Assembly: GCA_033961575.1 (NCBI GenBank)
Contig: CM066731.1
Location: 76,839,501 to 76,903,500, forward strand
Reading direction: 5' to 3'
Source of the DNA: Aselliscus stoliczkanus
Lineage: Eukaryota > Chordata > Mammalia > Chiroptera > Hipposideridae
DNA length: 64,000 nt
Shown here: piece after piece, positions 1 through 64,000 of the stretch
Position numbering within the stretch: position 1 is the first letter of the stretch
How the letters are laid out: each line of letters begins with the position of its first letter
Notes under the pieces: model-generated
Told to the model about the DNA's origin: nothing
Seen by the model: only the letters and a program-made list of their open reading frames with translations
The model's database searches: none
Translations under genes and position numbers: made by a program

Positions 1-383
1 ACATATAGTGGAGCAGATTACAAATTCAAGCAGCATGACTTCACACACTTAGAGATAAAAATATGCACTTAAGATAATTTACATGCTTATATTAGTATCC
101 TTTAGAATATGAATGAAGTGGTGTATCTAATCTTAGGTATCTTAATATTTCACATCTGCAATTCATAGGGCACAATTTTCAGGAAGTTTCACTTTGGCTA
201 TGGATGCTAAAAAAAGACTGTCTACCACATTCTTGTCTTTGAGACTAACAGTGTTTATTAACATGCTAAATCTCTGAGAAGCCTGTAATAAAAATGAGCC
301 ATGTAACTTTAACAGTTAAAGGAACAAACTTATTCATGTGTGGAAAATAATATATTTTTCTTTGTACATCTGTCAAGAGATGT
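1..383. other. AT-rich sequence, no feature seen
   Basis: No ORF of note, no recognisable repeat and no RNA gene are visible here. The composition is ordinary AT-rich mammalian intergenic DNA. Confidence 0.6.
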
Positions 384-400
384 TGATATGGTATCCTTTT

Positions 401-499
401 TTTTTAGAGGGCAGTGTCACTGGCCCTCATATATGGTATCCAAACCGGGGCTGCTGGCGTCCCACTCCAGCTCTTAACCACCACGCCATTCGGCCAGCC
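401..499 (-). repeat. tRNA-derived SINE (abundant short family)
   Basis: Copy 1 of nine in the window of a ~100-bp SINE. It has a tRNA-like head with a Pol III A-box-like segment and a B box of the GGTTCG type, followed by a short unrelated body ending in a conserved 'gtgacactgccctc' and an A tail. It is on the minus strand, so the T tract comes first. Flanks at 384-400 and 500-516 match at 15 of 17 positions and are the TSD. The two mismatches and several body substitutions make this one of the older copies. Confidence 0.88.
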
Positions 500-516
500 T
501 GATACCGTATCCTTTT

Positions 517-1234
517 ACTACTACCTTGGGAAGTACAACTTGAGGTCACTCTGAAATTAAGGCTTAGGAATGATGTTGGAAAATTTCCTTCTACAGTAAG
601 ATTCAGCACACTAATCAGCATTGTGGTTGCCCTGTCATGTCTTCATTAACTTCAGATCTTCCTTGGCACAATTTCTGACATACTCCTGATATAGATGTAA
701 TTTTTTTCCACATTGGTCGAAACTAGGGAACTTTAACTTGCAGACTTATGGTATTATGGAAAAATATTTCCCATTATGTAAACCCTGCCCCAAGTATTTT
801 TACCAATAAGAAGACTTAAGAAAGAGCTTCAAATGAAAGATTTAATATTTGGCATGTTTTAACATTCCCAGTTTAAAATATTTAAAAAGAAAAATTGAGT
901 TCAACAAGTTGGCTTATTTTCTAACTGGGAACACACCCGGTATTTGGGGGGTAGATTCAATCTACATCAACTGTCTTCTTTAGCTTTGCAGTTTCTTTTG
1001 CAAATGAGACAGCAAGGTCAGATCCTAAGTGTTATTTTATGCCTCTTACCCTTCTTTATATTCAAATGAATAGGAATGTTAAACAACATCAAAGGAGCTG
1101 AATTCCATCTGACAAAAGAAGAGAAGTGCTCACCTAAGGAGAGAGTAGAAAGCAGCGAAGAGGGAATGGGAGGTGTACCAAGTTGATGTGTATAGGTTTA
1201 TGTCCATATGAAATAGGAAAAATGAATTGGAATG
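517..1234. other. no recognisable feature
   Basis: AT-rich single-copy-looking DNA. No ORF, SINE head or L1 motif was seen. Confidence 0.5.
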
Positions 1235-1345
1235 TGAAAAAGCATGCAGCTCTGGCTTTAGAGTCTGATATTTTTCTTGGACAAGTCACTTTACACCTCA
1301 GGGCCTCATGTTCTTTCTCTATAAAGTGGATTCTAACATTTTTTT
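1235..1345 (+). repeat. MIR fragment
   Basis: The stretch 'ttggacaagtcactt' followed by a 'cagggcctcatgttc...tctataaagtgga' block matches the MIR core and downstream region, whose consensus reads roughly 'gggcaagtcacttaacc' then 'gcctcagtttcctcatctgtaaaatgg'. It is diverged, as expected for this old mammal-wide tRNA-derived SINE. Confidence 0.72.
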
Positions 1346-3260
1346 TCTGATTCTACTTTTAGCCTTATAGCTTATATTAGAAAGTTCATTATCTACACAT
1401 AAACAGCAGTTCCCTCTGAGGACTTTTAGGCAACTTACCCAAAATATGGATCATTAGAGTAAAATAAATTTTAAAAATCAAAGAAAAATCAAGATAAACT
1501 AGTAAGATAAAAATCACAGTAAAGTGATCACAGAGAAGTGCATTCATGCAGCAAGGACTTTTGCATTCTTAGAGATGGGCTGTTAGTTATTCCAGAGTTT
1601 CTTAGATGCTAATGCTGAAAGGGAAAAACTAGAGGTTACCAGTTCCATATTGTGACAAGGCATCACTCTCTGGTGCTTAGAAACAGAGAGTGCTGATGTG
1701 TTCAATAACCCCGGTATGATGTCTCTGAAGGGATGCGCACATTGTCCTGGTCACAGCTGAAATGGGAAGCATGATCCTGTATCACACCGGTGTGACTAGA
1801 TGCCCAACCTCTGTTCTCTAACAACTGTCATCAACATACATAGCAGCTTTAATGACATCTGCACAATTAACACACAAGGAAAAATAATTTTCAAATGGCA
1901 ATTTCAGATAATGCTGATCAAAGAACTCATTTATTTTCAGTCATTATGATTATTCAGTGTATCATGTCATTGGCTTGAGTGCCCTAACTCCAAGAATATT
2001 AATTTGTGTCTGTCTGTTGCTCAAATAAATGCAGACAGCATAGCCTCTACCAGCAAAACGTTTCTCATTTAGAGGAAAAGAAATTATTATTTTTCAAATG
2101 CCATTACCTGTACTTAAGAGGATATGTTTAAGTGAGTTTCATAGCTTAGTATACTCTATATTATGTGCGCTCAGTAGAAAATGGCTTTCCTCATTTCTGT
2201 TTCAGCAGGGAAGCTGTAGTGAGAAGAACATCCCACCTACAGGCCTCATGGCTCTGATCTTTACTGCTCCCATCTGAGGATTCTCATCTGTATGGAAAAG
2301 TCAATGATGTCTGAATTTATATGTGGTAGTGATTAAAATTAAATTCAGTTTATCCATTTAAGAAATATTTACTGGCTGACTACTACTTCATGTACCAACC
2401 TAAGCATCAAAACAGAAATGGAAAACAAAACATAACAAAAACAACAACAATAAAAAAATTCTTATTGTCTGGTGATAATGTACATGGAATCTGTAAAATA
2501 TCCTTTAAATATTATTTATTGTTATTATTGCTCATAGGCAATAACAAATAACTAAGAAAGGAGCATAGGCAATATTAGGTCTGAGTGTGAGTAAGGGTGA
2601 TGGTGATTACTAATGCAATGTTTCTTCTATCTTCCAAACTCTTCTAGTCCACTCAATGGTGTTTTGGAAGACTAGATCGCACAGTCTCTGCAGCTACAAT
2701 TTGCTTGAAGTGCAGGAATCTGTCTGAAGGATTCCCCAGAGGTTTCATTGTCTAGTAAGATATTTCTAAATGGTGTATATTTGTTCATAAAACATTCATG
2801 TGGCATTGTGATAGGTGAGCAGATATATGCACAAAATTACAGAGTATAATTTATACCCTAATTTGAGAAAAAAGATTAACCCCTTTAAAATGTTAATTAT
2901 GAGGAACTATTAAATTATTCATTTATCAGAGCATTGTGTGAAATACAAAAGGATGCACCCTCTGGGAAGACTATAATTGTGACATGACTTCCTCTATGAA
3001 TGCAAACATTTTTTTTTAAGTCCTCCTCTCACCTGGGCAGATGCAGCTTTATAAAGGGCATAGAGCATCGGTAGCCAGCATGTGCTAGATATCAGCCCCC
3101 AATCATCCCCTTGGCTGAGCAGCTTTTAACAGTTCTCCAAACACAGCAGAGTATATGCAATCCTGATTTAATACTATTAGAATGAATGCCAGAGTAGTAA
3201 AAGATTAATTAGAAAATTAGTAAAACAACGTTGCCCATTTCAAAGAGAAAAAGTTCCCTT
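1346..3260. other. no clear feature
   Basis: About 1.9 kb of AT-rich DNA without a convincing ORF or a repeat I can name. Diverged old repeats may be hidden here. Confidence 0.45.
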
Positions 3261-3269
3261 TGGGAGATA

Positions 3270-3600
3270 TTTTAAAGGAAGGCTTTATGAAAGGTGAAGA
3301 AAGAGCTATAGCATTTTGAAGAATAAGTAGGATTTGCACAGGCAGAAAAAGTCATAGAACTACTTTAAGTTGGCTAGCTGGAACAGATTGAACAAAACTA
3401 TGAAGATGGGAGAGGATTCTTTGTAGGAACAGCTTGTACAAGCATTTGGATGAAAATGATGACTAGAGAGTGAGAATGAGAATATAAGAGTGGAAATGTA
3501 GCTTTGTGCCAGGTGACAGAGGACTTTGTATATTAGAATAAAGAATTTAAACTCTATCTTTAGGCCACAGCAAATAATTGAAGCATTTTGAGAAAATAAT
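3270..3600 (+). repeat. possible ancient mammal-wide repeat, family not assigned
   Basis: The run from 'aaggaaggctttatgaaaggtg' through 'aataagtaggatttgcacaggcag' to 'aaagaatttaaactctatctttaggccacagcaaataattgaagcattttgag' has the order of segments of a common ancient mammalian repeat (gap-closing statement from memory only). I cannot fix the family name without a library search. Confidence 0.4.
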
Positions 3601-4565
3601 TCATATAATTAAAATAAATAATTATGGGAAATACCAGAACAATGCAAAGGAATTTTTTTCCACTTAAAGTGGAAATCAGTAATAGATGATTGTTACAGAG
3701 AAATGCAAAATTGCAGGTCAGGTAAATAAAACCACCTATAATTCAGCTATAGAGAGGCAATGATTACTAATGCTTTGGCATACTTAAGTCTGAATTCATT
3801 TTATGAACATAACTACACTTACATATTTGTTCACATAATAAAAATGACATTACACTATATGTAATATTTTAAAAATATTTTGTTATTTAACAAGGTAATA
3901 TGGATATATTGTTAATAAAAAGCAGGAGGTTTAAACTTTAACACACACCTTCTGTTAAACATGCGTGTATTCAATTTAACTATAAACAATATAAATATAA
4001 GCTGTCATTTGGGCACAAGCTAGAATAGAACAAAACAAGGAAGGAGGCCAATGTTATGGATACAAGTAAACCTTTATCAGAATTGATTTAGAAACAAAAA
4101 GGATAAATAAACTGCCAAGCAATATTGGGCTTGAAAAAATTAAAGTGATTATGAAAATAATTAAGATTTTAAAATCCAAACAAAAAATTATAGACAACTT
4201 CAAATCAATACTAAGAAAAAAATAATAGAATGGAATTTTCTATTAACATTTAATAAAGTATTATGCCAAAAAGAAAATATGAATATATCCAAAACCATCA
4301 AAGAAATTATGTCAGCAATTAAAGTCACCACAAAATATTATTAAATCAAAAATATTTTATAAATGACTATGAGTAAACCTTAATGGATGTAACAATTCCT
4401 ACATTATACAAATTTTTTTAGAGAAACAAAGTAGGGATATTTATTTAATGAGTAAAGGGGGATAGGTAAAAATGTTTATAAAGGTAAAATAAGGTTGAAG
4501 CCAAACAGAATAAAAAAAGAAAGAAATATAAAAAGTTTATACCAACTCTCTTCCTGGAAAAATGC
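3601..4565. other. AT-rich sequence, no clear feature
   Basis: A very A-rich block without an ORF. Some phrases are L1-like in base composition, but I could not align them to L1 ORF2, so no call is made. Confidence 0.4.
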
Positions 4566-4760
4566 TTTAATAATACTGAATTATAATAACAGCAAATGCA
4601 TAGCATTTTATCTATATTGATTTATTTATTCCTTTAAAATGCACCATGATTTGATGTCATTGTTTTACATTTTGTAGAGGAAAAACCTTAGTCACAAAAA
4701 GCCTAGTTTTGTTCATGGTCCCAGCTACTAATGATAAAGCCAGATATCTAGTAAACTTTA
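4566..4760 (-). repeat. possible MIR fragment
   Basis: A motif like 'tgttttacattttgtagaggaaaaacc' followed by 'gtcacaaaaagcc' resembles the minus-strand MIR segment 'cattttacagatgaggaaactgagg...'. It is weak and diverged. Confidence 0.35.
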
Positions 4761-4799
4761 TCTGTGCTCTTATTCATGCCATTATATTTCACCTATACA

Positions 4800-5811
4800 T
4801 TAAATAAAATATGATGAATCAAACACAGTAATATAGTTAGAAAAAATAATCTACAACAAAATAGGGTTTATTCCAAGTATATAATGTATTTAAAAAAAGG
4901 GTAACTTATTAATGTAATACATATTATTGATAGATTAGAGGAGAAAATGTAATTACATCAATATAGAGTGATAAACCACTTGCTAAAACCCACAGCTAAC
5001 ATCATACTCAATAGTGAAAGACTGAAAAATTTCCACCCTAAATATGAAGTAATACTAAGATGGTCAGGCTTACCACTTCTATTAATATTTACTGAAAGTC
5101 CTAGCAAAGGCAACCATGCAAACAACAATTGAAATTATAAAGGGAGAAATAAAACCATCTCTAATTTCATATAATATCATCTTGGGTATAGAAAATCCTC
5201 AGAAGCACTTCAAATTCTACAAGAAATTTTAGAGCTAATAAGTTCAGTGAGGTTGCAGGATACAAGATCAATATACAAAAATCAACTAGTGTAATTCTAT
5301 ACATTAGTGATGAACATTCTGGAAATGAAGTTTAAAAAACAATTCTATTTAAATAGCAAGAAAAAGAATAAATCAAACAGATATAAGCTTAAAAGAAATA
5401 CAAGACTTGTACAACAAAAACTACAAGAAATCCTCAGAAAAATTAAAGAAGTACTAAATTAAAAAAAATACATGTCATACTCATGAATGGAGGACTTAAT
5501 AATGATAAAATGGCAATTCTATCCAAGTTGGTCTACAGATATAGCTCAATTTCTATTAAAATCAGCTGACATTTAAAAAAAATTGATTAGGTACTCCTAA
5601 AATTTATATGGTAATACAAGGAACTCAGAATAGCCAAAATAATGATAAAAAACAAACAAACAAAAAACTAGGAGACTCATACCTCCTCAATTCAATACTT
5701 GTCACAAAGCTACAAAAATCAATTCCATGTCCTATTGGAATCAGAATAGACTAACAGATTAATAGAATAAACATAAGTATTCAAAAATAATAATATATTT
5801 GTGTGACACTG
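4800..5811 (+). repeat. old L1, ORF2 reverse-transcriptase region (first part)
   Basis: Recognised by its order of L1 ORF2 landmarks: 'gggtttattccaagtatataatg', 'gataaacc...cacagctaacatcatactcaatagtgaaagactgaaa', 'cttaccacttctatt', 'gaagtcctagcaaaggcaa', and 'ggttgcaggatacaagatcaat'. Many stops and indels make it non-coding. It is 5' truncated near 4,800 and continues at 6,029 after a later insertion. Confidence 0.85.
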
Positions 5812-6028
5812 ATTTTTTTATTTTTCAATTATAGTTGACATTCAATATTATTTTATATTAGTCTCAGATATACAGGATAGTGGTTAGACATTTATAAAAT
5901 TTATGAAGTGATCTCCCAATAAGTCTAGTACCTACCTGGCACTATACATAGTTATTATATTATTGACTATATTCCCTATAGTCCCAGTACTTTACAACCA
6001 CATGACTATTTTGTAATTACCAATTTGC
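5812..6028 (-). repeat. antisense L1 3' end inserted in the old L1
   Basis: 'caattatagttgacattcaatattattttatattagtctcag' and 'gtggttagacatttataaaatttatgaagtgatc' are the minus-strand 3' UTR of a common laurasiatherian L1 family. The block interrupts the old L1 between 'tttgtgtgacactgattttt' and 'gcacaagggtgtgaagacattcag', which rejoin in L1 consensus order. The edges are approximate. Confidence 0.72.
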
Positions 6029-7350
6029 ACAAGGGTGTGAAGACATTCAGTTGAAGAAAGAATAATTTTTGCAACAAATTTTGCTGGGACAAGTGGTATC
6101 CACATTCAAAAGAATGAAGTTAGATTCCTACTTCACATCATATACAAAAAATAACTCCCAAAGTATCAAAAACCTGTAAGAGCTAAAACTATAAAACTTT
6201 TAGAATAAGACATATGTGTAAATATTTGTGACCTTGAATTAGAGAACTGTTTTTTTACATATGACTCCTAAAGCCCAAACATAAAAAGAAAAAGTAGATA
6301 AATTAGAATTCACCAATATTGAAAGCTTTTGTGCATCAAAAGACATTATCTACAAAATAAAAAAACAACCCACAGAAAGAGTAAAAATGGTTGCAATTTA
6401 TGTGTCTGCTAAGAGTGTAGAATCCAGAATATATTAAGAACTCTTACAACTCAACACAAAAGAAAAAAAAACCTAATTCTTTTAAAAAAGGCAAAGTGCC
6501 TGAATAAATAGACATTTCCCTGAAGAAGATATACAAATGGCCAACAAATACATGTAAACATGCCCATTGCCAATCATTAGGTAAATGCTAACCAAAATCA
6601 CAGTGAGATACCACTTAATACCCATCAAGATGTCTATAAACAATAAGTTAGATATAATAACAAGTGTAGACAATTAAGTACAGAAGTTGGAATTCTCATC
6701 TATTATTTGTTAGAAAGCAAAATGGTGCAACTCATTTTTTAAAACAATTTGACAATTCCTTAAAAAGTTAATTATAAAGTTATTACACAACACAGCAATT
6801 CTATTCCTCAGTATATATCAAAGCAAATTGCAAATGTTCACACAAAAATGTGCGTATAAATAAATGTTAATAGCAGCATTATTCATAATAGCCAAAAAAT
6901 TGAAATAACCTAAATGCCCATCTAAGGACTGGATAAATAAATTGTGGTATATCCATGAAATGGAACACTATTCAGCCGTTAAAAAAGAAATATTGATATG
7001 TGTAGATCTATATCTACAATATAGATCCATTTTCACCCATACTAATTGAAAGACACCACACACAAAAGGCCACATATGGTATAATTTCATTTATATGAAT
7101 TGTCCAGAATAGGCAGATCTAGTAGACTGAAATATGACTAGTAGTTGCCAGGGCCGGGAAAGGGGAAAATGAGGACTATTTACTGGTGAATATGGGGTTT
7201 CTCTTTTGGGATGATGAAAATATTCTGAGCATTAGATAGTGGTGATGTTCATACAACCTTTTTCAATATACTAAAAACCTAAGCATTGTGAAAATTGTAT
7301 ACTTTAAAAGATTAAATGTTATGGTTTGTGAATTATATATGAATAAAAAA
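6029..7350 (+). repeat. old L1, ORF2 3' end and 3' UTR (second part)
   Basis: This contains the ORF2 C-terminal landmarks 'gccaacaaatacatg', 'cagtgagataccactt', 'gcattattcataatagcc' and 'aatgcccatctaaggactggataaataaattgtggtatatccatg', then 3' UTR sequence ('gttgccagggccggg', 'gtgatgttcatacaacc', 'aaaattgtatactttaaaag', 'gtgaattatatatgaataaaa'). This is the 3' end of the element starting at about 4,800. It is non-coding. Confidence 0.87.
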
Positions 7351-8144
7351 ATGCCAGATCTAAATGTGAAGAATGATCTGATTGGATCCTAGAGGAGAAA
7401 TATAAATTGCTGTAAAGGACATTATTGAGACAATTAGCAAAACTTAAATAAAATCTGTACTTTAGACAGTTGTAGTGTATTAATATTAAGTTTCTTGTTT
7501 TCTGATAATTTGTGGAGTTACACTGAAGTACTTAATGGGAAAAGGTTCCAATGATCGCTGCTTGCTCTGTAGTAATTCAGAAAGAGAGAATAATAAATCA
7601 AATGGAGAAAAATGTCAGCAATCGCTAAATCTGTGTGCAAGGTATTAAGAAATTTTGGGCACTTTTCTTGTCATTTTTATGTAACTTTAAAATTATTTCA
7701 AAATAAAAAATTGCTTGCCATAAAGTAAAAGAATTAAAAGGAAAAAAAAAAAAAGAAGAGAGAAAAAAGAAAACCCAATTTATTTACCAGCATGTCTTAT
7801 GTTAAAAAAGAAAAAAAAAAAAAGTAAAATTGTCAATGATTATTTGAGATTGCTTGAAGTTTTCTCAGCCTGCTGCAACAGTGAATTTATAACATGTCAG
7901 ATTAGCCATTGAAAAATAGAATTCCTACTGTAGGAAAAAAAAAAACACAGCAGCACACTGACATTTATCAAATGTATTTACAAAATAATTTTACTATCCA
8001 TATTTGAATGTATGTGCTTACATTAATGGAGTTTATAAAAGATGGATGATGGTTTTGTGATTCTGATAAACTTCAATCAAAATTCATGATGATTGATAAG
8101 AATTATGAATAAAAAATATGACTAAATATTGATACAGAAATTAC
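7351..8144. other. A-rich DNA, no clear feature
   Basis: This holds several impure poly(A) runs near 7,741-7,760, 7,806-7,824 and 7,934-7,946. No ORF and no named repeat were found. Confidence 0.45.
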
Positions 8145-8317
8145 AAGGTATGATCAAACAATATGGTGAATTTTTAAATAAAAAATATATATTACAGTAA
8201 AAGACATATTGCCATTAATCCCCTTCAAAATTATCCCCTTTGCTTCGAATACCCTTCGAATCATTCTTGCCACTTTCTGAAGCAGTTCTGAAAGTCCTCT
8301 TTTGTAAATGACTTTAC
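8145..8317 (-). mobile_element. inverted mariner 3'-end fragment
   Basis: Read on the minus strand, this matches the right end of the adjacent mariner in order: '...gaggactttcagaactgcttcag', 'gtggcaagaatgat', 'ggattaatggcaatatgtcttttactgtaata', and a terminal repeat ending 'tttgatcatacc'. The corresponding right-end segments lie at about 8,705-8,985. Together the two form an inverted repeat of ~150 bp with a ~370-bp spacer. Confidence 0.75.
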
Positions 8318-8515
8318 GAGATGTGATTAAAAAAATATGGTGAATTTTGCTGCCGAGTGCTATCCAAACGAAGCTCAGGGATTTTCTATACAGGAAGCAG
8401 CTTATCGAACCTTAGTAGTAGTATGTGACAAGTTTCAACTTGTTGCATGCGGTCAGTCAGATGTGCGCTACCATTGTGAGAAGATGTGTTTCAAAGTGTG
8501 CTGTAAATCGTCCTC

Positions 8516-8748
8516 CATCATGATAACACTCCTTGTCACATATTGCTTCGAGAATATGGCAATTTCTGTCAAGTAAAAACATTACGGTGTGTCCTCATCC
8601 ACATTATTCACTGGATCTGGCATCCTGTGATTTCTGGCTCTTCCCCAAAGTCAAAAAGATTCAGGACATCGTGGGGAGCCATGACAGCACAAGTAAGGAC
8701 ACTCAGGAAAGAGGACTTCCAGGGCTGCTTCAGAAGTGGCAAGAATGA
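8516..8748 (+). pseudogene. mariner transposase remnant, C-terminal DD34D region
   Basis: Mariner transposases cut and paste DNA using a DD34D catalytic triad. Visible here are the second catalytic aspartate in HHDNTPCH (8,516-8,539) and the third in a motif reading HYSLDLASCDFWLFPK (D at 8,629), which corresponds to the family signature YSPDLAPxDFWLFP. The two gat codons are 107 nt apart, so a small frameshift separates them; allowing for it, the spacing fits 34 residues. The N-terminal DNA-binding domain and the first aspartate are not found. The remnant then runs in frame to a stop at 8,748. It cannot encode active transposase. Confidence 0.82.
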
Positions 8749-8810
8749 TGGAATAAGTGTGTTGGAAGAGAGGGGCAGTATTTTGAGGAAGATTAATGGC
8801 AATGTCTTTT

Positions 8811-8919
8811 TTTTCTTTTTTTTTTGAGGGCAGTGTCACTGGCCCTCATATGTGGGACCCGAACCGGGGCCACTGGCTTCCCAAGCCAGCGCTTAACCAC
8901 CGTGCCACTCGGCTGGCCC
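8811..8919 (-). repeat. tRNA-derived SINE (abundant short family)
   Basis: Minus-strand copy 2 of the family, with a well-preserved tRNA-like head ('gcttaaccaccgtgccactcggctggccc'). It sits inside the right arm of the mariner. The flanks 'aatgtctttt' and 'aatgtgtctttt' are the TSD, so the SINE is younger than the mariner. Confidence 0.9.
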
Positions 8920-8999
8920 AATGTGTCTTTTACTGTAATACATTTTTTTATGTAAACATTTACTGTATGTTTTGATCACACCTCATGTAACGAAATACT

Positions 9000-9791
9000 G
9001 GTTCTTCAAAATTATGAACTATGAAAATTGTTAAAATTTTAGAAAAACTGACAGAGATTAAAGAGAGAAAACAGAAATCACCAACACCAGAAATGAAACT
9101 AGGGATATTATTAAGGACACTGCAGCTATTAAAATGATAAGAATATTATGAACAACCTTATGTTCTCAAATTTTATGAGAACACTTAGAATGAATGTACC
9201 AATTCTTCAAAAACTTCAAACAACCAAAATGCAATAGACAACTGCAATATTCATTTATACCTGCAAGAAATGATTTTTAATTTAAAGTTCCCAAAAAATA
9301 AATGTTCAGTCCCAGATTTTTTCCCTGGAGAATTTTGTCAAACATTTAAAGAAGACTTACTACCCATTTACACAAAGATTACCAGAAAATAAAAGGGAAG
9401 AAAATGCTCCCAAAGTCATTTATGAGGCTAGTATTACTTTGATACCAAAACCAGTCTAAGACAGTATGAAACAAAACAAAACAAAACCCAACCGATAATA
9501 TCTGTGATGAATTTAGGTGCAGAAATTTGCAACAAAATGTAGTAAATCCAATCCAGCAATGTCTAAAAATAATTACATACCATAACCAACCAGGAACTAC
9601 TCCAGTATGCTAAGATGGTTTAACATTCAAATTACAATCAGAATAATTCACCATATGAATGAACTAAAGAAGAGAAATCATATCATGATATAAACTGAAG
9701 CAGAAGTATTTTACAAAATCTAAAACCTATTACTGTGAATACTTTACCAATTGGCCTACAGGGGAACTTCTTCAACTTGATAAAAAGCATC
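9000..9791 (+). repeat. old L1 ORF2 (host L1, part 1)
   Basis: L1 ORF2 landmarks in order: 'agaaatcaccaacaccagaaatgaaac', 'gaagacttactacccatttacac', 'gaggctagtattactttgataccaaaacc', 'aatccaatccagcaatg', 'caaccaggaactactccagtatgctaag', 'gcagaagtattttacaaaatc'. It is 5' truncated near 9,000, next to the mariner end. The element resumes at 9,987 and again at 13,567. Confidence 0.82.
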
Positions 9792-9986
9792 CGCACAGGA
9801 TGTGGAATATAGTGTGGAGTGAGGTCAAGAGAATTATAATACATATGTACGATATGGGGGGAGTGGGGTGGAAAATTGGGGTAGGGTCACTTTGAGGGGT
9901 AAAATGTATAACTATTGCACTGCATTGTACAATTGAAACTAATTTTTTTTAGAAAAATGTTTATTTCACAATAAAAGAATTAAAAA
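9792..9986 (+). repeat. short 5'-truncated young L1 tail
   Basis: 195 bp of the young L1 3' UTR ('acaggatgtggaatatagtgtgg', 'gatatggggggagtgggg', 'gtcactttgaggggtaaaatg', 'ttgcactg...ttgtac') with a short A-rich end. The flanks 9,782-9,791 and 9,987-9,996 match at 9 of 10 positions and are the TSD. The old L1 reading rejoins cleanly across the insertion. Confidence 0.82.
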
Positions 9987-10306
9987 AAATAGCATCTACA
10001 AAAATCCCCTACAGCGAAACATTATACTAAATAATCAAAACTTAGTACTTTTCTTCCTAGATAGGGAGCAAGGCAAAGATCAACTATCCACAGCATTATT
10101 CAACAATTTCTAGTCACTGAAATGAGAGAAAAAAGGAAGGAAGGAAGGAAGGAAGGAAGGAAGGAAGGAAGGAAGGAAGGAAGGAAGGAAGGAAGGAAGG
10201 AAGGAAAGAAGGAAGGAAGGAAGGAAGAAAGGAAGGAAGGAAGCAATTGGAAATAAATAAAACTGTCACTATTTGTTCATGGTATAATTTTCTATTAAAA
10301 ATCCAA
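9987..10306 (+). repeat. old L1 ORF2 (host L1, part 2) with GGAA tract
   Basis: This continues the host L1 ('agcatctacaaaaatcccctacag', 'agcaaggcaaagatcaactatcc', 'aatttctagtcactg'), then runs into a GGAA microsatellite (10,135-10,243) that replaces a short part of ORF2, and resumes as 'aactgtcactatttgttcatggtataattttctatt', the degraded YADD segment. Confidence 0.8.
10135..10243. repeat. (GGAA)n microsatellite
   Basis: About 27 tetranucleotide units of ggaa, pure for the first ~70 bp and interrupted by 'aaag' variants near the 3' end. It arose within L1 ORF2 sequence. GGAA arrays can bind ETS-family factors, but no function is implied here. Confidence 0.97.
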
Positions 10307-11297
10307 ATGACCGGTAAAATGGCAGAATAGACAGACGCTGTACTAACTACCTCCCTGGATCACATCAAAATTGCAAACAATTTATACAACATTCAACCCT
10401 GGAGGTCCCCGGAAGATTAGATGAACAGAAGAACTATATGAAGAACTTAGGGAGGAGGCCATGTCAAGTCTGGTAGGAGGGGCGGAGACGAGAGATGGCG
10501 AACCCTGTGAGGGAAGCCCCAGCTGTGGGGAGGCTTCCCCGGTTTGGGGAGAGACCCTCCAGCCACACACGAAGCTCACCAGCCCAGAGATCCTTTACTG
10601 GGAAGAGGAGTTCCAAGATAGCTGGCAGTAAATTAGTGAGGACTCTCTTTGCTCGGCTTGGTGAGGCTGGGAGCAGCTAGAGAATCAGTGGGGTCGGTGT
10701 GCGGGTTTGCTTGCCGGTGAGCGCTCAGCTGGTTACTGGTGGAGGCAGTAGCTGTGTGAGCCGAGCCAAGGAGCCTGCGGGGACGGACTGAGATGAGCTC
10801 CTTTGGTGCAGGAGCTGGAGGTTTTGCTACTATTGTTCCCCTGGTGTGGAGCTTGCTCACAAGTGGTAGACAGGAGGGTGCCATTTTGTCAGGGTTGGGA
10901 CCTTCCACAGAGGGTCAGGTCTGGGACCTCATTGGTCTGGTGGAATTGGGGCAGAAGTGCATGTGGCCTTGGATTCCCACCCTCTGCCCGGCTTATACTG
11001 TGTTGCCAGGGAAATGTTGGGCGGATGCCATCTGGCTCCAACAGGCTGCTCACTGAGACACGGGAGTGCACAAGCAGCCTCAGGTCCCCACTCTCCGCAC
11101 TGCACTTGCAGAGTTGCCAGGCTGGTGATTGGTTGTTAGGCTGCTCGGCCTAACCTGCAAGCGGCTGATTGGGACAGGCTGAAACTGGGAATTTTCCTGG
11201 GAATGTTGGGCTGTGAGCTGTGTGCCTACATGATCCAGCAAGGGCTATCCTGGTGATCTATCTAATACATCAATGCAATCCCAGAGAGACAGCCAAA
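10307..11297 (+). promoter_or_regulatory. L1 5' UTR of element A (internal promoter region)
   Basis: It begins with 'ccggtaaaatggcagaatagac', the same start as the 5' end of element B and related to the 5' end of D. It is more GC-rich than the surroundings and has scattered CpGs. L1 5' UTRs carry an internal Pol II promoter, so that role is inferred from position and family. Open frames here (for example 10,793-11,153) shift against B and D and are not genes. Confidence 0.78.
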
Positions 11298-12168
11298 ATA
11301 GGGAAACAAAGAAACAAGTCAGAAGTAAAAGATCAGAAGAAACCTCTAGAAATGGAACCAAAAGAAACAGAGGGATCCAACCTTTCAGAGACAGAGTTTA
11401 GAACACTGATGATAAGAATGTTTAACAAACTTAGTGAGGACATAAGGAAGGATAGAGAAATCATAAAAAGCAAACAGTTAGAACTAAAGAATACAATAAC
11501 TGAAATGAAGAACACACTCGAAGGAATCACCAGTATAGTAGATGAAGCAGAGGAGTGGATCAGCGATTTGGAGACAAAATAGCAGAAATCACCCAGTTGG
11601 CACAACAAAAAGACCAAAGAATATAAAAGAATGAAAATAGTCTAAGAGCCCCATGGGACAAGATGATGTATGAGCACCTTCGACTCATAGGAATACCAGT
11701 AGGAGAAGAGAAGAAGCAAGGGGTTGAGAATGTATTTGAAAAAACAATGACTGAAAACTTCCTTACCCTGGTGAAGGAAATCAACATACATGCCCAGGAA
11801 TTGCAGAGGGTTCCAAATAAGCTGAACCCAAACAGGTCCACACCAAGACACATCATAGGTAAAATGGCAAAGTTAAAGACAGAGACAGAATCCCAAAAGC
11901 AGCAAGAGAAACACAGCAGGTTACATACAAAGGAACTCCTGTTAGACTAACAGCTGACTTGTCTACAGAAAGTCTGCAGGCCAGAAGGGAGTGGCAGGAG
12001 ATACTCAAAGTGACACAAAATAAAGGCCTACAACCAACATTGCTCTACCCATCAAGGCTATCACTTAAAATTGAAGGAGAAATAAAGAGCTTCTCAGAAA
12101 AGAATAAGCATAAGGAGTTCATTACCACCAAGGCAGCATTGCAAGAAATGTTAAAAGGGCTTTTTTAA
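11298..12168 (+). pseudogene. L1 ORF1 pseudogene (element A)
   Basis: ORF1p is the trimeric RNA-binding protein of the L1 ribonucleoprotein. The start has decayed: the position equal to the ATG of B reads ATA (11,298-11,300). The first frame gives the N-terminus and the coiled coil (motifs LSETEFRTLMIRMFNKLSED, ELKNTITEMKNTLEGI) and stops at 11,582. After a frameshift the RRM region is read at 11,663-11,950 (motif PNRSTPRHIIGKM), and the C-terminal domain in another frame at 11,959-12,168 (motif ESLQARREWQEI), ending in KGLF-stop as in B. At least two frameshifts plus the lost start leave no intact protein. Confidence 0.88.
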
Positions 12169-12224
12169 GCAAAAGAAAGGGGTAAACAAGTTAACCCAGG
12201 AAAACCAGGAATACAAATAATAAA

Positions 12225-12815
12225 ATGGCAATACATATGCACCTATCAAGCATCATTTTAAATATGAATGGGCTAAATGCTCCCATCAAAAGACAGAGAG
12301 TGACTGAGTGGATAAGAAAGTAGATCACATGTATATGCTATTTATGGAGGGAATAAGATATTTCATGCAAATGGAAATGAGGAAAAATAAAGCTGGAGTA
12401 GCAGTACTTATTTTGGACAAAATAGACTTTAAAATGAAAACTACAATAAAAGACAAAGAAGGGCACTAAAACCCTAATAAACATCTATGTACCCAACATA
12501 GGAGCTCCTAATTATATAAAACAGAATTTGAGAGATATAAAGACACAGATCAACAGTAACATTATCATAGTAGAGGACTTCAACACCCCATTATCACCAA
12601 TGGACAGATCCTCTAGACAGAAAATCAACATGGAAAGAGTGGCCTTAAATGACACTTTAGACCAGCTGGATTTCGTTGATATTTTTAGAGCATTTCATCC
12701 TGAAACAACAGAATATACATTCTTCTCAAGTGCACATGGGACATTTTCCAAGATAGACCACATTAGGCCACAAAACAAGTCTCAGTAAATTTAAGAAGAT
12801 TGAAATCATATCAAG
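12225..12815 (+). pseudogene. L1 ORF2 remnant, endonuclease N-terminal part (element A)
   Basis: It starts ATG-GCA-ATA-CAT at 12,225, the usual L1 ORF2 opening, and reaches an early stop (tag) in 'ataagaaagtag'. Downstream, 12,528-12,788 reads endonuclease sequence with motifs VEDFNTPLSPMDRSSRQK and TEYTFFSSAHGTFSKIDH. A 2-nt deletion in the segment equal to 'cacatgttaggcc' of element C (here 'cacattaggcc') throws the frame into RPQNKSQ-stop. Element B has the same deletion and ending. At 12,815/12,816 the sequence jumps to 3' UTR. The rest of the endonuclease, the Z domain and the reverse transcriptase are missing. Confidence 0.86.
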
Positions 12816-13556
12816 GATATATAAAGGAAAAACTGATGGTTGCTGGCTGGGAGGGAGTGGGGATGAGGGAGAGGGGAAAGTTTTGGACAGCGTAGATGGG
12901 TGACTACAATGTTGCCGCAGGGATATGGGGGCAGTTCTGGGAATGTAATTGATAATGTTGTGAAGAGACTATTATATTAAGTGAAATAAGTCAGTTGGAG
13001 AAAGACAAATACCATACGATCTCACTTATATGTGGAATCTGAAAGACTGAATGAACGAGCAAAGTAAACAGACTCATAGATATAGAGGAAAAACTAAGGG
13101 TTGCTAGTTGGGAGGGGGGTGAAGATGAGGGAGAAGGGAAAGGGATTAGACAGCATAAATAGACAACTATAATATTGCCACAGGGATATGAAACACAGTT
13201 CGGGGAATATTATAATGTTATAGAAATTTTGTGGCATGTCAGATGGTCACATATCTTGGTAGGGAGACCACTTCATGGATGGAGTAGAGGCTTGATCACT
13301 GCACTGTATACCTGAAGCTGATGTTGTATAATATTATATGCCAACTGTAACTGAATATATAGATAGTCACGGGATGTGGAGTATACTGAAGAAGGGAGTC
13401 AAGGGAATTGTAATAGATATGTATGATATGGGCAGGGAGGAGTGGGGTGGCGAACTAGGGGAGGGTTTTGTCACTTTGAGGGGTAAAAAGTATGGCTGTT
13501 GCATTGAAACTAATTAAAAAACTGTTTATTTCACAATAAAAGATTTAAAGTTTAAA
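12816..13556 (+). repeat. duplicated 3' UTR module of element A
   Basis: The first partial 3' UTR (12,816-12,963, 'ataaaggaaaaactgatggttgctggctggg...gtaattgataatgttgtgaa') is followed by the ORF2 C-terminal tail ('agactattatattaagtgaaataagtcag...gtggaatctga') and then by the full 3' UTR, which repeats the same module from 'atagatatagaggaaaaactaagggttgctagttggg'. It ends with 'cacaataaaagatttaaag' and a short poly(A). The same order occurs in element B. Confidence 0.85.
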
Positions 13557-13566
13557 AAAAATCCAA

Positions 13567-15140
13567 CATAAACTAACAGCAACAACATCAACAAATCTTG
13601 GGCCCAACACACAAAAAATCAATCTCATTTCTATATACTAAAATAATCATGTGGAAACCAAAATAGAAGCACAATGCCATTTATAATTACTACATAGAAA
13701 ATTAAATACTTAGGTTTACACATAACAAAATATGTATAAGATATGTATGCTAAAAATTACAAAGTGCTTATGAAAGAAGGACAAAGTAAACCTAAATAAA
13801 TGTCCAAGATACAATGATTCTGTCAATTCTCCCCAAACTGATCATTGGATTTAATGCAATTGTTAAAATTCCAGCAAGCTCTTTTGCATAGATAACCTCA
13901 TAACAAACTTTACATGGAAAAGTGAGCATCCTAAAAATAGGTAAAACAAACTTAACAAAGAAGAATAAAATGGGAAGGATCACTGTGCCTATATTCAGGC
14001 CTGATACATATCTGTAGTAACAAGGCAGTATGATATTGGAGGAATAGTAGACACATAGATCAATGAAACGAAACAGATATCACTCCCCTCCCCCTACACA
14101 CACACACAAATAGCCCAGGAATAGGCCCTCACAGATAGCCTAAGTGATTTTTTTTGGTTAAAAAACAAAATCAATTTGCTGGAGGGAAACTTTTCAACAA
14201 GCAGTGTTGGAGCAGTTTGATATCCATAAGCAAAATTTACAAAGGAACCTCAACCCAAACCTCAGAGTTAACTCAAAATGGATCCCAAGTTTAAAAGTAA
14301 AACACAAAATGATGAAACTCTTAGAAAAGCTTGAAAAATATCTTAGGATTCAAAGTTGAGGCAAAGACTTCTTAAAATTGACATCAAAAGCATGATCCAT
14401 AAAAGTAAATATTGATTGATTGTACTTGATCAAAATTAAATACACTCGCTCTGTGAAAGACCCTGTTGAGAGGGGAGAAAGAAATCTACATAGTAAGATC
14501 GAATATTTGAAAATCACATATCTGACAAAGGATTTGTATTCAAAATATATAAAAATTTTCGAAACTCAACAATATGGAAACAATCCAATGAGAAAATGGG
14601 CAAAAGACATGAATAGATATTTCACCAAAGAAGATACACAAATATAACATAAGCACATGAAAAATATTTGACATCACTAAATCAGGAAATGTAGATTAAA
14701 ATCACAGTGAATTTCGGTACACAGTCATAATGGCTGAAATTAAAAATAATAGTGGCAATACCAAATGCTGGTGAGGATACAAGAAAACTGATCATTCATA
14801 CATTATTGGTGAGATTGTACAGTGGCAAACAGTTTGATAGATTCTTTTAAAACTAAATGTGTAACTATCATCTGACCAAACAATTGCACAATTGACTGTT
14901 TACCCCCAAGAAATGAAAACTTGTGTTCCATAAAAACTGGTACATAATTATGCATGGCAGATTTACTCATAATTGCCCAAAACTGGAAACAATACAGATA
15001 TTCTTTAATGGGTGATTATTTAAATATCCTGTGATTCAACCATACTCAGTAATAAACTGGTGGTGTACCCAACCACTTCGATGAATTTCCATATGATTTT
15101 TCTGAGTGAAAAAACATTAATCTCAAAAGGTTACATGCTG
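13567..15140 (+). repeat. old L1 ORF2 3' part (host L1, part 3)
   Basis: This continues the L1 split by element A: 'ctcatttctatatactaaaataatca', 'atacttaggtttacacataac', 'ctaaaaattacaaagtgcttatgaaagaa', 'attctgtcaattctccccaaactgat', 'aaggcagtatgatattggagg', 'cataatggctgaaattaaaaataatag', 'aatgctggtgaggatacaagaaaactg'. The frame is broken throughout; for example 14,420-14,647 is only a short residual frame (motif IKYTRSVKDPVERGERN). Confidence 0.88.
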
Positions 15141-15269
15141 GGCCGGCCAAGTGGCATGGTGGTTAAGAGCTGGCTTGGGATGCCAGCAGCCCTGGTTCAG
15201 ATCCCACATATGAGGGCCAGTGACACTGCCCTCAAAAAATTTAAAAAAAAATTTTTTTTTTTAAAAATG
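15141..15269 (+). repeat. tRNA-derived SINE (abundant short family)
   Basis: Plus-strand copy 3 with A-box-like head 'gtggcatggtggttaagagctgg' and B box 'tggttcagatccc'. The 3' end has an A-rich then T-rich tract. The TSD 'ttacatgctg' is perfect at 15,131-15,140 and 15,270-15,279. It is inserted in the 3' part of the old L1. Confidence 0.93.
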
Positions 15270-15279
15270 TTACATGCTG

Positions 15280-15530
15280 TATGATTTATTTTTATGACAT
15301 TCTTTAAATGACAAAATAATAGAAATGAATAACATTTCATAGTATTTGTTAGCCTTCAGGGAGAGACCAGAGGAGGAAAGTCTGAGAAAAATGAATGTAG
15401 CACTAAACAAAGCAATAGGAAAAATCCTTCTGGTGATGGATCTATTCTATCTTGGCTGTATCAAGATCAATAGCCCAGTTGTGATATTTTAACTATAGTT
15501 TTGTAAGATGTTGCCACAGGAGGAAAGTGG
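15280..15530 (+). repeat. old L1 3' UTR (host L1, part 4)
   Basis: Typical old L1 3' end: 'tatgacattctttaaatgac', 'agggagagaccagaggagg', 'gtgatggatctattctatcttggctgt', 'gttttgtaagatgttgccacaggaggaaa'. The element ends here. Confidence 0.78.
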
Positions 15531-15531
15531 A

Positions 15532-15913
15532 TGTATTACTTTGCTAGCGCTGCTTAACAAAACACTATAGATTGGATGGCTTAAACAACAGAAATTTATT
15601 TCCTCACAGTTCTGAAGGCTCAAAGTCCAAGATCAAGGTGTTGCAGGTTTGGTTTCATCTGAGGCTTCTCTCGTTGACTAGCAGATGGCCACTTTTCCCT
15701 CTGCCTTCACGTGATCTTTCCTCTGTGTCTGTGTCCTAATGGCCTCTTCTTATAACGATGCCAGTCAGATTGAATTGGAGACAACTATAATTACCTTATT
15801 TTACCTTAACTACTAATTTAAATGTCCTATCTCCAAATACAGATACCTTTTGGGGTACTGAGTTTTAGGACATGAACATATGAATATAGGTGAACACAGT
15901 TCATCCCGTTTCA
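15532..15913 (-). repeat. MaLR LTR, MLT1-like
   Basis: On the minus strand this is the known MLT1 layout: 'atgaactgtgttcacc...catatgttcatgtcctaaaactcag' at the start, a 'ggagataggac' block, and the end 'aataaatttctgttgtttaagccatcc' with 'gcaaagtaatac'. On the plus strand these read as 'ggcttaaacaacagaaatttattt' and 'tctgaaggctcaaagtccaagatcaagg'. It is about 380 bp, diverged, and a solo LTR. Old non-coding ERVL-MaLR fossil. Confidence 0.75.
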
Positions 15914-16190
15914 AAGACATTATTTCCTGTATTATTTATTGTAACTGTATATAAATCTATCATTATCTCAAAATAAATAGTTTAATTGTAAAAAATAATC
16001 TGAATCCTTATTATTCCTCATTATATTAAGAAAATAACTGAAGCCCAAAGCATTGCAGTTATTTTGAAGTTATGGGCACTCTAAGATAGCTGCAGGCAAC
16101 AATTAATTTATTTCATTCAACTGAAGTTTTAATAGGTATCTAATGAGTATCTATTGTGTCATGTGATGTACTAGTTTTTAAAATATAGAG
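15914..16190. other. spacer, no clear feature
   Basis: AT-rich DNA between two old repeats. Nothing recognised. Confidence 0.5.
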
Positions 16191-16194
16191 ATAA

Positions 16195-16655
16195 CTAATA
16201 TCTAAATAACTGTGGTGGTTAATTTTATATGTTAACTTGCCTGGACTATGGTGTGCCCAGATATTTGGTCAAACATTATTTTGAATGTGAGGGCGTTTTT
16301 AAATGATATTAACATTTAAATCAGTAGAGTCAGTAAAGTAGATTGCTCTCCCTAATGTGGGTGGACCTCATCCTATCAATTGAAGGTCTGAATAGAAGAA
16401 AAAGGCTGACCCTCTCCTGAGTGAGAGAGAATTCTTTCTGCCTGCCTTTGAAATTGTACATCTGCTTTTTTCATGCCATTGGACTCAAATTAAATGTGGG
16501 CTCTTCTGGGGTCTGGTCAGCCTGTGCTTTCAGACTGGAACTATACTATCAGCTCTCCTAACCTACACCTTGCTGACTAACACTGGAACTTACCAGCCAG
16601 TCTCCAAAGTTGTGAGTAAATTCCTTGTTAAAAATATATATATATATATATATGA
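16195..16655 (+). repeat. ancient mammal-wide interspersed repeat, name not assigned
   Basis: Order of segments: 'ggttaattttatatgttaacttgcctgg', 'gtgcccagatatttggtcaaacattattttg', 'agattgctctccctaatgtgggtggacctcatcc', 'tcaattgaaggtctgaatagaag', then 'ggactggaactata'-like repeats and 'gtgagtaaattccttgtt', ending in (TA)n. I recognise this as a common mammalian repeat of LTR-like make-up, but cannot assign the family name with confidence. Confidence 0.6.
16635..16655. repeat. (TA)n short microsatellite
   Basis: About ten TA units at the boundary between the old repeat and element C. The presence of this tract hides any TSD of element C. Confidence 0.9.
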
Positions 16656-17325
16656 CACACCTGGGAAAACAGCTGTATGTTTCGTTTCCCATAAGAGTCA
16701 TTGCTAAAAGCAGAAATGGCAGTGACTTTGTAAAAACTACCAATCACACATCACAACCACACTCATGTACAGCAAACCTGCAGTGCCAGGATCACACTAG
16801 GCATCAGGTGGCCGTCTTTGTTCCCACAAGACACAGAGGAATATTTGTACAGTAGAGGACAAACTGAAGAGAGCTTGGACTTTAGCCAAGACTGGCACTG
16901 GAGACACAAGAATCATCATACCCACAGGCCAATTTTAGATAAAACCAGAGCATTTCTGGGTTTGACATACAGGAGTCACACCCAAAAGGAAGTTGCTACA
17001 GGTGCAAGGGCCAAAGGGTCCAAGCCTCATCAGAGGGATCAACCCCCACACAGCAACCCATAAACTGCAGATACTGCTGATCCTCACAGCTGATCAGCCT
17101 GGAAATCAATCCCACCTACTGACAAGCCAAAAGTAATCAAAGCTAAACATCAACAGGTGAAGACACACAACACAAGTAACACCTCAGATATACACACACA
17201 AGAGAATAGGGAGATTGAGTAATTCAAATATAAAGGACACGCACCGTGTAAGTTTACCCAGAAAAGACTGAGAGACCTAGGGGATCTATTGGTTATATTG
17301 AAGCAAGCACAAAGAGTAAACCAGA

Positions 17326-18222
17326 ATGGGGAGACAAAGAAATACAACTCAAATAAAAGAACAGAAGAAACCTCCTAACTCAGTGGAACTAGAGGAAATA
17401 GAGGTTAACAACCTATCGGAGACAGAGTTCCAAACACTGATTATTAGAATGTTCAAGGAAATTAATGAAAATATAAAGAATGATAGAGAAATCATGAAAA
17501 GCAACCAGCTAGAACTTAAGAATGCAATTACTGAATCAAATAACAAATTCGATGGAATGACTAGCAGATTGGACGAAGCAGAAAATCGAATCAGTGACTT
17601 AGAAGACAAGATAGCAGAGATCACCCAAGCAGAACAACGAAAAGAAAAAAGAATGAAAAACATGGAAAATAGTTTAAGAGAGCTGGGGGACAACATCAAA
17701 TGCAATACCTTCCGGATCTTTGGAGTACCAGAAGGAGAAGAAAAGGAGCAAGGGATTGAGAAGATATTTGAAGTAATAATGTCTGAAAACTTCCCCAACC
17801 TGGCAAAGGACATTGAAATACAAGCCCAGGAAGTGCACAGAGTTCCAATCAAGATGATCCCAAACAGGCCCACACCAAGACACATTATAGTGAAAATGGC
17901 AAGGGTTAAGGACAAAGACAGAATCCTTAAAGCAGCAAGGGAAAGGCAGCAAGTTACTTACAAGGGTACCCCCATAAGATTATCAGCCTACTTTTCTACA
18001 GAAACTTTGCAGGCAAGAAGGGAGTGGCAGGAAGTTTTCTAAGTGATGAAAAATAAAGGCCTACAACTCAGTTTGCTGTATCCAGCAAGGCTATCATTTA
18101 AAATTGACGGAGAGATAAAGAGCTTCCCAGAAAAGAACAAGTTAAGGGAATTCATTACCACCAAGCCAGCTTTGAAGGAAATGTTAAAGGGCTTCTTTAA
18201 GCAGAAGAGAAAACCTAACTAA
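17326..18222 (+). pseudogene. L1 ORF1, single premature stop (element C)
   Basis: This would encode a 298-residue ORF1p, an RNA-binding chaperone that trimerises and coats L1 RNA. It starts at ATG 17,326 (MGRQRNTTQ). Residues ~40-115 are a heptad-rich coiled coil (motifs ENIKNDREIMKSNQLELKN, SRLDEAENRISDLEDKI). The RRM follows from ~residue 125 (TFRIFGVPEGEE; RPTPRHIIVKMARV near 181). The C-terminal domain begins near 215 (STETLQARREWQEV). One TAA at 18,040-18,042 interrupts it; in the other copies this position is AAA (Lys) in 'tcaaagtgatg/acac'. After the stop the same frame continues to 18,220-18,222 (ITTKPALKEMLKGFF). This is the least damaged gene of the window. Confidence 0.93.
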
Positions 18223-18248
18223 GGAAGACTAGGAACACAAATAACAAA

Positions 18249-21200
18249 ACGGCAATAAATACACACCTATCAATAATCACGTTAAATATAAATGGAGTAA
18301 ATACTCCAATCAAAAGACATAGGGTTGCTGAATGGATAAGAAAGCAAGACCCCGGCATATGCTGTATACAAGAGACACACCTCAGATCAAAAGACACATA
18401 CAGGGCCGGCCAAGTGGCGCGGTGGTTAAGCGCTGGCCTAGGAAGCCAGCGGCCCCTGTTCGGTCCCACATAAGAGGGCCAGTGATACTGCCCTCAAAAA
18501 AAAAAAAAAAAAAAAAGACACATACAGGGTGAAAGTAAAGGGATGGAGTAAAGTATTTCCTGCAAATGGAATGGAGAAAAAAGCTGGATTAGCGATACTT
18601 ATATCAGATAAGATGGACTTTAAATTGAAGAATATAATAAAGGATAAAGAAGGACACTTCATAATAATAAAGGGATCGATCCAACAAGAGGAAATAACCC
18701 TAGTAAACATCTATGCACCTAACAAAGGAGCTCCTAAATATATAAAACAGGTATTGTCAGACATAAAAACGGAGATCAACAGTAACACTATCATAGTAGG
18801 GGACTTCAACACCCCACTGTCACCAATAGACAGATCCTCCAGACAGAAAATCAATGCGGAAACAGTGACCTTAAATGACACATTAGACAACCTGGATTTA
18901 ACAGACATTTTCAGAGCATTTCACCCCAAAACTACAGAATATACATTCTTCTCAAGCGCACATGGAACATTTTCTAAGATAGACCACATGTTAGGCCACA
19001 AAAAAAGTGAATAAATTTAAGAAGATTGAAATAATTTCAAGTGTCTTCTCTGACCACAGTGCTATGAAACTAGAAATCAATTATAAGAACGCTGGAAAGC
19101 TGTCAAATAAATGGAGGCTAAATAACATGCTACTAAATAACAAGTGGGTCACAAATGAGATCAAGGAGCAAATAAAAAGGTACCTCGAGACAAACAGAAA
19201 TGAAAACACCACGACCCAAAATCTCTGGGATGCTGCAAAAGCAGTCCTAAGAGGGAAGTTTATAGCAGTGCAGGCCTACCTAAACAAGGGAGAAAAATCT
19301 CAAATCAGCAGGTTATCCTTACACCTAAGGAAACTGGAAAAAGAACAGCAAAAGAAGACCAAGGAGAGTACAAGAAAGGAGATAATAAAGATCAGAGCAG
19401 AAATAAATAATATAGAGAACAGAAAAACAATTCAAAAGATCAGTGAAACCAAGTGCTGGTTTTTTGAGAAGACAAACAAAATTGACAAACCTATAGCCAG
19501 GCTCATCAAAAAAAAAAAAAAAGAGGGAGGACTCAAATTAGTAAAATCAGGAATGAAAGAGGGGAAATGACTACGGACATCACAGAAATACAAAAAATTC
19601 TAAGAAATTACTATGAACAACTATATGCCAATAAATTTGACAATATGGAAGAAAAGGATAATTTTCTAGAAGCATACAACCTTCCAAAGCTAGCGCAAGA
19701 AGAAACAGAAAATCTAAATACCCTGATTACTACCAAGGAAATTGAATCAGTAATTGACAAGTTCCCAAAAAGCAAAAGCCCTGGACCAGATGGCTTCACA
19801 AGTGAATTTTATCGAACATTCAAAAAAGAACTATCACCTGTTCTTCTCTAACTATTCCAAAAAATCCAGAAGGAGGGAAGACTCCCAAACTCTTTTTATG
19901 AAGCCACTATCATCCTGATTCCAAAACCAGATAAAGACAGCACAAAAAAGTAAACTACAGGCCAATATCCCTAATGAATATAGATGGAAAAATTCTCAAT
20001 AAAATATTAGCAAACAGAATTCAGCAATATATTGAGAAGATCATACATCTTGATCAAGTGGGTGTCATCCCTAGTATGCAAGGCTGGTTCAACATCCGTA
20101 AATCAATTAATGTGATACACCACATCAACAAAATGAAGGATAAAGATCACATGGTCATTTCAATAGATGCAGAAAAAGCATTTGACAAAAATCCAACAGC
20201 CATTTATGTTAAAAACCCTTAGGAAAGTGGGAATACAGGTATCATATCTCAACATAATAAAAGCCAATATGATAAACCTACAGCTAACATCATACTCAAT
20301 GGGGATAAGCTAAAACCATTCCCCTTAAGATCAGGAACAAGACAAGACAAGGCTGTCCACTTTCTGCTCTTTTAATCAACATACTTTGGGAATTTCTAGC
20401 CACAGCAATCAGACAACAAAAAGAAATAAAAGGCATCCAAATTGGCAAGGAAGAAGTAAAATTGTCATTATATGCAGATGACATGATACTGTATATAGAG
20501 AACCACAAAGACTCCATCAAAAAACTACTGGAACTGATAGATGAATTCAGTAAAGTAGCAGGATATAAAATCAATGTTCAGAAATCAGTGGCATTTGCAT
20601 ATACCAATAATAAACTAACGGAAGGAGATATTAAGAAAAGTGTCCCATTTATAATTGCTTCAAGAACGATAAAATACCCAGGAATAAATTTAACCAAAGA
20701 AATGAAATATGTGTACTCAGAAAATTATAAGACACTGAAGAAAGAAATCAAAGAAGATACAAATAAATGGGAACACCTACCATGCTCATGGATAGGCTGA
20801 GTTAATATAGTTAAAATGTCCATTCTGCCTAAAGCAATATATAGATTCAATGCAATTCCTATCAAACTACCAAGGGCATTTTTCACAGAAATAGAAATTA
20901 TAATTCTAAAATATATATGGAACCATAAAAGACCCCAAATAGTCTCGGCAATCCTGAGAAATAAGAACAAAGTCGGGTGGATCACGCTACCAGACATCAA
21001 AACCTACTACAAGGCTACAGTAATCAAGACAGTATGGTATTGGCATAAAAACAGGCACATAGATCAGTGGAATAGAACAGAGAGCCCAGAAATAAATCCA
21101 GGCATTCACGGACAATTAATCCATGAAAAGGGAAGCAAGAATTTACATTGAAGTAAAGATAGTCTATTCAATAAATGGTGCTGGGAAAATTGGATTGACA

Positions 21201-22202
21201 CATGCAAAAAAATGAAACTGGACCACCTCCTTACGCCATATACAAGAACAAATTCAAAATGGATTAAGGACTTAAATGTAAGACCTGAAACCATAAAACT
21301 ACTAAAAGAAAATATAGGGAGTACATTTGCAGACATTACCCGGAGCAATATTTTTACTGATACATCCCTACGGGCAAGGGAAGTAAAAGGAAAAATGAAC
21401 ATATGAGATTATATCAGACTTAAAAGTTTTTTTAACAACAAAGGAAACCATCAATAAAACAAAAAGGCAGCCTACTGAATGGGAGAATATATTTGCCAAC
21501 GATATATCTGATAAGGGGTTAATATCTAAAATTTATAAAACACTCATGAAACTCAACACCAAAAAAACAAACAACCCAATTAAAAAATGGGCAGAAGATA
21601 CGGAGAGACATTTCTCTAAAGAGGACATACAGATGGCCAACAGACATATGAAAAAATGTTCAACCTCAGTGGTCATTAGGGAAATGCAAATAAAAACCAC
21701 AATGAGATATCACCTCACTGCAGTCAGAATGGCTATCATCAATAAATCAACAAACAACAAGTGCTGGTGGGGCTGTGGGGAAAAGGGGACCCTGCTGCAC
21801 TGTTGGTGGGATTGCAGATTGGTGCAGCCACTATGGAAGTCAGTATGGAGGTATCTCAAATAACTGGAAATGGAACTACCTCTTGACCCAGGAATTTCAC
21901 TCCTAGGTGTTTATCCTGAAAAACCCAAGATTCTTATCCAAAAAAATTTATGCACCCGTATGTTCATTGCAGCCCTATTTACAATAGCTAAGACTTGGAA
22001 ACAACCAAAATGCCCATCAGTAGGTGACTGGATTAAGAAACTGTGGTACATTTGTACAATGGAATATTACTCTGCTATAAAGAAGAATGAAATTGCACCA
22101 ATTGCAATGATATGGAGGGACCTAGAGACTATTATGTTAAGTGAAATAAGTCAGTCAGAGAAAGACAAATACCATATGATCTCACTCATATGTGGAATCT
22201 GA
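18249..22202 (+). pseudogene. L1 ORF2 pseudogene: endonuclease, RT, C-terminal (element C)
   Basis: ORF2p nicks target DNA with an APE-type endonuclease and reverse transcribes L1 RNA. The start codon has become ACG at 18,249. A SINE sits at 18,405-18,512. The endonuclease reads in 18,529-19,014 (motifs [33 protein letters not shown]) and continues in another frame from 19,007 ([12 protein letters not shown]). RT motifs include FPKSKSPGPDGFTSEFY (about 19,760) and [12 protein letters not shown] (about 20,150). The catalytic YADD is intact at 20,471-20,482. The C-terminal part has [25 protein letters not shown] and WNHKRPQI sequence near 20,820-20,940 and a Cys-rich [18 protein letters not shown] segment near 21,765. 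At least eight frameshifts or stops break it. Confidence 0.92.
18405..18512 (+). repeat. tRNA-derived SINE (abundant short family)
   Basis: Copy 4, with head 'gccggccaagtggcgcggtggttaag' and a ~22-nt A tail. The TSD at 18,389-18,404 and 18,513-18,528 is a perfect 16 bp. It splits the ORF2 endonuclease of element C, so it postdates C. Confidence 0.96.
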
Positions 22203-22700
22203 AAAACTGAATGAATAAGCAAGTAAATAGAAACTGTCTCATAGATATAGAGGAAAACAGTGTTGCTAGTTGGGAGGGCGGTGGGGATGAGACAGAAGGG
22301 GAAGGGATTAGAGAGCAAAAATAGGCAACTACAATATTGCCACAGGGATATGAAAGACAGTTCGGGGAATATAATTAATAATGTTGTAAATATTTTGTGG
22401 GGTGTCAGATGGTCATATGTCTTGTTAGGGAGACCATTTCATGGATGGAGTAGAGGCTTGATCACCGCACTGTACACCTGAAGCTGAGGTTGTATAATAT
22501 TGTATGCCAACTGTAGTTGAATATATAGATAGTCATGGGATGTGGATTATAATGTGGAAGGGAGTCAGAGGAAGTGTAATAGATATATATGATATAGGGG
22601 GGAGGAGTGGGGTGGCTAAATGAGGTAGGGTGGTTGTCACTTTGAGGGGTAAAAAGTATAACTATTGCACTGTGTTGTACACCTAAAATTTATTAAAAAA

Positions 22701-22743
<43 letters not shown>
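22203..22743 (+). repeat. L1 3' UTR and (AAAT)n tail of element C
   Basis: Carries the markers shared by the young L1s: 'catagatatagaggaaaac', 'gttgctagttgggaggg', 'attgccacagggatatgaaagacag', 'gtggggtgtcagatggtcat', 'gatatagggggg', 'gtcactttgaggggtaaaaag', 'ttgtacacctaaaatttatt'. The tail is (AAAT)n from 22,690 to 22,743 rather than pure A. Confidence 0.88.
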
Positions 22744-23807
22744 AAGAGTTGCTGCCAGAGGAGCTAAAATGCTGCTCTTGGAGGCCCTGGGGACCTGAAA
22801 CTCACTTTTCTCTTGGCCTTGACATCATTAGGGCAGCAGTGCAGTACTTACGGGCTGTGGGGCAACATCCTTACTATTTCCTGGATTGTCTGCCTTCTTG
22901 GCTGGAATAAACAGGACAGGAAGCACGTGATTCCTGGCCAAGTGCTCTCTAGTCAGTGCTTGGTTTGAATGAAGCTCCCCGAGAGGAAGACTATAGTGAG
23001 CAAGTTCATGCTTTATCAGCAATATCTACAATAGTCTAGAACGTGTTTGGAAATCATCAGATAGATGATGATGAAGATGATAAATGATAGATAGATAGGT
23101 AGATACATCGATAGATACATAGAGACAGATCTTTTGAATGAATCAACAAGACTTTTCATGCTGTATAAGCACATTTATATCTGGAATGTGTTCAAGCTTC
23201 TTATTGAGCCTTGTGTATTTGTATGGAATTAGGTGGGTCACAGACAGGATGTGGGTGGCAGGCAGGCACTTTCTGCCACATATTACGTTGTTGAGGGACT
23301 GGTGATTCTACCTACACTTAAAGCCTTTCTTCTTTAGTCATAGATATATGCTGACTATGAAAACAGGACAACTGTTGGCCTCAAATAATTTGGGTTCCAT
23401 GTCACATAACTGCCTGTTAGATGTTATTCTCTCTTAATTAAAGGTTTGTTCAAGTTAAGTTTTCCAGAATTGAGTTGCAATATTCCCGGAAGTCCTCAAA
23501 GGAACAAGCTACAGGCAAGTGCAGACACACAAGTTGATGCAACACTATGAAAACAAGTACCCTAGAAGGTCACACACACACAACTTTTGAACAGCACACT
23601 TCATCTTTTATGAAGTGCTTCTCCACTGTCAAATGAGCCCCTCAGTAACTGTGGGACACACTTTTCGTCATCCATGTAACATTCTTCAACCAGGGTACAT
23701 ATTGAATTATGTGCCAGAGAGTTATGATTGCTCTCTTTTCTATTGGATACTAAAAGCAGGATAGCAGGATTCTTTGACTTAGGGAACCAGTTGGTTTCTT
23801 TAATAAA
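22744..23807. other. no gene seen; short GATA tract
   Basis: About 1 kb of apparently single-copy DNA between two L1s, with an impure (GATA)n tract at about 23,083-23,125. ORFs such as 22,828-23,022 (minus) are short and have no supporting features. Confidence 0.5.
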
Positions 23808-23818
23808 TATTTAACAGA

Positions 23819-25295
23819 GGAAGGGTTCCAGTAAGATGGTGGAATAGAAGGAGGCTTTCCAAACTGCCTCCCAGGATCACATCAAAATTACAAGTAATTT
23901 ATACAACATTTAACCTCAGAAGTGCCCTGAACACTAGATGAATAGAACCTCTAAACAAAGGACCTAAAGAGGAGGCCATGTCAAGTCTGGTAGGAGGGGG
24001 TGCAGATGAGAGAGGTCGAGCCCTGTGAGGGATGCCTCAGTGGTGGGGAGGATTCTTCGGTTGGGGGAGAGACCCTCTGACCCCACACCAAGCTCACTAC
24101 TCCAGCATTGCTTTGCCAGGAAGAGGAGTTCTATGATAGTGGGCAATAGAAATTAGTGAGGAGTCTCTTTGCTCAGCTCAGTGAGGCTGGGGTGGCTAGA
24201 GAACCAATGGGGCTGGTGAACGGGTTCATGCACCAGTGAGCACTCACCTGGTTCGTGTTGGAGAGAGTAGCTGCGTGAGCCGGGCCCACGAGCCTGTGGG
24301 GAAGGACTCAACTGAGCAGAAGCTGGAGGTTTTGGGACTATTGTTCCCCTGGTGTGCAGCTTGCACCCGAGTGGTGTACAGGAGGGCGCCTTTTTTTTCA
24401 GGGTTGGGCCCTCCCACAGAGGTTCAGATCTGGGATCCCATTGGTCTGGTGAACTTGGCGCAGGAGTGCATGCATGTGTGCGTGTGCATGCGGCCTTGGA
24501 TTTCCACCCTCTGCCCTGCTTGTGCTCTGTTGGCAGGGAAATGTCTGGTGGGTGCCCTCTGGCTCCATCAGGTGGCTCACTGAGACACAGGAGTGCCCTA
24601 GCCACCTTAGGTCACCACTCTGCACTGTTTGTGCAGAGTTGCAAGGCTGGGGATTGGCTGTTGGGCTGCTTAGCATGATCTGTGGGCAGTTGATTAGGAC
24701 AGGCTGAGACAGGGAGTTTTTCTGAGAGTGTTGGGCAGGGAGAGGTGCACTTGTGTGATCTGGTCGAGCCTTTCCTGGTGAGTTTATGTGGACTGATTGC
24801 TGGTGCAGAGTGCAGGCTGCTCTGACTTGGTGGGGACCATTGACCCAAGTGGGTCCTTGGGGGCCTGCCCCACCCACCTAGACCTGTGTTTCCAGAGGCA
24901 CCCTGAGACCCTGGTGCCTGTCCCTCATCACCACAGGCCACAGAGGGTTTTTTTTTTTTTGCAGTAGCGGACAACCTGCAACAACCTGTGAAGATTTTTT
25001 TTTTTTATTTTGCACAGTTCCAGAGCACACAGCAGCTAATTTTGGAAAGTTTACTGCAAGCATGAGAGGGAGGCAGACACATAACACGTTAAGCTCTTCC
25101 CCCCATTAGCTGGTGCTGAGTTGCTCAAAGACTCTCTATTGCTGAGCAACTGGTCTGCAGATTAAAGAGGAAGGAGAGCCCTCCCACCTCCTTATTTTTT
25201 TTAAATTTTTTTTTCTTTTTTCTTCTTTCTAGGTGATCTATCTACTACATAGAAGCATTCACAGAATGACAGCCAGATTGAAAATACAATGAAAC
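23819..25295 (+). promoter_or_regulatory. L1 5' UTR of element D (internal promoter region)
   Basis: It starts 'ggaagggttccagtaagatggtgg', related to the first bases of A and B. It is about 1.48 kb, longer than the ~1.0 kb of A because of an extra segment at about 24,770-25,250 with two poly(T) runs (24,950-24,960 and 24,994-25,006). It is GC-rich up to ~24,930. Internal Pol II promoter activity is inferred from family knowledge. Open frames here, on both strands up to 159 codons, are composition effects. Confidence 0.75.
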
Positions 25296-26150
25296 ATGTC
25301 CCAAGTAAAAGATCAGAAGAAAATTCTAGAAATGGAACTAAATGAAACAGAGGTATACAAACTTTCAGAGACAGAGTTTAAAACACTGATGATAAGAATG
25401 TTTAAGGAACTTAGCGAGGACGTAAAGAAGGATAGGGAAACCAAAAAAACAACCAGTTAGAAATAAAGAATACGATAACTGAAATGAAGAGCACACTCAA
25501 AGGAATCACCAGTAGAATAGATGAAGCAAAGGAGTGGATCAGCGAATTAGAAAACAAAATAGCAGAAATCACTCAGCTGGAACAACAAAAAGAAAAAAGA
25601 ATAAAAAAAATGAATGAAAATAGTTTAAGAGACCTCTGGGACACATGAAACGCAACAACTCTTGAATCATATGAATACCAGAAGGATAAGAGAAGCAGCA
25701 AGGGATTGAGAATGTATTTAAAGAAATAATGACTGAAAACATCCCTCCCCCAGTGAAGGAAATCAACATACAAGCCCAGGATGCGCAGAGAGCTCCAAAC
25801 AGGCTGAATCCAAACAGGCCCACACAACAGCACATCATAATTAAAATGGCCGAGCTAAAAGACAAAGACAGAATCCTAAAAGCAGCAAGAGATAGACAGC
25901 AGATCACATACTAAAGACCTCCTATAAGACTAACAGATGACTTTTCTTCAGAAACTCTGCAGGCCAGAAGGGAGTGGCAGGAGATATTCAAAGTGACACA
26001 AAATAAAGGTCTACAACCAAGATTGCTCTACCCAGCACGGCTATCACTTAAACTTGATGAAGAGATAAAGAGCTTCTCAAAAAAGAATAAGCTTAAGGAA
26101 TTCATTACCACCAATCAGCATTGCAGGAAATATTAAAAGGACTTCTTTAA
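25296..26150 (+). pseudogene. L1 ORF1 pseudogene (element D)
   Basis: It starts at ATG 25,296, equal to the second methionine of the element B ORF1 (MSQVKDQKK), and ends KGLL-stop at 26,148-26,150. A frameshift near 25,445 ends the first frame at tag within 'aacaaccagttag'. Further damage includes a stop in 'gacacatgaaacgc' near 25,645. The RRM/C-terminal region reads in 25,729-25,914 (motifs APNRLNPNRPTQQHIIIKM, DRILKAARDRQQ), which stops at a TAA at 25,912-25,914, and then resumes (SSETLQARREWQEIF). It is closer to A and B than to C. Confidence 0.88.
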
Positions 26151-26206
26151 GCAAAAGAAAGGGTAAAACAAGCTAACCTAGGAAGACAAGAAATACAAAT
26201 AAAAAA

Positions 26207-30078
<3,872 letters not shown>

Positions 30079-30595
30079 AAAACTGAATGAATGAGCAAAG
30101 GAAACAGAAACAGTCTCATAGATATAGAGGAAACACAAGATTGCTAGGTTGGAGTGGGGTAGGGATGAGGGAGAAGGGGAATTGATTAGACAGCATAAAT
30201 AGCTAACTACAGTGTTGTCACAGGGATATGAAAGACAGTTCATGGAATATAACAATGTTGTAAAAATTTTGTGGGGTGTCATATGGTCACATGTCTTGTT
30301 AGGGAGACCACATCTTGGATGGAGTAGAGACTTGATCACTGCACTGTATACCTGAAATTGTTGTTGTATAATATTGTATGCCAACTCTAATTGAATATAT
30401 AGATAGTCCCGGGATGTGGATTAGATGGTGGAAGGGAGTCAAAGGAATTGTAATAGATATGTATGATATGGGGGGTTGGAGTGGGGTGGAGAATTGAGGG
30501 AGGGGGGTTGTCACTTTGAGTGGTAAAAAGTATAACTATTGTACTGTGTTGTACACCTGAAGCTAATTAAAAAAATAATTTAAAAAATAAATAAG
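30079..30595 (+). repeat. L1 3' UTR of element D
   Basis: Same order of markers as in element C ('catagatatagaggaaac', 'ggagtggggtagggatgaggg', 'gtggggtgtcatatggtcac', 'gatatggggggttgg', 'gtcactttgagtggtaaaaag', 'ttgtacacctgaagc'). It ends in an A-rich tail just before the right TSD. Confidence 0.88.
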
Positions 30596-30606
30596 TATTT
30601 AACAGA

Positions 30607-31857
30607 TCAAGTCAATAATCTCATTTATAAATCTCTCAGGAAGACAAATGGTCAAACAATGATTCTTTGTTTTTCCCTTAGCAGTCAAAATTACCATCAT
30701 TCAAGGATTCCTCACAACAGAATGAGTGAATATCAGTATTATTGTTATGCTGTCATTTTATTGTTATTAATAATTGTTTCCCATTGCAGAGGACTGGGCC
30801 ACACAGGAAACCTATGAGTTGTTCTGACAGGAATACAAATGGGAGTGGGATGAGGACTGTCATTTACTTGGAAAGCATGATTATTGAGTCCGTGAATACT
30901 GCAACAATAGATTAGGGTTCAGAAGATACAAGTTGTTGCAAGAGTAATTATGGGAGTTACAGTAACAACTGTAACTGTGGGCAGGAGTTACTGTTAAAAG
31001 CATTTTCCCAGTGCTTACTTTTCATTCCATATGAGTTTAATTTTGATTTTTTGATGATTATGGCTTCGAAATATGTGTTTCCTGTTCACTGCAGTGCTTC
31101 TGCACAGATTGTGGTTTCCTTCAAGCTGTTCCTCTCTCTGTCATCAGCACCTCTCCTCAAGCTTACCCTATTCTCTATTCAATAAAAAAAGTCTCATGCC
31201 AATTGTTAAGCTTTTGTCTCTCAGCTTCATTTTTATACTCAGCTGTGTGATGCTGAATCTGAGCCTAAAAATCACATTTCTATTCTGCCAGCTGTTCCAT
31301 TTGGCTCTTCCAATAGGGATTATAGAGGAGCCAGCCAGGCTGGAATGCGGAGAAAGGACTTACTCCTTCCATCCACTTTCTGTTCCTGTTAGGATACATT
31401 AAGTGGATGGAAGTTACTTCTTCACTTTGGTGGCTATAGTTTATATCAAGAACAGTAATTTAATTTTCAGTTTTTTGAATATTTGCAGGATAGTGTCATA
31501 TGCTCTCAAAGACAACCCCCCCCAGTCCCATGAGAACCTTCACAAACACCAGCTTCAGTCTAACTCATTGCAGTCTGAACTGCAAGCTTCTCTACATTTA
31601 AATGACCCCAGCTTTATCCCACATCATTTATCCATCCCTAGAAGTGGCAACTACCTCGTTGATAGCTTAGTGTTTTCTTTAGACATTTTAATTCTTTCTA
31701 CTTGTTAATAATTCATTATGTTATTTTTTTTTGTCTCTGTGAAAATATCTAATATAATTTCTGTCTCTTACCTATACCCTGCTTGATAAGGAAATTGGTA
31801 ATAGGGGTAGTCCCAGGAACAGACCCACAAAAATGAGATTCAGGGATTGGTTTAATG
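30607..31857. other. no gene or named repeat seen
   Basis: About 1.25 kb of unique-looking DNA. A 109-codon frame at 31,073-31,402 is hydrophobic and directly followed by a 101-codon frame (31,403-31,708), but neither has splice-site, domain or codon support, and both are explained by a T/C-rich strand. Confidence 0.5.
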
Positions 31858-32042
31858 CAGAGCTAGGTAAACCATTTCTGTAAAGAGCCAGATAGTAAAT
31901 ATTTTTAGCCTCATGGACCATAAAATCACTATAACAAAGCCTCAATTCTGTTATGACATGAAAGATGAGCTATACAATATGTGAGCAAGTGGGTGTGGCC
32001 AGATTTGGCCAATAGATTCTCACTTGAAAACACTGGTTAATG
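31858..32042. repeat. ancient DNA-transposon fossil, hAT-Charlie-like
   Basis: Segments 'accatttctgtaaagagccagatagtaaatatttttagcctcatggacc' and 'gtgggtgtggccagatttggcc' follow the layout of a widespread mammalian repeat (consensus roughly 'tctgtaaagggccagatagtaaatattttaggctttgtgggcc' and later 'gatttggcc'). I believe it is a non-autonomous hAT-type element; the exact family is not assigned. Confidence 0.55.
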
Positions 32043-32266
32043 GACAGAAATCCAGGATTCTAGAGATAGGAGTTCCAGTCCTGCATTGGCTGCAAACGAA
32101 TTCTATGTCTATGGAGAATTTACACACTGCCCCCTGACCTCAAGTTTCTCCTCTCAAAAAGCAGGGATTTGGGATCAAATATCTTAATGCACTTCTCAAT
32201 ATCTATACTTCTATGCATCTAAGAATTGCCCATTTAAATTAATTACATATCCAAAACTAGAATTTG

Positions 32267-32310
<44 letters not shown>

Positions 32311-32639
32311 TAGCAATGTATTTTCAGAATGACAATATGAGGAGCTTCAGTGAATTATTTTCCAGGGAAACTGAAAATAATCATAAAAAATAGCCACCAT
32401 TTGTTTCTGAATATGGTTCTATGGATATACAGCAAACGAAGAATGTATCTACTCAAACAACTCTGCCAAAATTCAGTAAGAACCGTTTTCTTAGTCCGAA
32501 CCAAGAAAACAGGGGAAAATTTAGAAAACTCACATGAATGTGAAAGAAACAAACAAAAAACAAAACAAACAAAAAATCCCCACAATCCTAAATAACCCAT
32601 GGCTCAAAGAGGAAACAAACAAACAAAAATAATATTCTG
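32043..32639. other. spacer with (CA)n microsatellite
   Basis: Holds a pure CA repeat at 32,270-32,308 and an A/C-rich 'aaacaaacaaaaaac' tract near 32,555-32,575. The overlapping frames on both strands at 32,350-32,600 (81 codons each) lie on this low-complexity sequence and are not genes. Confidence 0.6.
32270..32308. repeat. (CA)n microsatellite
   Basis: Nineteen or so uninterrupted CA units. Likely length-polymorphic. Confidence 0.97.
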
Positions 32640-34826
32640 AGATGAATGAATCTACTAACACTTATGAGATGTAGCTAAATCTGTGCTTAGAGAGAAATTT
32701 ATAGCTATAAGTATCTATGGTAAAAAGAAGAAACATTTCAGATTAATAACTTAAGTTTATACCATAAGACATTGTAAGAACAGGAGAGCAAGTTAAACCT
32801 AAAACAAGGAGAAGGAGAAATAATAAAAAATTAGAGCAAAGGATAATGAAATAGAGAATAGAAAAACAAAGAAAAAACAGTTAAACAAATGCTGGATCTT
32901 TGAAAATATTGACAAAACTTTAGCTATCTTTACCTAGAAAAAAACAGAGTAGACGCAAGTAACTAGAATGAGAAATTAAAGTTGGGACATTACTAATGAT
33001 CTTACAGAAAAAAAATACTGTAAAGGAATACTTGGTACAATTGTATGCCTATAATTCAGATAATTTAAATGAAATGGACAAAAATACAACAACAACAAAA
33101 TAAAGACAAAATAAATAAAATAAAAAAATACAAACAAAAAAAGAATAAATGAAATGGATGAATTCCTAGGAATACATAAACTACTGAAATTGAACTAAGA
33201 AAAATTAGACAATATGAATAGAATTATTTAAAAAGTGATTAATTAGTAATAAAAATTACCCCCTACATTCATGAAAGCTGTCCAAATGACTTCACTGTTG
33301 AATTATTTGAAACATGTAAATAAAAATACCAATTTCTAATAATCTTTTCAAAAAAATTGGAGAGAAGCAAACAGTTTTCATCATTCTCTTAGGCTAGTAT
33401 TAGCTTGATATAAAAAACAGATAAACAAATCACAAGAAAAGAAAACAACAGGCCATTACTGTTTATGAATTTGAATGCAAAGTTTTCAACAAAATATTAG
33501 CAAACCAACTCTTGTAGCATATAAAAAGAATTATTCACCATGACTACGTAGGAATACAAATTGCTTTAACATCTAAAAATCAATTAATATGGCATACCAT
33601 ATAAATAGAATACAAAACAAAGTCCACATGATCTTTTCAGTAGATTCAGAAAAGTCATTTGACAAAATCCAATACCTTTTTATCATTAAAAACAAAAAAC
33701 AGAAGACAACAACAAAAAAGTTCAAAAACTGGAAGAAGGAAACTACTTAACCTGATAAAGAAAATGTGTGTGTATGAGGGGGGAGCAGCAAAAACAGTAC
33801 TTAATGATGAGAGACTGGCTTTCCCCCAAAAGTTTAGAAACAAAACAAAGATATCTGCTCTTGCCATTTCTTATTTAACACTCTACTGGAGGTTTTAGCC
33901 AAGGAAATTAGGAAATAAAAAGGACTAAGAGACATCTAGATTGGAAAATAGTTTAAACTATCTCTTTCTGAAGATAATAGAATTTTATATGCAGAATATC
34001 CTAAGGCATTCACTAAAACACCCTGAGAACTAATAGATGAATTCTGTAAGGTTGCAGGAGATGGATCAATACAAAAATACCAATTGTAGTTGTATACATC
34101 TGCAATGAACAGTCTGAAAGTAATTTAGAAAATGTTTTATTTATGATACTATCAAAGTTAATAAAATAATTAACAAAAAAGTACAAAACTTATAGTTTGA
34201 AAATTATAAAACTTCATTTGAAGATAATTTCTAAATAACTGAACAAAAGGAAAAAAAAATCCCATGTTCATGGATCAGAAGACTTATCACCATTAAGATG
34301 GTAATATTTCCCAACTGTCTTTTTTACAGAAATTGACAAGCTGATTCTAAAATTTATATAGAATTGAAAGGGACCTAGAATAGCCAAAGCAATACTGAAA
34401 AAAAAGAAGAACAAATTTGGATAACTCACACTTCACAATTTTAAAACATATTACAACATCACAGTAAAAAAACACATATGATACTGGCATTAGAATAGAC
34501 ATACAGGAAAAAGGAATAGAATTGAGAACCTAATTATAATCACTGCATTTATGGTCAATCTATTTTGACAAAAGTTCCAAGACCTTTCAATGGGAAAAAA
34601 AAAACAGTTATTACAACAAATGGTACTGAGACAACTGGATAGCCATATGTAAAATAATTAAATTGGACCATTACTTCATACCACGTGAGACAATAACTCA
34701 ATGAATCAAAGGCCAAAATGTAAGAGCTGCAAATTAAAAGTCTTAACTGAAATCACAAAGGTTAACCATCATGACCTTGGGATGGGCAATGAGTTCCTAG
34801 ATACAATTCCAAAAACAGGAGCAACC

Positions 34827-34861
<35 letters not shown>

Positions 34862-35034
34862 ACAAACTGAATTTCACTGAAATGAAAAACTTTTGTGTTT
34901 CAAAGGATGCTATCAAGAAAGCGAAAAAACAACCCACAGAGTGGAAAATATATTCACAAATCCTATATTTAATAAGAACTTTTATCTATTATACATAAAG
35001 GACTCATACAATTCAACAATAAAAAGACAATCCA
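32640..35034 (+). repeat. old L1 ORF2 (host of element B, part 1)
   Basis: Old L1 landmarks in order: 'tctgtgcttagagagaaatttatagct', 'aatgaaatagagaatagaaaaac', 'gctggatctttgaaaatattgacaaaac', 'gaaatggatgaattcctaggaatac', 'gccattactgtttatgaatttgaatgcaaag', 'accatgactacgtaggaatac', 'cagtagattcagaaaagtcatttgacaaaatcc', 'gaggttttagccaagg', 'tgatactggcattagaatagacat', 'agccctt'-type downstream order. It is full of stops and indels. The 5' end is truncated near 32,640. Confidence 0.86.
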
Positions 35035-35293
35035 GGGGGTGGCCAGTTAGCTCAGGTGGTTAGAAGGCAGTTCACATAAGAATAAGGTTGCCGGTTCAAA
35101 ACTCACATAGGACACAGAGCTGTGCCGTCCACAACGAGATTCAAGACAACTACTTGACTTGGAGCTGATGGGTCCTGGAAAAACACATTGTTCCCCAATA
35201 AAATCATTTTTTAAAAAAAGTAATTTTGAAACTGTTCCTTAATAAAGAAGCCTTATAAAGACTCGAATATAAAATGACTCTACCTTTAAAAAA
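35035..35293 (+). repeat. VES-type bat SINE with extra 3' sequence
   Basis: The tRNA-like head 'ggtggccagttagctcaggtgg' and the body 'gttgccggttcaaaactcacatagg', 'gtgccgtccacaacgagattcaagacaactacttgacttggagctgatgggtcc', 'aacacattgttccccaataaaatc' follow the layout of the bat VES SINE family. The A-rich end of the SINE is at about 35,204-35,219. A further ~70 bp of unrelated DNA and a second A run (35,287-35,298) follow before the right TSD. The perfect TSD 'aaaaagacaatcca' (35,021-35,034 and 35,294-35,307) encloses everything, so the extra segment came in with the SINE. Confidence 0.85.
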
Positions 35294-35307
35294 AAAAAGA
35301 CAATCCA

Positions 35308-36137
35308 ATTTAAAAAAATATATGCAGTATATCTAAACAGATATTTCTCCAGAGAAGATACACGAATGGCCAGGAAGCACATGAAAAGATGTTTGAAATT
35401 ATTAGTCAGCAGGGAAATACAAATCAAAACCACAATAAGATACTACATCACACTCACTGGGATGAGGAGAATCAAAAAGTCAGATAATAACAAGTGTTGG
35501 TGAGGATGTGGAGAAATCAAAGCCCTTAATCACTGTTGGTGGGAATGTAAAATGATGCAGCCACTTTTGCAAGTAGTGGGCAGTTCTCAAACAATAAAAC
35601 AGAGTTAACCATATGACCCAACAATTTCACTCCTAGAGCACTCTATTCCTAAAAGAAGCGAAATACGTCTAGAAGCAAACTTTTACACAAGTGATTATGG
35701 CAGTATTATGAATGATATCCAAAAGTTGGAAACAACCAAAATGTCTGCTAACTGTGGTTTAGCAAAGTTAGTTAATAGATTAAAAAATGTGGCATATTCA
35801 CATGAAAGAATATTATTTGATCATAAAAAGAAATGAAATACTAATGCATGCTACACATTAATGAACCTTGAAAACATTATATGAAGTGAAATAAATCAGT
35901 CACAGAAGGCCACATAATACATGATTCCATTTGTATGAAATGTCCAGAATAGGCAAATGTATAGATAAAGGAAGTATATTACTGGTTATCTAGTGCTAAA
36001 ATGGGGTGAGGTAAGGGAGGTGACAGCTAAAGTGCATGGGATTTCTTTTTGAGGTGATGAAAAAGCTTGAAATTGAACTGTGGTGATAGTTAAACTTCTT
36101 TGTGAAGATACTAAAAAAACATCGAACTGCATACTTT
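35308..36137 (+). repeat. old L1 ORF2 3' end and 3' UTR (part 2)
   Basis: Rejoins the L1 after the SINE: 'acagatatttctccagagaagatac', 'gaaatacaaatcaaaaccacaataagatacta', 'aataacaagtgttggtgaggatgtggag', 'ggtgggaatgtaaaatgatgcagcc', 'aactgtggtttagc', then 3' UTR 'gaagtgaaataaatcagtcacagaagg' and 'aaattgaactgtggtgatagttaaac'. It is interrupted at 36,138 by element B; the last ~50 bp are at 39,492-39,545. Confidence 0.88.
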
Positions 36138-36858
36138 CTTTTACTTTTTATTAGTTTCAGGTGTACAACACAATGCAACAGTTATACTCTTTACCCCCCA
36201 AAGTGACAATCCCCCTCCCCCAGTATGCCACCAAACCCCCCCCATATCATATATATGTATTACAATTCCTTTGACTCCCTTCCACAGTATAATCCACATC
36301 CCGTGACTATCTATACATTCAGTTACAGTTGGCATACAATATTATACAACATCAGCTTCAGGTGTACAGTGCAGTGATCAAGCTCCTACTCCATCCATGA
36401 AGTGGTCTCCCTAACAAGACATGTGACTATCTGACATGCCACAAAATTTTTACAACATTGTTATATTCCCTGAACTGTGTTTCATATCCCTGTGGCAACA
36501 TTGTAGTTGTCTATTTATGCTGTCTAATCCTTTCCCCTTCCCCCTCATCCCCAGCCCCCTCTCAACTAGCAACCCTCAGTTTTTCCTCTATATCTATGAG
36601 TCTGTTTACTTTGCTCGTTCATTCAGTCTTTCAGATTCCACATATAAGTGAGATCACATGGTACTTTGTCTTTCTCCGACTGACTTATTTCACTTAACAT
36701 AATAGTCTCTTCACAACATTATCAATTACATTTCCAGAACTGCCCCCATATCCCTGCAGCAACAGTGTAGTCACTCACCTAGGCTGTCCAAAACTTCCCC
36801 CACTCCCTCATCCCCACTCCATCCCAACCAGCAACCATCAGTTGTTCCTTTATATCTG
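36138..36858 (-). repeat. duplicated 3' UTR module of element B
   Basis: On the minus strand: a partial 3' UTR copy (36,858 down to about 36,712), the last ~100 nt of ORF2 (ending with the 'gtggaatctga' stop region near 36,630), and a complete 3' UTR with the markers 'catagatatagaggaaaaactgagggttgctagttg', 'attgccac'-type repeat and 'gtcactttggggggtaaagag', ending in 'ttgtgttgtacacctgaaac' and a short A-rich tail. The order equals that of element A. Confidence 0.85.
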
Positions 36859-36885
36859 CTTGATATGACTTGAATCTTCTTAAAT

Positions 36886-37445
36886 TTACTGAGACTTGTT
36901 TTGTGGCCTAAAGTGGTTTATCTTGGAAAATGTCCCATGTGTACTTGAGAAGAATGTATATTCTGTTTTTTCAGGGTGAATTGCTCTAAAAATATCAACG
37001 AAGTCCAGCTGGTCTAAAGTGTCATTTAAGGCCCCTCTTTCTGTGTTGATTTTCTGTCTAAAGTGTCTGTACATTGGTGACAATGGGGTGTTGAAGTCCC
37101 CTACTATGATAGTGTTACTGTCGATGTCTGATTTTATGTCTGTCAAATCTGTTATATGTAATTAGGAGTTCCTATGTTGGGTGCATAGATGTTTACTAGA
37201 GTTATAGTGCCCTTCTTTGTCTTTTCTTGTAGTCATTTTAAAGTCTATTTGGTCGAAAATAAGTACTGCTACTCCAGCTTTATTTTTTCTCATTTCCATT
37301 TGCATGAAATATCTTATTCCATCTGTAAATAGCATATACATGTGTCCTATTTTCTAATCCCCTCAGCCACTCTCTGTCTTTTGATGGGAGCATTTAGCCC
37401 ATTCACATTTAAAATGATTACTGATAGGTGCATATGTATTGCTAT
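36886..37445 (-). pseudogene. L1 ORF2 remnant, endonuclease part (element B)
   Basis: The opening is ATA at 37,445 where element A has ATG, followed by the usual GCA-ATA-CAT-ATG. The frame 37,146-36,886 reads TDIKSDIDSNTIIVGDF, NTPLSPMYRHFRQKIN, and TEYTFFSSTHGTFSKINH, and ends in RPQNKSQ-stop exactly as in A, because of the same 2-nt deletion ('cactttaggcc' for 'cacatgttaggcc'). Everything of ORF2 beyond is missing except the last ~100 nt. Confidence 0.86.
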
Positions 37446-37501
37446 TTTGTTATTTGTATCCCTGGTCTTCCTGGATTACCTTGTTTCCCCCTTTCTTTTG
37501 T

Positions 37502-38362
37502 TTAAAAAAGCCCTTTTAACATTTCTTGCAATGCTGCCTTGGTGGTAATGAACTCCTTATGCTTATTCTTTTCTGAGAAGCTCTTTATTTCTCCTTCAAT
37601 ATTAAGTGATAGCCTTGATGGGTAGAGCAATGTTGGTTGTAGGCCTTTATTTTGTGTCACTTTGAGTATCTCCTGCCACTCCCTTCTGGCCTGCAGACTT
37701 TCTGTAGACAAGTCAGCTGTTAGTCTAACAGGAGTTCCTTTGTATGTAACCTGCTGTGTTTCTCTTGCTGCTTTTGGGATTCCGTCTCTGTCTTTAACCT
37801 TTGCCATTTTAACTATGATGTGTCTTGGTGTGGGCCTGCTTGGGTTCAGCTTGTTTGGAACCCTTTGCACTTACTGGGCATGCATGTTGATTTCCTTCAC
37901 CAGGGTAGGGAAGTTTTCAGTCATTATTTTTTCAAATACATTCTTGACCCCTTGCTTCTCTTCTCCTTCTGGTATTCATGGTTGTTATGCCTCATCTTGT
38001 TCCATAGGGCTCTTAAACTATTTTCATTGTTTTTTATTCTTTGGTCTTTTTGTTGTGCCAACTGGGTGACTTCTTCTATTTTTTCTTCCAAATCGCTGAT
38101 TCCGCTCCTCTGTTTCATCTACTCTACTGGTGATTCCTTCGAGTGTGTTCTTCATTTCAGTTATTGTATTCTTTAGTTCTAACTGTTTGCTTTTTATGAT
38201 TTCTCTATCCTTCCTTATGTCCTCACTAAGTTTGTTAAACATTCTTATCATCAGTGTTCTAAACTCTGTCTCTGAAAGGTTGGATCCCTCTGTTTCATTT
38301 GGTTTCATTTCTAGAGGTTTCTTCTGATCTTTTACTTGTGACATGTTTCTTTGTTTCCCCAT
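37502..38362 (-). pseudogene. L1 ORF1 pseudogene (element B)
   Basis: The start is ATG at 38,362 (MGKQRNMSQVKDQKKPLEM) and the stop is at 37,504-37,502 (MLKGLF-stop). The total length is 861 nt, exactly 287 codons including the stop, so its indels nearly cancel. The N-terminus and coiled coil (LSETEFRTLMIRMFNKLSED; TEMKNTLEGITSRVDE) are read first. A frameshift near 38,110 moves to RSGISDLEEKIEEVTQLAQQ, and another before 37,870 to the RRM/C-terminal domain (MQRVPNKLNPSRPTPRHIIVKM; STESLQARREWQEILK). Better preserved than ORF1 of A, but not translatable as one protein. Confidence 0.9.
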
Positions 38363-39475
38363 TCTGGCTGTCGCTCTGGGATTGCTTTGCTGTATTAGAT
38401 AGATCACCAGGAGAGCCCTGCCTGGATCACCCAGGCACACAACTCATGGTCCAACACTCCCAGGACAACTCCCAGTTTCAGCCTGTCCCAATCAGCTGCT
38501 CGCAGATCAGGCGGAGCAGCCTGATAACCAATCAGCAGCCTGGCAACTCTGCAAGCATATTGCGGGGAGCAAGGCCCCAAGGCGGCCTGCGCATTCCCGC
38601 ATCTCAGTGAGCAGCCTGCTGGAGCTGGAGCACGCCCACCAGTGGTTCCCCTGACAATGCAGCACAAGCCGCAGAGGGTGGGGATCCGAGGCAGCTTGCG
38701 CACGCCCGGGTCTCAGTGAGCCCCCTGTTGGAACTGGAGGGCACCCGCCCAGCATTTCCCTAGGCAACGCAGTACAAGCCGGACAGAGGGTGGGGATCCA
38801 AGGCCGCATGCGCGCGCACGCATACACACACACAAGCACCTCTGCGGTAACTCCACCAGACCAATGAGGTCCCGAACCTGATCCACTGTGGGAAGTCCCA
38901 ACCCTGAGAAAATTGTGCCCTCCTACACCACTCACGTGCAGGCTCGTCACCAGGGGAACAGCAGTCCAAAAACCTCCAGTCTCTGCACCAAAAGTGCCCA
39001 GTCAGTCCGTCCCCGCAGGTTCCTGGCCCAGCTCACACAGCCACTCCATTCACCAAGAACCAGGTAAGTGCTCACTGGTGAGCAAGCCTGTGCACTGGCC
39101 CCACTGATTCTCTAGCCACTCTTAGCCTCACCGAGCTGAGCAAAGGAAGTCCTCACTAATATACTGCCAGCTATCTTGGAAGTCCTCTTACCAGCAAAGG
39201 AACTCTGGGCTGGTGAGCTTTGTGTGCGGCCGGAGGGTCTCTCCCCCAAGCAGAGAAGCGTCCCCACAGCTGGGGCTTCCCTCACGGGGTTTGCCCTGTC
39301 TTGTCTCCACCTGTTCTACCAGACCCGATGTGGCCTCCTCTTTAAGTTCTTCATTTAGTGGTTCTGTTCATCTAATTGTTCAGGGACCTCCAGGGTTGAA
39401 TGGTGTATAATTTGTTAGTAATTTTGGTGTGATCCTGAGAGGAAGTTAGCACAAAGTCTGTCTATTCTGCCATTT
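38363..39475 (-). promoter_or_regulatory. L1 5' UTR of element B with a tandem duplication
   Basis: GC- and CpG-rich, especially 38,560-38,830. The 5' terminus reads 'aaaatggcagaatagacag' on the minus strand, as in A. A segment of ~110 bp is present twice in tandem: 38,579-38,687 and 38,688-38,799, each ending in 'gggtggggatcc' on the plus strand and sharing 'tctcagtgagc' and 'acaagccg'. Element A has one copy. Internal Pol II promoter function is inferred from the family. Confidence 0.78.
38579..38799. repeat. ~110-bp tandem duplication in L1 5' UTR
   Basis: Unit 1 is 38,579-38,687 and unit 2 is 38,688-38,799. They are clearly alignable but differ at several positions (for example 'cctgctggagctggag' versus 'ccctgttggaactggag'), so the duplication is not very recent, or was inherited from the source element. 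Confidence 0.85.
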
Positions 39476-39491
39476 TCGAACTGCATACTTT

Positions 39492-39545
39492 CAATGGGTG
39501 AATTATACAGCATGTGAATTACATCTTGATAAAGCTGTTAAAAAT
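39492..39545 (+). repeat. last bases of the old L1 3' UTR
   Basis: 'caatgggtgaattatacagcatgtgaattacatcttgataaagctgtta' is the expected 3' terminus of an old L1, continuing from 36,137 across element B. Confidence 0.88.
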
Positions 39546-39803
39546 TAGCTGTGATGGGAATCTAGGCAAAGCATAAGCAAATGAAGTTTTCTTAAATCAT
39601 TGCACATTCTGTTAGCTTATGTGGGTAGTATAGTTTTTGAATTTGAATGACTTTTGCCGTTCAGAAGAATCAAAGGGAGAAAGGGTTGAGGGTTATCTAA
39701 GAGGTGTCATTTTGACCCACTTAAGGGGTATTTGATCTTCTTGGTGATCGATAGGGGCAGAGGTTGGGGAGGGAAGAACCTGATTTTCAAACTATGGCAC
39801 TTG
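39546..39803. other. no recognisable feature
   Basis: Short unique-looking spacer. Confidence 0.5.
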
Positions 39804-39815
39804 AAACAGCTGATA

Positions 39816-39935
39816 GGGCTGGCTGAGTGGCGTGGTGGTTAAGAGCTGGCTTGGGATGCCAGCAGCACAGGTTTGGATCCCACATATGAGGGCCTGTGAC
39901 ACTCTCTCTAAAAAACAAACAAACGAACAAAAAAA
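39816..39935 (+). repeat. tRNA-derived SINE (abundant short family)
   Basis: Copy 6, with head 'ggctggctgagtggcgtggtggttaag' and a somewhat diverged body ('cacaggtttggatccc', so the B box has lost its consensus). The TSD 'aaacagctgata' is perfect (39,804-39,815 and 39,936-39,947). Confidence 0.93.
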
Positions 39936-39947
39936 AAACAGCTGATA

Positions 39948-40499
39948 AAATGAGCTTCTCGAGTTTTGCTTTGTGAAATGAGGAACTCATAGTCTACTTG
40001 CATGGACTTCAGAGATCTGCAGGATCAGGAGCTCATGGCAGAGGCCTAAGCAGAAGGCTCTATGAACTGTCAGAGGGCATGCAGGCTGCTGTCCCTCACC
40101 TTTGCCTTTTATTCAGAAATCCACTACTGCCTTTTTCTGTAGTTACCTTCCTGTTAAGATGTGATAGACTGCCACATTGTGAGATCCTGTGAATTATGTC
40201 TTACGCCTCCCAAAGAGTTAGATAATCAAACTGTGCACTTTGCTTCTGCTCCCTATTTGTGTCTCCGCTCTGCTGGGTATTTTCATTAACTTTCACTTAT
40301 AAGACATCCACTGCTTCACTCCAGGCTTAAATTTTCCTCCCATTGAATAATGTTTAGTCAGTGGCTTCATTCTAAGAATCTAATTGGTGCATAAAATGCA
40401 CTCTGAGATGCTTTAACCAATCTCTGAGATACAGAGCAGTCTGTGACAGAGTGGTAACAGGCTCGAAGGACGGGAACTCTACCTTAATGATTGCCTCTG
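39948..40499. other. no recognisable feature
   Basis: Unique-looking DNA. The 64-codon frame at 39,998-40,192 has no support as a gene. Confidence 0.5.
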
Positions 40500-40815
40500 T
40501 GGTGCTTGGGAGAATTACTGTCATCAGGGGAAAGCAAATTAAAACAACAATGAAATACCACTACGCACCTATTTGAATGGTTGAATTCCAGAACACTAAC
40601 AACAACAAATACTGGTGAGGATGTGGAGCAAAACGGACTCCCATTCATTGCTGGTGGAATGTGAAGTGGTACAGCCTCTTTGGAAAATAGGTTGTTGGTA
40701 CCTTACAAAACAAATCCTGCTCTTAACATGCACTCTAGTGATCCCATTCCTTGGTATTTACCCAACAGAGTACAAAACTTATGTAAAGGAGTGTAAATGG
40801 AGTGTAAAACTAACA
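40500..40815 (+). repeat. old L1 ORF2 C-terminal fragment
   Basis: 'gggaaagcaaattaaaacaacaatgaaatacca', 'aatactggtgaggatgtggagc', 'cattgctggtggaatgtgaagtggtacagcc', 'cccattccttggtatttacccaac' are ORF2 3' landmarks. A diverged, isolated fragment truncated at both ends. Confidence 0.82.
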
Positions 40816-41855
40816 TAAAACTTATGTTAAGAGGTGGTAATTTTAATCATCCTTTCTGTATTAGAGGTGAGAAAATTGACTGTGAGCATTTGGATTCACA
40901 GTCACAAGTAACAGTTGGAATTTTAGAGTTTACTCAATCAATTCCTTTATCAATTTCTCATTTATACTAAATTTTTTTGTTGGAAAAAAAGCAACCCATT
41001 ATCCAGTTCACCCCACAGGCTATACCCTTAGTTTGGACATATCTGAGACAAAACACATGTCCCTTAATTACAAAAGCAATTTTAGTTTTAAAAAAGTCAG
41101 TTTTTTAAATTAATTGATGGATTTACTTTCAGAATGCCCATAGCTATGCAATCCAAGACTCCATGATAGGAAAGAAATTAATGTTCAGAATTAACACAAA
41201 TTAAATGTCTCATACACATATTGCTGCAGTTGCAGGTAAGTCCAGTATTTCAGAGAAAGTAAACAGAGTGAAGTGTAACCTAAGCATTGTTCTATAATTA
41301 TACTCCGGGGTATGACAGCATATACCCTATATGCCATGAAATGGACATGAATGAGTGAGAAATAGTATTGTTTTACTTTGATCCACTGAGGTTTGGAGGC
41401 TAATTGTTATTGAAACATAACTTTTTCTATCCTGATTGACACATATGGCAAGGTAGGTAAGAGGATACACTCTAAAAATTGACTTGCTCCATAACTGTCT
41501 CACTGTAGGCCTCCAACATCTTGAACTGGTTGCCATGAAAATGGGAAGGGTATGTGATAGATGTTTTAATGCCATCAAAAGTAACAAATATTTTGTCAGC
41601 TCACATTTTACTGGCCAAATCAAGTCATATGAACATGTTCCACTTCAAGACAATGGCAAATACAAACTAACAATGTCTCTGGAATAAGAATAACTAGCAT
41701 AGTGGTAAAGAACCCTACTGACTTCAAACCAGGTACCCAATAAACACACATACAAAACATACATGCAGTCACATGTATTACATTCACAAACCCATTGAAA
41801 AGCAATGTGCATATAATGACAACCTGTAGAAGAATAAAAATTTCAGTCAACCATA

Positions 41856-41860
<5 letters not shown>
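40816..41860. other. no gene or named repeat seen
   Basis: About 1 kb of AT-rich DNA. The frames at 41,327-41,623 (minus) and 41,484-41,687 (plus) overlap each other and have no domain support. Confidence 0.5.

Positions 41861-41861
<1 letters not shown>

Positions 41862-41916
<55 letters not shown>
41862..41916. repeat. (TC)n microsatellite
   Basis: More than 25 uninterrupted TC units. It explains the SLSLSL and RERERE frames on the two strands. Confidence 0.97.
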
Positions 41917-41920
<4 letters not shown>

Positions 41921-42145
41921 CCTCTCAACAAATGCAACTTTATTGAGGATCAGTCTGTGTTAGTTACTCTGAGGACTATATGGTAAAGTGCTGGTGCAAG
42001 ATGTCTTTTATAAAAATACAAATTTGGACATGCAGCAGATCAAATACCTACAGTATAAAGTGGAATAACTCTAATATCAAATTAATATTCTTCTAATTAG
42101 TCTTTGACCTGGTAGGTACATCCTATTAAGGAACATTATCAATTG
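41917..42145. other. spacer, no clear feature
   Basis: Short AT-rich stretch before an old L1 5' end. Confidence 0.5.
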
Positions 42146-43826
42146 ATTCTGTCGACTTCCTGTCAAGATGTCAGAGGGTTAAAAACTGTGCTTGCCTCCT
42201 CCCACAACCACTTCAAAATTATAACTAAATTATAGAAAAACCATAATTGGGAACCACCTGAAGACTAGCTGAACAGAAGTTCTATCACTAAGGATATAAA
42301 GAAGAATCCATGTGGAGACTTGTAGAATGGGTGGAGATGCAGAATGGGCAGGCACCACACACACACAGTATGGTGACTAAGAATAAGGAGGGATATGTCA
42401 GTTTCAGAGGAACCCCCTGAGGAGTGAGGGGTCCCAGCCCCACACCTGGGTCCCCAGCCTAGGAAACCAGTGTTGGGCAGAAGAGTGCCCATACATCTGA
42501 CTGTGAAACCCAGTAGCGATTGCATCCAAATGAGATGAAAGGTTGCTGTAGTTACAGGTGTTCCTCTTGAGGGGCTGTGCATGCTTATTGACAGGTTCAA
42601 TTGCTCTGGGATTCAGTGTGGGGGTGCTAACTTGAATAGTGTCAGAAGCGTATGGGAAGTAACTGAATGAGCTGATTTCAGGGTGAGGGCTGTAGGGACA
42701 GGTATTAGGACTGCTCTCTCTGGGGACAGAAGTATTGGCAGGCAGCATTGTTCATTTGTTGAGCCTTCCCCCAACCAGGTGGCAGGTAAAGGCAAACACA
42801 AAATCTGAACTCTCCCTTAAAGGGACTAACATTGTTCACCCTGCCTTGCTGGTTCCCTGAGACCCTGCCCCACCCAACTCTTGTGCCTGGACCAAACTAC
42901 TTCAGGCAGCTTTTTTACATAAATGGCTTGCCTCGGTTCATATTGCAAACTTTCCTAAAATCTCTCAGAGGTAAACAAACCACAAACAAGCAGCTGCTGG
43001 CCTTGGCATGCCATGTATCTCTTGTAAGCCATGCCAAGCCTGGCACAAATGGTGAGCAGTCACAACTTGCATTGTAACACAATCAGGTGGTCCTAAACAT
43101 GGCACAAGCTATAGCCAGTGTTGGCTGAAATGTATCTTCAGCTAAATAGCCACAACCCAGCACAAAAGATGGCAGACACGAACATACATCATGGTACTCA
43201 GCAAAGGGTTACAAGCCCAACGTTACAGGACACTGCCTCACTTCATAGCATAGCCTCTCCCAAGAAGCTCCAAGCTCAGTCAAGTGGCAACCAACCACAG
43301 AATACTTTATATCTCTCACCAGGCAGTGCCAAGCTGAGCACAAGGGGCAGATGTTCATAGTTAGTTATGGAGACCTTCAAAAGAGCCTCCAGAACCAATA
43401 TCCGCAGTAGCCAGTTTCAGATGACACCAGAACACTACCCAAGAAGCTCCAAAAATGACACATCTGAAGAGTGGATTTGGCTGGCATCAGACCCCCACTA
43501 AAGGAACTCCCACTCTGTGAGGTCATTCTCACACAACTCTCACACAACAGCTTAGAGGCTATAGCATAGCCAGCGTTCATAGCCAGTCAGCCTAAGGGGC
43601 AATACCACCACTTATGTGCCAACAGCAATCTAGGCTCAACTACAACAGGAAAGCAAATACAACCCACACAACAAGGGACTGTGGGGGAGCATCTGGCTCA
43701 AGTGAATAAGGAGACTGCACCATTGGGCCTCATAGGACAACTACTACATAAGGCCAGTCTACAAATGCTGAGATATGTAGCAGATCTGCCTAATACATAG
43801 AAACAAACACAGGGAGTCAGTCAAAA

Positions 43827-44803
43827 TGAACAGACAAAAAAAATTTCCCAAATGATAGAACAGGACACAACTCCAGAAAAAGAATTAAACAAAATGGAGA
43901 CAAGCAATCTATCAAATACAGAGTTCAAAACACTGGTTATAAAGATTCTCAATCATCTCAGGGGAAGAATAGATGATCTCAGTAAGAAATGCAACAAAGA
44001 GGAAATATTTTTTTTTTTTGAGGGCAGTGTCACTGGCCCTCACATGTGGGACCGAACCGGGGCCGCTGGCTTCCCAAGCCAGCGCTTAACCGCCGTGCCA
44101 CTCGGCCGGCCCTAAGAGGAAATATTTTTTAAAAGTCAGAAATAAAGAATACATTAGAGGGAATCAACAGCAGATTAGATGAAGCAGAATATCAAATCAG
44201 CAATCTGAAAGACAAGGTTGTGGTAAACACCCAATTGAACAATAAAAGGAAAAAAAATAGAATTTTAAAAAATAAAGCTAGTTTATGGGACCTCTGGGAC
44301 AACGTCAAGCACACCAACATTCACCTCATAGAAGTATCAGAAGGAGAAGAGAGAGAGGAAGGGATTGAATACCTACTTGAAGAATTAATGGCTAAAAACT
44401 TTTCTAACCTTTATGAAATTAACATATAAGTCAGAGAGGTGAAGAGAATCCCAAACAAAATGAACCCAAAGAGACCCACACTAAGACAAATCATAATTAA
44501 AATGCCAAAGATTAAGAACAAAGACAGAATCTTAACAGTGGCAAGAAAAAGGCAGTTTTTTAGTTACATATCATGGCAGCTGATTTTTCAACAGAAACTT
44601 TGCAGACCAGAAGGAAGTGGAATGACATATTCAAAGTGATGAAAAGTAAAGACCTACAAGTAACACTATGCTACCCAGCAAGGCTATCATTTAGATTAAA
44701 GGAGATATAAAAAGTTTCCTAGACAAAAAAAAATAAAAACATAAAACTGAAGTTCATCGCCACTAAACTAGTATTCCCACATATGTTAAAGGGACTTCTT
44801 TAA
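43827..44803 (+). pseudogene. L1 ORF1 pseudogene (element F)
   Basis: The ATG at 43,827 (NRQKKFPK) meets a stop after nine codons. The frame at 43,852 continues (EQDTTPEKELNKMETSNLSNTEFKTL cut here as motifs METSNLSNTEFK and ILNHLRGRIDDL). A SINE at 44,014-44,113 splits the coiled coil. The RRM reads at 44,220-44,429 (HLIEVSEGEEREEGIEY) and on to 44,439-44,639 (RIPNKMNPKRPTLRQIIIKM). It ends 'MLKGLL-stop' at 44,801. Frameshifts and stops throughout. Confidence 0.85.
44014..44113 (-). repeat. tRNA-derived SINE (abundant short family)
   Basis: Copy 7, minus strand, very close to the family's apparent consensus ('ggggccgctggcttcccaagccagc' with an intact box A/B on the minus strand). The TSD 'aagaggaaatatttttt' is perfect over 17 bp (43,997-44,013 and 44,114-44,130). 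It lies in ORF1 of element F. Confidence 0.96.
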
Positions 44804-45527
44804 GTAGAAAAAAACGATGAAAAAATATGGATAAGAACATATAGGAAAGAAAAATATTCTCTCTGACAAAGCTAAAGCGTGGATCAACCAACAATAAAGC
44901 TAGTACAAAGATTAAAAGGCAAAAGTAGGAAGATCATGTATAATTATAATAATAAATTAAAGGACAGATTAATAGATAAGCAAACACGCACACATAAAAG
45001 AAATGAAAAATAATGACAAAAACATAAATGTGGTGGTGGAGGTGAGTAAAAATTGTAGGGATTTTAGAATGTGTTTAAACTTAAGAAACCATAAACTCAA
45101 AATAGCTTGCTCTATATGAAGCACATGGTAACCACAAACCAAAAGGTATATATGACAGATACATAAGAAAGAAAGGGAAATGAATTCAAATGTGACACAA
45201 TAGAAAGTCATCAACATACAAGAGAAGAGAGCAAAAGAATAATAAAAGAACAGAGAAGAATGAAAAAAACAATAAAACATTTAATAGAATGGCAATAACT
45301 ACATACTTAATTATTTTAAATGTCAATGGGCTAAATGCCTCAATGAAAAGATATAGGGTGGCTGAAGATAAAGAAATAAGTCCTGTACATATACTACCAA
45401 GAGACCTGCTTCAGATTAAAAGACACGCCTAAACTGGAAGTAAATGGATGGAAAAAGGTATTTCATGCAAATGGAAATTTAAAAAAAACTGGGGTAACAA
45501 TATTTATGTCAAAAACAACAGACTTTA

Positions 45528-45679
45528 TTTTTATTATTTTTAGCTGAGCCATCCTGCCACCTATTGGCAGCTTAGCAGCAGCTCAGCTCAGGCCAGGAAT
45601 AGAACCAGTGACCCTTTTGCTCATAGCTCGCACTCTTGAGTGAGCTCTTAACCAACTGAGCCACTCATCTGCCCAAAAT
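45528..45679 (-). repeat. tRNA-derived SINE, second type
   Basis: On the minus strand: head 'gggcagatgagtggctcagttggttaagagc' (good A box), B-box-like 'ctggttctattcctgg', then a body unlike the abundant family ('gctgctgctaagctgcc', 'gtggcaggatggctcagc') and an A/T-rich tail. The flanks 'agacttta' (45,520-45,527 and 45,680-45,687) are an 8-bp TSD. This is a different SINE from the nine-copy family and from the VES-type copy. Confidence 0.8.
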
Positions 45680-45974
45680 AGACTTTAAAACAAGTATTGT
45701 AACAAAATACAAAGAAAAGCATTTCATAACGATGAAGGAATCAATCAAACAAGAGGGTAAATTTTACATAAATATCTATGCACTTAAAGTAGAAGCATCT
45801 AAACATCTAAAGTGAGTATTGACAGACATAATGGGAGAGATTGACATTAATAAAGTCATAGTAGGGGACTTTAATATCCCATTGACATTAATGGATAGGT
45901 CATCCAAACAGAAGATAAACAAGGAAAAAATGCTCTTAAATGACATGTTAGACCAGATGGACTGAATTGATATA

Positions 45975-46204
45975 CAGGGGGTGCCAAAAAAATGTATACA
46001 CAGTTTAAGAGATGTTATCTATGTTCAAGTACTAGTTTGCTGTAATCAGAAGTGTCTCAACATTAATGGTAGCCACTTTGAGCACCTGTTGTAATTGCAG
46101 AAGTCAAATGTGACTTGTATTCATTTTTTGTTATCAGTATACATTGAGTATTACAATTAATACAGTCTTTTCCTTTCTTAAAATACATTTTTTGGCACGC
46201 TCTG
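45975..46204. mobile_element. mariner-type MITE, copy 1
   Basis: 230 bp with terminal inverted repeats of about 27 bp: it begins 'cagggggtgccaaaaaaatg' and ends 'cattttttggcacgctctg'. TA dinucleotides flank it (45,973-45,974 and 46,205-46,206), as for Tc1/mariner targets. It has no transposase frame. The second copy (50,707-50,944) aligns along its whole length. It sits in the ORF2 of element F. Confidence 0.88.
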
Positions 46205-46346
46205 TATATAGATAATTTTACCTGAAAAACAGCAAAATATATATTGTTTTCAAGTGTATATGAAACATTTTTCAGAAAAAACCATATTTTGGGCCACAAA
46301 AAAAAAAAGTCACAATAAATTTCAGAAGATTAAAATCACATCAAGG

Positions 46347-46450
46347 GGCTGGCCGAGTGGCAAGGTGGTTAAGAGCTGGCTTGGGAAGCCAGCGGCCCTG
46401 GTTCGGGTCCCACATATCAGGGCCAGTGACACTGCCCTCAAAGAAAAAAA
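46347..46450 (+). repeat. tRNA-derived SINE (abundant short family)
   Basis: Copy 8, with head 'ggctggccgagtggcaaggtggttaag' and B box 'tggttcgggtccc'. The TSD 'aaaatcacatcaagg' is perfect (46,332-46,346 and 46,451-46,465). Confidence 0.96.
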
Positions 46451-46614
46451 AAAATCACATCAAGGATCTTCTCAAATCATAATGTCATGAAATCAGAAAT
46501 TAATTACAGGAAGAAAATTGGAAAGCACATAAACATGTGGAGGCTAGGTAATATGCTGCTATACAATAAATAAGTTAACAATGAGATCAAGAAAGAATTC
46601 AAAAGATATTTTGA

Positions 46615-46720
46615 AGGGCCGGCTGAGAGGCGCAGTGGTTAAGCGCTGGCTTCGGATGACAGCGGCCCCAGTTCGGGTCCCACATATGAGGGCCAGTGAC
46701 ACTGCCCTCAAAAACAAAAC
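46615..46720 (+). repeat. tRNA-derived SINE (abundant short family)
   Basis: Copy 9, only ~165 bp from copy 8 and in the same direction. Head 'gggccggctgagaggcgcagtgg', B box 'agttcgggtccc'. The TSD 'aaaagatattttga' is perfect (46,601-46,614 and 46,721-46,734). Confidence 0.96.
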
Positions 46721-47199
46721 AAAAGATATTTTGAGACAAATGAAAATGAAAATACATGGGACAAAGCCAAAGCTGTTCTAAGAGGGAATTGTATAGCAAT
46801 TTACGTCTAATTCACAAAACAAGAAAAATACCAACTGAAAATCTAACTTTATACCTAAAGGGACTAGAAAAAAGCAACAAACAATGCCCAAAGTGAGAAG
46901 GAAGGCAATAATAAAAATCAATGTGGAATAAAGAAAATAGAGAATAAAAAGAAAAACAGTAGAAAAAAAATCAATAAAGCTAAAAGCTGGTATTTTGAAA
47001 TGACAAAAATAAACAAATAAACAAACAAATAAATAATGAATGAACAAATCTTTATCCAGAATACTCAAGAAAAAAAAGAGTGTCCAAATTACCTCATTTA
47101 AACTTACTTAACTCCTTAAAAGTCCTATTTCTCCATGCAGTTGCACTGAGATTTAGGCTTCAATGTATGGATTTTAGAGCAATGTAATCCGTAACATAT

Positions 47200-48476
47200 G
47201 AGGTGTGACAATGAAGTGTGGGAACTTGCCACCATGCACTTACATTGGCAGCACTGTACAAACAGCTCGGTAAGGTTTCATAACCTTGGTATATCAGTGT
47301 CTCATGCTGTTTTCGTATCAATGTGTGGGGGTGTCTTGCTGCGTGGCATTCATATTGTTGTGTGTTTTTGTGTGCTATCATGAGAATTGAATTAGAATAA
47401 ACAAACATTCAATAAGAATTCTTGTTAAACTTGGCAAGAGTGGAAATGAAATCAGGGACTTGTTAGTCCAAGTTTATGGGGATAATGCCATGAAGAAAAC
47501 AGATGTACACAAATGGATGAAATGTTTTTCTGAAGGGAGAGAACTCGTCACTGATGAAGAGAGATCAGGGCTGCCAATAACAAGCAAAACTGACAAAAAC
47601 ATTGCAAAATTCATTGAATTGTGCATCAAAGTTGTTGGCTGATTGTGAGAAGCATAGCAGACCAAGTAAACATCAATAGAGAAACAGGAGAATCTTAACT
47701 GAAAATCTTGGCATGGGAAAGGTGTGTACAAAAATGGCCCTGAAGGAGCTCACTGATGAACACAAGCAAACGAGAGTCGAAGTTTGCCAAGATCTTTTGG
47801 AGAGGCAAGACGATGTTTTGGGCTGTGTTATCATTGGTGATGAGATATGGGTGTACCAATGTGACCTTGATATGGAGCATCAAAGTGCACAATGGAAGTC
47901 AGCCAATTTTCCACAACCAATAAGTTTCCATGAGTCCAAATCAAGATTTAAAAAGATTTTGCTAATATTTTTTGATACCAGAGGGATTATTCATTATGAA
48001 TTTGTACCAACTGAACAAACAGTTAACCAAGTTTACTATTTGGAAGTGCTAAAAAAGGCTGCATGAAAAAGATGACCTAAATTTTTTGCTGACATGGCTC
48101 TTGCATCACGACAATGCACCAGCTCAAACTGTCTGTGAGAGAGTTTTTAGTCAGTAAACAAATAACTATATTGGAACACTCTCCCTACTCACCTAATCTG
48201 GCCCCCAATGACTTCTTTCTTTACCCAAAGATAAGGGAAATATTGAAAGGAGGACATTTTGATGACATTTAGGACATCAAGGATAATAGGGAGACAGCTA
48301 TAATGGCCATTCCAGCAAGAGTTCCAAAATTGCTTTGAAGGGTGGACTAGGTGCTGGTGTCGGTGCATAGCTTCCCAAAGGAGGCACTTCAAAGATCACT
48401 GTAGTGGTATTCAGCAATGAGGTTTGTAGCACTTTTTCTAGGATGAGTTTGCAAATTTAATTGTCAGATCCTGACA
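47200..48476 (+). mobile_element. mariner DNA transposon, near full length
   Basis: About 1.28 kb, the usual size. The left end reads 'gaggtgtgacaatgaagtg' and the right end, read in reverse, gives a diverged match 'aggatctgacaattaaattt'. A single long but broken transposase frame lies between. It is unrelated in its termini to the 8-9 kb mariner and to the MITEs. Only one copy is seen in the window. Confidence 0.87.
47380..48420 (+). pseudogene. mariner transposase pseudogene
   Basis: A cut-and-paste transposase with an N-terminal helix-turn-helix DNA-binding domain and a DD34D catalytic domain. The N-terminal part reads at 47,460-47,642 (VQVYGDNAMKKTDVHKWMK; SGLPITSKTDKNIAKF). The catalytic half reads at 47,713-48,066 (MGKVCTKMALKELTDEHK). 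The first aspartate is in VIIGDEIWVY. The second is in a HHDNAPAQT motif near 48,110, and the third in SPNLAPNDFFLYPK near 48,210. The two gac codons are 100 nt apart, that is 33-34 codons with a 1-nt deletion. Stops near 47,640 and 48,064 and that frameshift inactivate it. The last frame ends near 48,420. Confidence 0.9.
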
Positions 48477-49829
48477 CTACATAATCCTCATATTTGTCTT
48501 ATATTTTACTGAAAGCATGGTAAAAAATAAAGAGTCAGCACATTATAGCACATCAGAAAACTGTAGTTTTGTTTTCACTAGATTTTTTTTTTGTTTTTAT
48601 TTTTGCTTCTGGTGCTGTGAAGAGAGCTCCTTAAAACAAACAAACAAACAAACAAACAAACAAACCCTGCCATTCTTACTATTTAGAATTCCTTGTTAGT
48701 CTTCTGCATGCAAGGCTCAGAGTTTCATGTCATTGGGCTCCTTCTGCCTTATTCTCCTCTCAGTCTTCAACCTATCTCTGTTACCTCTTCAAACCCTGTT
48801 TCTGAAGTGGAAAAACTGAGCTTCACCTGAGTTTCGGTGTCTCCACCCTGACTGTATGCTAGTGAATCTCCACCTTCCATTTCCTACACAGCCTTTTAGA
48901 GTGTTTTTCTAAACAAAGAAACAAATACTTAGGAAGGAAATTAGCTCCTGCCCTTGAACAGAGAAGAAGATATAGTCACCTTGGATTTTATATAGATTTT
49001 AAATAGTTAGATGGTGCTTGGAGATAATACAACTAAGGCTTAGGGTGCAGTTTCAGAAAAAACTGCAAAACTCAGAAACAAAAATGAATTATCACACTGT
49101 ATAGAAATAACACAAAAGTTTAATTCTTTAAGCATATTTTCTATTCTGTTGCATATGTTGTTGTAAACATTCAGTTGTGGCCTGCAGTTGGGAAAACACT
49201 GGCTTAAGGAGGTTAAATTAATCAACCCAAATCCAAGGGCTCCTCAGTGCTGGAGACAGAATTTCAACCCTTGCTTGCCCTACTGAAAGCCTATACAGGC
49301 GCTATAAAACCATGAAAAGTTTGTGTCTTCTCCTGGGGATGAACAACACATTCATGGGTCTGCAGGAGTTTTCAGTAGAAGCAGTTCACAGCAAAATACA
49401 GAAAGAACTTGTACCTTGTACCCCAAACTACTCTTGCCTGCCTGTGAAGGTGGCTGGATTTTCCTTGAACTGGGAATGCAGACTCGGTTAGGCAGTTAAC
49501 TTGGAAGATCTTTTTGTACAAGTGCTGTTTTAGCATTTTTATACAACTCAACACTGTCATTAGCACTATGACAGTATATCTTTGTTGTAGTTCATTAGGT
49601 CTGGGCAAATTTTAATAAAAAAAGGGGAAGACCTTCATGGTGTACTTAATACAGGAAACTTAATGCCATAATAAGCACATAGCATAGATATTTTTATTTC
49701 TCTCCATTAGAACTGCATCAATCTTGCATCAAGTACAAATATCCATCCACACAAACATGCACATGAAATTACCCAACAGCCACTGAAATATAAACATACT
49801 TTATCCCAAATATCCAAAAGCCAGCTGGG
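48477..49829. other. no gene seen; (AAAC)n tract
   Basis: About 1.35 kb of unique-looking DNA with a short (AAAC)n run at 48,634-48,665. No domain-bearing ORF. Confidence 0.5.
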
Positions 49830-50160
49830 AAATACGTAACACAAATTCAACAATAGTAAGAAGAAGTAAGGATTTCATTGATATGTGGTATATAAAACTG
49901 AAAACAACAAAAGTACAAGAAAAGCAAATGAAGAAGCAAATCTTATACACACAGACAATAGTTTAGTGGTTATCAGAGGGTAAGGGGAGAGGGGAATAGT
50001 AGATGAGGGTAAACGGGATCAAATATATGGTGGAAGAACTGACTTTGGGTGGTGAACACACAATGTAATATATAGATGATATATTACAGAATTGTACACA
50101 TTAAATCTATGTAATTTTGCTAGCAATTGTCACCCCAATAAAATTTAATTAAAAAGAAGA
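49830..50160 (+). repeat. 5'-truncated L1 3' end (older family)
   Basis: 'gatttcattgatatgtggtatataaaactg', 'cacacagacaatagtttagtggttatcagaggg', 'gaattgtacacattaaatctatgtaattttgctagcaattgtcaccccaataaaattt' is a common laurasiatherian L1 3' UTR ending in an A-rich tail (50,150-50,175). Confidence 0.82.
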
Positions 50161-50706
50161 AAAAGAAGAAGAAATAAGGCCGAGATAGAATAGTGACAAA
50201 GCAGTTAGGAGGCAAATAGTGAATTGAAATAGCTCCTGTGTTTTGTCCATAATTTAAGAGATGCATCTTGGGACTGGCTCCCACACTGACAGAGGAAGCA
50301 GTCGCTTGTGTAGGTAAACAAGGGGAAGGACTCCATCTTTACCCATGTCTCCCACTGTCCCATCGCTGAATTACAAAGGGCCATGTGTAGCTTCTTCTTC
50401 TGGGTGAGATATTGTTGACCCTGAATTGAGATGGTGCTGAAGTTACACTTAATGGTCTCCCTTGTATAGTGGACTCAAGGCAGCATGAGTATCATTTTGC
50501 AAGAATAGAGTAACAGATGGATAGGTGGGAGGACATGAACAAATCAAATATTTCATAATATTTCAAACACTAAGAATAGACTATTCTGTTCTTATTTTCT
50601 CTTTACAATAAATTAGGAGAGACTCAACAGGTCATCTCATGTAACTCCTCAAATGATGTTTAAATTTGTTTGACCACATAATTCCAAACCAACTATCAGA
50701 CTATAT
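50161..50706. other. no recognisable feature
   Basis: Unique-looking DNA between an L1 tail and a MITE. Confidence 0.5.
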
Positions 50707-50944
50707 CAGGGGTGCCAAAAATAAATATGTATACAAGTGAACACTTTGGTCAACATTGCTGAAGCAGTAGTTCGCTGTAATCAGAAGTGTCTGGATGCTG
50801 ATGGTAACCATTTTGAACAGCTCTTGTAATTGCAGAAGTCAAACGTGACTTGTATTAATCTTTTGTTATTGGTATATATTGAGTATTACAAAATAATAGC
50901 CTTTTCCTTTCTTAAAATGTGTATACATTTTTTGGCACCCTCTG
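50707..50944. mobile_element. mariner-type MITE, copy 2
   Basis: 238 bp, same orientation as copy 1. Starts 'caggggtgccaaaaataaat' and ends 'tgtatacattttttggcaccctctg'. Internal matches to copy 1 include 'gctgtaatcagaagtgtct', 'cttgtaattgcagaagtcaaacgtgacttgtatt' and 'gagtattaca'. The right flank is TA; the left flank is blurred by a base change. Confidence 0.87.
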
Positions 50945-51080
50945 TATGTGGTAAATGACCTCCATTGCTTAACTTTTTAAAATTATTGTGGATTGATACA
51001 TTTGTAAAATATGTAACAACTTGGATGGTGTATTCATTTTAACTTCTATACAAATTTCCAAACATTTTTCTTACTTTGTC

Positions 51081-51117
51081 TTTAGTTCATCTTGAGCTGA
51101 ACTCAAGATGAACTAAA
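51081..51117. other. perfect 16-bp inverted repeat (hairpin)
   Basis: Arm 'tttagttcatcttgag' at 51,081-51,096, loop 'ctgaa' at 51,097-51,101, and exact complementary arm 'ctcaagatgaactaaa' at 51,102-51,117. It is not followed by a T tract and is not in a recognised repeat. Confidence 0.95.
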
Positions 51118-51505
51118 TAAAAATTATAGCGATGGTCTAACCTATGCTTGAATACCTCCAGCATTATTACAATGATGATTCTAGCTTAAGATAATTTGAT
51201 TGCATTTTCTGCACACAAACAGTGAAAATAATGAGGCAAACATTCAGCTGGGTGAAGGAGAGACAAAGGTGATCAAGCCAGGATCTGTGTGTGAAAGGGT
51301 TCTCAGCCCAGCCCAGAAACATGGAGGGTTGGTGAAGACTTCCAGAAGAAACGGTCCAAAGCAGAGTCTTGAGAAAAGAATAGAAATTAATCAGATGTGG
51401 TAGGACAAGAAAGACAATTGTGAGCAGAGAAAAAGCAGGATTATATATGTGAAAATTTTAATGAGTACTCAGAAAACTACAAGCAATTTAATGTACAGGA
51501 GCTTA

Positions 51506-51510
<5 letters not shown>

Positions 51511-51552
<42 letters not shown>
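51511..51552. repeat. (TC)n microsatellite
   Basis: About 20 TC units, extended by imperfect pyrimidine sequence to ~51,605. Confidence 0.97.
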
Positions 51553-51556
<4 letters not shown>

Positions 51557-52319
51557 TTCTCTCTCATTCTCACTCCCACTCTCACTTTCTCTTTCTTCTT
51601 TCCATCAGATATAGAGACATATTGTTTTCTCTTTAGTTTCTTCTCATTGCTTCTAGTTATACCTGCATTGATTGATATCAGTTAGGGACTTTATCATTCC
51701 TAATGTCCAAGAGAAAGAGAGAGAGAAAGAGAGAGATGAGGGAAGAAGAAAGGAAGAAAAGAAGAAAGGAAGGAAGGGAGGGTGGGGGGGGGATAGCAAA
51801 TCAAATTATCTCTTTAAAAAAAGTAAAAAGAATTGTTTCAAATTTCACAAAAATGTAATATTTTTCCATTCCCAAAATCTCCAGCTAATTCCTCATTGGT
51901 TTAATTGGCTACATTCTCCTAATCTAAACACTATGACAGAGTACTATGGAATATGCACACTAATAGAGGCTCTCACATTCTATTCATAAAGCTGTTTCTC
52001 CACCTAAATCAAATAGTCGCTAATTAGAAAATAGTGAATTCTCTTAACAAAAGTCAGGATACATTCTGGAAAGAAGGAGAATGGATATAGAGGGGAGAAG
52101 AAGGTCAGGGCCAAAGGAGTTAAACAGGCTTCACAGAATGTTCTAGCTCCTCTTACACTAGATTGCAAATATTTGAAGCACTCTGAGAACTTTTTAGGGT
52201 TAAACAGAGTTTCTACAAATACACCCCACATTTCAGGTTCACTCATATTTTGGTAATCATATTTAGGAAGAGAAATATACCAAATTATCTCATTAAAAAA
52301 AGAAAAATGAAATATGGAA

Positions 52320-52880
52320 ACTTTTCAGTGACTTCCCAGTGGCTCTTAGAGTCAAACTCAAAGGCTCTAACGTGACCCAAAAGATGCCACATAATCACCT
52401 TTTGTCCCCAAATCCAGAGTCTCCTCTGCCACTCCACTGCTCAGCTCCAAAGACACACAGTGACTTACCTCTCTCTCACTAGTGTCCAAGTAGACCTCCT
52501 TCTCTGCCCTGGATCTTTGCACATGAGTCTTTCTCTGCTTAGAAAACTCCTTGTTCCTTCACCTGCTTAATCCTGTGAATTCAACCACCTTGCTCATCTA
52601 TTGAGGTCATTGGGGTTTCAGACTCAATGTCCTTTCTTCAGGGAGAGAGCCTCTCTCTTCAGTCTAGGATAAGTCCTTCAAGTATATTTTAATGTGGAAC
52701 TGTTTTTGCTTTGTGCTTTCTTAAAGTAGTCGACGACAAGAATTGTAACACTAGTAATTGTAATGTCCCATTTTCCCACTAGATTTAAAGCTCTGTGAGG
52801 ATAGGCAACTTGTCTGTTTTGTCTTTCTAGGCTCTGTATAGTGCTTTGCATATTAAGTATTTAATAAATACTTGCAAGTC
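52320..52880 (+). repeat. L2 LINE 3' end
   Basis: L2 landmarks in order: 'gatctttgcacatgagtc', 'ctgcttagaaaactcc', 'ccactagatttaaagctctgtgaggataggcaacttgtctg', 'gtatagtgctttgcatattaagtatttaataaatacttg'. These match the mammalian L2 3' UTR (consensus 'tttgcacatgctg', 'tagactgtaagctcc', 'agcacagtgcctgg...aataaatatttg'). Diverged and non-coding. Confidence 0.78.
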
Positions 52881-54159
52881 AGCACATGAATTCTTCAACT
52901 AATATTAATAAGAGGTAAAATAGCTCTGCCTAATGTCACAGATCAGACCCTGAAAGCAGCTTGCTACTGCTTCTTTATTTTTTTAAATATTTTGATCAAT
53001 TAATAATCATGGAAGCTAGTGACCCTTGGTTCCGCCAGAGACAGAAAAGTATAAATATGTGGAGAGGGAATTTCGGTAAGTTTTCTTACCTGCAGGGAAT
53101 ACAATTTATCTTAGAAAAGGAAATAGGGTTTGTTTGGGAAAATACCTTGATAAGCTGTTTGGGAGGAAGGGAGAAACTCAGAGATATGAATGTTGGCAGG
53201 AAGCAGGTGAGAGTAGAAAGTGCTCAAGGCCTCTGTTCTCATCATTGGAAAACTCAGATTTGTAATCAGTGGGAGAGGGCCACAGGGGGAAAGCTGAGAA
53301 AGCAGCATGTGCAACGGTGAGAAAGATGGGAATGAAAGCTAGGGCACCCAACCAGAAGAAGCCATAAGGAAAAAGTCAAGTGGAAGGCTGGCCAAAAGGC
53401 AGTTTAAACCAGAGGATGTTTCACATTCAATTTGTAGGATTTTGTGCAGCTGTGATGTGGCCTCTGCCCTATCCTCCACTCCATCCCAACTCAGTCCCAA
53501 CAAAGTCTGCTACTCATATACTATTCTGAGGATTCATTTTGTTTTATATTTTATGAAATATGGAAAGCTGCAGTCGCCTGCTGGAGTAAAGTGTTGTAGG
53601 AAAGAAACAGTCCATACAAGGGAACAAGACATAAAGGTATTTAATTAGGAGGAAGTAGGGAGCTTGGGGCTCAGGAGGCAATAATATGATGCTAACTGGA
53701 ATTCTAAAAAATTCTGGAGAAGTATTTAGACTTCTGCAGGCTTGGAATTGGTCAACTTGATTTTATTTATAGCTCAAAGCATTTGGTCACTCAGAATGAC
53801 CACTGTCTTAAAAATGAATTGAAATTCATGATGGTTTTATGCCATGTTTACAATTGTTTGTTCTGTCGGCCTGATTGGAGTAGAGATCCCCCACACACCA
53901 AAATAGTGTTTTCAGGGTTTGGGAGAAACACACTGTGTTTATGCATTTTTGTGTTCTCATGAAATATTGATGGCAATGAAACCCTGTTGAAAATAAAAGT
54001 GCCAACTTAAGCATTCTCTATCAACATGCTGATGATTGGTGAATATTTTAGCCATACACATGGAATTTTTATCTCTATGCATTTTCCTTGTTCACAGTTT
54101 ATTAGCTAAAATAAGCCTTCAGATAGAGTATCTTTGTATAAATGAGACTCCAATTATGT
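52881..54159. other. no gene seen
   Basis: Unique-looking DNA. A 119-codon frame at 52,961-53,320 has a minus-strand shadow and no domain support. No repeat recognised. Confidence 0.5.
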
Positions 54160-54345
54160 TACTTCTTAATAATAACTACCTAATATAGAGCACTTACTAT
54201 TTCCTGGTACTAGGCTTGCTAGTTCCTTTCCACACCTTACAGGATTTAGTCTTAAGTAGTGAGTACTTGCCCCCATTTTACATCTGAGTGCTCTGGAGCT
54301 GGGGACAGTGAAGCTGTGGGCAGGGTGGCTGTTAGAGGACAGACA
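54160..54345 (-). repeat. MIR fragment
   Basis: 'tagagcacttactatttcctggtactaggcttg' and 'ccccattttacatctgagtgctctggagctggg' match the minus-strand MIR order (consensus 'gagcgcttactatgtgccaggcactg' and 'ccccattttacagatgagg'). Confidence 0.7.
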
Positions 54346-54950
54346 TAAATTTCGAACTTCAGTGTGTCTGTCCCAAACTCCATTTAGTATTTACTGACTA
54401 CATCACAAGACAATATAAAAATAAATTTAAAAAAAATGAAAACCTTACAAGCACAACTTGAATCCCACACTTTGAAAAGAGAGATGAGGCTCACATTCAC
54501 CAGCCTGAGAGGATAAATACCTGGTAGTTGCTCCAGATACTCAAGGTAGCTAAATTTTTCTTATCAACATAATTTGAACTAAACATGGTGAGAAACGAAA
54601 GCAACTTGGAAATGTTTTTCTTTTTAGGAGCAGGGACATTGGGATATATATTCACTTTAACTTCTTTTTAGTTACCTCTACCTCCTGTCCTTGTGGCCAA
54701 CTTGACAAAAGTTTGTATTTGGCTGCTTGTATTTTTAAAAATAACATGTAGTTTGTAGCTGCATGGGGCTTCAAGTGGCATATTTTGTAGTCAGAGAAGG
54801 AAAGGTGGAGGGAAGAAAGGGGGGCAGAAAGGCAATAGGACAAACAAAAGTTCCTTTATTGTTAGAGGAATTAGCAAAGAATGTGTTAATTGCCAACTTT
54901 GACTCATTAAAAAACACACAGATTCCTGAAAATATTCAAATTTTGGGGAG

Positions 54951-55016
54951 TTTTTGTTTTATTTGAACATCAAAGTTTTTTGATTTTTGTTTTATTTGAA
55001 CATCAAAGTTTTTTGA
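54951..55016. repeat. 33-bp perfect tandem duplication
   Basis: Unit 'tttttgttttatttg...' at 54,951-54,983 is repeated without change at 54,984-55,016. A recent local duplication. Confidence 0.97.
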
Positions 55017-55055
55017 AGCCTTTTATTCATTCTGCCCCCATAAATGCTGAGTATA

Positions 55056-55062
<7 letters not shown>

Positions 55063-55109
<47 letters not shown>
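55063..55109. repeat. (AT)n microsatellite
   Basis: More than 20 AT units, just outside the 3' end of element E. Confidence 0.96.
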
Positions 55110-55111
<2 letters not shown>

Positions 55112-55238
55112 GCATACTATAAATTTGACTAACAATCTATAACATCATCATAATATAGTAAGCTGCTTTTTTTTGTGGAATTATATAGTGAACACATCTT
55201 TTCTCAGGCTCATACAAAGAACTGAAAGGGGTCTTTTA

Positions 55239-55450
55239 TTTTCTTATTTTTTTTGATTTTTCTATTTAGCTTATAGAGATATATATATTTTAATATTTTA
55301 GTTTGAGGTGTACAAAACAATGCAATAATTATACTTTTCACCCCTCACAAAGTGACAACTCCCCTCCCCCAACCCCCCTCCCCCCAGTATCTATTACATA
55401 TCTATTACAGTTCCATTGACTCCATTCCCGAAACTATACTCCACATCTGG

Positions 55451-55518
<68 letters not shown>

Positions 55519-55831
55519 GTTGACATACACTATTATTCAATGTCAGCTTCAGTTGTACAGTGCAGTGATCAAGCTTCTACACCATCCATGAAGTGGTCTC
55601 CCTAACAAGGCATGTGTCCATCTGACACCCTAAAAAGTATTTACAACCTTATGAATTATATTCCCCAAACTGTCTTTCATATACCTGTGGCAATATTGTA
55701 GTCACCTATTTATGCTGTATAATCCCTTCCCTTTCTCCCTCATCCCAACCCCCCTCCCAACTAGCAAACATCAGTTTTTCCGCTATATCTATGAGTCTGT
55801 TTCTGTTTACTTTGCTCATTCATTCAGTTTT
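55239..55831 (-). repeat. L1 3' UTR of element E with (AT)n expansion
   Basis: Same markers as in C on the minus strand. The usual short 'gaatatatagatag' segment has expanded into a pure (AT)n of about 58 bp at 55,455-55,511. The A-rich 3' end is impure (55,239-55,270). Confidence 0.85.
55455..55511. repeat. (AT)n microsatellite in an L1 3' UTR
   Basis: About 28 AT units inside the 3' UTR of element E. Confidence 0.96.
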
Positions 55832-58800
55832 TCAGATTCCACATATAAGTGAGATCGTATGGTATTTGTCTTTCTCTGACTGACTTATTTCATTTAGCAT
55901 AATGTTCTCTGGGTCCATCCATATTGTTGCAAATGGGATGATTTCATTCTTTTTTATAGCTGCGTTAATACTCCATTGTATAAATGTACCACAGTTTCTT
56001 AATCCAGTTATTTACCTATGGGCATTTAGGTTGTTTCCAAGTCTTGGCTATTGCAAATAGTGCTGCAATAAACATGGAATGCATATATTTTTTCGAATTA
56101 GTATCTTGGGTTTCTCTGGATACTTAACAGTGGAATTGCTGGGTCATGGGGTAGTTCCATTTCCAGTTTTTTAAGATACATCCATACTGATTTCCATAAT
56201 GGCTGCACCAATCTGCAGTCCCACCAACAGTGCACCAGGGTTCCCTTTTCTCCACAACCTCGCCAGCACTTGCTGTTTGTTGATTTATTGATGATAGCTA
56301 TTCTGACCGGAGTGAGGTGGTATCTCATGGTGGTTTTTATTTGCATTTCTCTAATGATTAGTGAGGCTGAACATTTTTTCATATGTCTGTTGGCCATCTG
56401 TATGTCCTCTTTAGAGAAATGTCTCTTCACATCTTCTGTCCACTTTTTAATTGGGTTGTTTGGGTTTTTGGTGTTGAGTTGCATGAGTGTTTTATAAAGT
56501 TTGGATATTAACCCCTTATCAGATATATCATTGACAAATATCTTCTCCCATTCAGCAGGCTTCCTTTTTGTTTTCTTTTGCTGTGAAAAATCTTTTAAGT
56601 TTGATGTAGTCCAATATGTTTATTTTTCTTTTGCTTCCCTTGCCCGAGGGGATATATCAGTGAAAATATTACTCAGGGTAATGTCTGCAAATTTACTCCC
56701 TATGTTTTCTTCTAGAAGCTTTATGATTTCAGGTTTTACATTTAAGTCTTTAATCCATTTGAATTTGTTCTCATATATATATATGGCATAAGGAGGTGAT
56801 CCAGTTTCATTTTTCTGCATGTATCAGTCCAATTTTCCCAGCACCATTTATTAAATAGACTATCTTTACCCCACTGTAAAGATAAATTAAATGTTCATAT
56901 ATTATTGGATTTATTTCTGGGCTTTCTATTCTGTTCGATTAATCCATGTGTCTGTTTTTATGCCAGTACCATAATGTTTTGATTACTATAGCCATGTAGT
57001 ATGATTTGATGATAGCGTGATACCACCAATTTTGTTCTAATTCTCAGGATTGCCATGGCTATTGGGGGTCTTTTATGGTTCCATATAAATTTTAGGATTA
57101 TATTTTCTATTTCTGTGAAAAATGCCCTTGGTAGTTTGATAGGAATTTCATTGCATCTATATATTGCCTTAGGCAGTATGGACATTTTAACTATATTAAT
57201 TCTTCCTATCCATGAGCATGGTATGTGTTTCCATTTGTTTGTATTTTTTTTAATATTTCTTCACTGTCATCATGTTCTGAGTATATTTCTTTTATTTTGT
57301 TGAATTTATTCCTAAATTCTTGAGGCAACTGTAAATTAGACTATTTTCTTAATTTCTTCTTCTGATAGTATGTTATTGGTGTGTACAAATGCAACTGATT
57401 TTTGAATATTGATTTTTGTATTCTGCTACCTTTCTGAATTCATTTATCAGTTCCAATAGTTTTTTGGTGGAGCCTTTGGGGTTTTCTATGTATAGTATCA
57501 AACCATCTGCCTATAATGACAATCCTTACCAATTTGGATGCCTTTGATTTCTTTTTCTTGTCTGATTGCTGAACTTCCAGAACTATGTTGAATAAAAATG
57601 AACAGCTTTGTCTTGTTCCCGATCTTAAGGGGAACGGATTTATCTTTTCCTCATTGAGTATAATGTTAGCTGTGGGTTTATCATATATGGCCTTTATTAT
57701 GTTGAGATATGATCCCTCTATTCCCACTTTGCTAAAAATTTTTATCATAAATGGCTGCTGGATTTTGTCAAGTGCTCTTCTGCATGTATTGATATAATCA
57801 CATGATTTTTATTTTCATTTTGTTGATGTGGTTTATCACATTAATTGATTTGCAGATATTGAACCAACCTTGCATACCAGGGATGAGCCCCACTTGATTA
57901 TGGTGTATGATCTTCTTACTGTAATGCTGAATTCTGTTCGCTAATATTTTGTTGAGGTTTTTACATCTATGTTTATCAGGGATATCAGCCTGTAGTTTTT
58001 GTTTTTGTAATGTCTTTGTCTGATTTGGGGATCAGGGTGATAGTGGCCTCATATAAAGAGTTTGGGAGCCTTCCCTCCTTCTGGATTTTTTGGAATAATT
58101 TGAGTAGAATAGGTGATAATTCTTTTTAGAATGTTTCATAAAATTAACTTGTGAAGCCGTCTAGTCCAGGGCTTTTGTTTTTTGGGAGCTTGTTGATTAC
58201 TGATTCAATTTCCTTGGTAGTAATCAATCTATTTAGATTTTCTGTTTCTTCTTGAGTTAGCCTTAAAGGTTATGTGCTTCTAGAAAATTATCAATTTCTT
58301 CCAGATTGTCAAATTTGTTGGCATACAGTTGCTCATAGTATTTTCTTAATTTTTTTTGTATTTCTGTGGTGTCTGTTGTCTCTTCACCTCTTTCATTCCT
58401 GATTTTACTAATTTTTGTTCTTTTTTTTTTTTTTTTTTTTTTTTTTGGATGAGTCTGGTTAGAGGTTTTGCCGGGAGCTGACAGTCTCTCAGTGTCTGCC
58501 AAGGTCACATTGCCCTGCTCAGCACTGGATATCAGGGGTGCTGCCTTATGGTTGGTCATGTAATATCTCCTGCCTCTATGAACCCATGTGCCTTTCTTCC
58601 TATAGGAGACAATATACTCACTGCATTTGTGACAAGTTCCTCTGGTACCCTGATGATAGCTGGTTGTGTAAGTCAATGACGTGGCAAGATTTCCTAAAGA
58701 AAAGGAAACTCCCTAAAACAGGCTACAACCTGAGAGGACCCCTGAACTGAGATATTGGGGACTCAAGCCTCTTGGAAACTGAGACACAGACCTCTGGTAA

Positions 58801-60608
58801 GAGCCTGCCAGTGAGAAGCTGGTGCACTTGCCTAAGGGCCCTGCTGTGAATAGTCTCCTTAAAGAATAAAAGTCTTCAGGCCATGAGAGTTCTGGTAGGA
58901 GGGGACTTGCTGACCATAGGGTATGTTAATTAACAGCCTTGTTTGAATTATTTGCCTAGTACGTTGTTGTAGCAACAGATACTGAAACTTTGACTGAGAA
59001 ACAGATGCTACCCTCTATTGTAAATATGTAGCCCTCTGTAGGACAAGAGATGTTTAAGACTCCCTTTAGCTACTAAGTATTGTATTTTCATAGGAATAGA
59101 TTTTTAGATGCTTTTACCGTAAACACAGCCACTCCTAGTCTTTTAGTATACACCCTGTGAGTCTAGCTGCTGGAATTTGGGATAATGTCTAGGTAGTCAG
59201 GGTAACCACTCTTTAGGCAATATGTAGAGATAGGTGAATCCTTAACATAGAATAAGCCAGTGTACCCTGGAGAGAACAATTACAGAAAAGTAAAGATTGA
59301 GTAAATCCTGGGAACTAGAAACCACCAAACTCATGTGATTAGAGTAATGGTCAAAAATCCCTATAGAAAGAACATGGTTTGGCAATAAAGTGTGACACTT
59401 CTCTGAAACGCCCCCGGTGTCTCCACTGTCTCCCTTCTTTATTTTCTTCACCCGCCGACGCCATCTCCACCTGAGGGAAACCCTGGACTGTGGAGGCTGG
59501 TCCCCCAAAAGGTTTGTCGATTTTGTTTATCTTCTCAAAAAAAAAACAAAAAAACAGCTCTTGGATTCATTGATCTTTTGTATTATTTTTCTGGTCTCTA
59601 TTTCATTTATATCCACTCTAGTCTTTATTATCTCCTTCCTTGTACCCACTTTGGGCTTATTTAGTTTTTCTTTTTCCATGTCCCTGAGGTGTAAGGATAA
59701 CCTGTTGATTTTTCTTGTTTCTTTAGGTAGGACTGCACTGCTATGAACTTCCCTCTTAGGAATGCTTTTGCTGCATCCCAGAGATTTTGGGTTGTGGTGT
59801 TTTCATTTTCTTTTGTCTCCAGGTATCTTTTGATTTCCTCCTTGACCTCATTTTTAACCCACTTGCTATTTAGTAGCATGTTATTCAACCTCCATGTATT
59901 TGTGAGCTTTCTGGATTTCTTCTTATAATTGACATCTAATTTCATAGCACTGTGGTCAGAGAAGACAATTTTATTAAATTTATTGAGGCTTGTTTTGTGG
60001 CATAACATGTGGTCTATCTTGGAAAATATTCTATGTGTGCTTCAGAAGAATGTATATTCTGTAGTTTTGGGGTGAAATGCTCTGAAAATATTAATTAAAT
60101 CCAAGTGGTCTAATGTGTCATTTAAAGCCGCTCTTTCCGCATTGATTTTCTGCCTGGAGGATCCGTCCCTTGTTGCCAGTGGTGTGTTGAAGTTCCCTAC
60201 TATGATACTGTTATTGTTCATCTCTGTCTTTATATCAGTCAATATCTGTTTTATATATTTAGGTGCATGGATGTTTACTAGGGTTATGTCCTCTTGTTGG
60301 ATTGATCCCTTTACTATTATGTAGTGTCCTTCTTTGTCTTTTATTATATTATTTAATTTAAAGTCCATTTTGTCCAATATAAGTATTGCTATTTTAGCTT
60401 TTTTCTCATTTCCATTTGCATGAAATGTTTTACTCCATCCCTTTACTTTCAGCCTGTATGTGTCTTTTTATCTGAGGTGAGTCTCTTGTATACAGCATAT
60501 TCAAGGGTCTTGTTTTCTTATTCATTCAGCCACCCTAAGTCTTTTGATTGGAGCATTTAATTCATTTACATTTAATGTGATTATTGATAGGTACATAGTT
60601 ATTGCCAT
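55832..60608 (-). pseudogene. L1 ORF2 pseudogene (element E)
   Basis: The start ATG (60,608-60,606) is present, followed by the AIT(M)YLSIITLNVN type of opening. The endonuclease reads at 60,377-60,042 (IIVGNFNTPLATRDGSSRQK; FRAFHPKTTEYTFF) and 60,008-59,661 ([17 protein letters not shown]). The LTR-like insert lies at 58,469-59,507. In the RT, the YADD segment is destroyed near 57,505 (the minus strand reads 'tataggcagatgg' for 'tatgcagatgac'). The C-terminal region is better kept: 57,185-56,958 ([22 protein letters not shown]) and 56,484-56,098 ([18 protein letters not shown]). A long internal segment is shortened. The gene is dead. Confidence 0.9.
58469..59507 (+). mobile_element. probable solo LTR of an endogenous retrovirus
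   Basis: A 1,039-bp insert in the ORF2 of element E, bounded by TG (58,469) and CA (59,506-59,507). The L1 sequence is continuous when it is removed. Similar flanks 'agaggttt' and 'aaaggttt' lie outside, at 7 of 8 positions; 4-6 bp is the usual retroviral TSD, so this is not decisive. An AATAAA signal lies at 59,384-59,389, about 120 bp from the end, with a C/T-rich stretch after it, as in the R-U5 part of gamma-type LTRs; another AATAAA lies at 58,864-58,869. There are no gag, pol or env sequences. A family name is not assigned, and a non-LTR origin is possible. Confidence 0.55.
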
Positions 60609-60638
60609 TTTGTTATTTGTGTTTCTGGTTTTCATTAA

Positions 60639-61551
60639 TTAGGTTGTTTTCCTCTTTCTTCTGCTTAAAAAAAGCCCTTTTAACATTTCCTGCAATACTG
60701 GCTTGGTGGTAATGAATGCCTATAGCTTATCTTTTTCTGGAAAGCTCTTTATCTCTCCTTCAATTTTAAATGAATGCCTTGCTGGAAAAAGCAATCTAGG
60801 TTATAGGCCTTTGTTTTTCATCACTTTGAAAACCTCCTGCCACCCCCTTCTAGCCTGCAAAGTTTCTGTAGAAGAGTCAGCTGATATTCTTATGGGGGTA
60901 CCCTTGTAAGTAACTTGCTCCCTGTCTCTTGCTGATTTTAGGATTCTGTCTTTGTCTTTAACCCTTGCCATTTTCAATACAATGTGTCTTGGTGTGGACC
61001 TGTTTGGGTTCATCTTGGTAGGAACTCTCTGCACTTCCTGGGCTTGTATCTCAAATTCCTTTGCCAGGTTAGGGAAGTTTTCAGTCATTATTATTTCAAA
61101 TATGTTCTCAATCCCTTGCTTCTTTTCTTCTCCTTCTGGTATTCTTACGATGAACTTGTTATTGTGCTTGATGTTATCCCCCAGCTCTCGTAAACTATTT
61201 TCAATTTTTTAAAATTCTTTTATCTTTTTGTTATTTGTGTTGGATGATCTCTGCTATCTTGTCTTGTAAGTCCCTGATTCTATCCTCTGCTTCATCTAAT
61301 CTGCGAATCTGCTGGTAATTCCGTTGAGTGTGTTCTTTATTTCAGAAATTGTATTCTTTAGTTCTAACTGGTTGTTTTTCATGATTTTTATATCTTTCTT
61401 TATATTCTCACTAATTTCCTTGAACATTCTAATCATCAGTGTTCTAAATTCTGCCTCTGTGAGGTTGGTTACCTCTATTTCATCTAGATCCACTGATTCC
61501 GAAGGTTTCCTCTTTTTTTTTAATCTGGGGCGTGTTTCTTTGTCCCCCCAT
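60639..61551 (-). pseudogene. L1 ORF1 pseudogene (element E)
   Basis: ATG at 61,551 (MGGQRNTPQIKKKRK). The N-terminal half reads to 61,296 (LDEIEVTNLTEAEFRTLMIRM; MKNNQLELKNTISEIKN). A frameshift near 61,290 follows the coiled-coil start. The RRM and C-terminal domain read at 61,088-60,801 (VPTKMNPNRSTPRHIVLKM; STETLQARRGWQEVFKVM), with a stop at 60,801. The N-terminus is of the C type (IEV.NL.E.EF), not the A/B/D type. The family length of about 300 residues is retained. Confidence 0.88.
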
Positions 61552-62092
61552 TCTGGCTGACTCTTTGTGCTTGCTTTGATGTATTAGGTAAGCCTTCTAA
61601 GTCTCTCAGTCTTTGCTGGGTGGACTTGTGTGATATGTGTCCCTTGTATTTGAATTGCTCAGTCTCCCTATTCTCCTGTGCATGCGTTCCAGTGGTGTCC
61701 CTTTTGTTGTGTGTCTTCTCCTGTTGAAGTTAAGCTTTGATTGCTCTTGGCTTGTCAGTAGGTGGGATTGACTCCCAGACTATGAGGATTGGCTATGTCT
61801 ACAGTGTATGAGCTGCCATGTGAATGTTGACCCCTCAGATGGGGCTTGGCCCCTATGGGCTCTTGTGCCTATAGAGATTTCCCTTTGGGTGTGACTCTTG
61901 TAGGTTAAACCTGGTAATCCTCTGGTTTGGTCTAGAATTGGCCTCTGGGTATGATGAATCTTATGCCTCTTTGGCTGACACTCTATATCTTGCTGAAAGT
62001 CTGTGTGACTTCAAATCCTCATTGTGCTGTGTGGGCTGTGATTCCAGCTCCTACCCAGTAACCATCCTCAATTCTTGGGTGACAGTAACATC
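61552..62092 (-). promoter_or_regulatory. L1 5' UTR of element E (internal promoter region)
   Basis: About 540 bp, matching segments of the element C 5' UTR: on the minus strand 'gattcatcatacccagaggccaattctag', 'agagtcacacccaaagggaa', 'cagactgagcaattcaaatacaaggg'-type order. Likely internal promoter by family, with no direct proof here. Confidence 0.72.
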
Positions 62093-62107
62093 GAAAGCGT
62101 TCTTTTA

Positions 62108-64000
62108 GACCTGAGCATCTAACTTTCATTCTCAAATCCTCATTTTTCAGAATTGGCAAAAATGTTAGGGAGGCTTGAATAATCTCCCTCTGGAGGCAGC
62201 AACAATCATTTCTATGGTATTTAACAAGTGGTCACCTTTCCTCAGCCTGAAGAACATAGGGGCAAGAAGTGCTTAGTGTTTGGAGGGAGATCAAGTATTA
62301 TTAGATACTTCCAATTATTACCAATAATATATTTGTTATATACTATATATCTCTCTAAAAAAAAGTTCTACCAATGGATTTTGGTCTCAGAGAAACAAGG
62401 GAATTCTGGCCTATTTATTTATTTATTTACTTATTTATTTATGACATGACTCCTTATGCTTTTTCTTCTTTGATTAAAATATCTTTATTTCTGTTCCTTC
62501 TCTAGTTTTCTGGCATAACCTTATATATTTTTAATGTTCTATATAGATAAGCATTATGGTTACAATAAGATTGGTTTAAATCACTAGGATGAGAGGCATC
62601 AAAGTGAGTGCCTGTATCTGAAGCAAAGACTCAAGTATGAGGAATGATGAGCTCCACACACATCTCCAGGTTTTCTTTGTAGCCAGTGAATAATACAGTA
62701 TTGACCTCTAATTTAACTCACCATCTTTTACACTATGTTTTATTTTAACACATCTTATTCCCTTAATGTATAAGATATTTTTCTTATAGAAGAATTTGCC
62801 AATGTTGATAAGAAACAGTAAAGTCTTGCATTAATAAGGAAAGAATATATAGATATTTAGGGCATAGATTTTGAGTTCTATATCTATACATTTGTGTTTT
62901 GTTTTTTAATAAAACTGGATCATGCAACATGTTTCCAAACCTATTTGGAAGGATGCAAATTTTTCACCTGTGATACCTCTGCTGCACTGTCACGCAGCTT
63001 CCCTTTATTGGGATTACTTACTGGGCATTCAAGATTCAGATGGGACAATGTGTAGGTTGAGTTACAGGAAACCAATATTGAAGGGTTTGGTAAATAGACT
63101 GTGATCCTCTTACCTTGTGGATTCTCACTATGCTTTTATAATCTTTCAATATAATATCCCTTCTGTCTTCTCCATTGTTGTCTCTGTCTGCTGCTCTCTT
63201 TTTCCCTCCTCTTTGCATTTATATTTCAAATAGTTCACTCTTTAAAACCATTTTCTTTCATAATGTCTGTATTAATTTGATTTAAAAGTTGTTTTTTTTA
63301 AGGGACCTTTAAAAACGCTTAAAATTTTAACAAATATTCAAGTGAAAAGTTGTTTAAGAACTTTAGATTGTGTTATATCTGGCTCAAATCCAGTCTTCTC
63401 AAAATGCAATGCAATTCTTCTACAACTTTTTCCTAATTGTAGAAAACCAAACCATTTGATCAATTTTTTCTAATTTGAGGGATCGCTTAATCCCATTTTA
63501 GTAAAATTTTCCCCAAAAATCATCTTTGTGAGGTGAAGGGGACAGTGGCTGACTGAGGAGAGAGATAATAAAGACAGTAAATTATACAGCATATTAGAAG
63601 ACAGAACTGCTAAGGAGAGAAATAGAAAAACTATCAGCAGAATACAGGTTTTTTTAAGACAGGGCAGTTTGCAAACATATAGGGTGGTCAGGGAAAGTGC
63701 TCTTAAGAAGTTGACATTGGAGCAATGACGTGAATGGTGAGAAGGAGCTAGTTTTGTGAACACTGGGGGAAGAACACTCTAAGAAAAAGGACACTGGTGT
63801 ATTAGCAAGCTTGGTCCACCTGCCCCAGGACCAGCAGGGAGGTGAGTGTAGTTCAGGTGGTGAATACATTGATATGCTTGGAGAGTGGTGTGCTGGAGAG
63901 GCAGGGAAGTTTTGAGCCTCCCACCCCAAACCTTGCCCTATGCATCTCTTCCATTTGGCTGTTCTTGAGTTGTAGTCTTTATAATATAACTATAATTGTA
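62108..64000. other. no gene seen; short (TTTA)n
   Basis: Unique-looking AT-rich DNA with an impure (TTTA)n at 62,413-62,443. 63,655-63,830 ('ggagcaatgacgtgaatggtgagaaggagc', 'gaacactgggggaagaacactctaag') vaguely resembles an ancient mammal-wide repeat that I cannot name. ORFs of 60-97 codons lack any support. Confidence 0.5.

Follow-up and report, generated by a model that had tools for sequence, protein, structure and literature searches.

The window analysed here, a stretch of 64,000 nucleotides of Aselliscus stoliczkanus DNA, holds two copies, A and B, of a mosaic half-LINE-1 family. The reading that best accounts for this family, to which we give a probability of roughly 0.9, is that it is HAL1-like, was built stepwise from LINE-1 (L1), and was spread by L1 machinery in trans.

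Structure of elements A and B

The order of parts in A is also the order in B: 5′UTR, ORF1, the start of ORF2, a 3′UTR piece, the end of ORF2, and a full 3′UTR (Table 1). The two internal junctions were placed by comparing the window with itself and by aligning it to three longer L1s, designated C, D and E. When A is aligned to L1 C, its ORF2 match stops at C 19,041, restarts in the 3′UTR at C 22,245, and returns to C 22,124, and B takes the same path, from C 19,041 to 22,243 to 22,124. The alignments of L1 D and L1 E with C, by comparison, are unbroken across both junction sites. L1 D is moreover the sole L1 of the window that aligns to the 5′UTR of A, at 77.6% over 931 columns. The ORF1 start codon is ATG in B, and ATA stands at the same place in A. 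Rfam and tRNA scans of the window gave no matches.

An earlier, first-pass annotation of this DNA had reported both junctions in both elements, and it located them to within a few bases of where the self-comparison and the alignment to C put them. Its layout of the ORF2 pieces was right, although the end piece measures 79 nt and not about 100, and the start piece additionally contains two internal deletions. It had also described the tail as more complex than a simple truncation, with which the present structure agrees, junction 2 adding an L1 3′ end to an older half-LINE-1.

Table 1. Positions of elements A and B, their parts, and the longer L1s within the window.
Feature	Position	Strand	Basis or remark
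Element A, mosaic half-LINE-1	10307..13556	+	5′UTR / broken ORF1 / ORF2 start / 3′UTR piece / ORF2 end / 3′UTR
A left target-site duplication, 10 nt (AAAAATCCAA)	10297..10306	+	weak, score 10
A right target-site duplication, 10 nt	13557..13566	+	flank comparison
A 5′UTR	10307..11297	+	alignment to window L1s
A ORF1, disabled	11298..12168	+	no long open frame
A ORF2 start piece (endonuclease region)	12225..12815	+	two shared internal deletions and shared stops
A junction 1, ORF2 to 3′UTR	12815..12816	+	alignment to L1 C
A older half-LINE-1 3′UTR piece, 148 nt	12816..12963	+	alignment to window L1s
A junction 2, 3′UTR back to ORF2 end	12963..12964	+	alignment to L1 C
A ORF2 last 79 nt, stop included	12964..13042	+	sequence reading
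A second, full L1-type 3′UTR and A-rich end	13043..13556	+	alignment to window L1s
Element B, second mosaic half-LINE-1, both junctions as in A	36139..39476	-	alignment
B target-site duplication, 3′ copy, 16 nt	36123..36138	-	clear
B target-site duplication, 5′ copy, 16 nt	39477..39492	-	clear
B junction 1	36857..36859 (36,859/36,857)	-	alignment to L1 C
B junction 2	36710..36711 (36,711/36,710)	-	alignment to L1 C
L1 C	about 16,901-22,747	+	reference for junction placement
L1 D	about 23,828-30,597	+	contiguous at both junction sites; window L1 closest to the half-LINE-1 family
L1 E	about 55,232-61,969	-	window L1

Dispersal across the genome

Both junctions recur throughout the genome to which the window belongs (2.187 Gb in 146 contigs). 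With up to two mismatches allowed, the junction 1 pattern was found at 6,760 places (3,321 + 3,439) and the junction 2 pattern at 6,287 (3,090 + 3,197), while the reversed control patterns for both junctions were found at none in the whole genome (0 + 0 each), which excludes chance as the source of these places. Searches with 101-nt probes gave the same picture: across junction 1, all 40 scored matches, the best 40 of 256 first-look candidates, lay at 94-100%, and across junction 2, all 40 scored matches, the best 40 of 564, lay at 96-100%. The two probe lists overlap at A alone, and they thus represent 79 distinct places. Up to 95.03 Mb on contig C1, 20 exact junction 2 hits are listed, and 11 of them have an exact junction 1 on the same strand at a distance of 145-147 nt; the other nine may have an altered junction 1 or be truncated.

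A set of 22 copies was read closely, comprising A and B together with 20 of the 39 further top junction 1 places, and was chosen by similarity to A. Junction 1 is present in every one of these copies, all of which are cut off there in ORF2. Junction 2 falls at the identical place in 20 of the 22, with a small local gap in L024, and in L012 and L018 junction 1 is followed by a single ordinary 3′UTR. Since the 5′ side of L013 is incomplete, ORF1 and target-site duplications were analysed in 21 copies. Eight places were also read from the junction 2 probe (one of them, L029, being A): seven have junction 1 as well, and L031 begins within the 3′UTR piece.

The host genome thus holds many dispersed copies with differing flanks, as the first-pass annotation had expected of its junction probes, and the case that it had set against this, of two copies only, is excluded. 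The other case that it had set against its claim, of further copies with different junctions, is not borne out, the pair being the same in the 20 copies above. One amendment is needed, in that the simple-tailed copies (L012, L018, L038-L042) possess junction 1 without junction 2.

Separate insertion of the copies

Target-site duplications were scored against a control of 420 mismatched flank pairs, in which the 95th percentile score was 10. The duplications of ten of the 21 copies exceed the control 99th percentile, and three further copies, A among them, score 10, the control 95th percentile; in L028 the duplication is 12 nt with one mismatch. The remaining copies of the 21 have no duplication that stands out against the mismatched-flank control, such that 11 of 21 in all do not rise above the 99th percentile. 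The earlier claim that each element has its own duplication is therefore clear for B, at 16 nt, and less so for A, whose short duplication of 10 nt only attains the control 95th percentile. At the 14 insertion sites examined, as raw counts without a control, a T precedes the duplication in 11 and the duplication starts with AAA in nine, as expected from the L1 endonuclease.

Comparison of same-side flanks gave no match in 430 of 441 pairs, A versus B among them. The other 11 pairs match at 72-88%, and are taken to share repeats common to both sites. One pair of copies, L016 and L021, has matching flanks on either side (82-86%), and the flanks at their junctions resemble L1 sequence; we regard them as separate insertions, each into its own L1 copy, that hit the same motif. 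Alignable flanks between copies, such as a segmental duplication would leave, are thus not what was found. Instead, the copies are dispersed and bear target-site duplications, clear in 10 of 21, as HAL1 elements do.

That A and B might nonetheless be halves of one local duplication is suggested by their proximity within one window, at a distance of about 23 kb and in inverted orientation, and by two near-identical ORF1 stretches in common. Yet there is no match between their flanks, B carries a 16-nt duplication of its own, and their 5′UTRs are mostly only about 80% identical, which together leave this explanation with practically no probability and uphold the earlier view that the pair is not a segmental duplication. 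The two near-identical ORF1 tracts also made A-B gene conversion a candidate, as their longest run was reached in 0 of 20,000 permutations. However, a longer run (88 versus 75) occurs between L010 and L023, which are unlinked, and for this reason gene conversion between A and B is not claimed.

Order of the structural events

The mosaic copies lack two segments of the ORF2 remnant, one of 47 nt and one of about 35 nt, that L1 possesses; all 21 mosaic copies scored, L030 and L032 included, are without both. The simple-tailed copies are graded in this respect. L012, L041 and L039a have junction 1 only, with both ORF2 segments kept and a single tail. In L018, L040 and L042 the 35-nt segment alone has been lost, and in L038 both segments have been lost, in each case with a single tail. 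Four structural characters, namely junction 1, the 35-nt loss, the 47-nt loss and junction 2, nest without conflict over 28 copies. In a tree of ORF1 and the remnant, which is read for its branching order only, L012 and then L018 fall outside the mosaic copies.

The simple-tailed form is itself dispersed. A probe for the simple tail was covered over at least 96 of its 101 nt in 37 of 40 scored matches, the best 40 of 519 candidates. Six such places, chosen for close reading by similarity to L018 and including L018 again, all have junction 1 and a simple tail. The L039 locus contains an extra, more diverged copy, L039a, with an L1-like 3′UTR, which probably stands nearer to the founding event; because 9 nt are missing beside its junction 1, this junction may represent an event of its own.

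Together, these nested forms indicate that the mosaic tail postdates the truncation at junction 1 and that the two junctions arose as separate events. The opposite order, in which the simple-tailed copies derive from an original mosaic form by later deletion between its two 3′UTR repeats, is made feasible by the two 3′UTR pieces being direct repeats (77% in A), and L038, with its simple tail and both ORF2 segments gone, is compatible with either order. However, the 47-nt segment is kept in six of the seven simple-tailed copies scored and absent from all 21 mosaic copies scored, the simple-tailed copies have a 3′UTR continuation of their own, and the tree has L012 and L018 outside the mosaic group. 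The retention of ORF2 segments in simple-tailed copies leads us to reject the mosaic-first order as very improbable.

Coding state of ORF1 and the ORF2 remnant

Four of the 21 copies, L009, L010, L020 and L023, have an ORF1 that is open from end to end, and in L009 and L023 the frame extends a few codons beyond the usual stop; in A and B ORF1 is broken. A Pfam scan of two open ORF1 proteins found the L1 ORF1 RNA-binding domains PF02994 and PF17490 in both, and PF17489 in one. No premature stop in ORF1 is common to more than three of the 21 copies. Selection on ORF1 is likely but stays unproved, as the codon-position tests were not significant (p = 0.11 and 0.75) or were based on few sites. One open ORF1 has 1,818 protein matches, and in the best 120 of them Rhinolophus ferrumequinum reaches the highest identity, at 71% over 70% of the query; the highest-scoring of the same 120 are from Cnephaeus nilssonii, at 47-54%.

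The ORF2 remnant, by comparison, is closed in all three frames, with stops common to up to 20-21 of the 21 copies. The elements are thus derived from L1, with an L1 5′UTR and ORF1, and have no endonuclease and reverse transcriptase (RT) ORF2 of their own, all 22 being cut at junction 1 and the remnant being closed in the 21 copies. Given this origin, the missing ORF2 and the dispersal described above, the first-pass annotation is supported in calling this a HAL1-like, RT-less replicating lineage.

Origin of the junctions and spread of the family

The two tails of an element differ in their resemblance to the L1s of the window. In A, the first 3′UTR piece is 74-79% identical to the tails of C, D and E and the second tail 84-87%, except for its last 138 nt against E, at 75%. 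In B, the first piece is at 74-75%, and the second tail is at 86-87% to C and D but at 76% to E, so that the contrast between first and second tails depends on the L1 chosen. At the break of junction 2 there is about one base of overlap.

In the sequence of events that we propose, an L1 related to D would have lost the region from early ORF2 through the start of the 3′UTR, giving junction 1, for which an internal deletion or a template jump is the preferred reading. The resulting simple half-LINE-1 would have multiplied while its useless ORF2 remnant dropped 35 nt and then 47 nt. One copy would subsequently have acquired a new tail at junction 2, consisting of the last 79 nt of L1 ORF2 and a full L1 3′UTR, and the multiplication of this tail-grafted chimera would have produced the mosaic copies. 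Complete L1s would have supplied the RT, with mobilisation in trans by L1 ORF2p.

A different origin, by recurrent splicing, would have the same ORF2 donor and 3′UTR acceptor used repeatedly, with each spliced RNA inserted once in the manner of SpIREs, and no lineage of copies. Spliced L1 insertions are documented in human, according to PMC5860796, and GT and AG do occur near either side of junction 1 in L1 C. However, junction 1 does not lie at GT...AG splice sites: were the nearest GT and AG of the window L1s joined, the product would be about four bases shorter than what is seen, though the parental L1 may differ. Moreover, the copies have lineage-specific deletions and a diverged 3′UTR piece in common. 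Junction 2 runs backwards, from the 3′UTR to the end of ORF2, which is impossible by cis-splicing, and splicing is rejected for it on account of this reverse order. For junction 1 splicing is judged unlikely, and as an explanation of the family as a whole it has an extremely low probability.

Junction 2 is most simply explained by template switching from L1 RNA to half-LINE-1 RNA, in which the RT would have started on L1 RNA and, after copying the 3′UTR and the final 79 nt of ORF2, moved over to the RNA of a half-LINE-1. DNA recombination, in which a single genomic copy underwent gene conversion or unequal exchange with an L1, would give an outcome that looks identical, and the overlap of about one base at the break fits it too. 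Yet template switching to another RNA is a route proposed for L1 chimeras in PMC13174262, and one step is enough; recombination is accordingly considered somewhat unlikely, though a serious competitor. Donor L1s probably exist today, since among the best 150 of 23,411 candidate RT matches in the genome, five occupy open frames of 1,189-1,282 aa, about the length of a full L1 ORF2, and these five are taken to be L1.

These considerations raise a broader possibility, which is offered tentatively and at less than even odds: that an RT-less L1 parasite lineage persisted for long enough to shed ORF2 piecemeal, after which its worn 3′ end was renewed when template-switching gave it the tail of a complete L1 of the time, such that the capture of a tail, and not the loss of RT, brought it success. 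If this reading is true, the surviving intermediates make every step testable. They form a natural deletion series in one genome, from complete L1 through the simple half-LINE-1 and two shortened stages to the tail-grafted form, and bear on a standing puzzle of L1 parasites that keep ORF1, namely why ORF1 is retained if RT is borrowed, and what role the 3′ end has in recruiting ORF2p.

Separately, the tails of the subgroup L020/L022/L023 are slightly farther from the rest than ORF1 predicts (0.114 versus 0.09 within the rest), which is suggestive only of repeated tail replacement inside the mosaic family.

Age of the sampled copies

The terminal branches of the 21 copies range from 2.4 to 6.4%, and their average of 4.2% marks the sampled copies as old insertions. 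At a mammalian neutral rate near 2.2 per site per billion years, the copies would be of the order of 20 million years old; to have called the family young was thus too strong. No sign of current activity was seen among the 21 sampled copies, which were chosen by similarity to A.

Comparison with known systems

HAL1 elements were reportedly described by Bao and Jurka in 2010 as L1 derivatives that carry ORF1 only, end in poly(A) and are flanked by target-site duplications, and as presumed users of L1 RT and endonuclease in trans. The present elements are likewise ORF1-bearing L1 derivatives without RT and with target-site duplications, but they differ in having a second L1 3′ end grafted on and in their surviving structural intermediates. 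In guinea pig HAL1, according to PMC3627910, ORF1 stayed coding for long. As to copy number, the 6,287-6,760 junction places here compare with the nearly 2,100 copies quoted for human HAL1, the methods of counting being different. PMC3183009 tabulates the Repbase families HAL1-1E/1G/1H_Cpo and HAL1-3D_Cpo from guinea pig and HAL1-1C_Cja from marmoset. Like the present family, these are listed as recent HAL1 families of one mammal, but their hosts are other species, and the comparison is by listing and not by junction sequence. In the literature searched, which covered texts other than supplements, no description of a bat HAL1 was found.

Two other systems offer partial parallels. SpIREs, as described in PMC5860796, also have internal junctions common to dispersed L1-derived copies; however, they are there near dead ends, whereas the present copies descend from copies and their junctions misfit the nearest splice sites. 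Chimeras of the U6/L1 type, as described in PMC13174262, likewise join the 5′ part of another RNA to an L1 3′ end, but in the present case the 5′ part also comes from an L1 derivative, and a large family descends from the chimera. HAL1 is an established kind of element, and what is unusual in the present family is its grafted tail together with the surviving series of intermediates.

Near-identical ORF1 tracts in an inverted pair of half-LINE-1 copies

Elements A and B, two mosaic HAL1-like copies lying in inverted orientation, share two tracts of ORF1 that are nearly or wholly identical: the shorter shows no differences over 172 nt, and the longer a single difference over 281 nt. Outside these tracts, divergence between the two copies is clearly greater, and within the longer tract seven of the states common to A and B are found in at most one further sampled copy. 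Gene conversion within the inverted pair is a possible source of the two tracts. Counting against it, a run longer than that of A and B is also found in an unlinked pair of copies, L010 and L023.

Positions in the window of the features discussed
Feature	Element	Position
ORF1 tract, shorter	A	11,364-11,535
ORF1 tract, longer	A	11,888-12,168
5'UTR tandem duplication, site	A	near 10,966-11,121
5'UTR tandem duplication, site	B	~38,671-38,705
Insert splitting ORF2	L1 C	18,404-18,512
Insert splitting ORF2	L1 D	26,470-26,586

Structural variation and genomic distribution

Overlapping matches in the 5'UTR were used to call a tandem duplication, which B has in common with 12 other sampled copies and which A and seven others lack. 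This variation points to variable promoter units. The short inserts in the longer elements L1 C and L1 D are SINE-like and related, being 84% alike.

Two further half-LINE-1 copies, L016 and L021, have the same sequence motif at their insertion sites and L1-like flanks, possibly reflecting an insertion hot spot within L1. The 3.1-kb locus L039 contains two half-LINE-1 copies of different age, placed end to end.

Among the exact matches listed for contig C1, places bearing junction 2, where the 3'UTR piece rejoins the end of ORF2, are regionally clustered: 51 of 93 lie at 97-124 Mb, a span of ~27 Mb; C1 as a whole is no shorter than 206.9 Mb.
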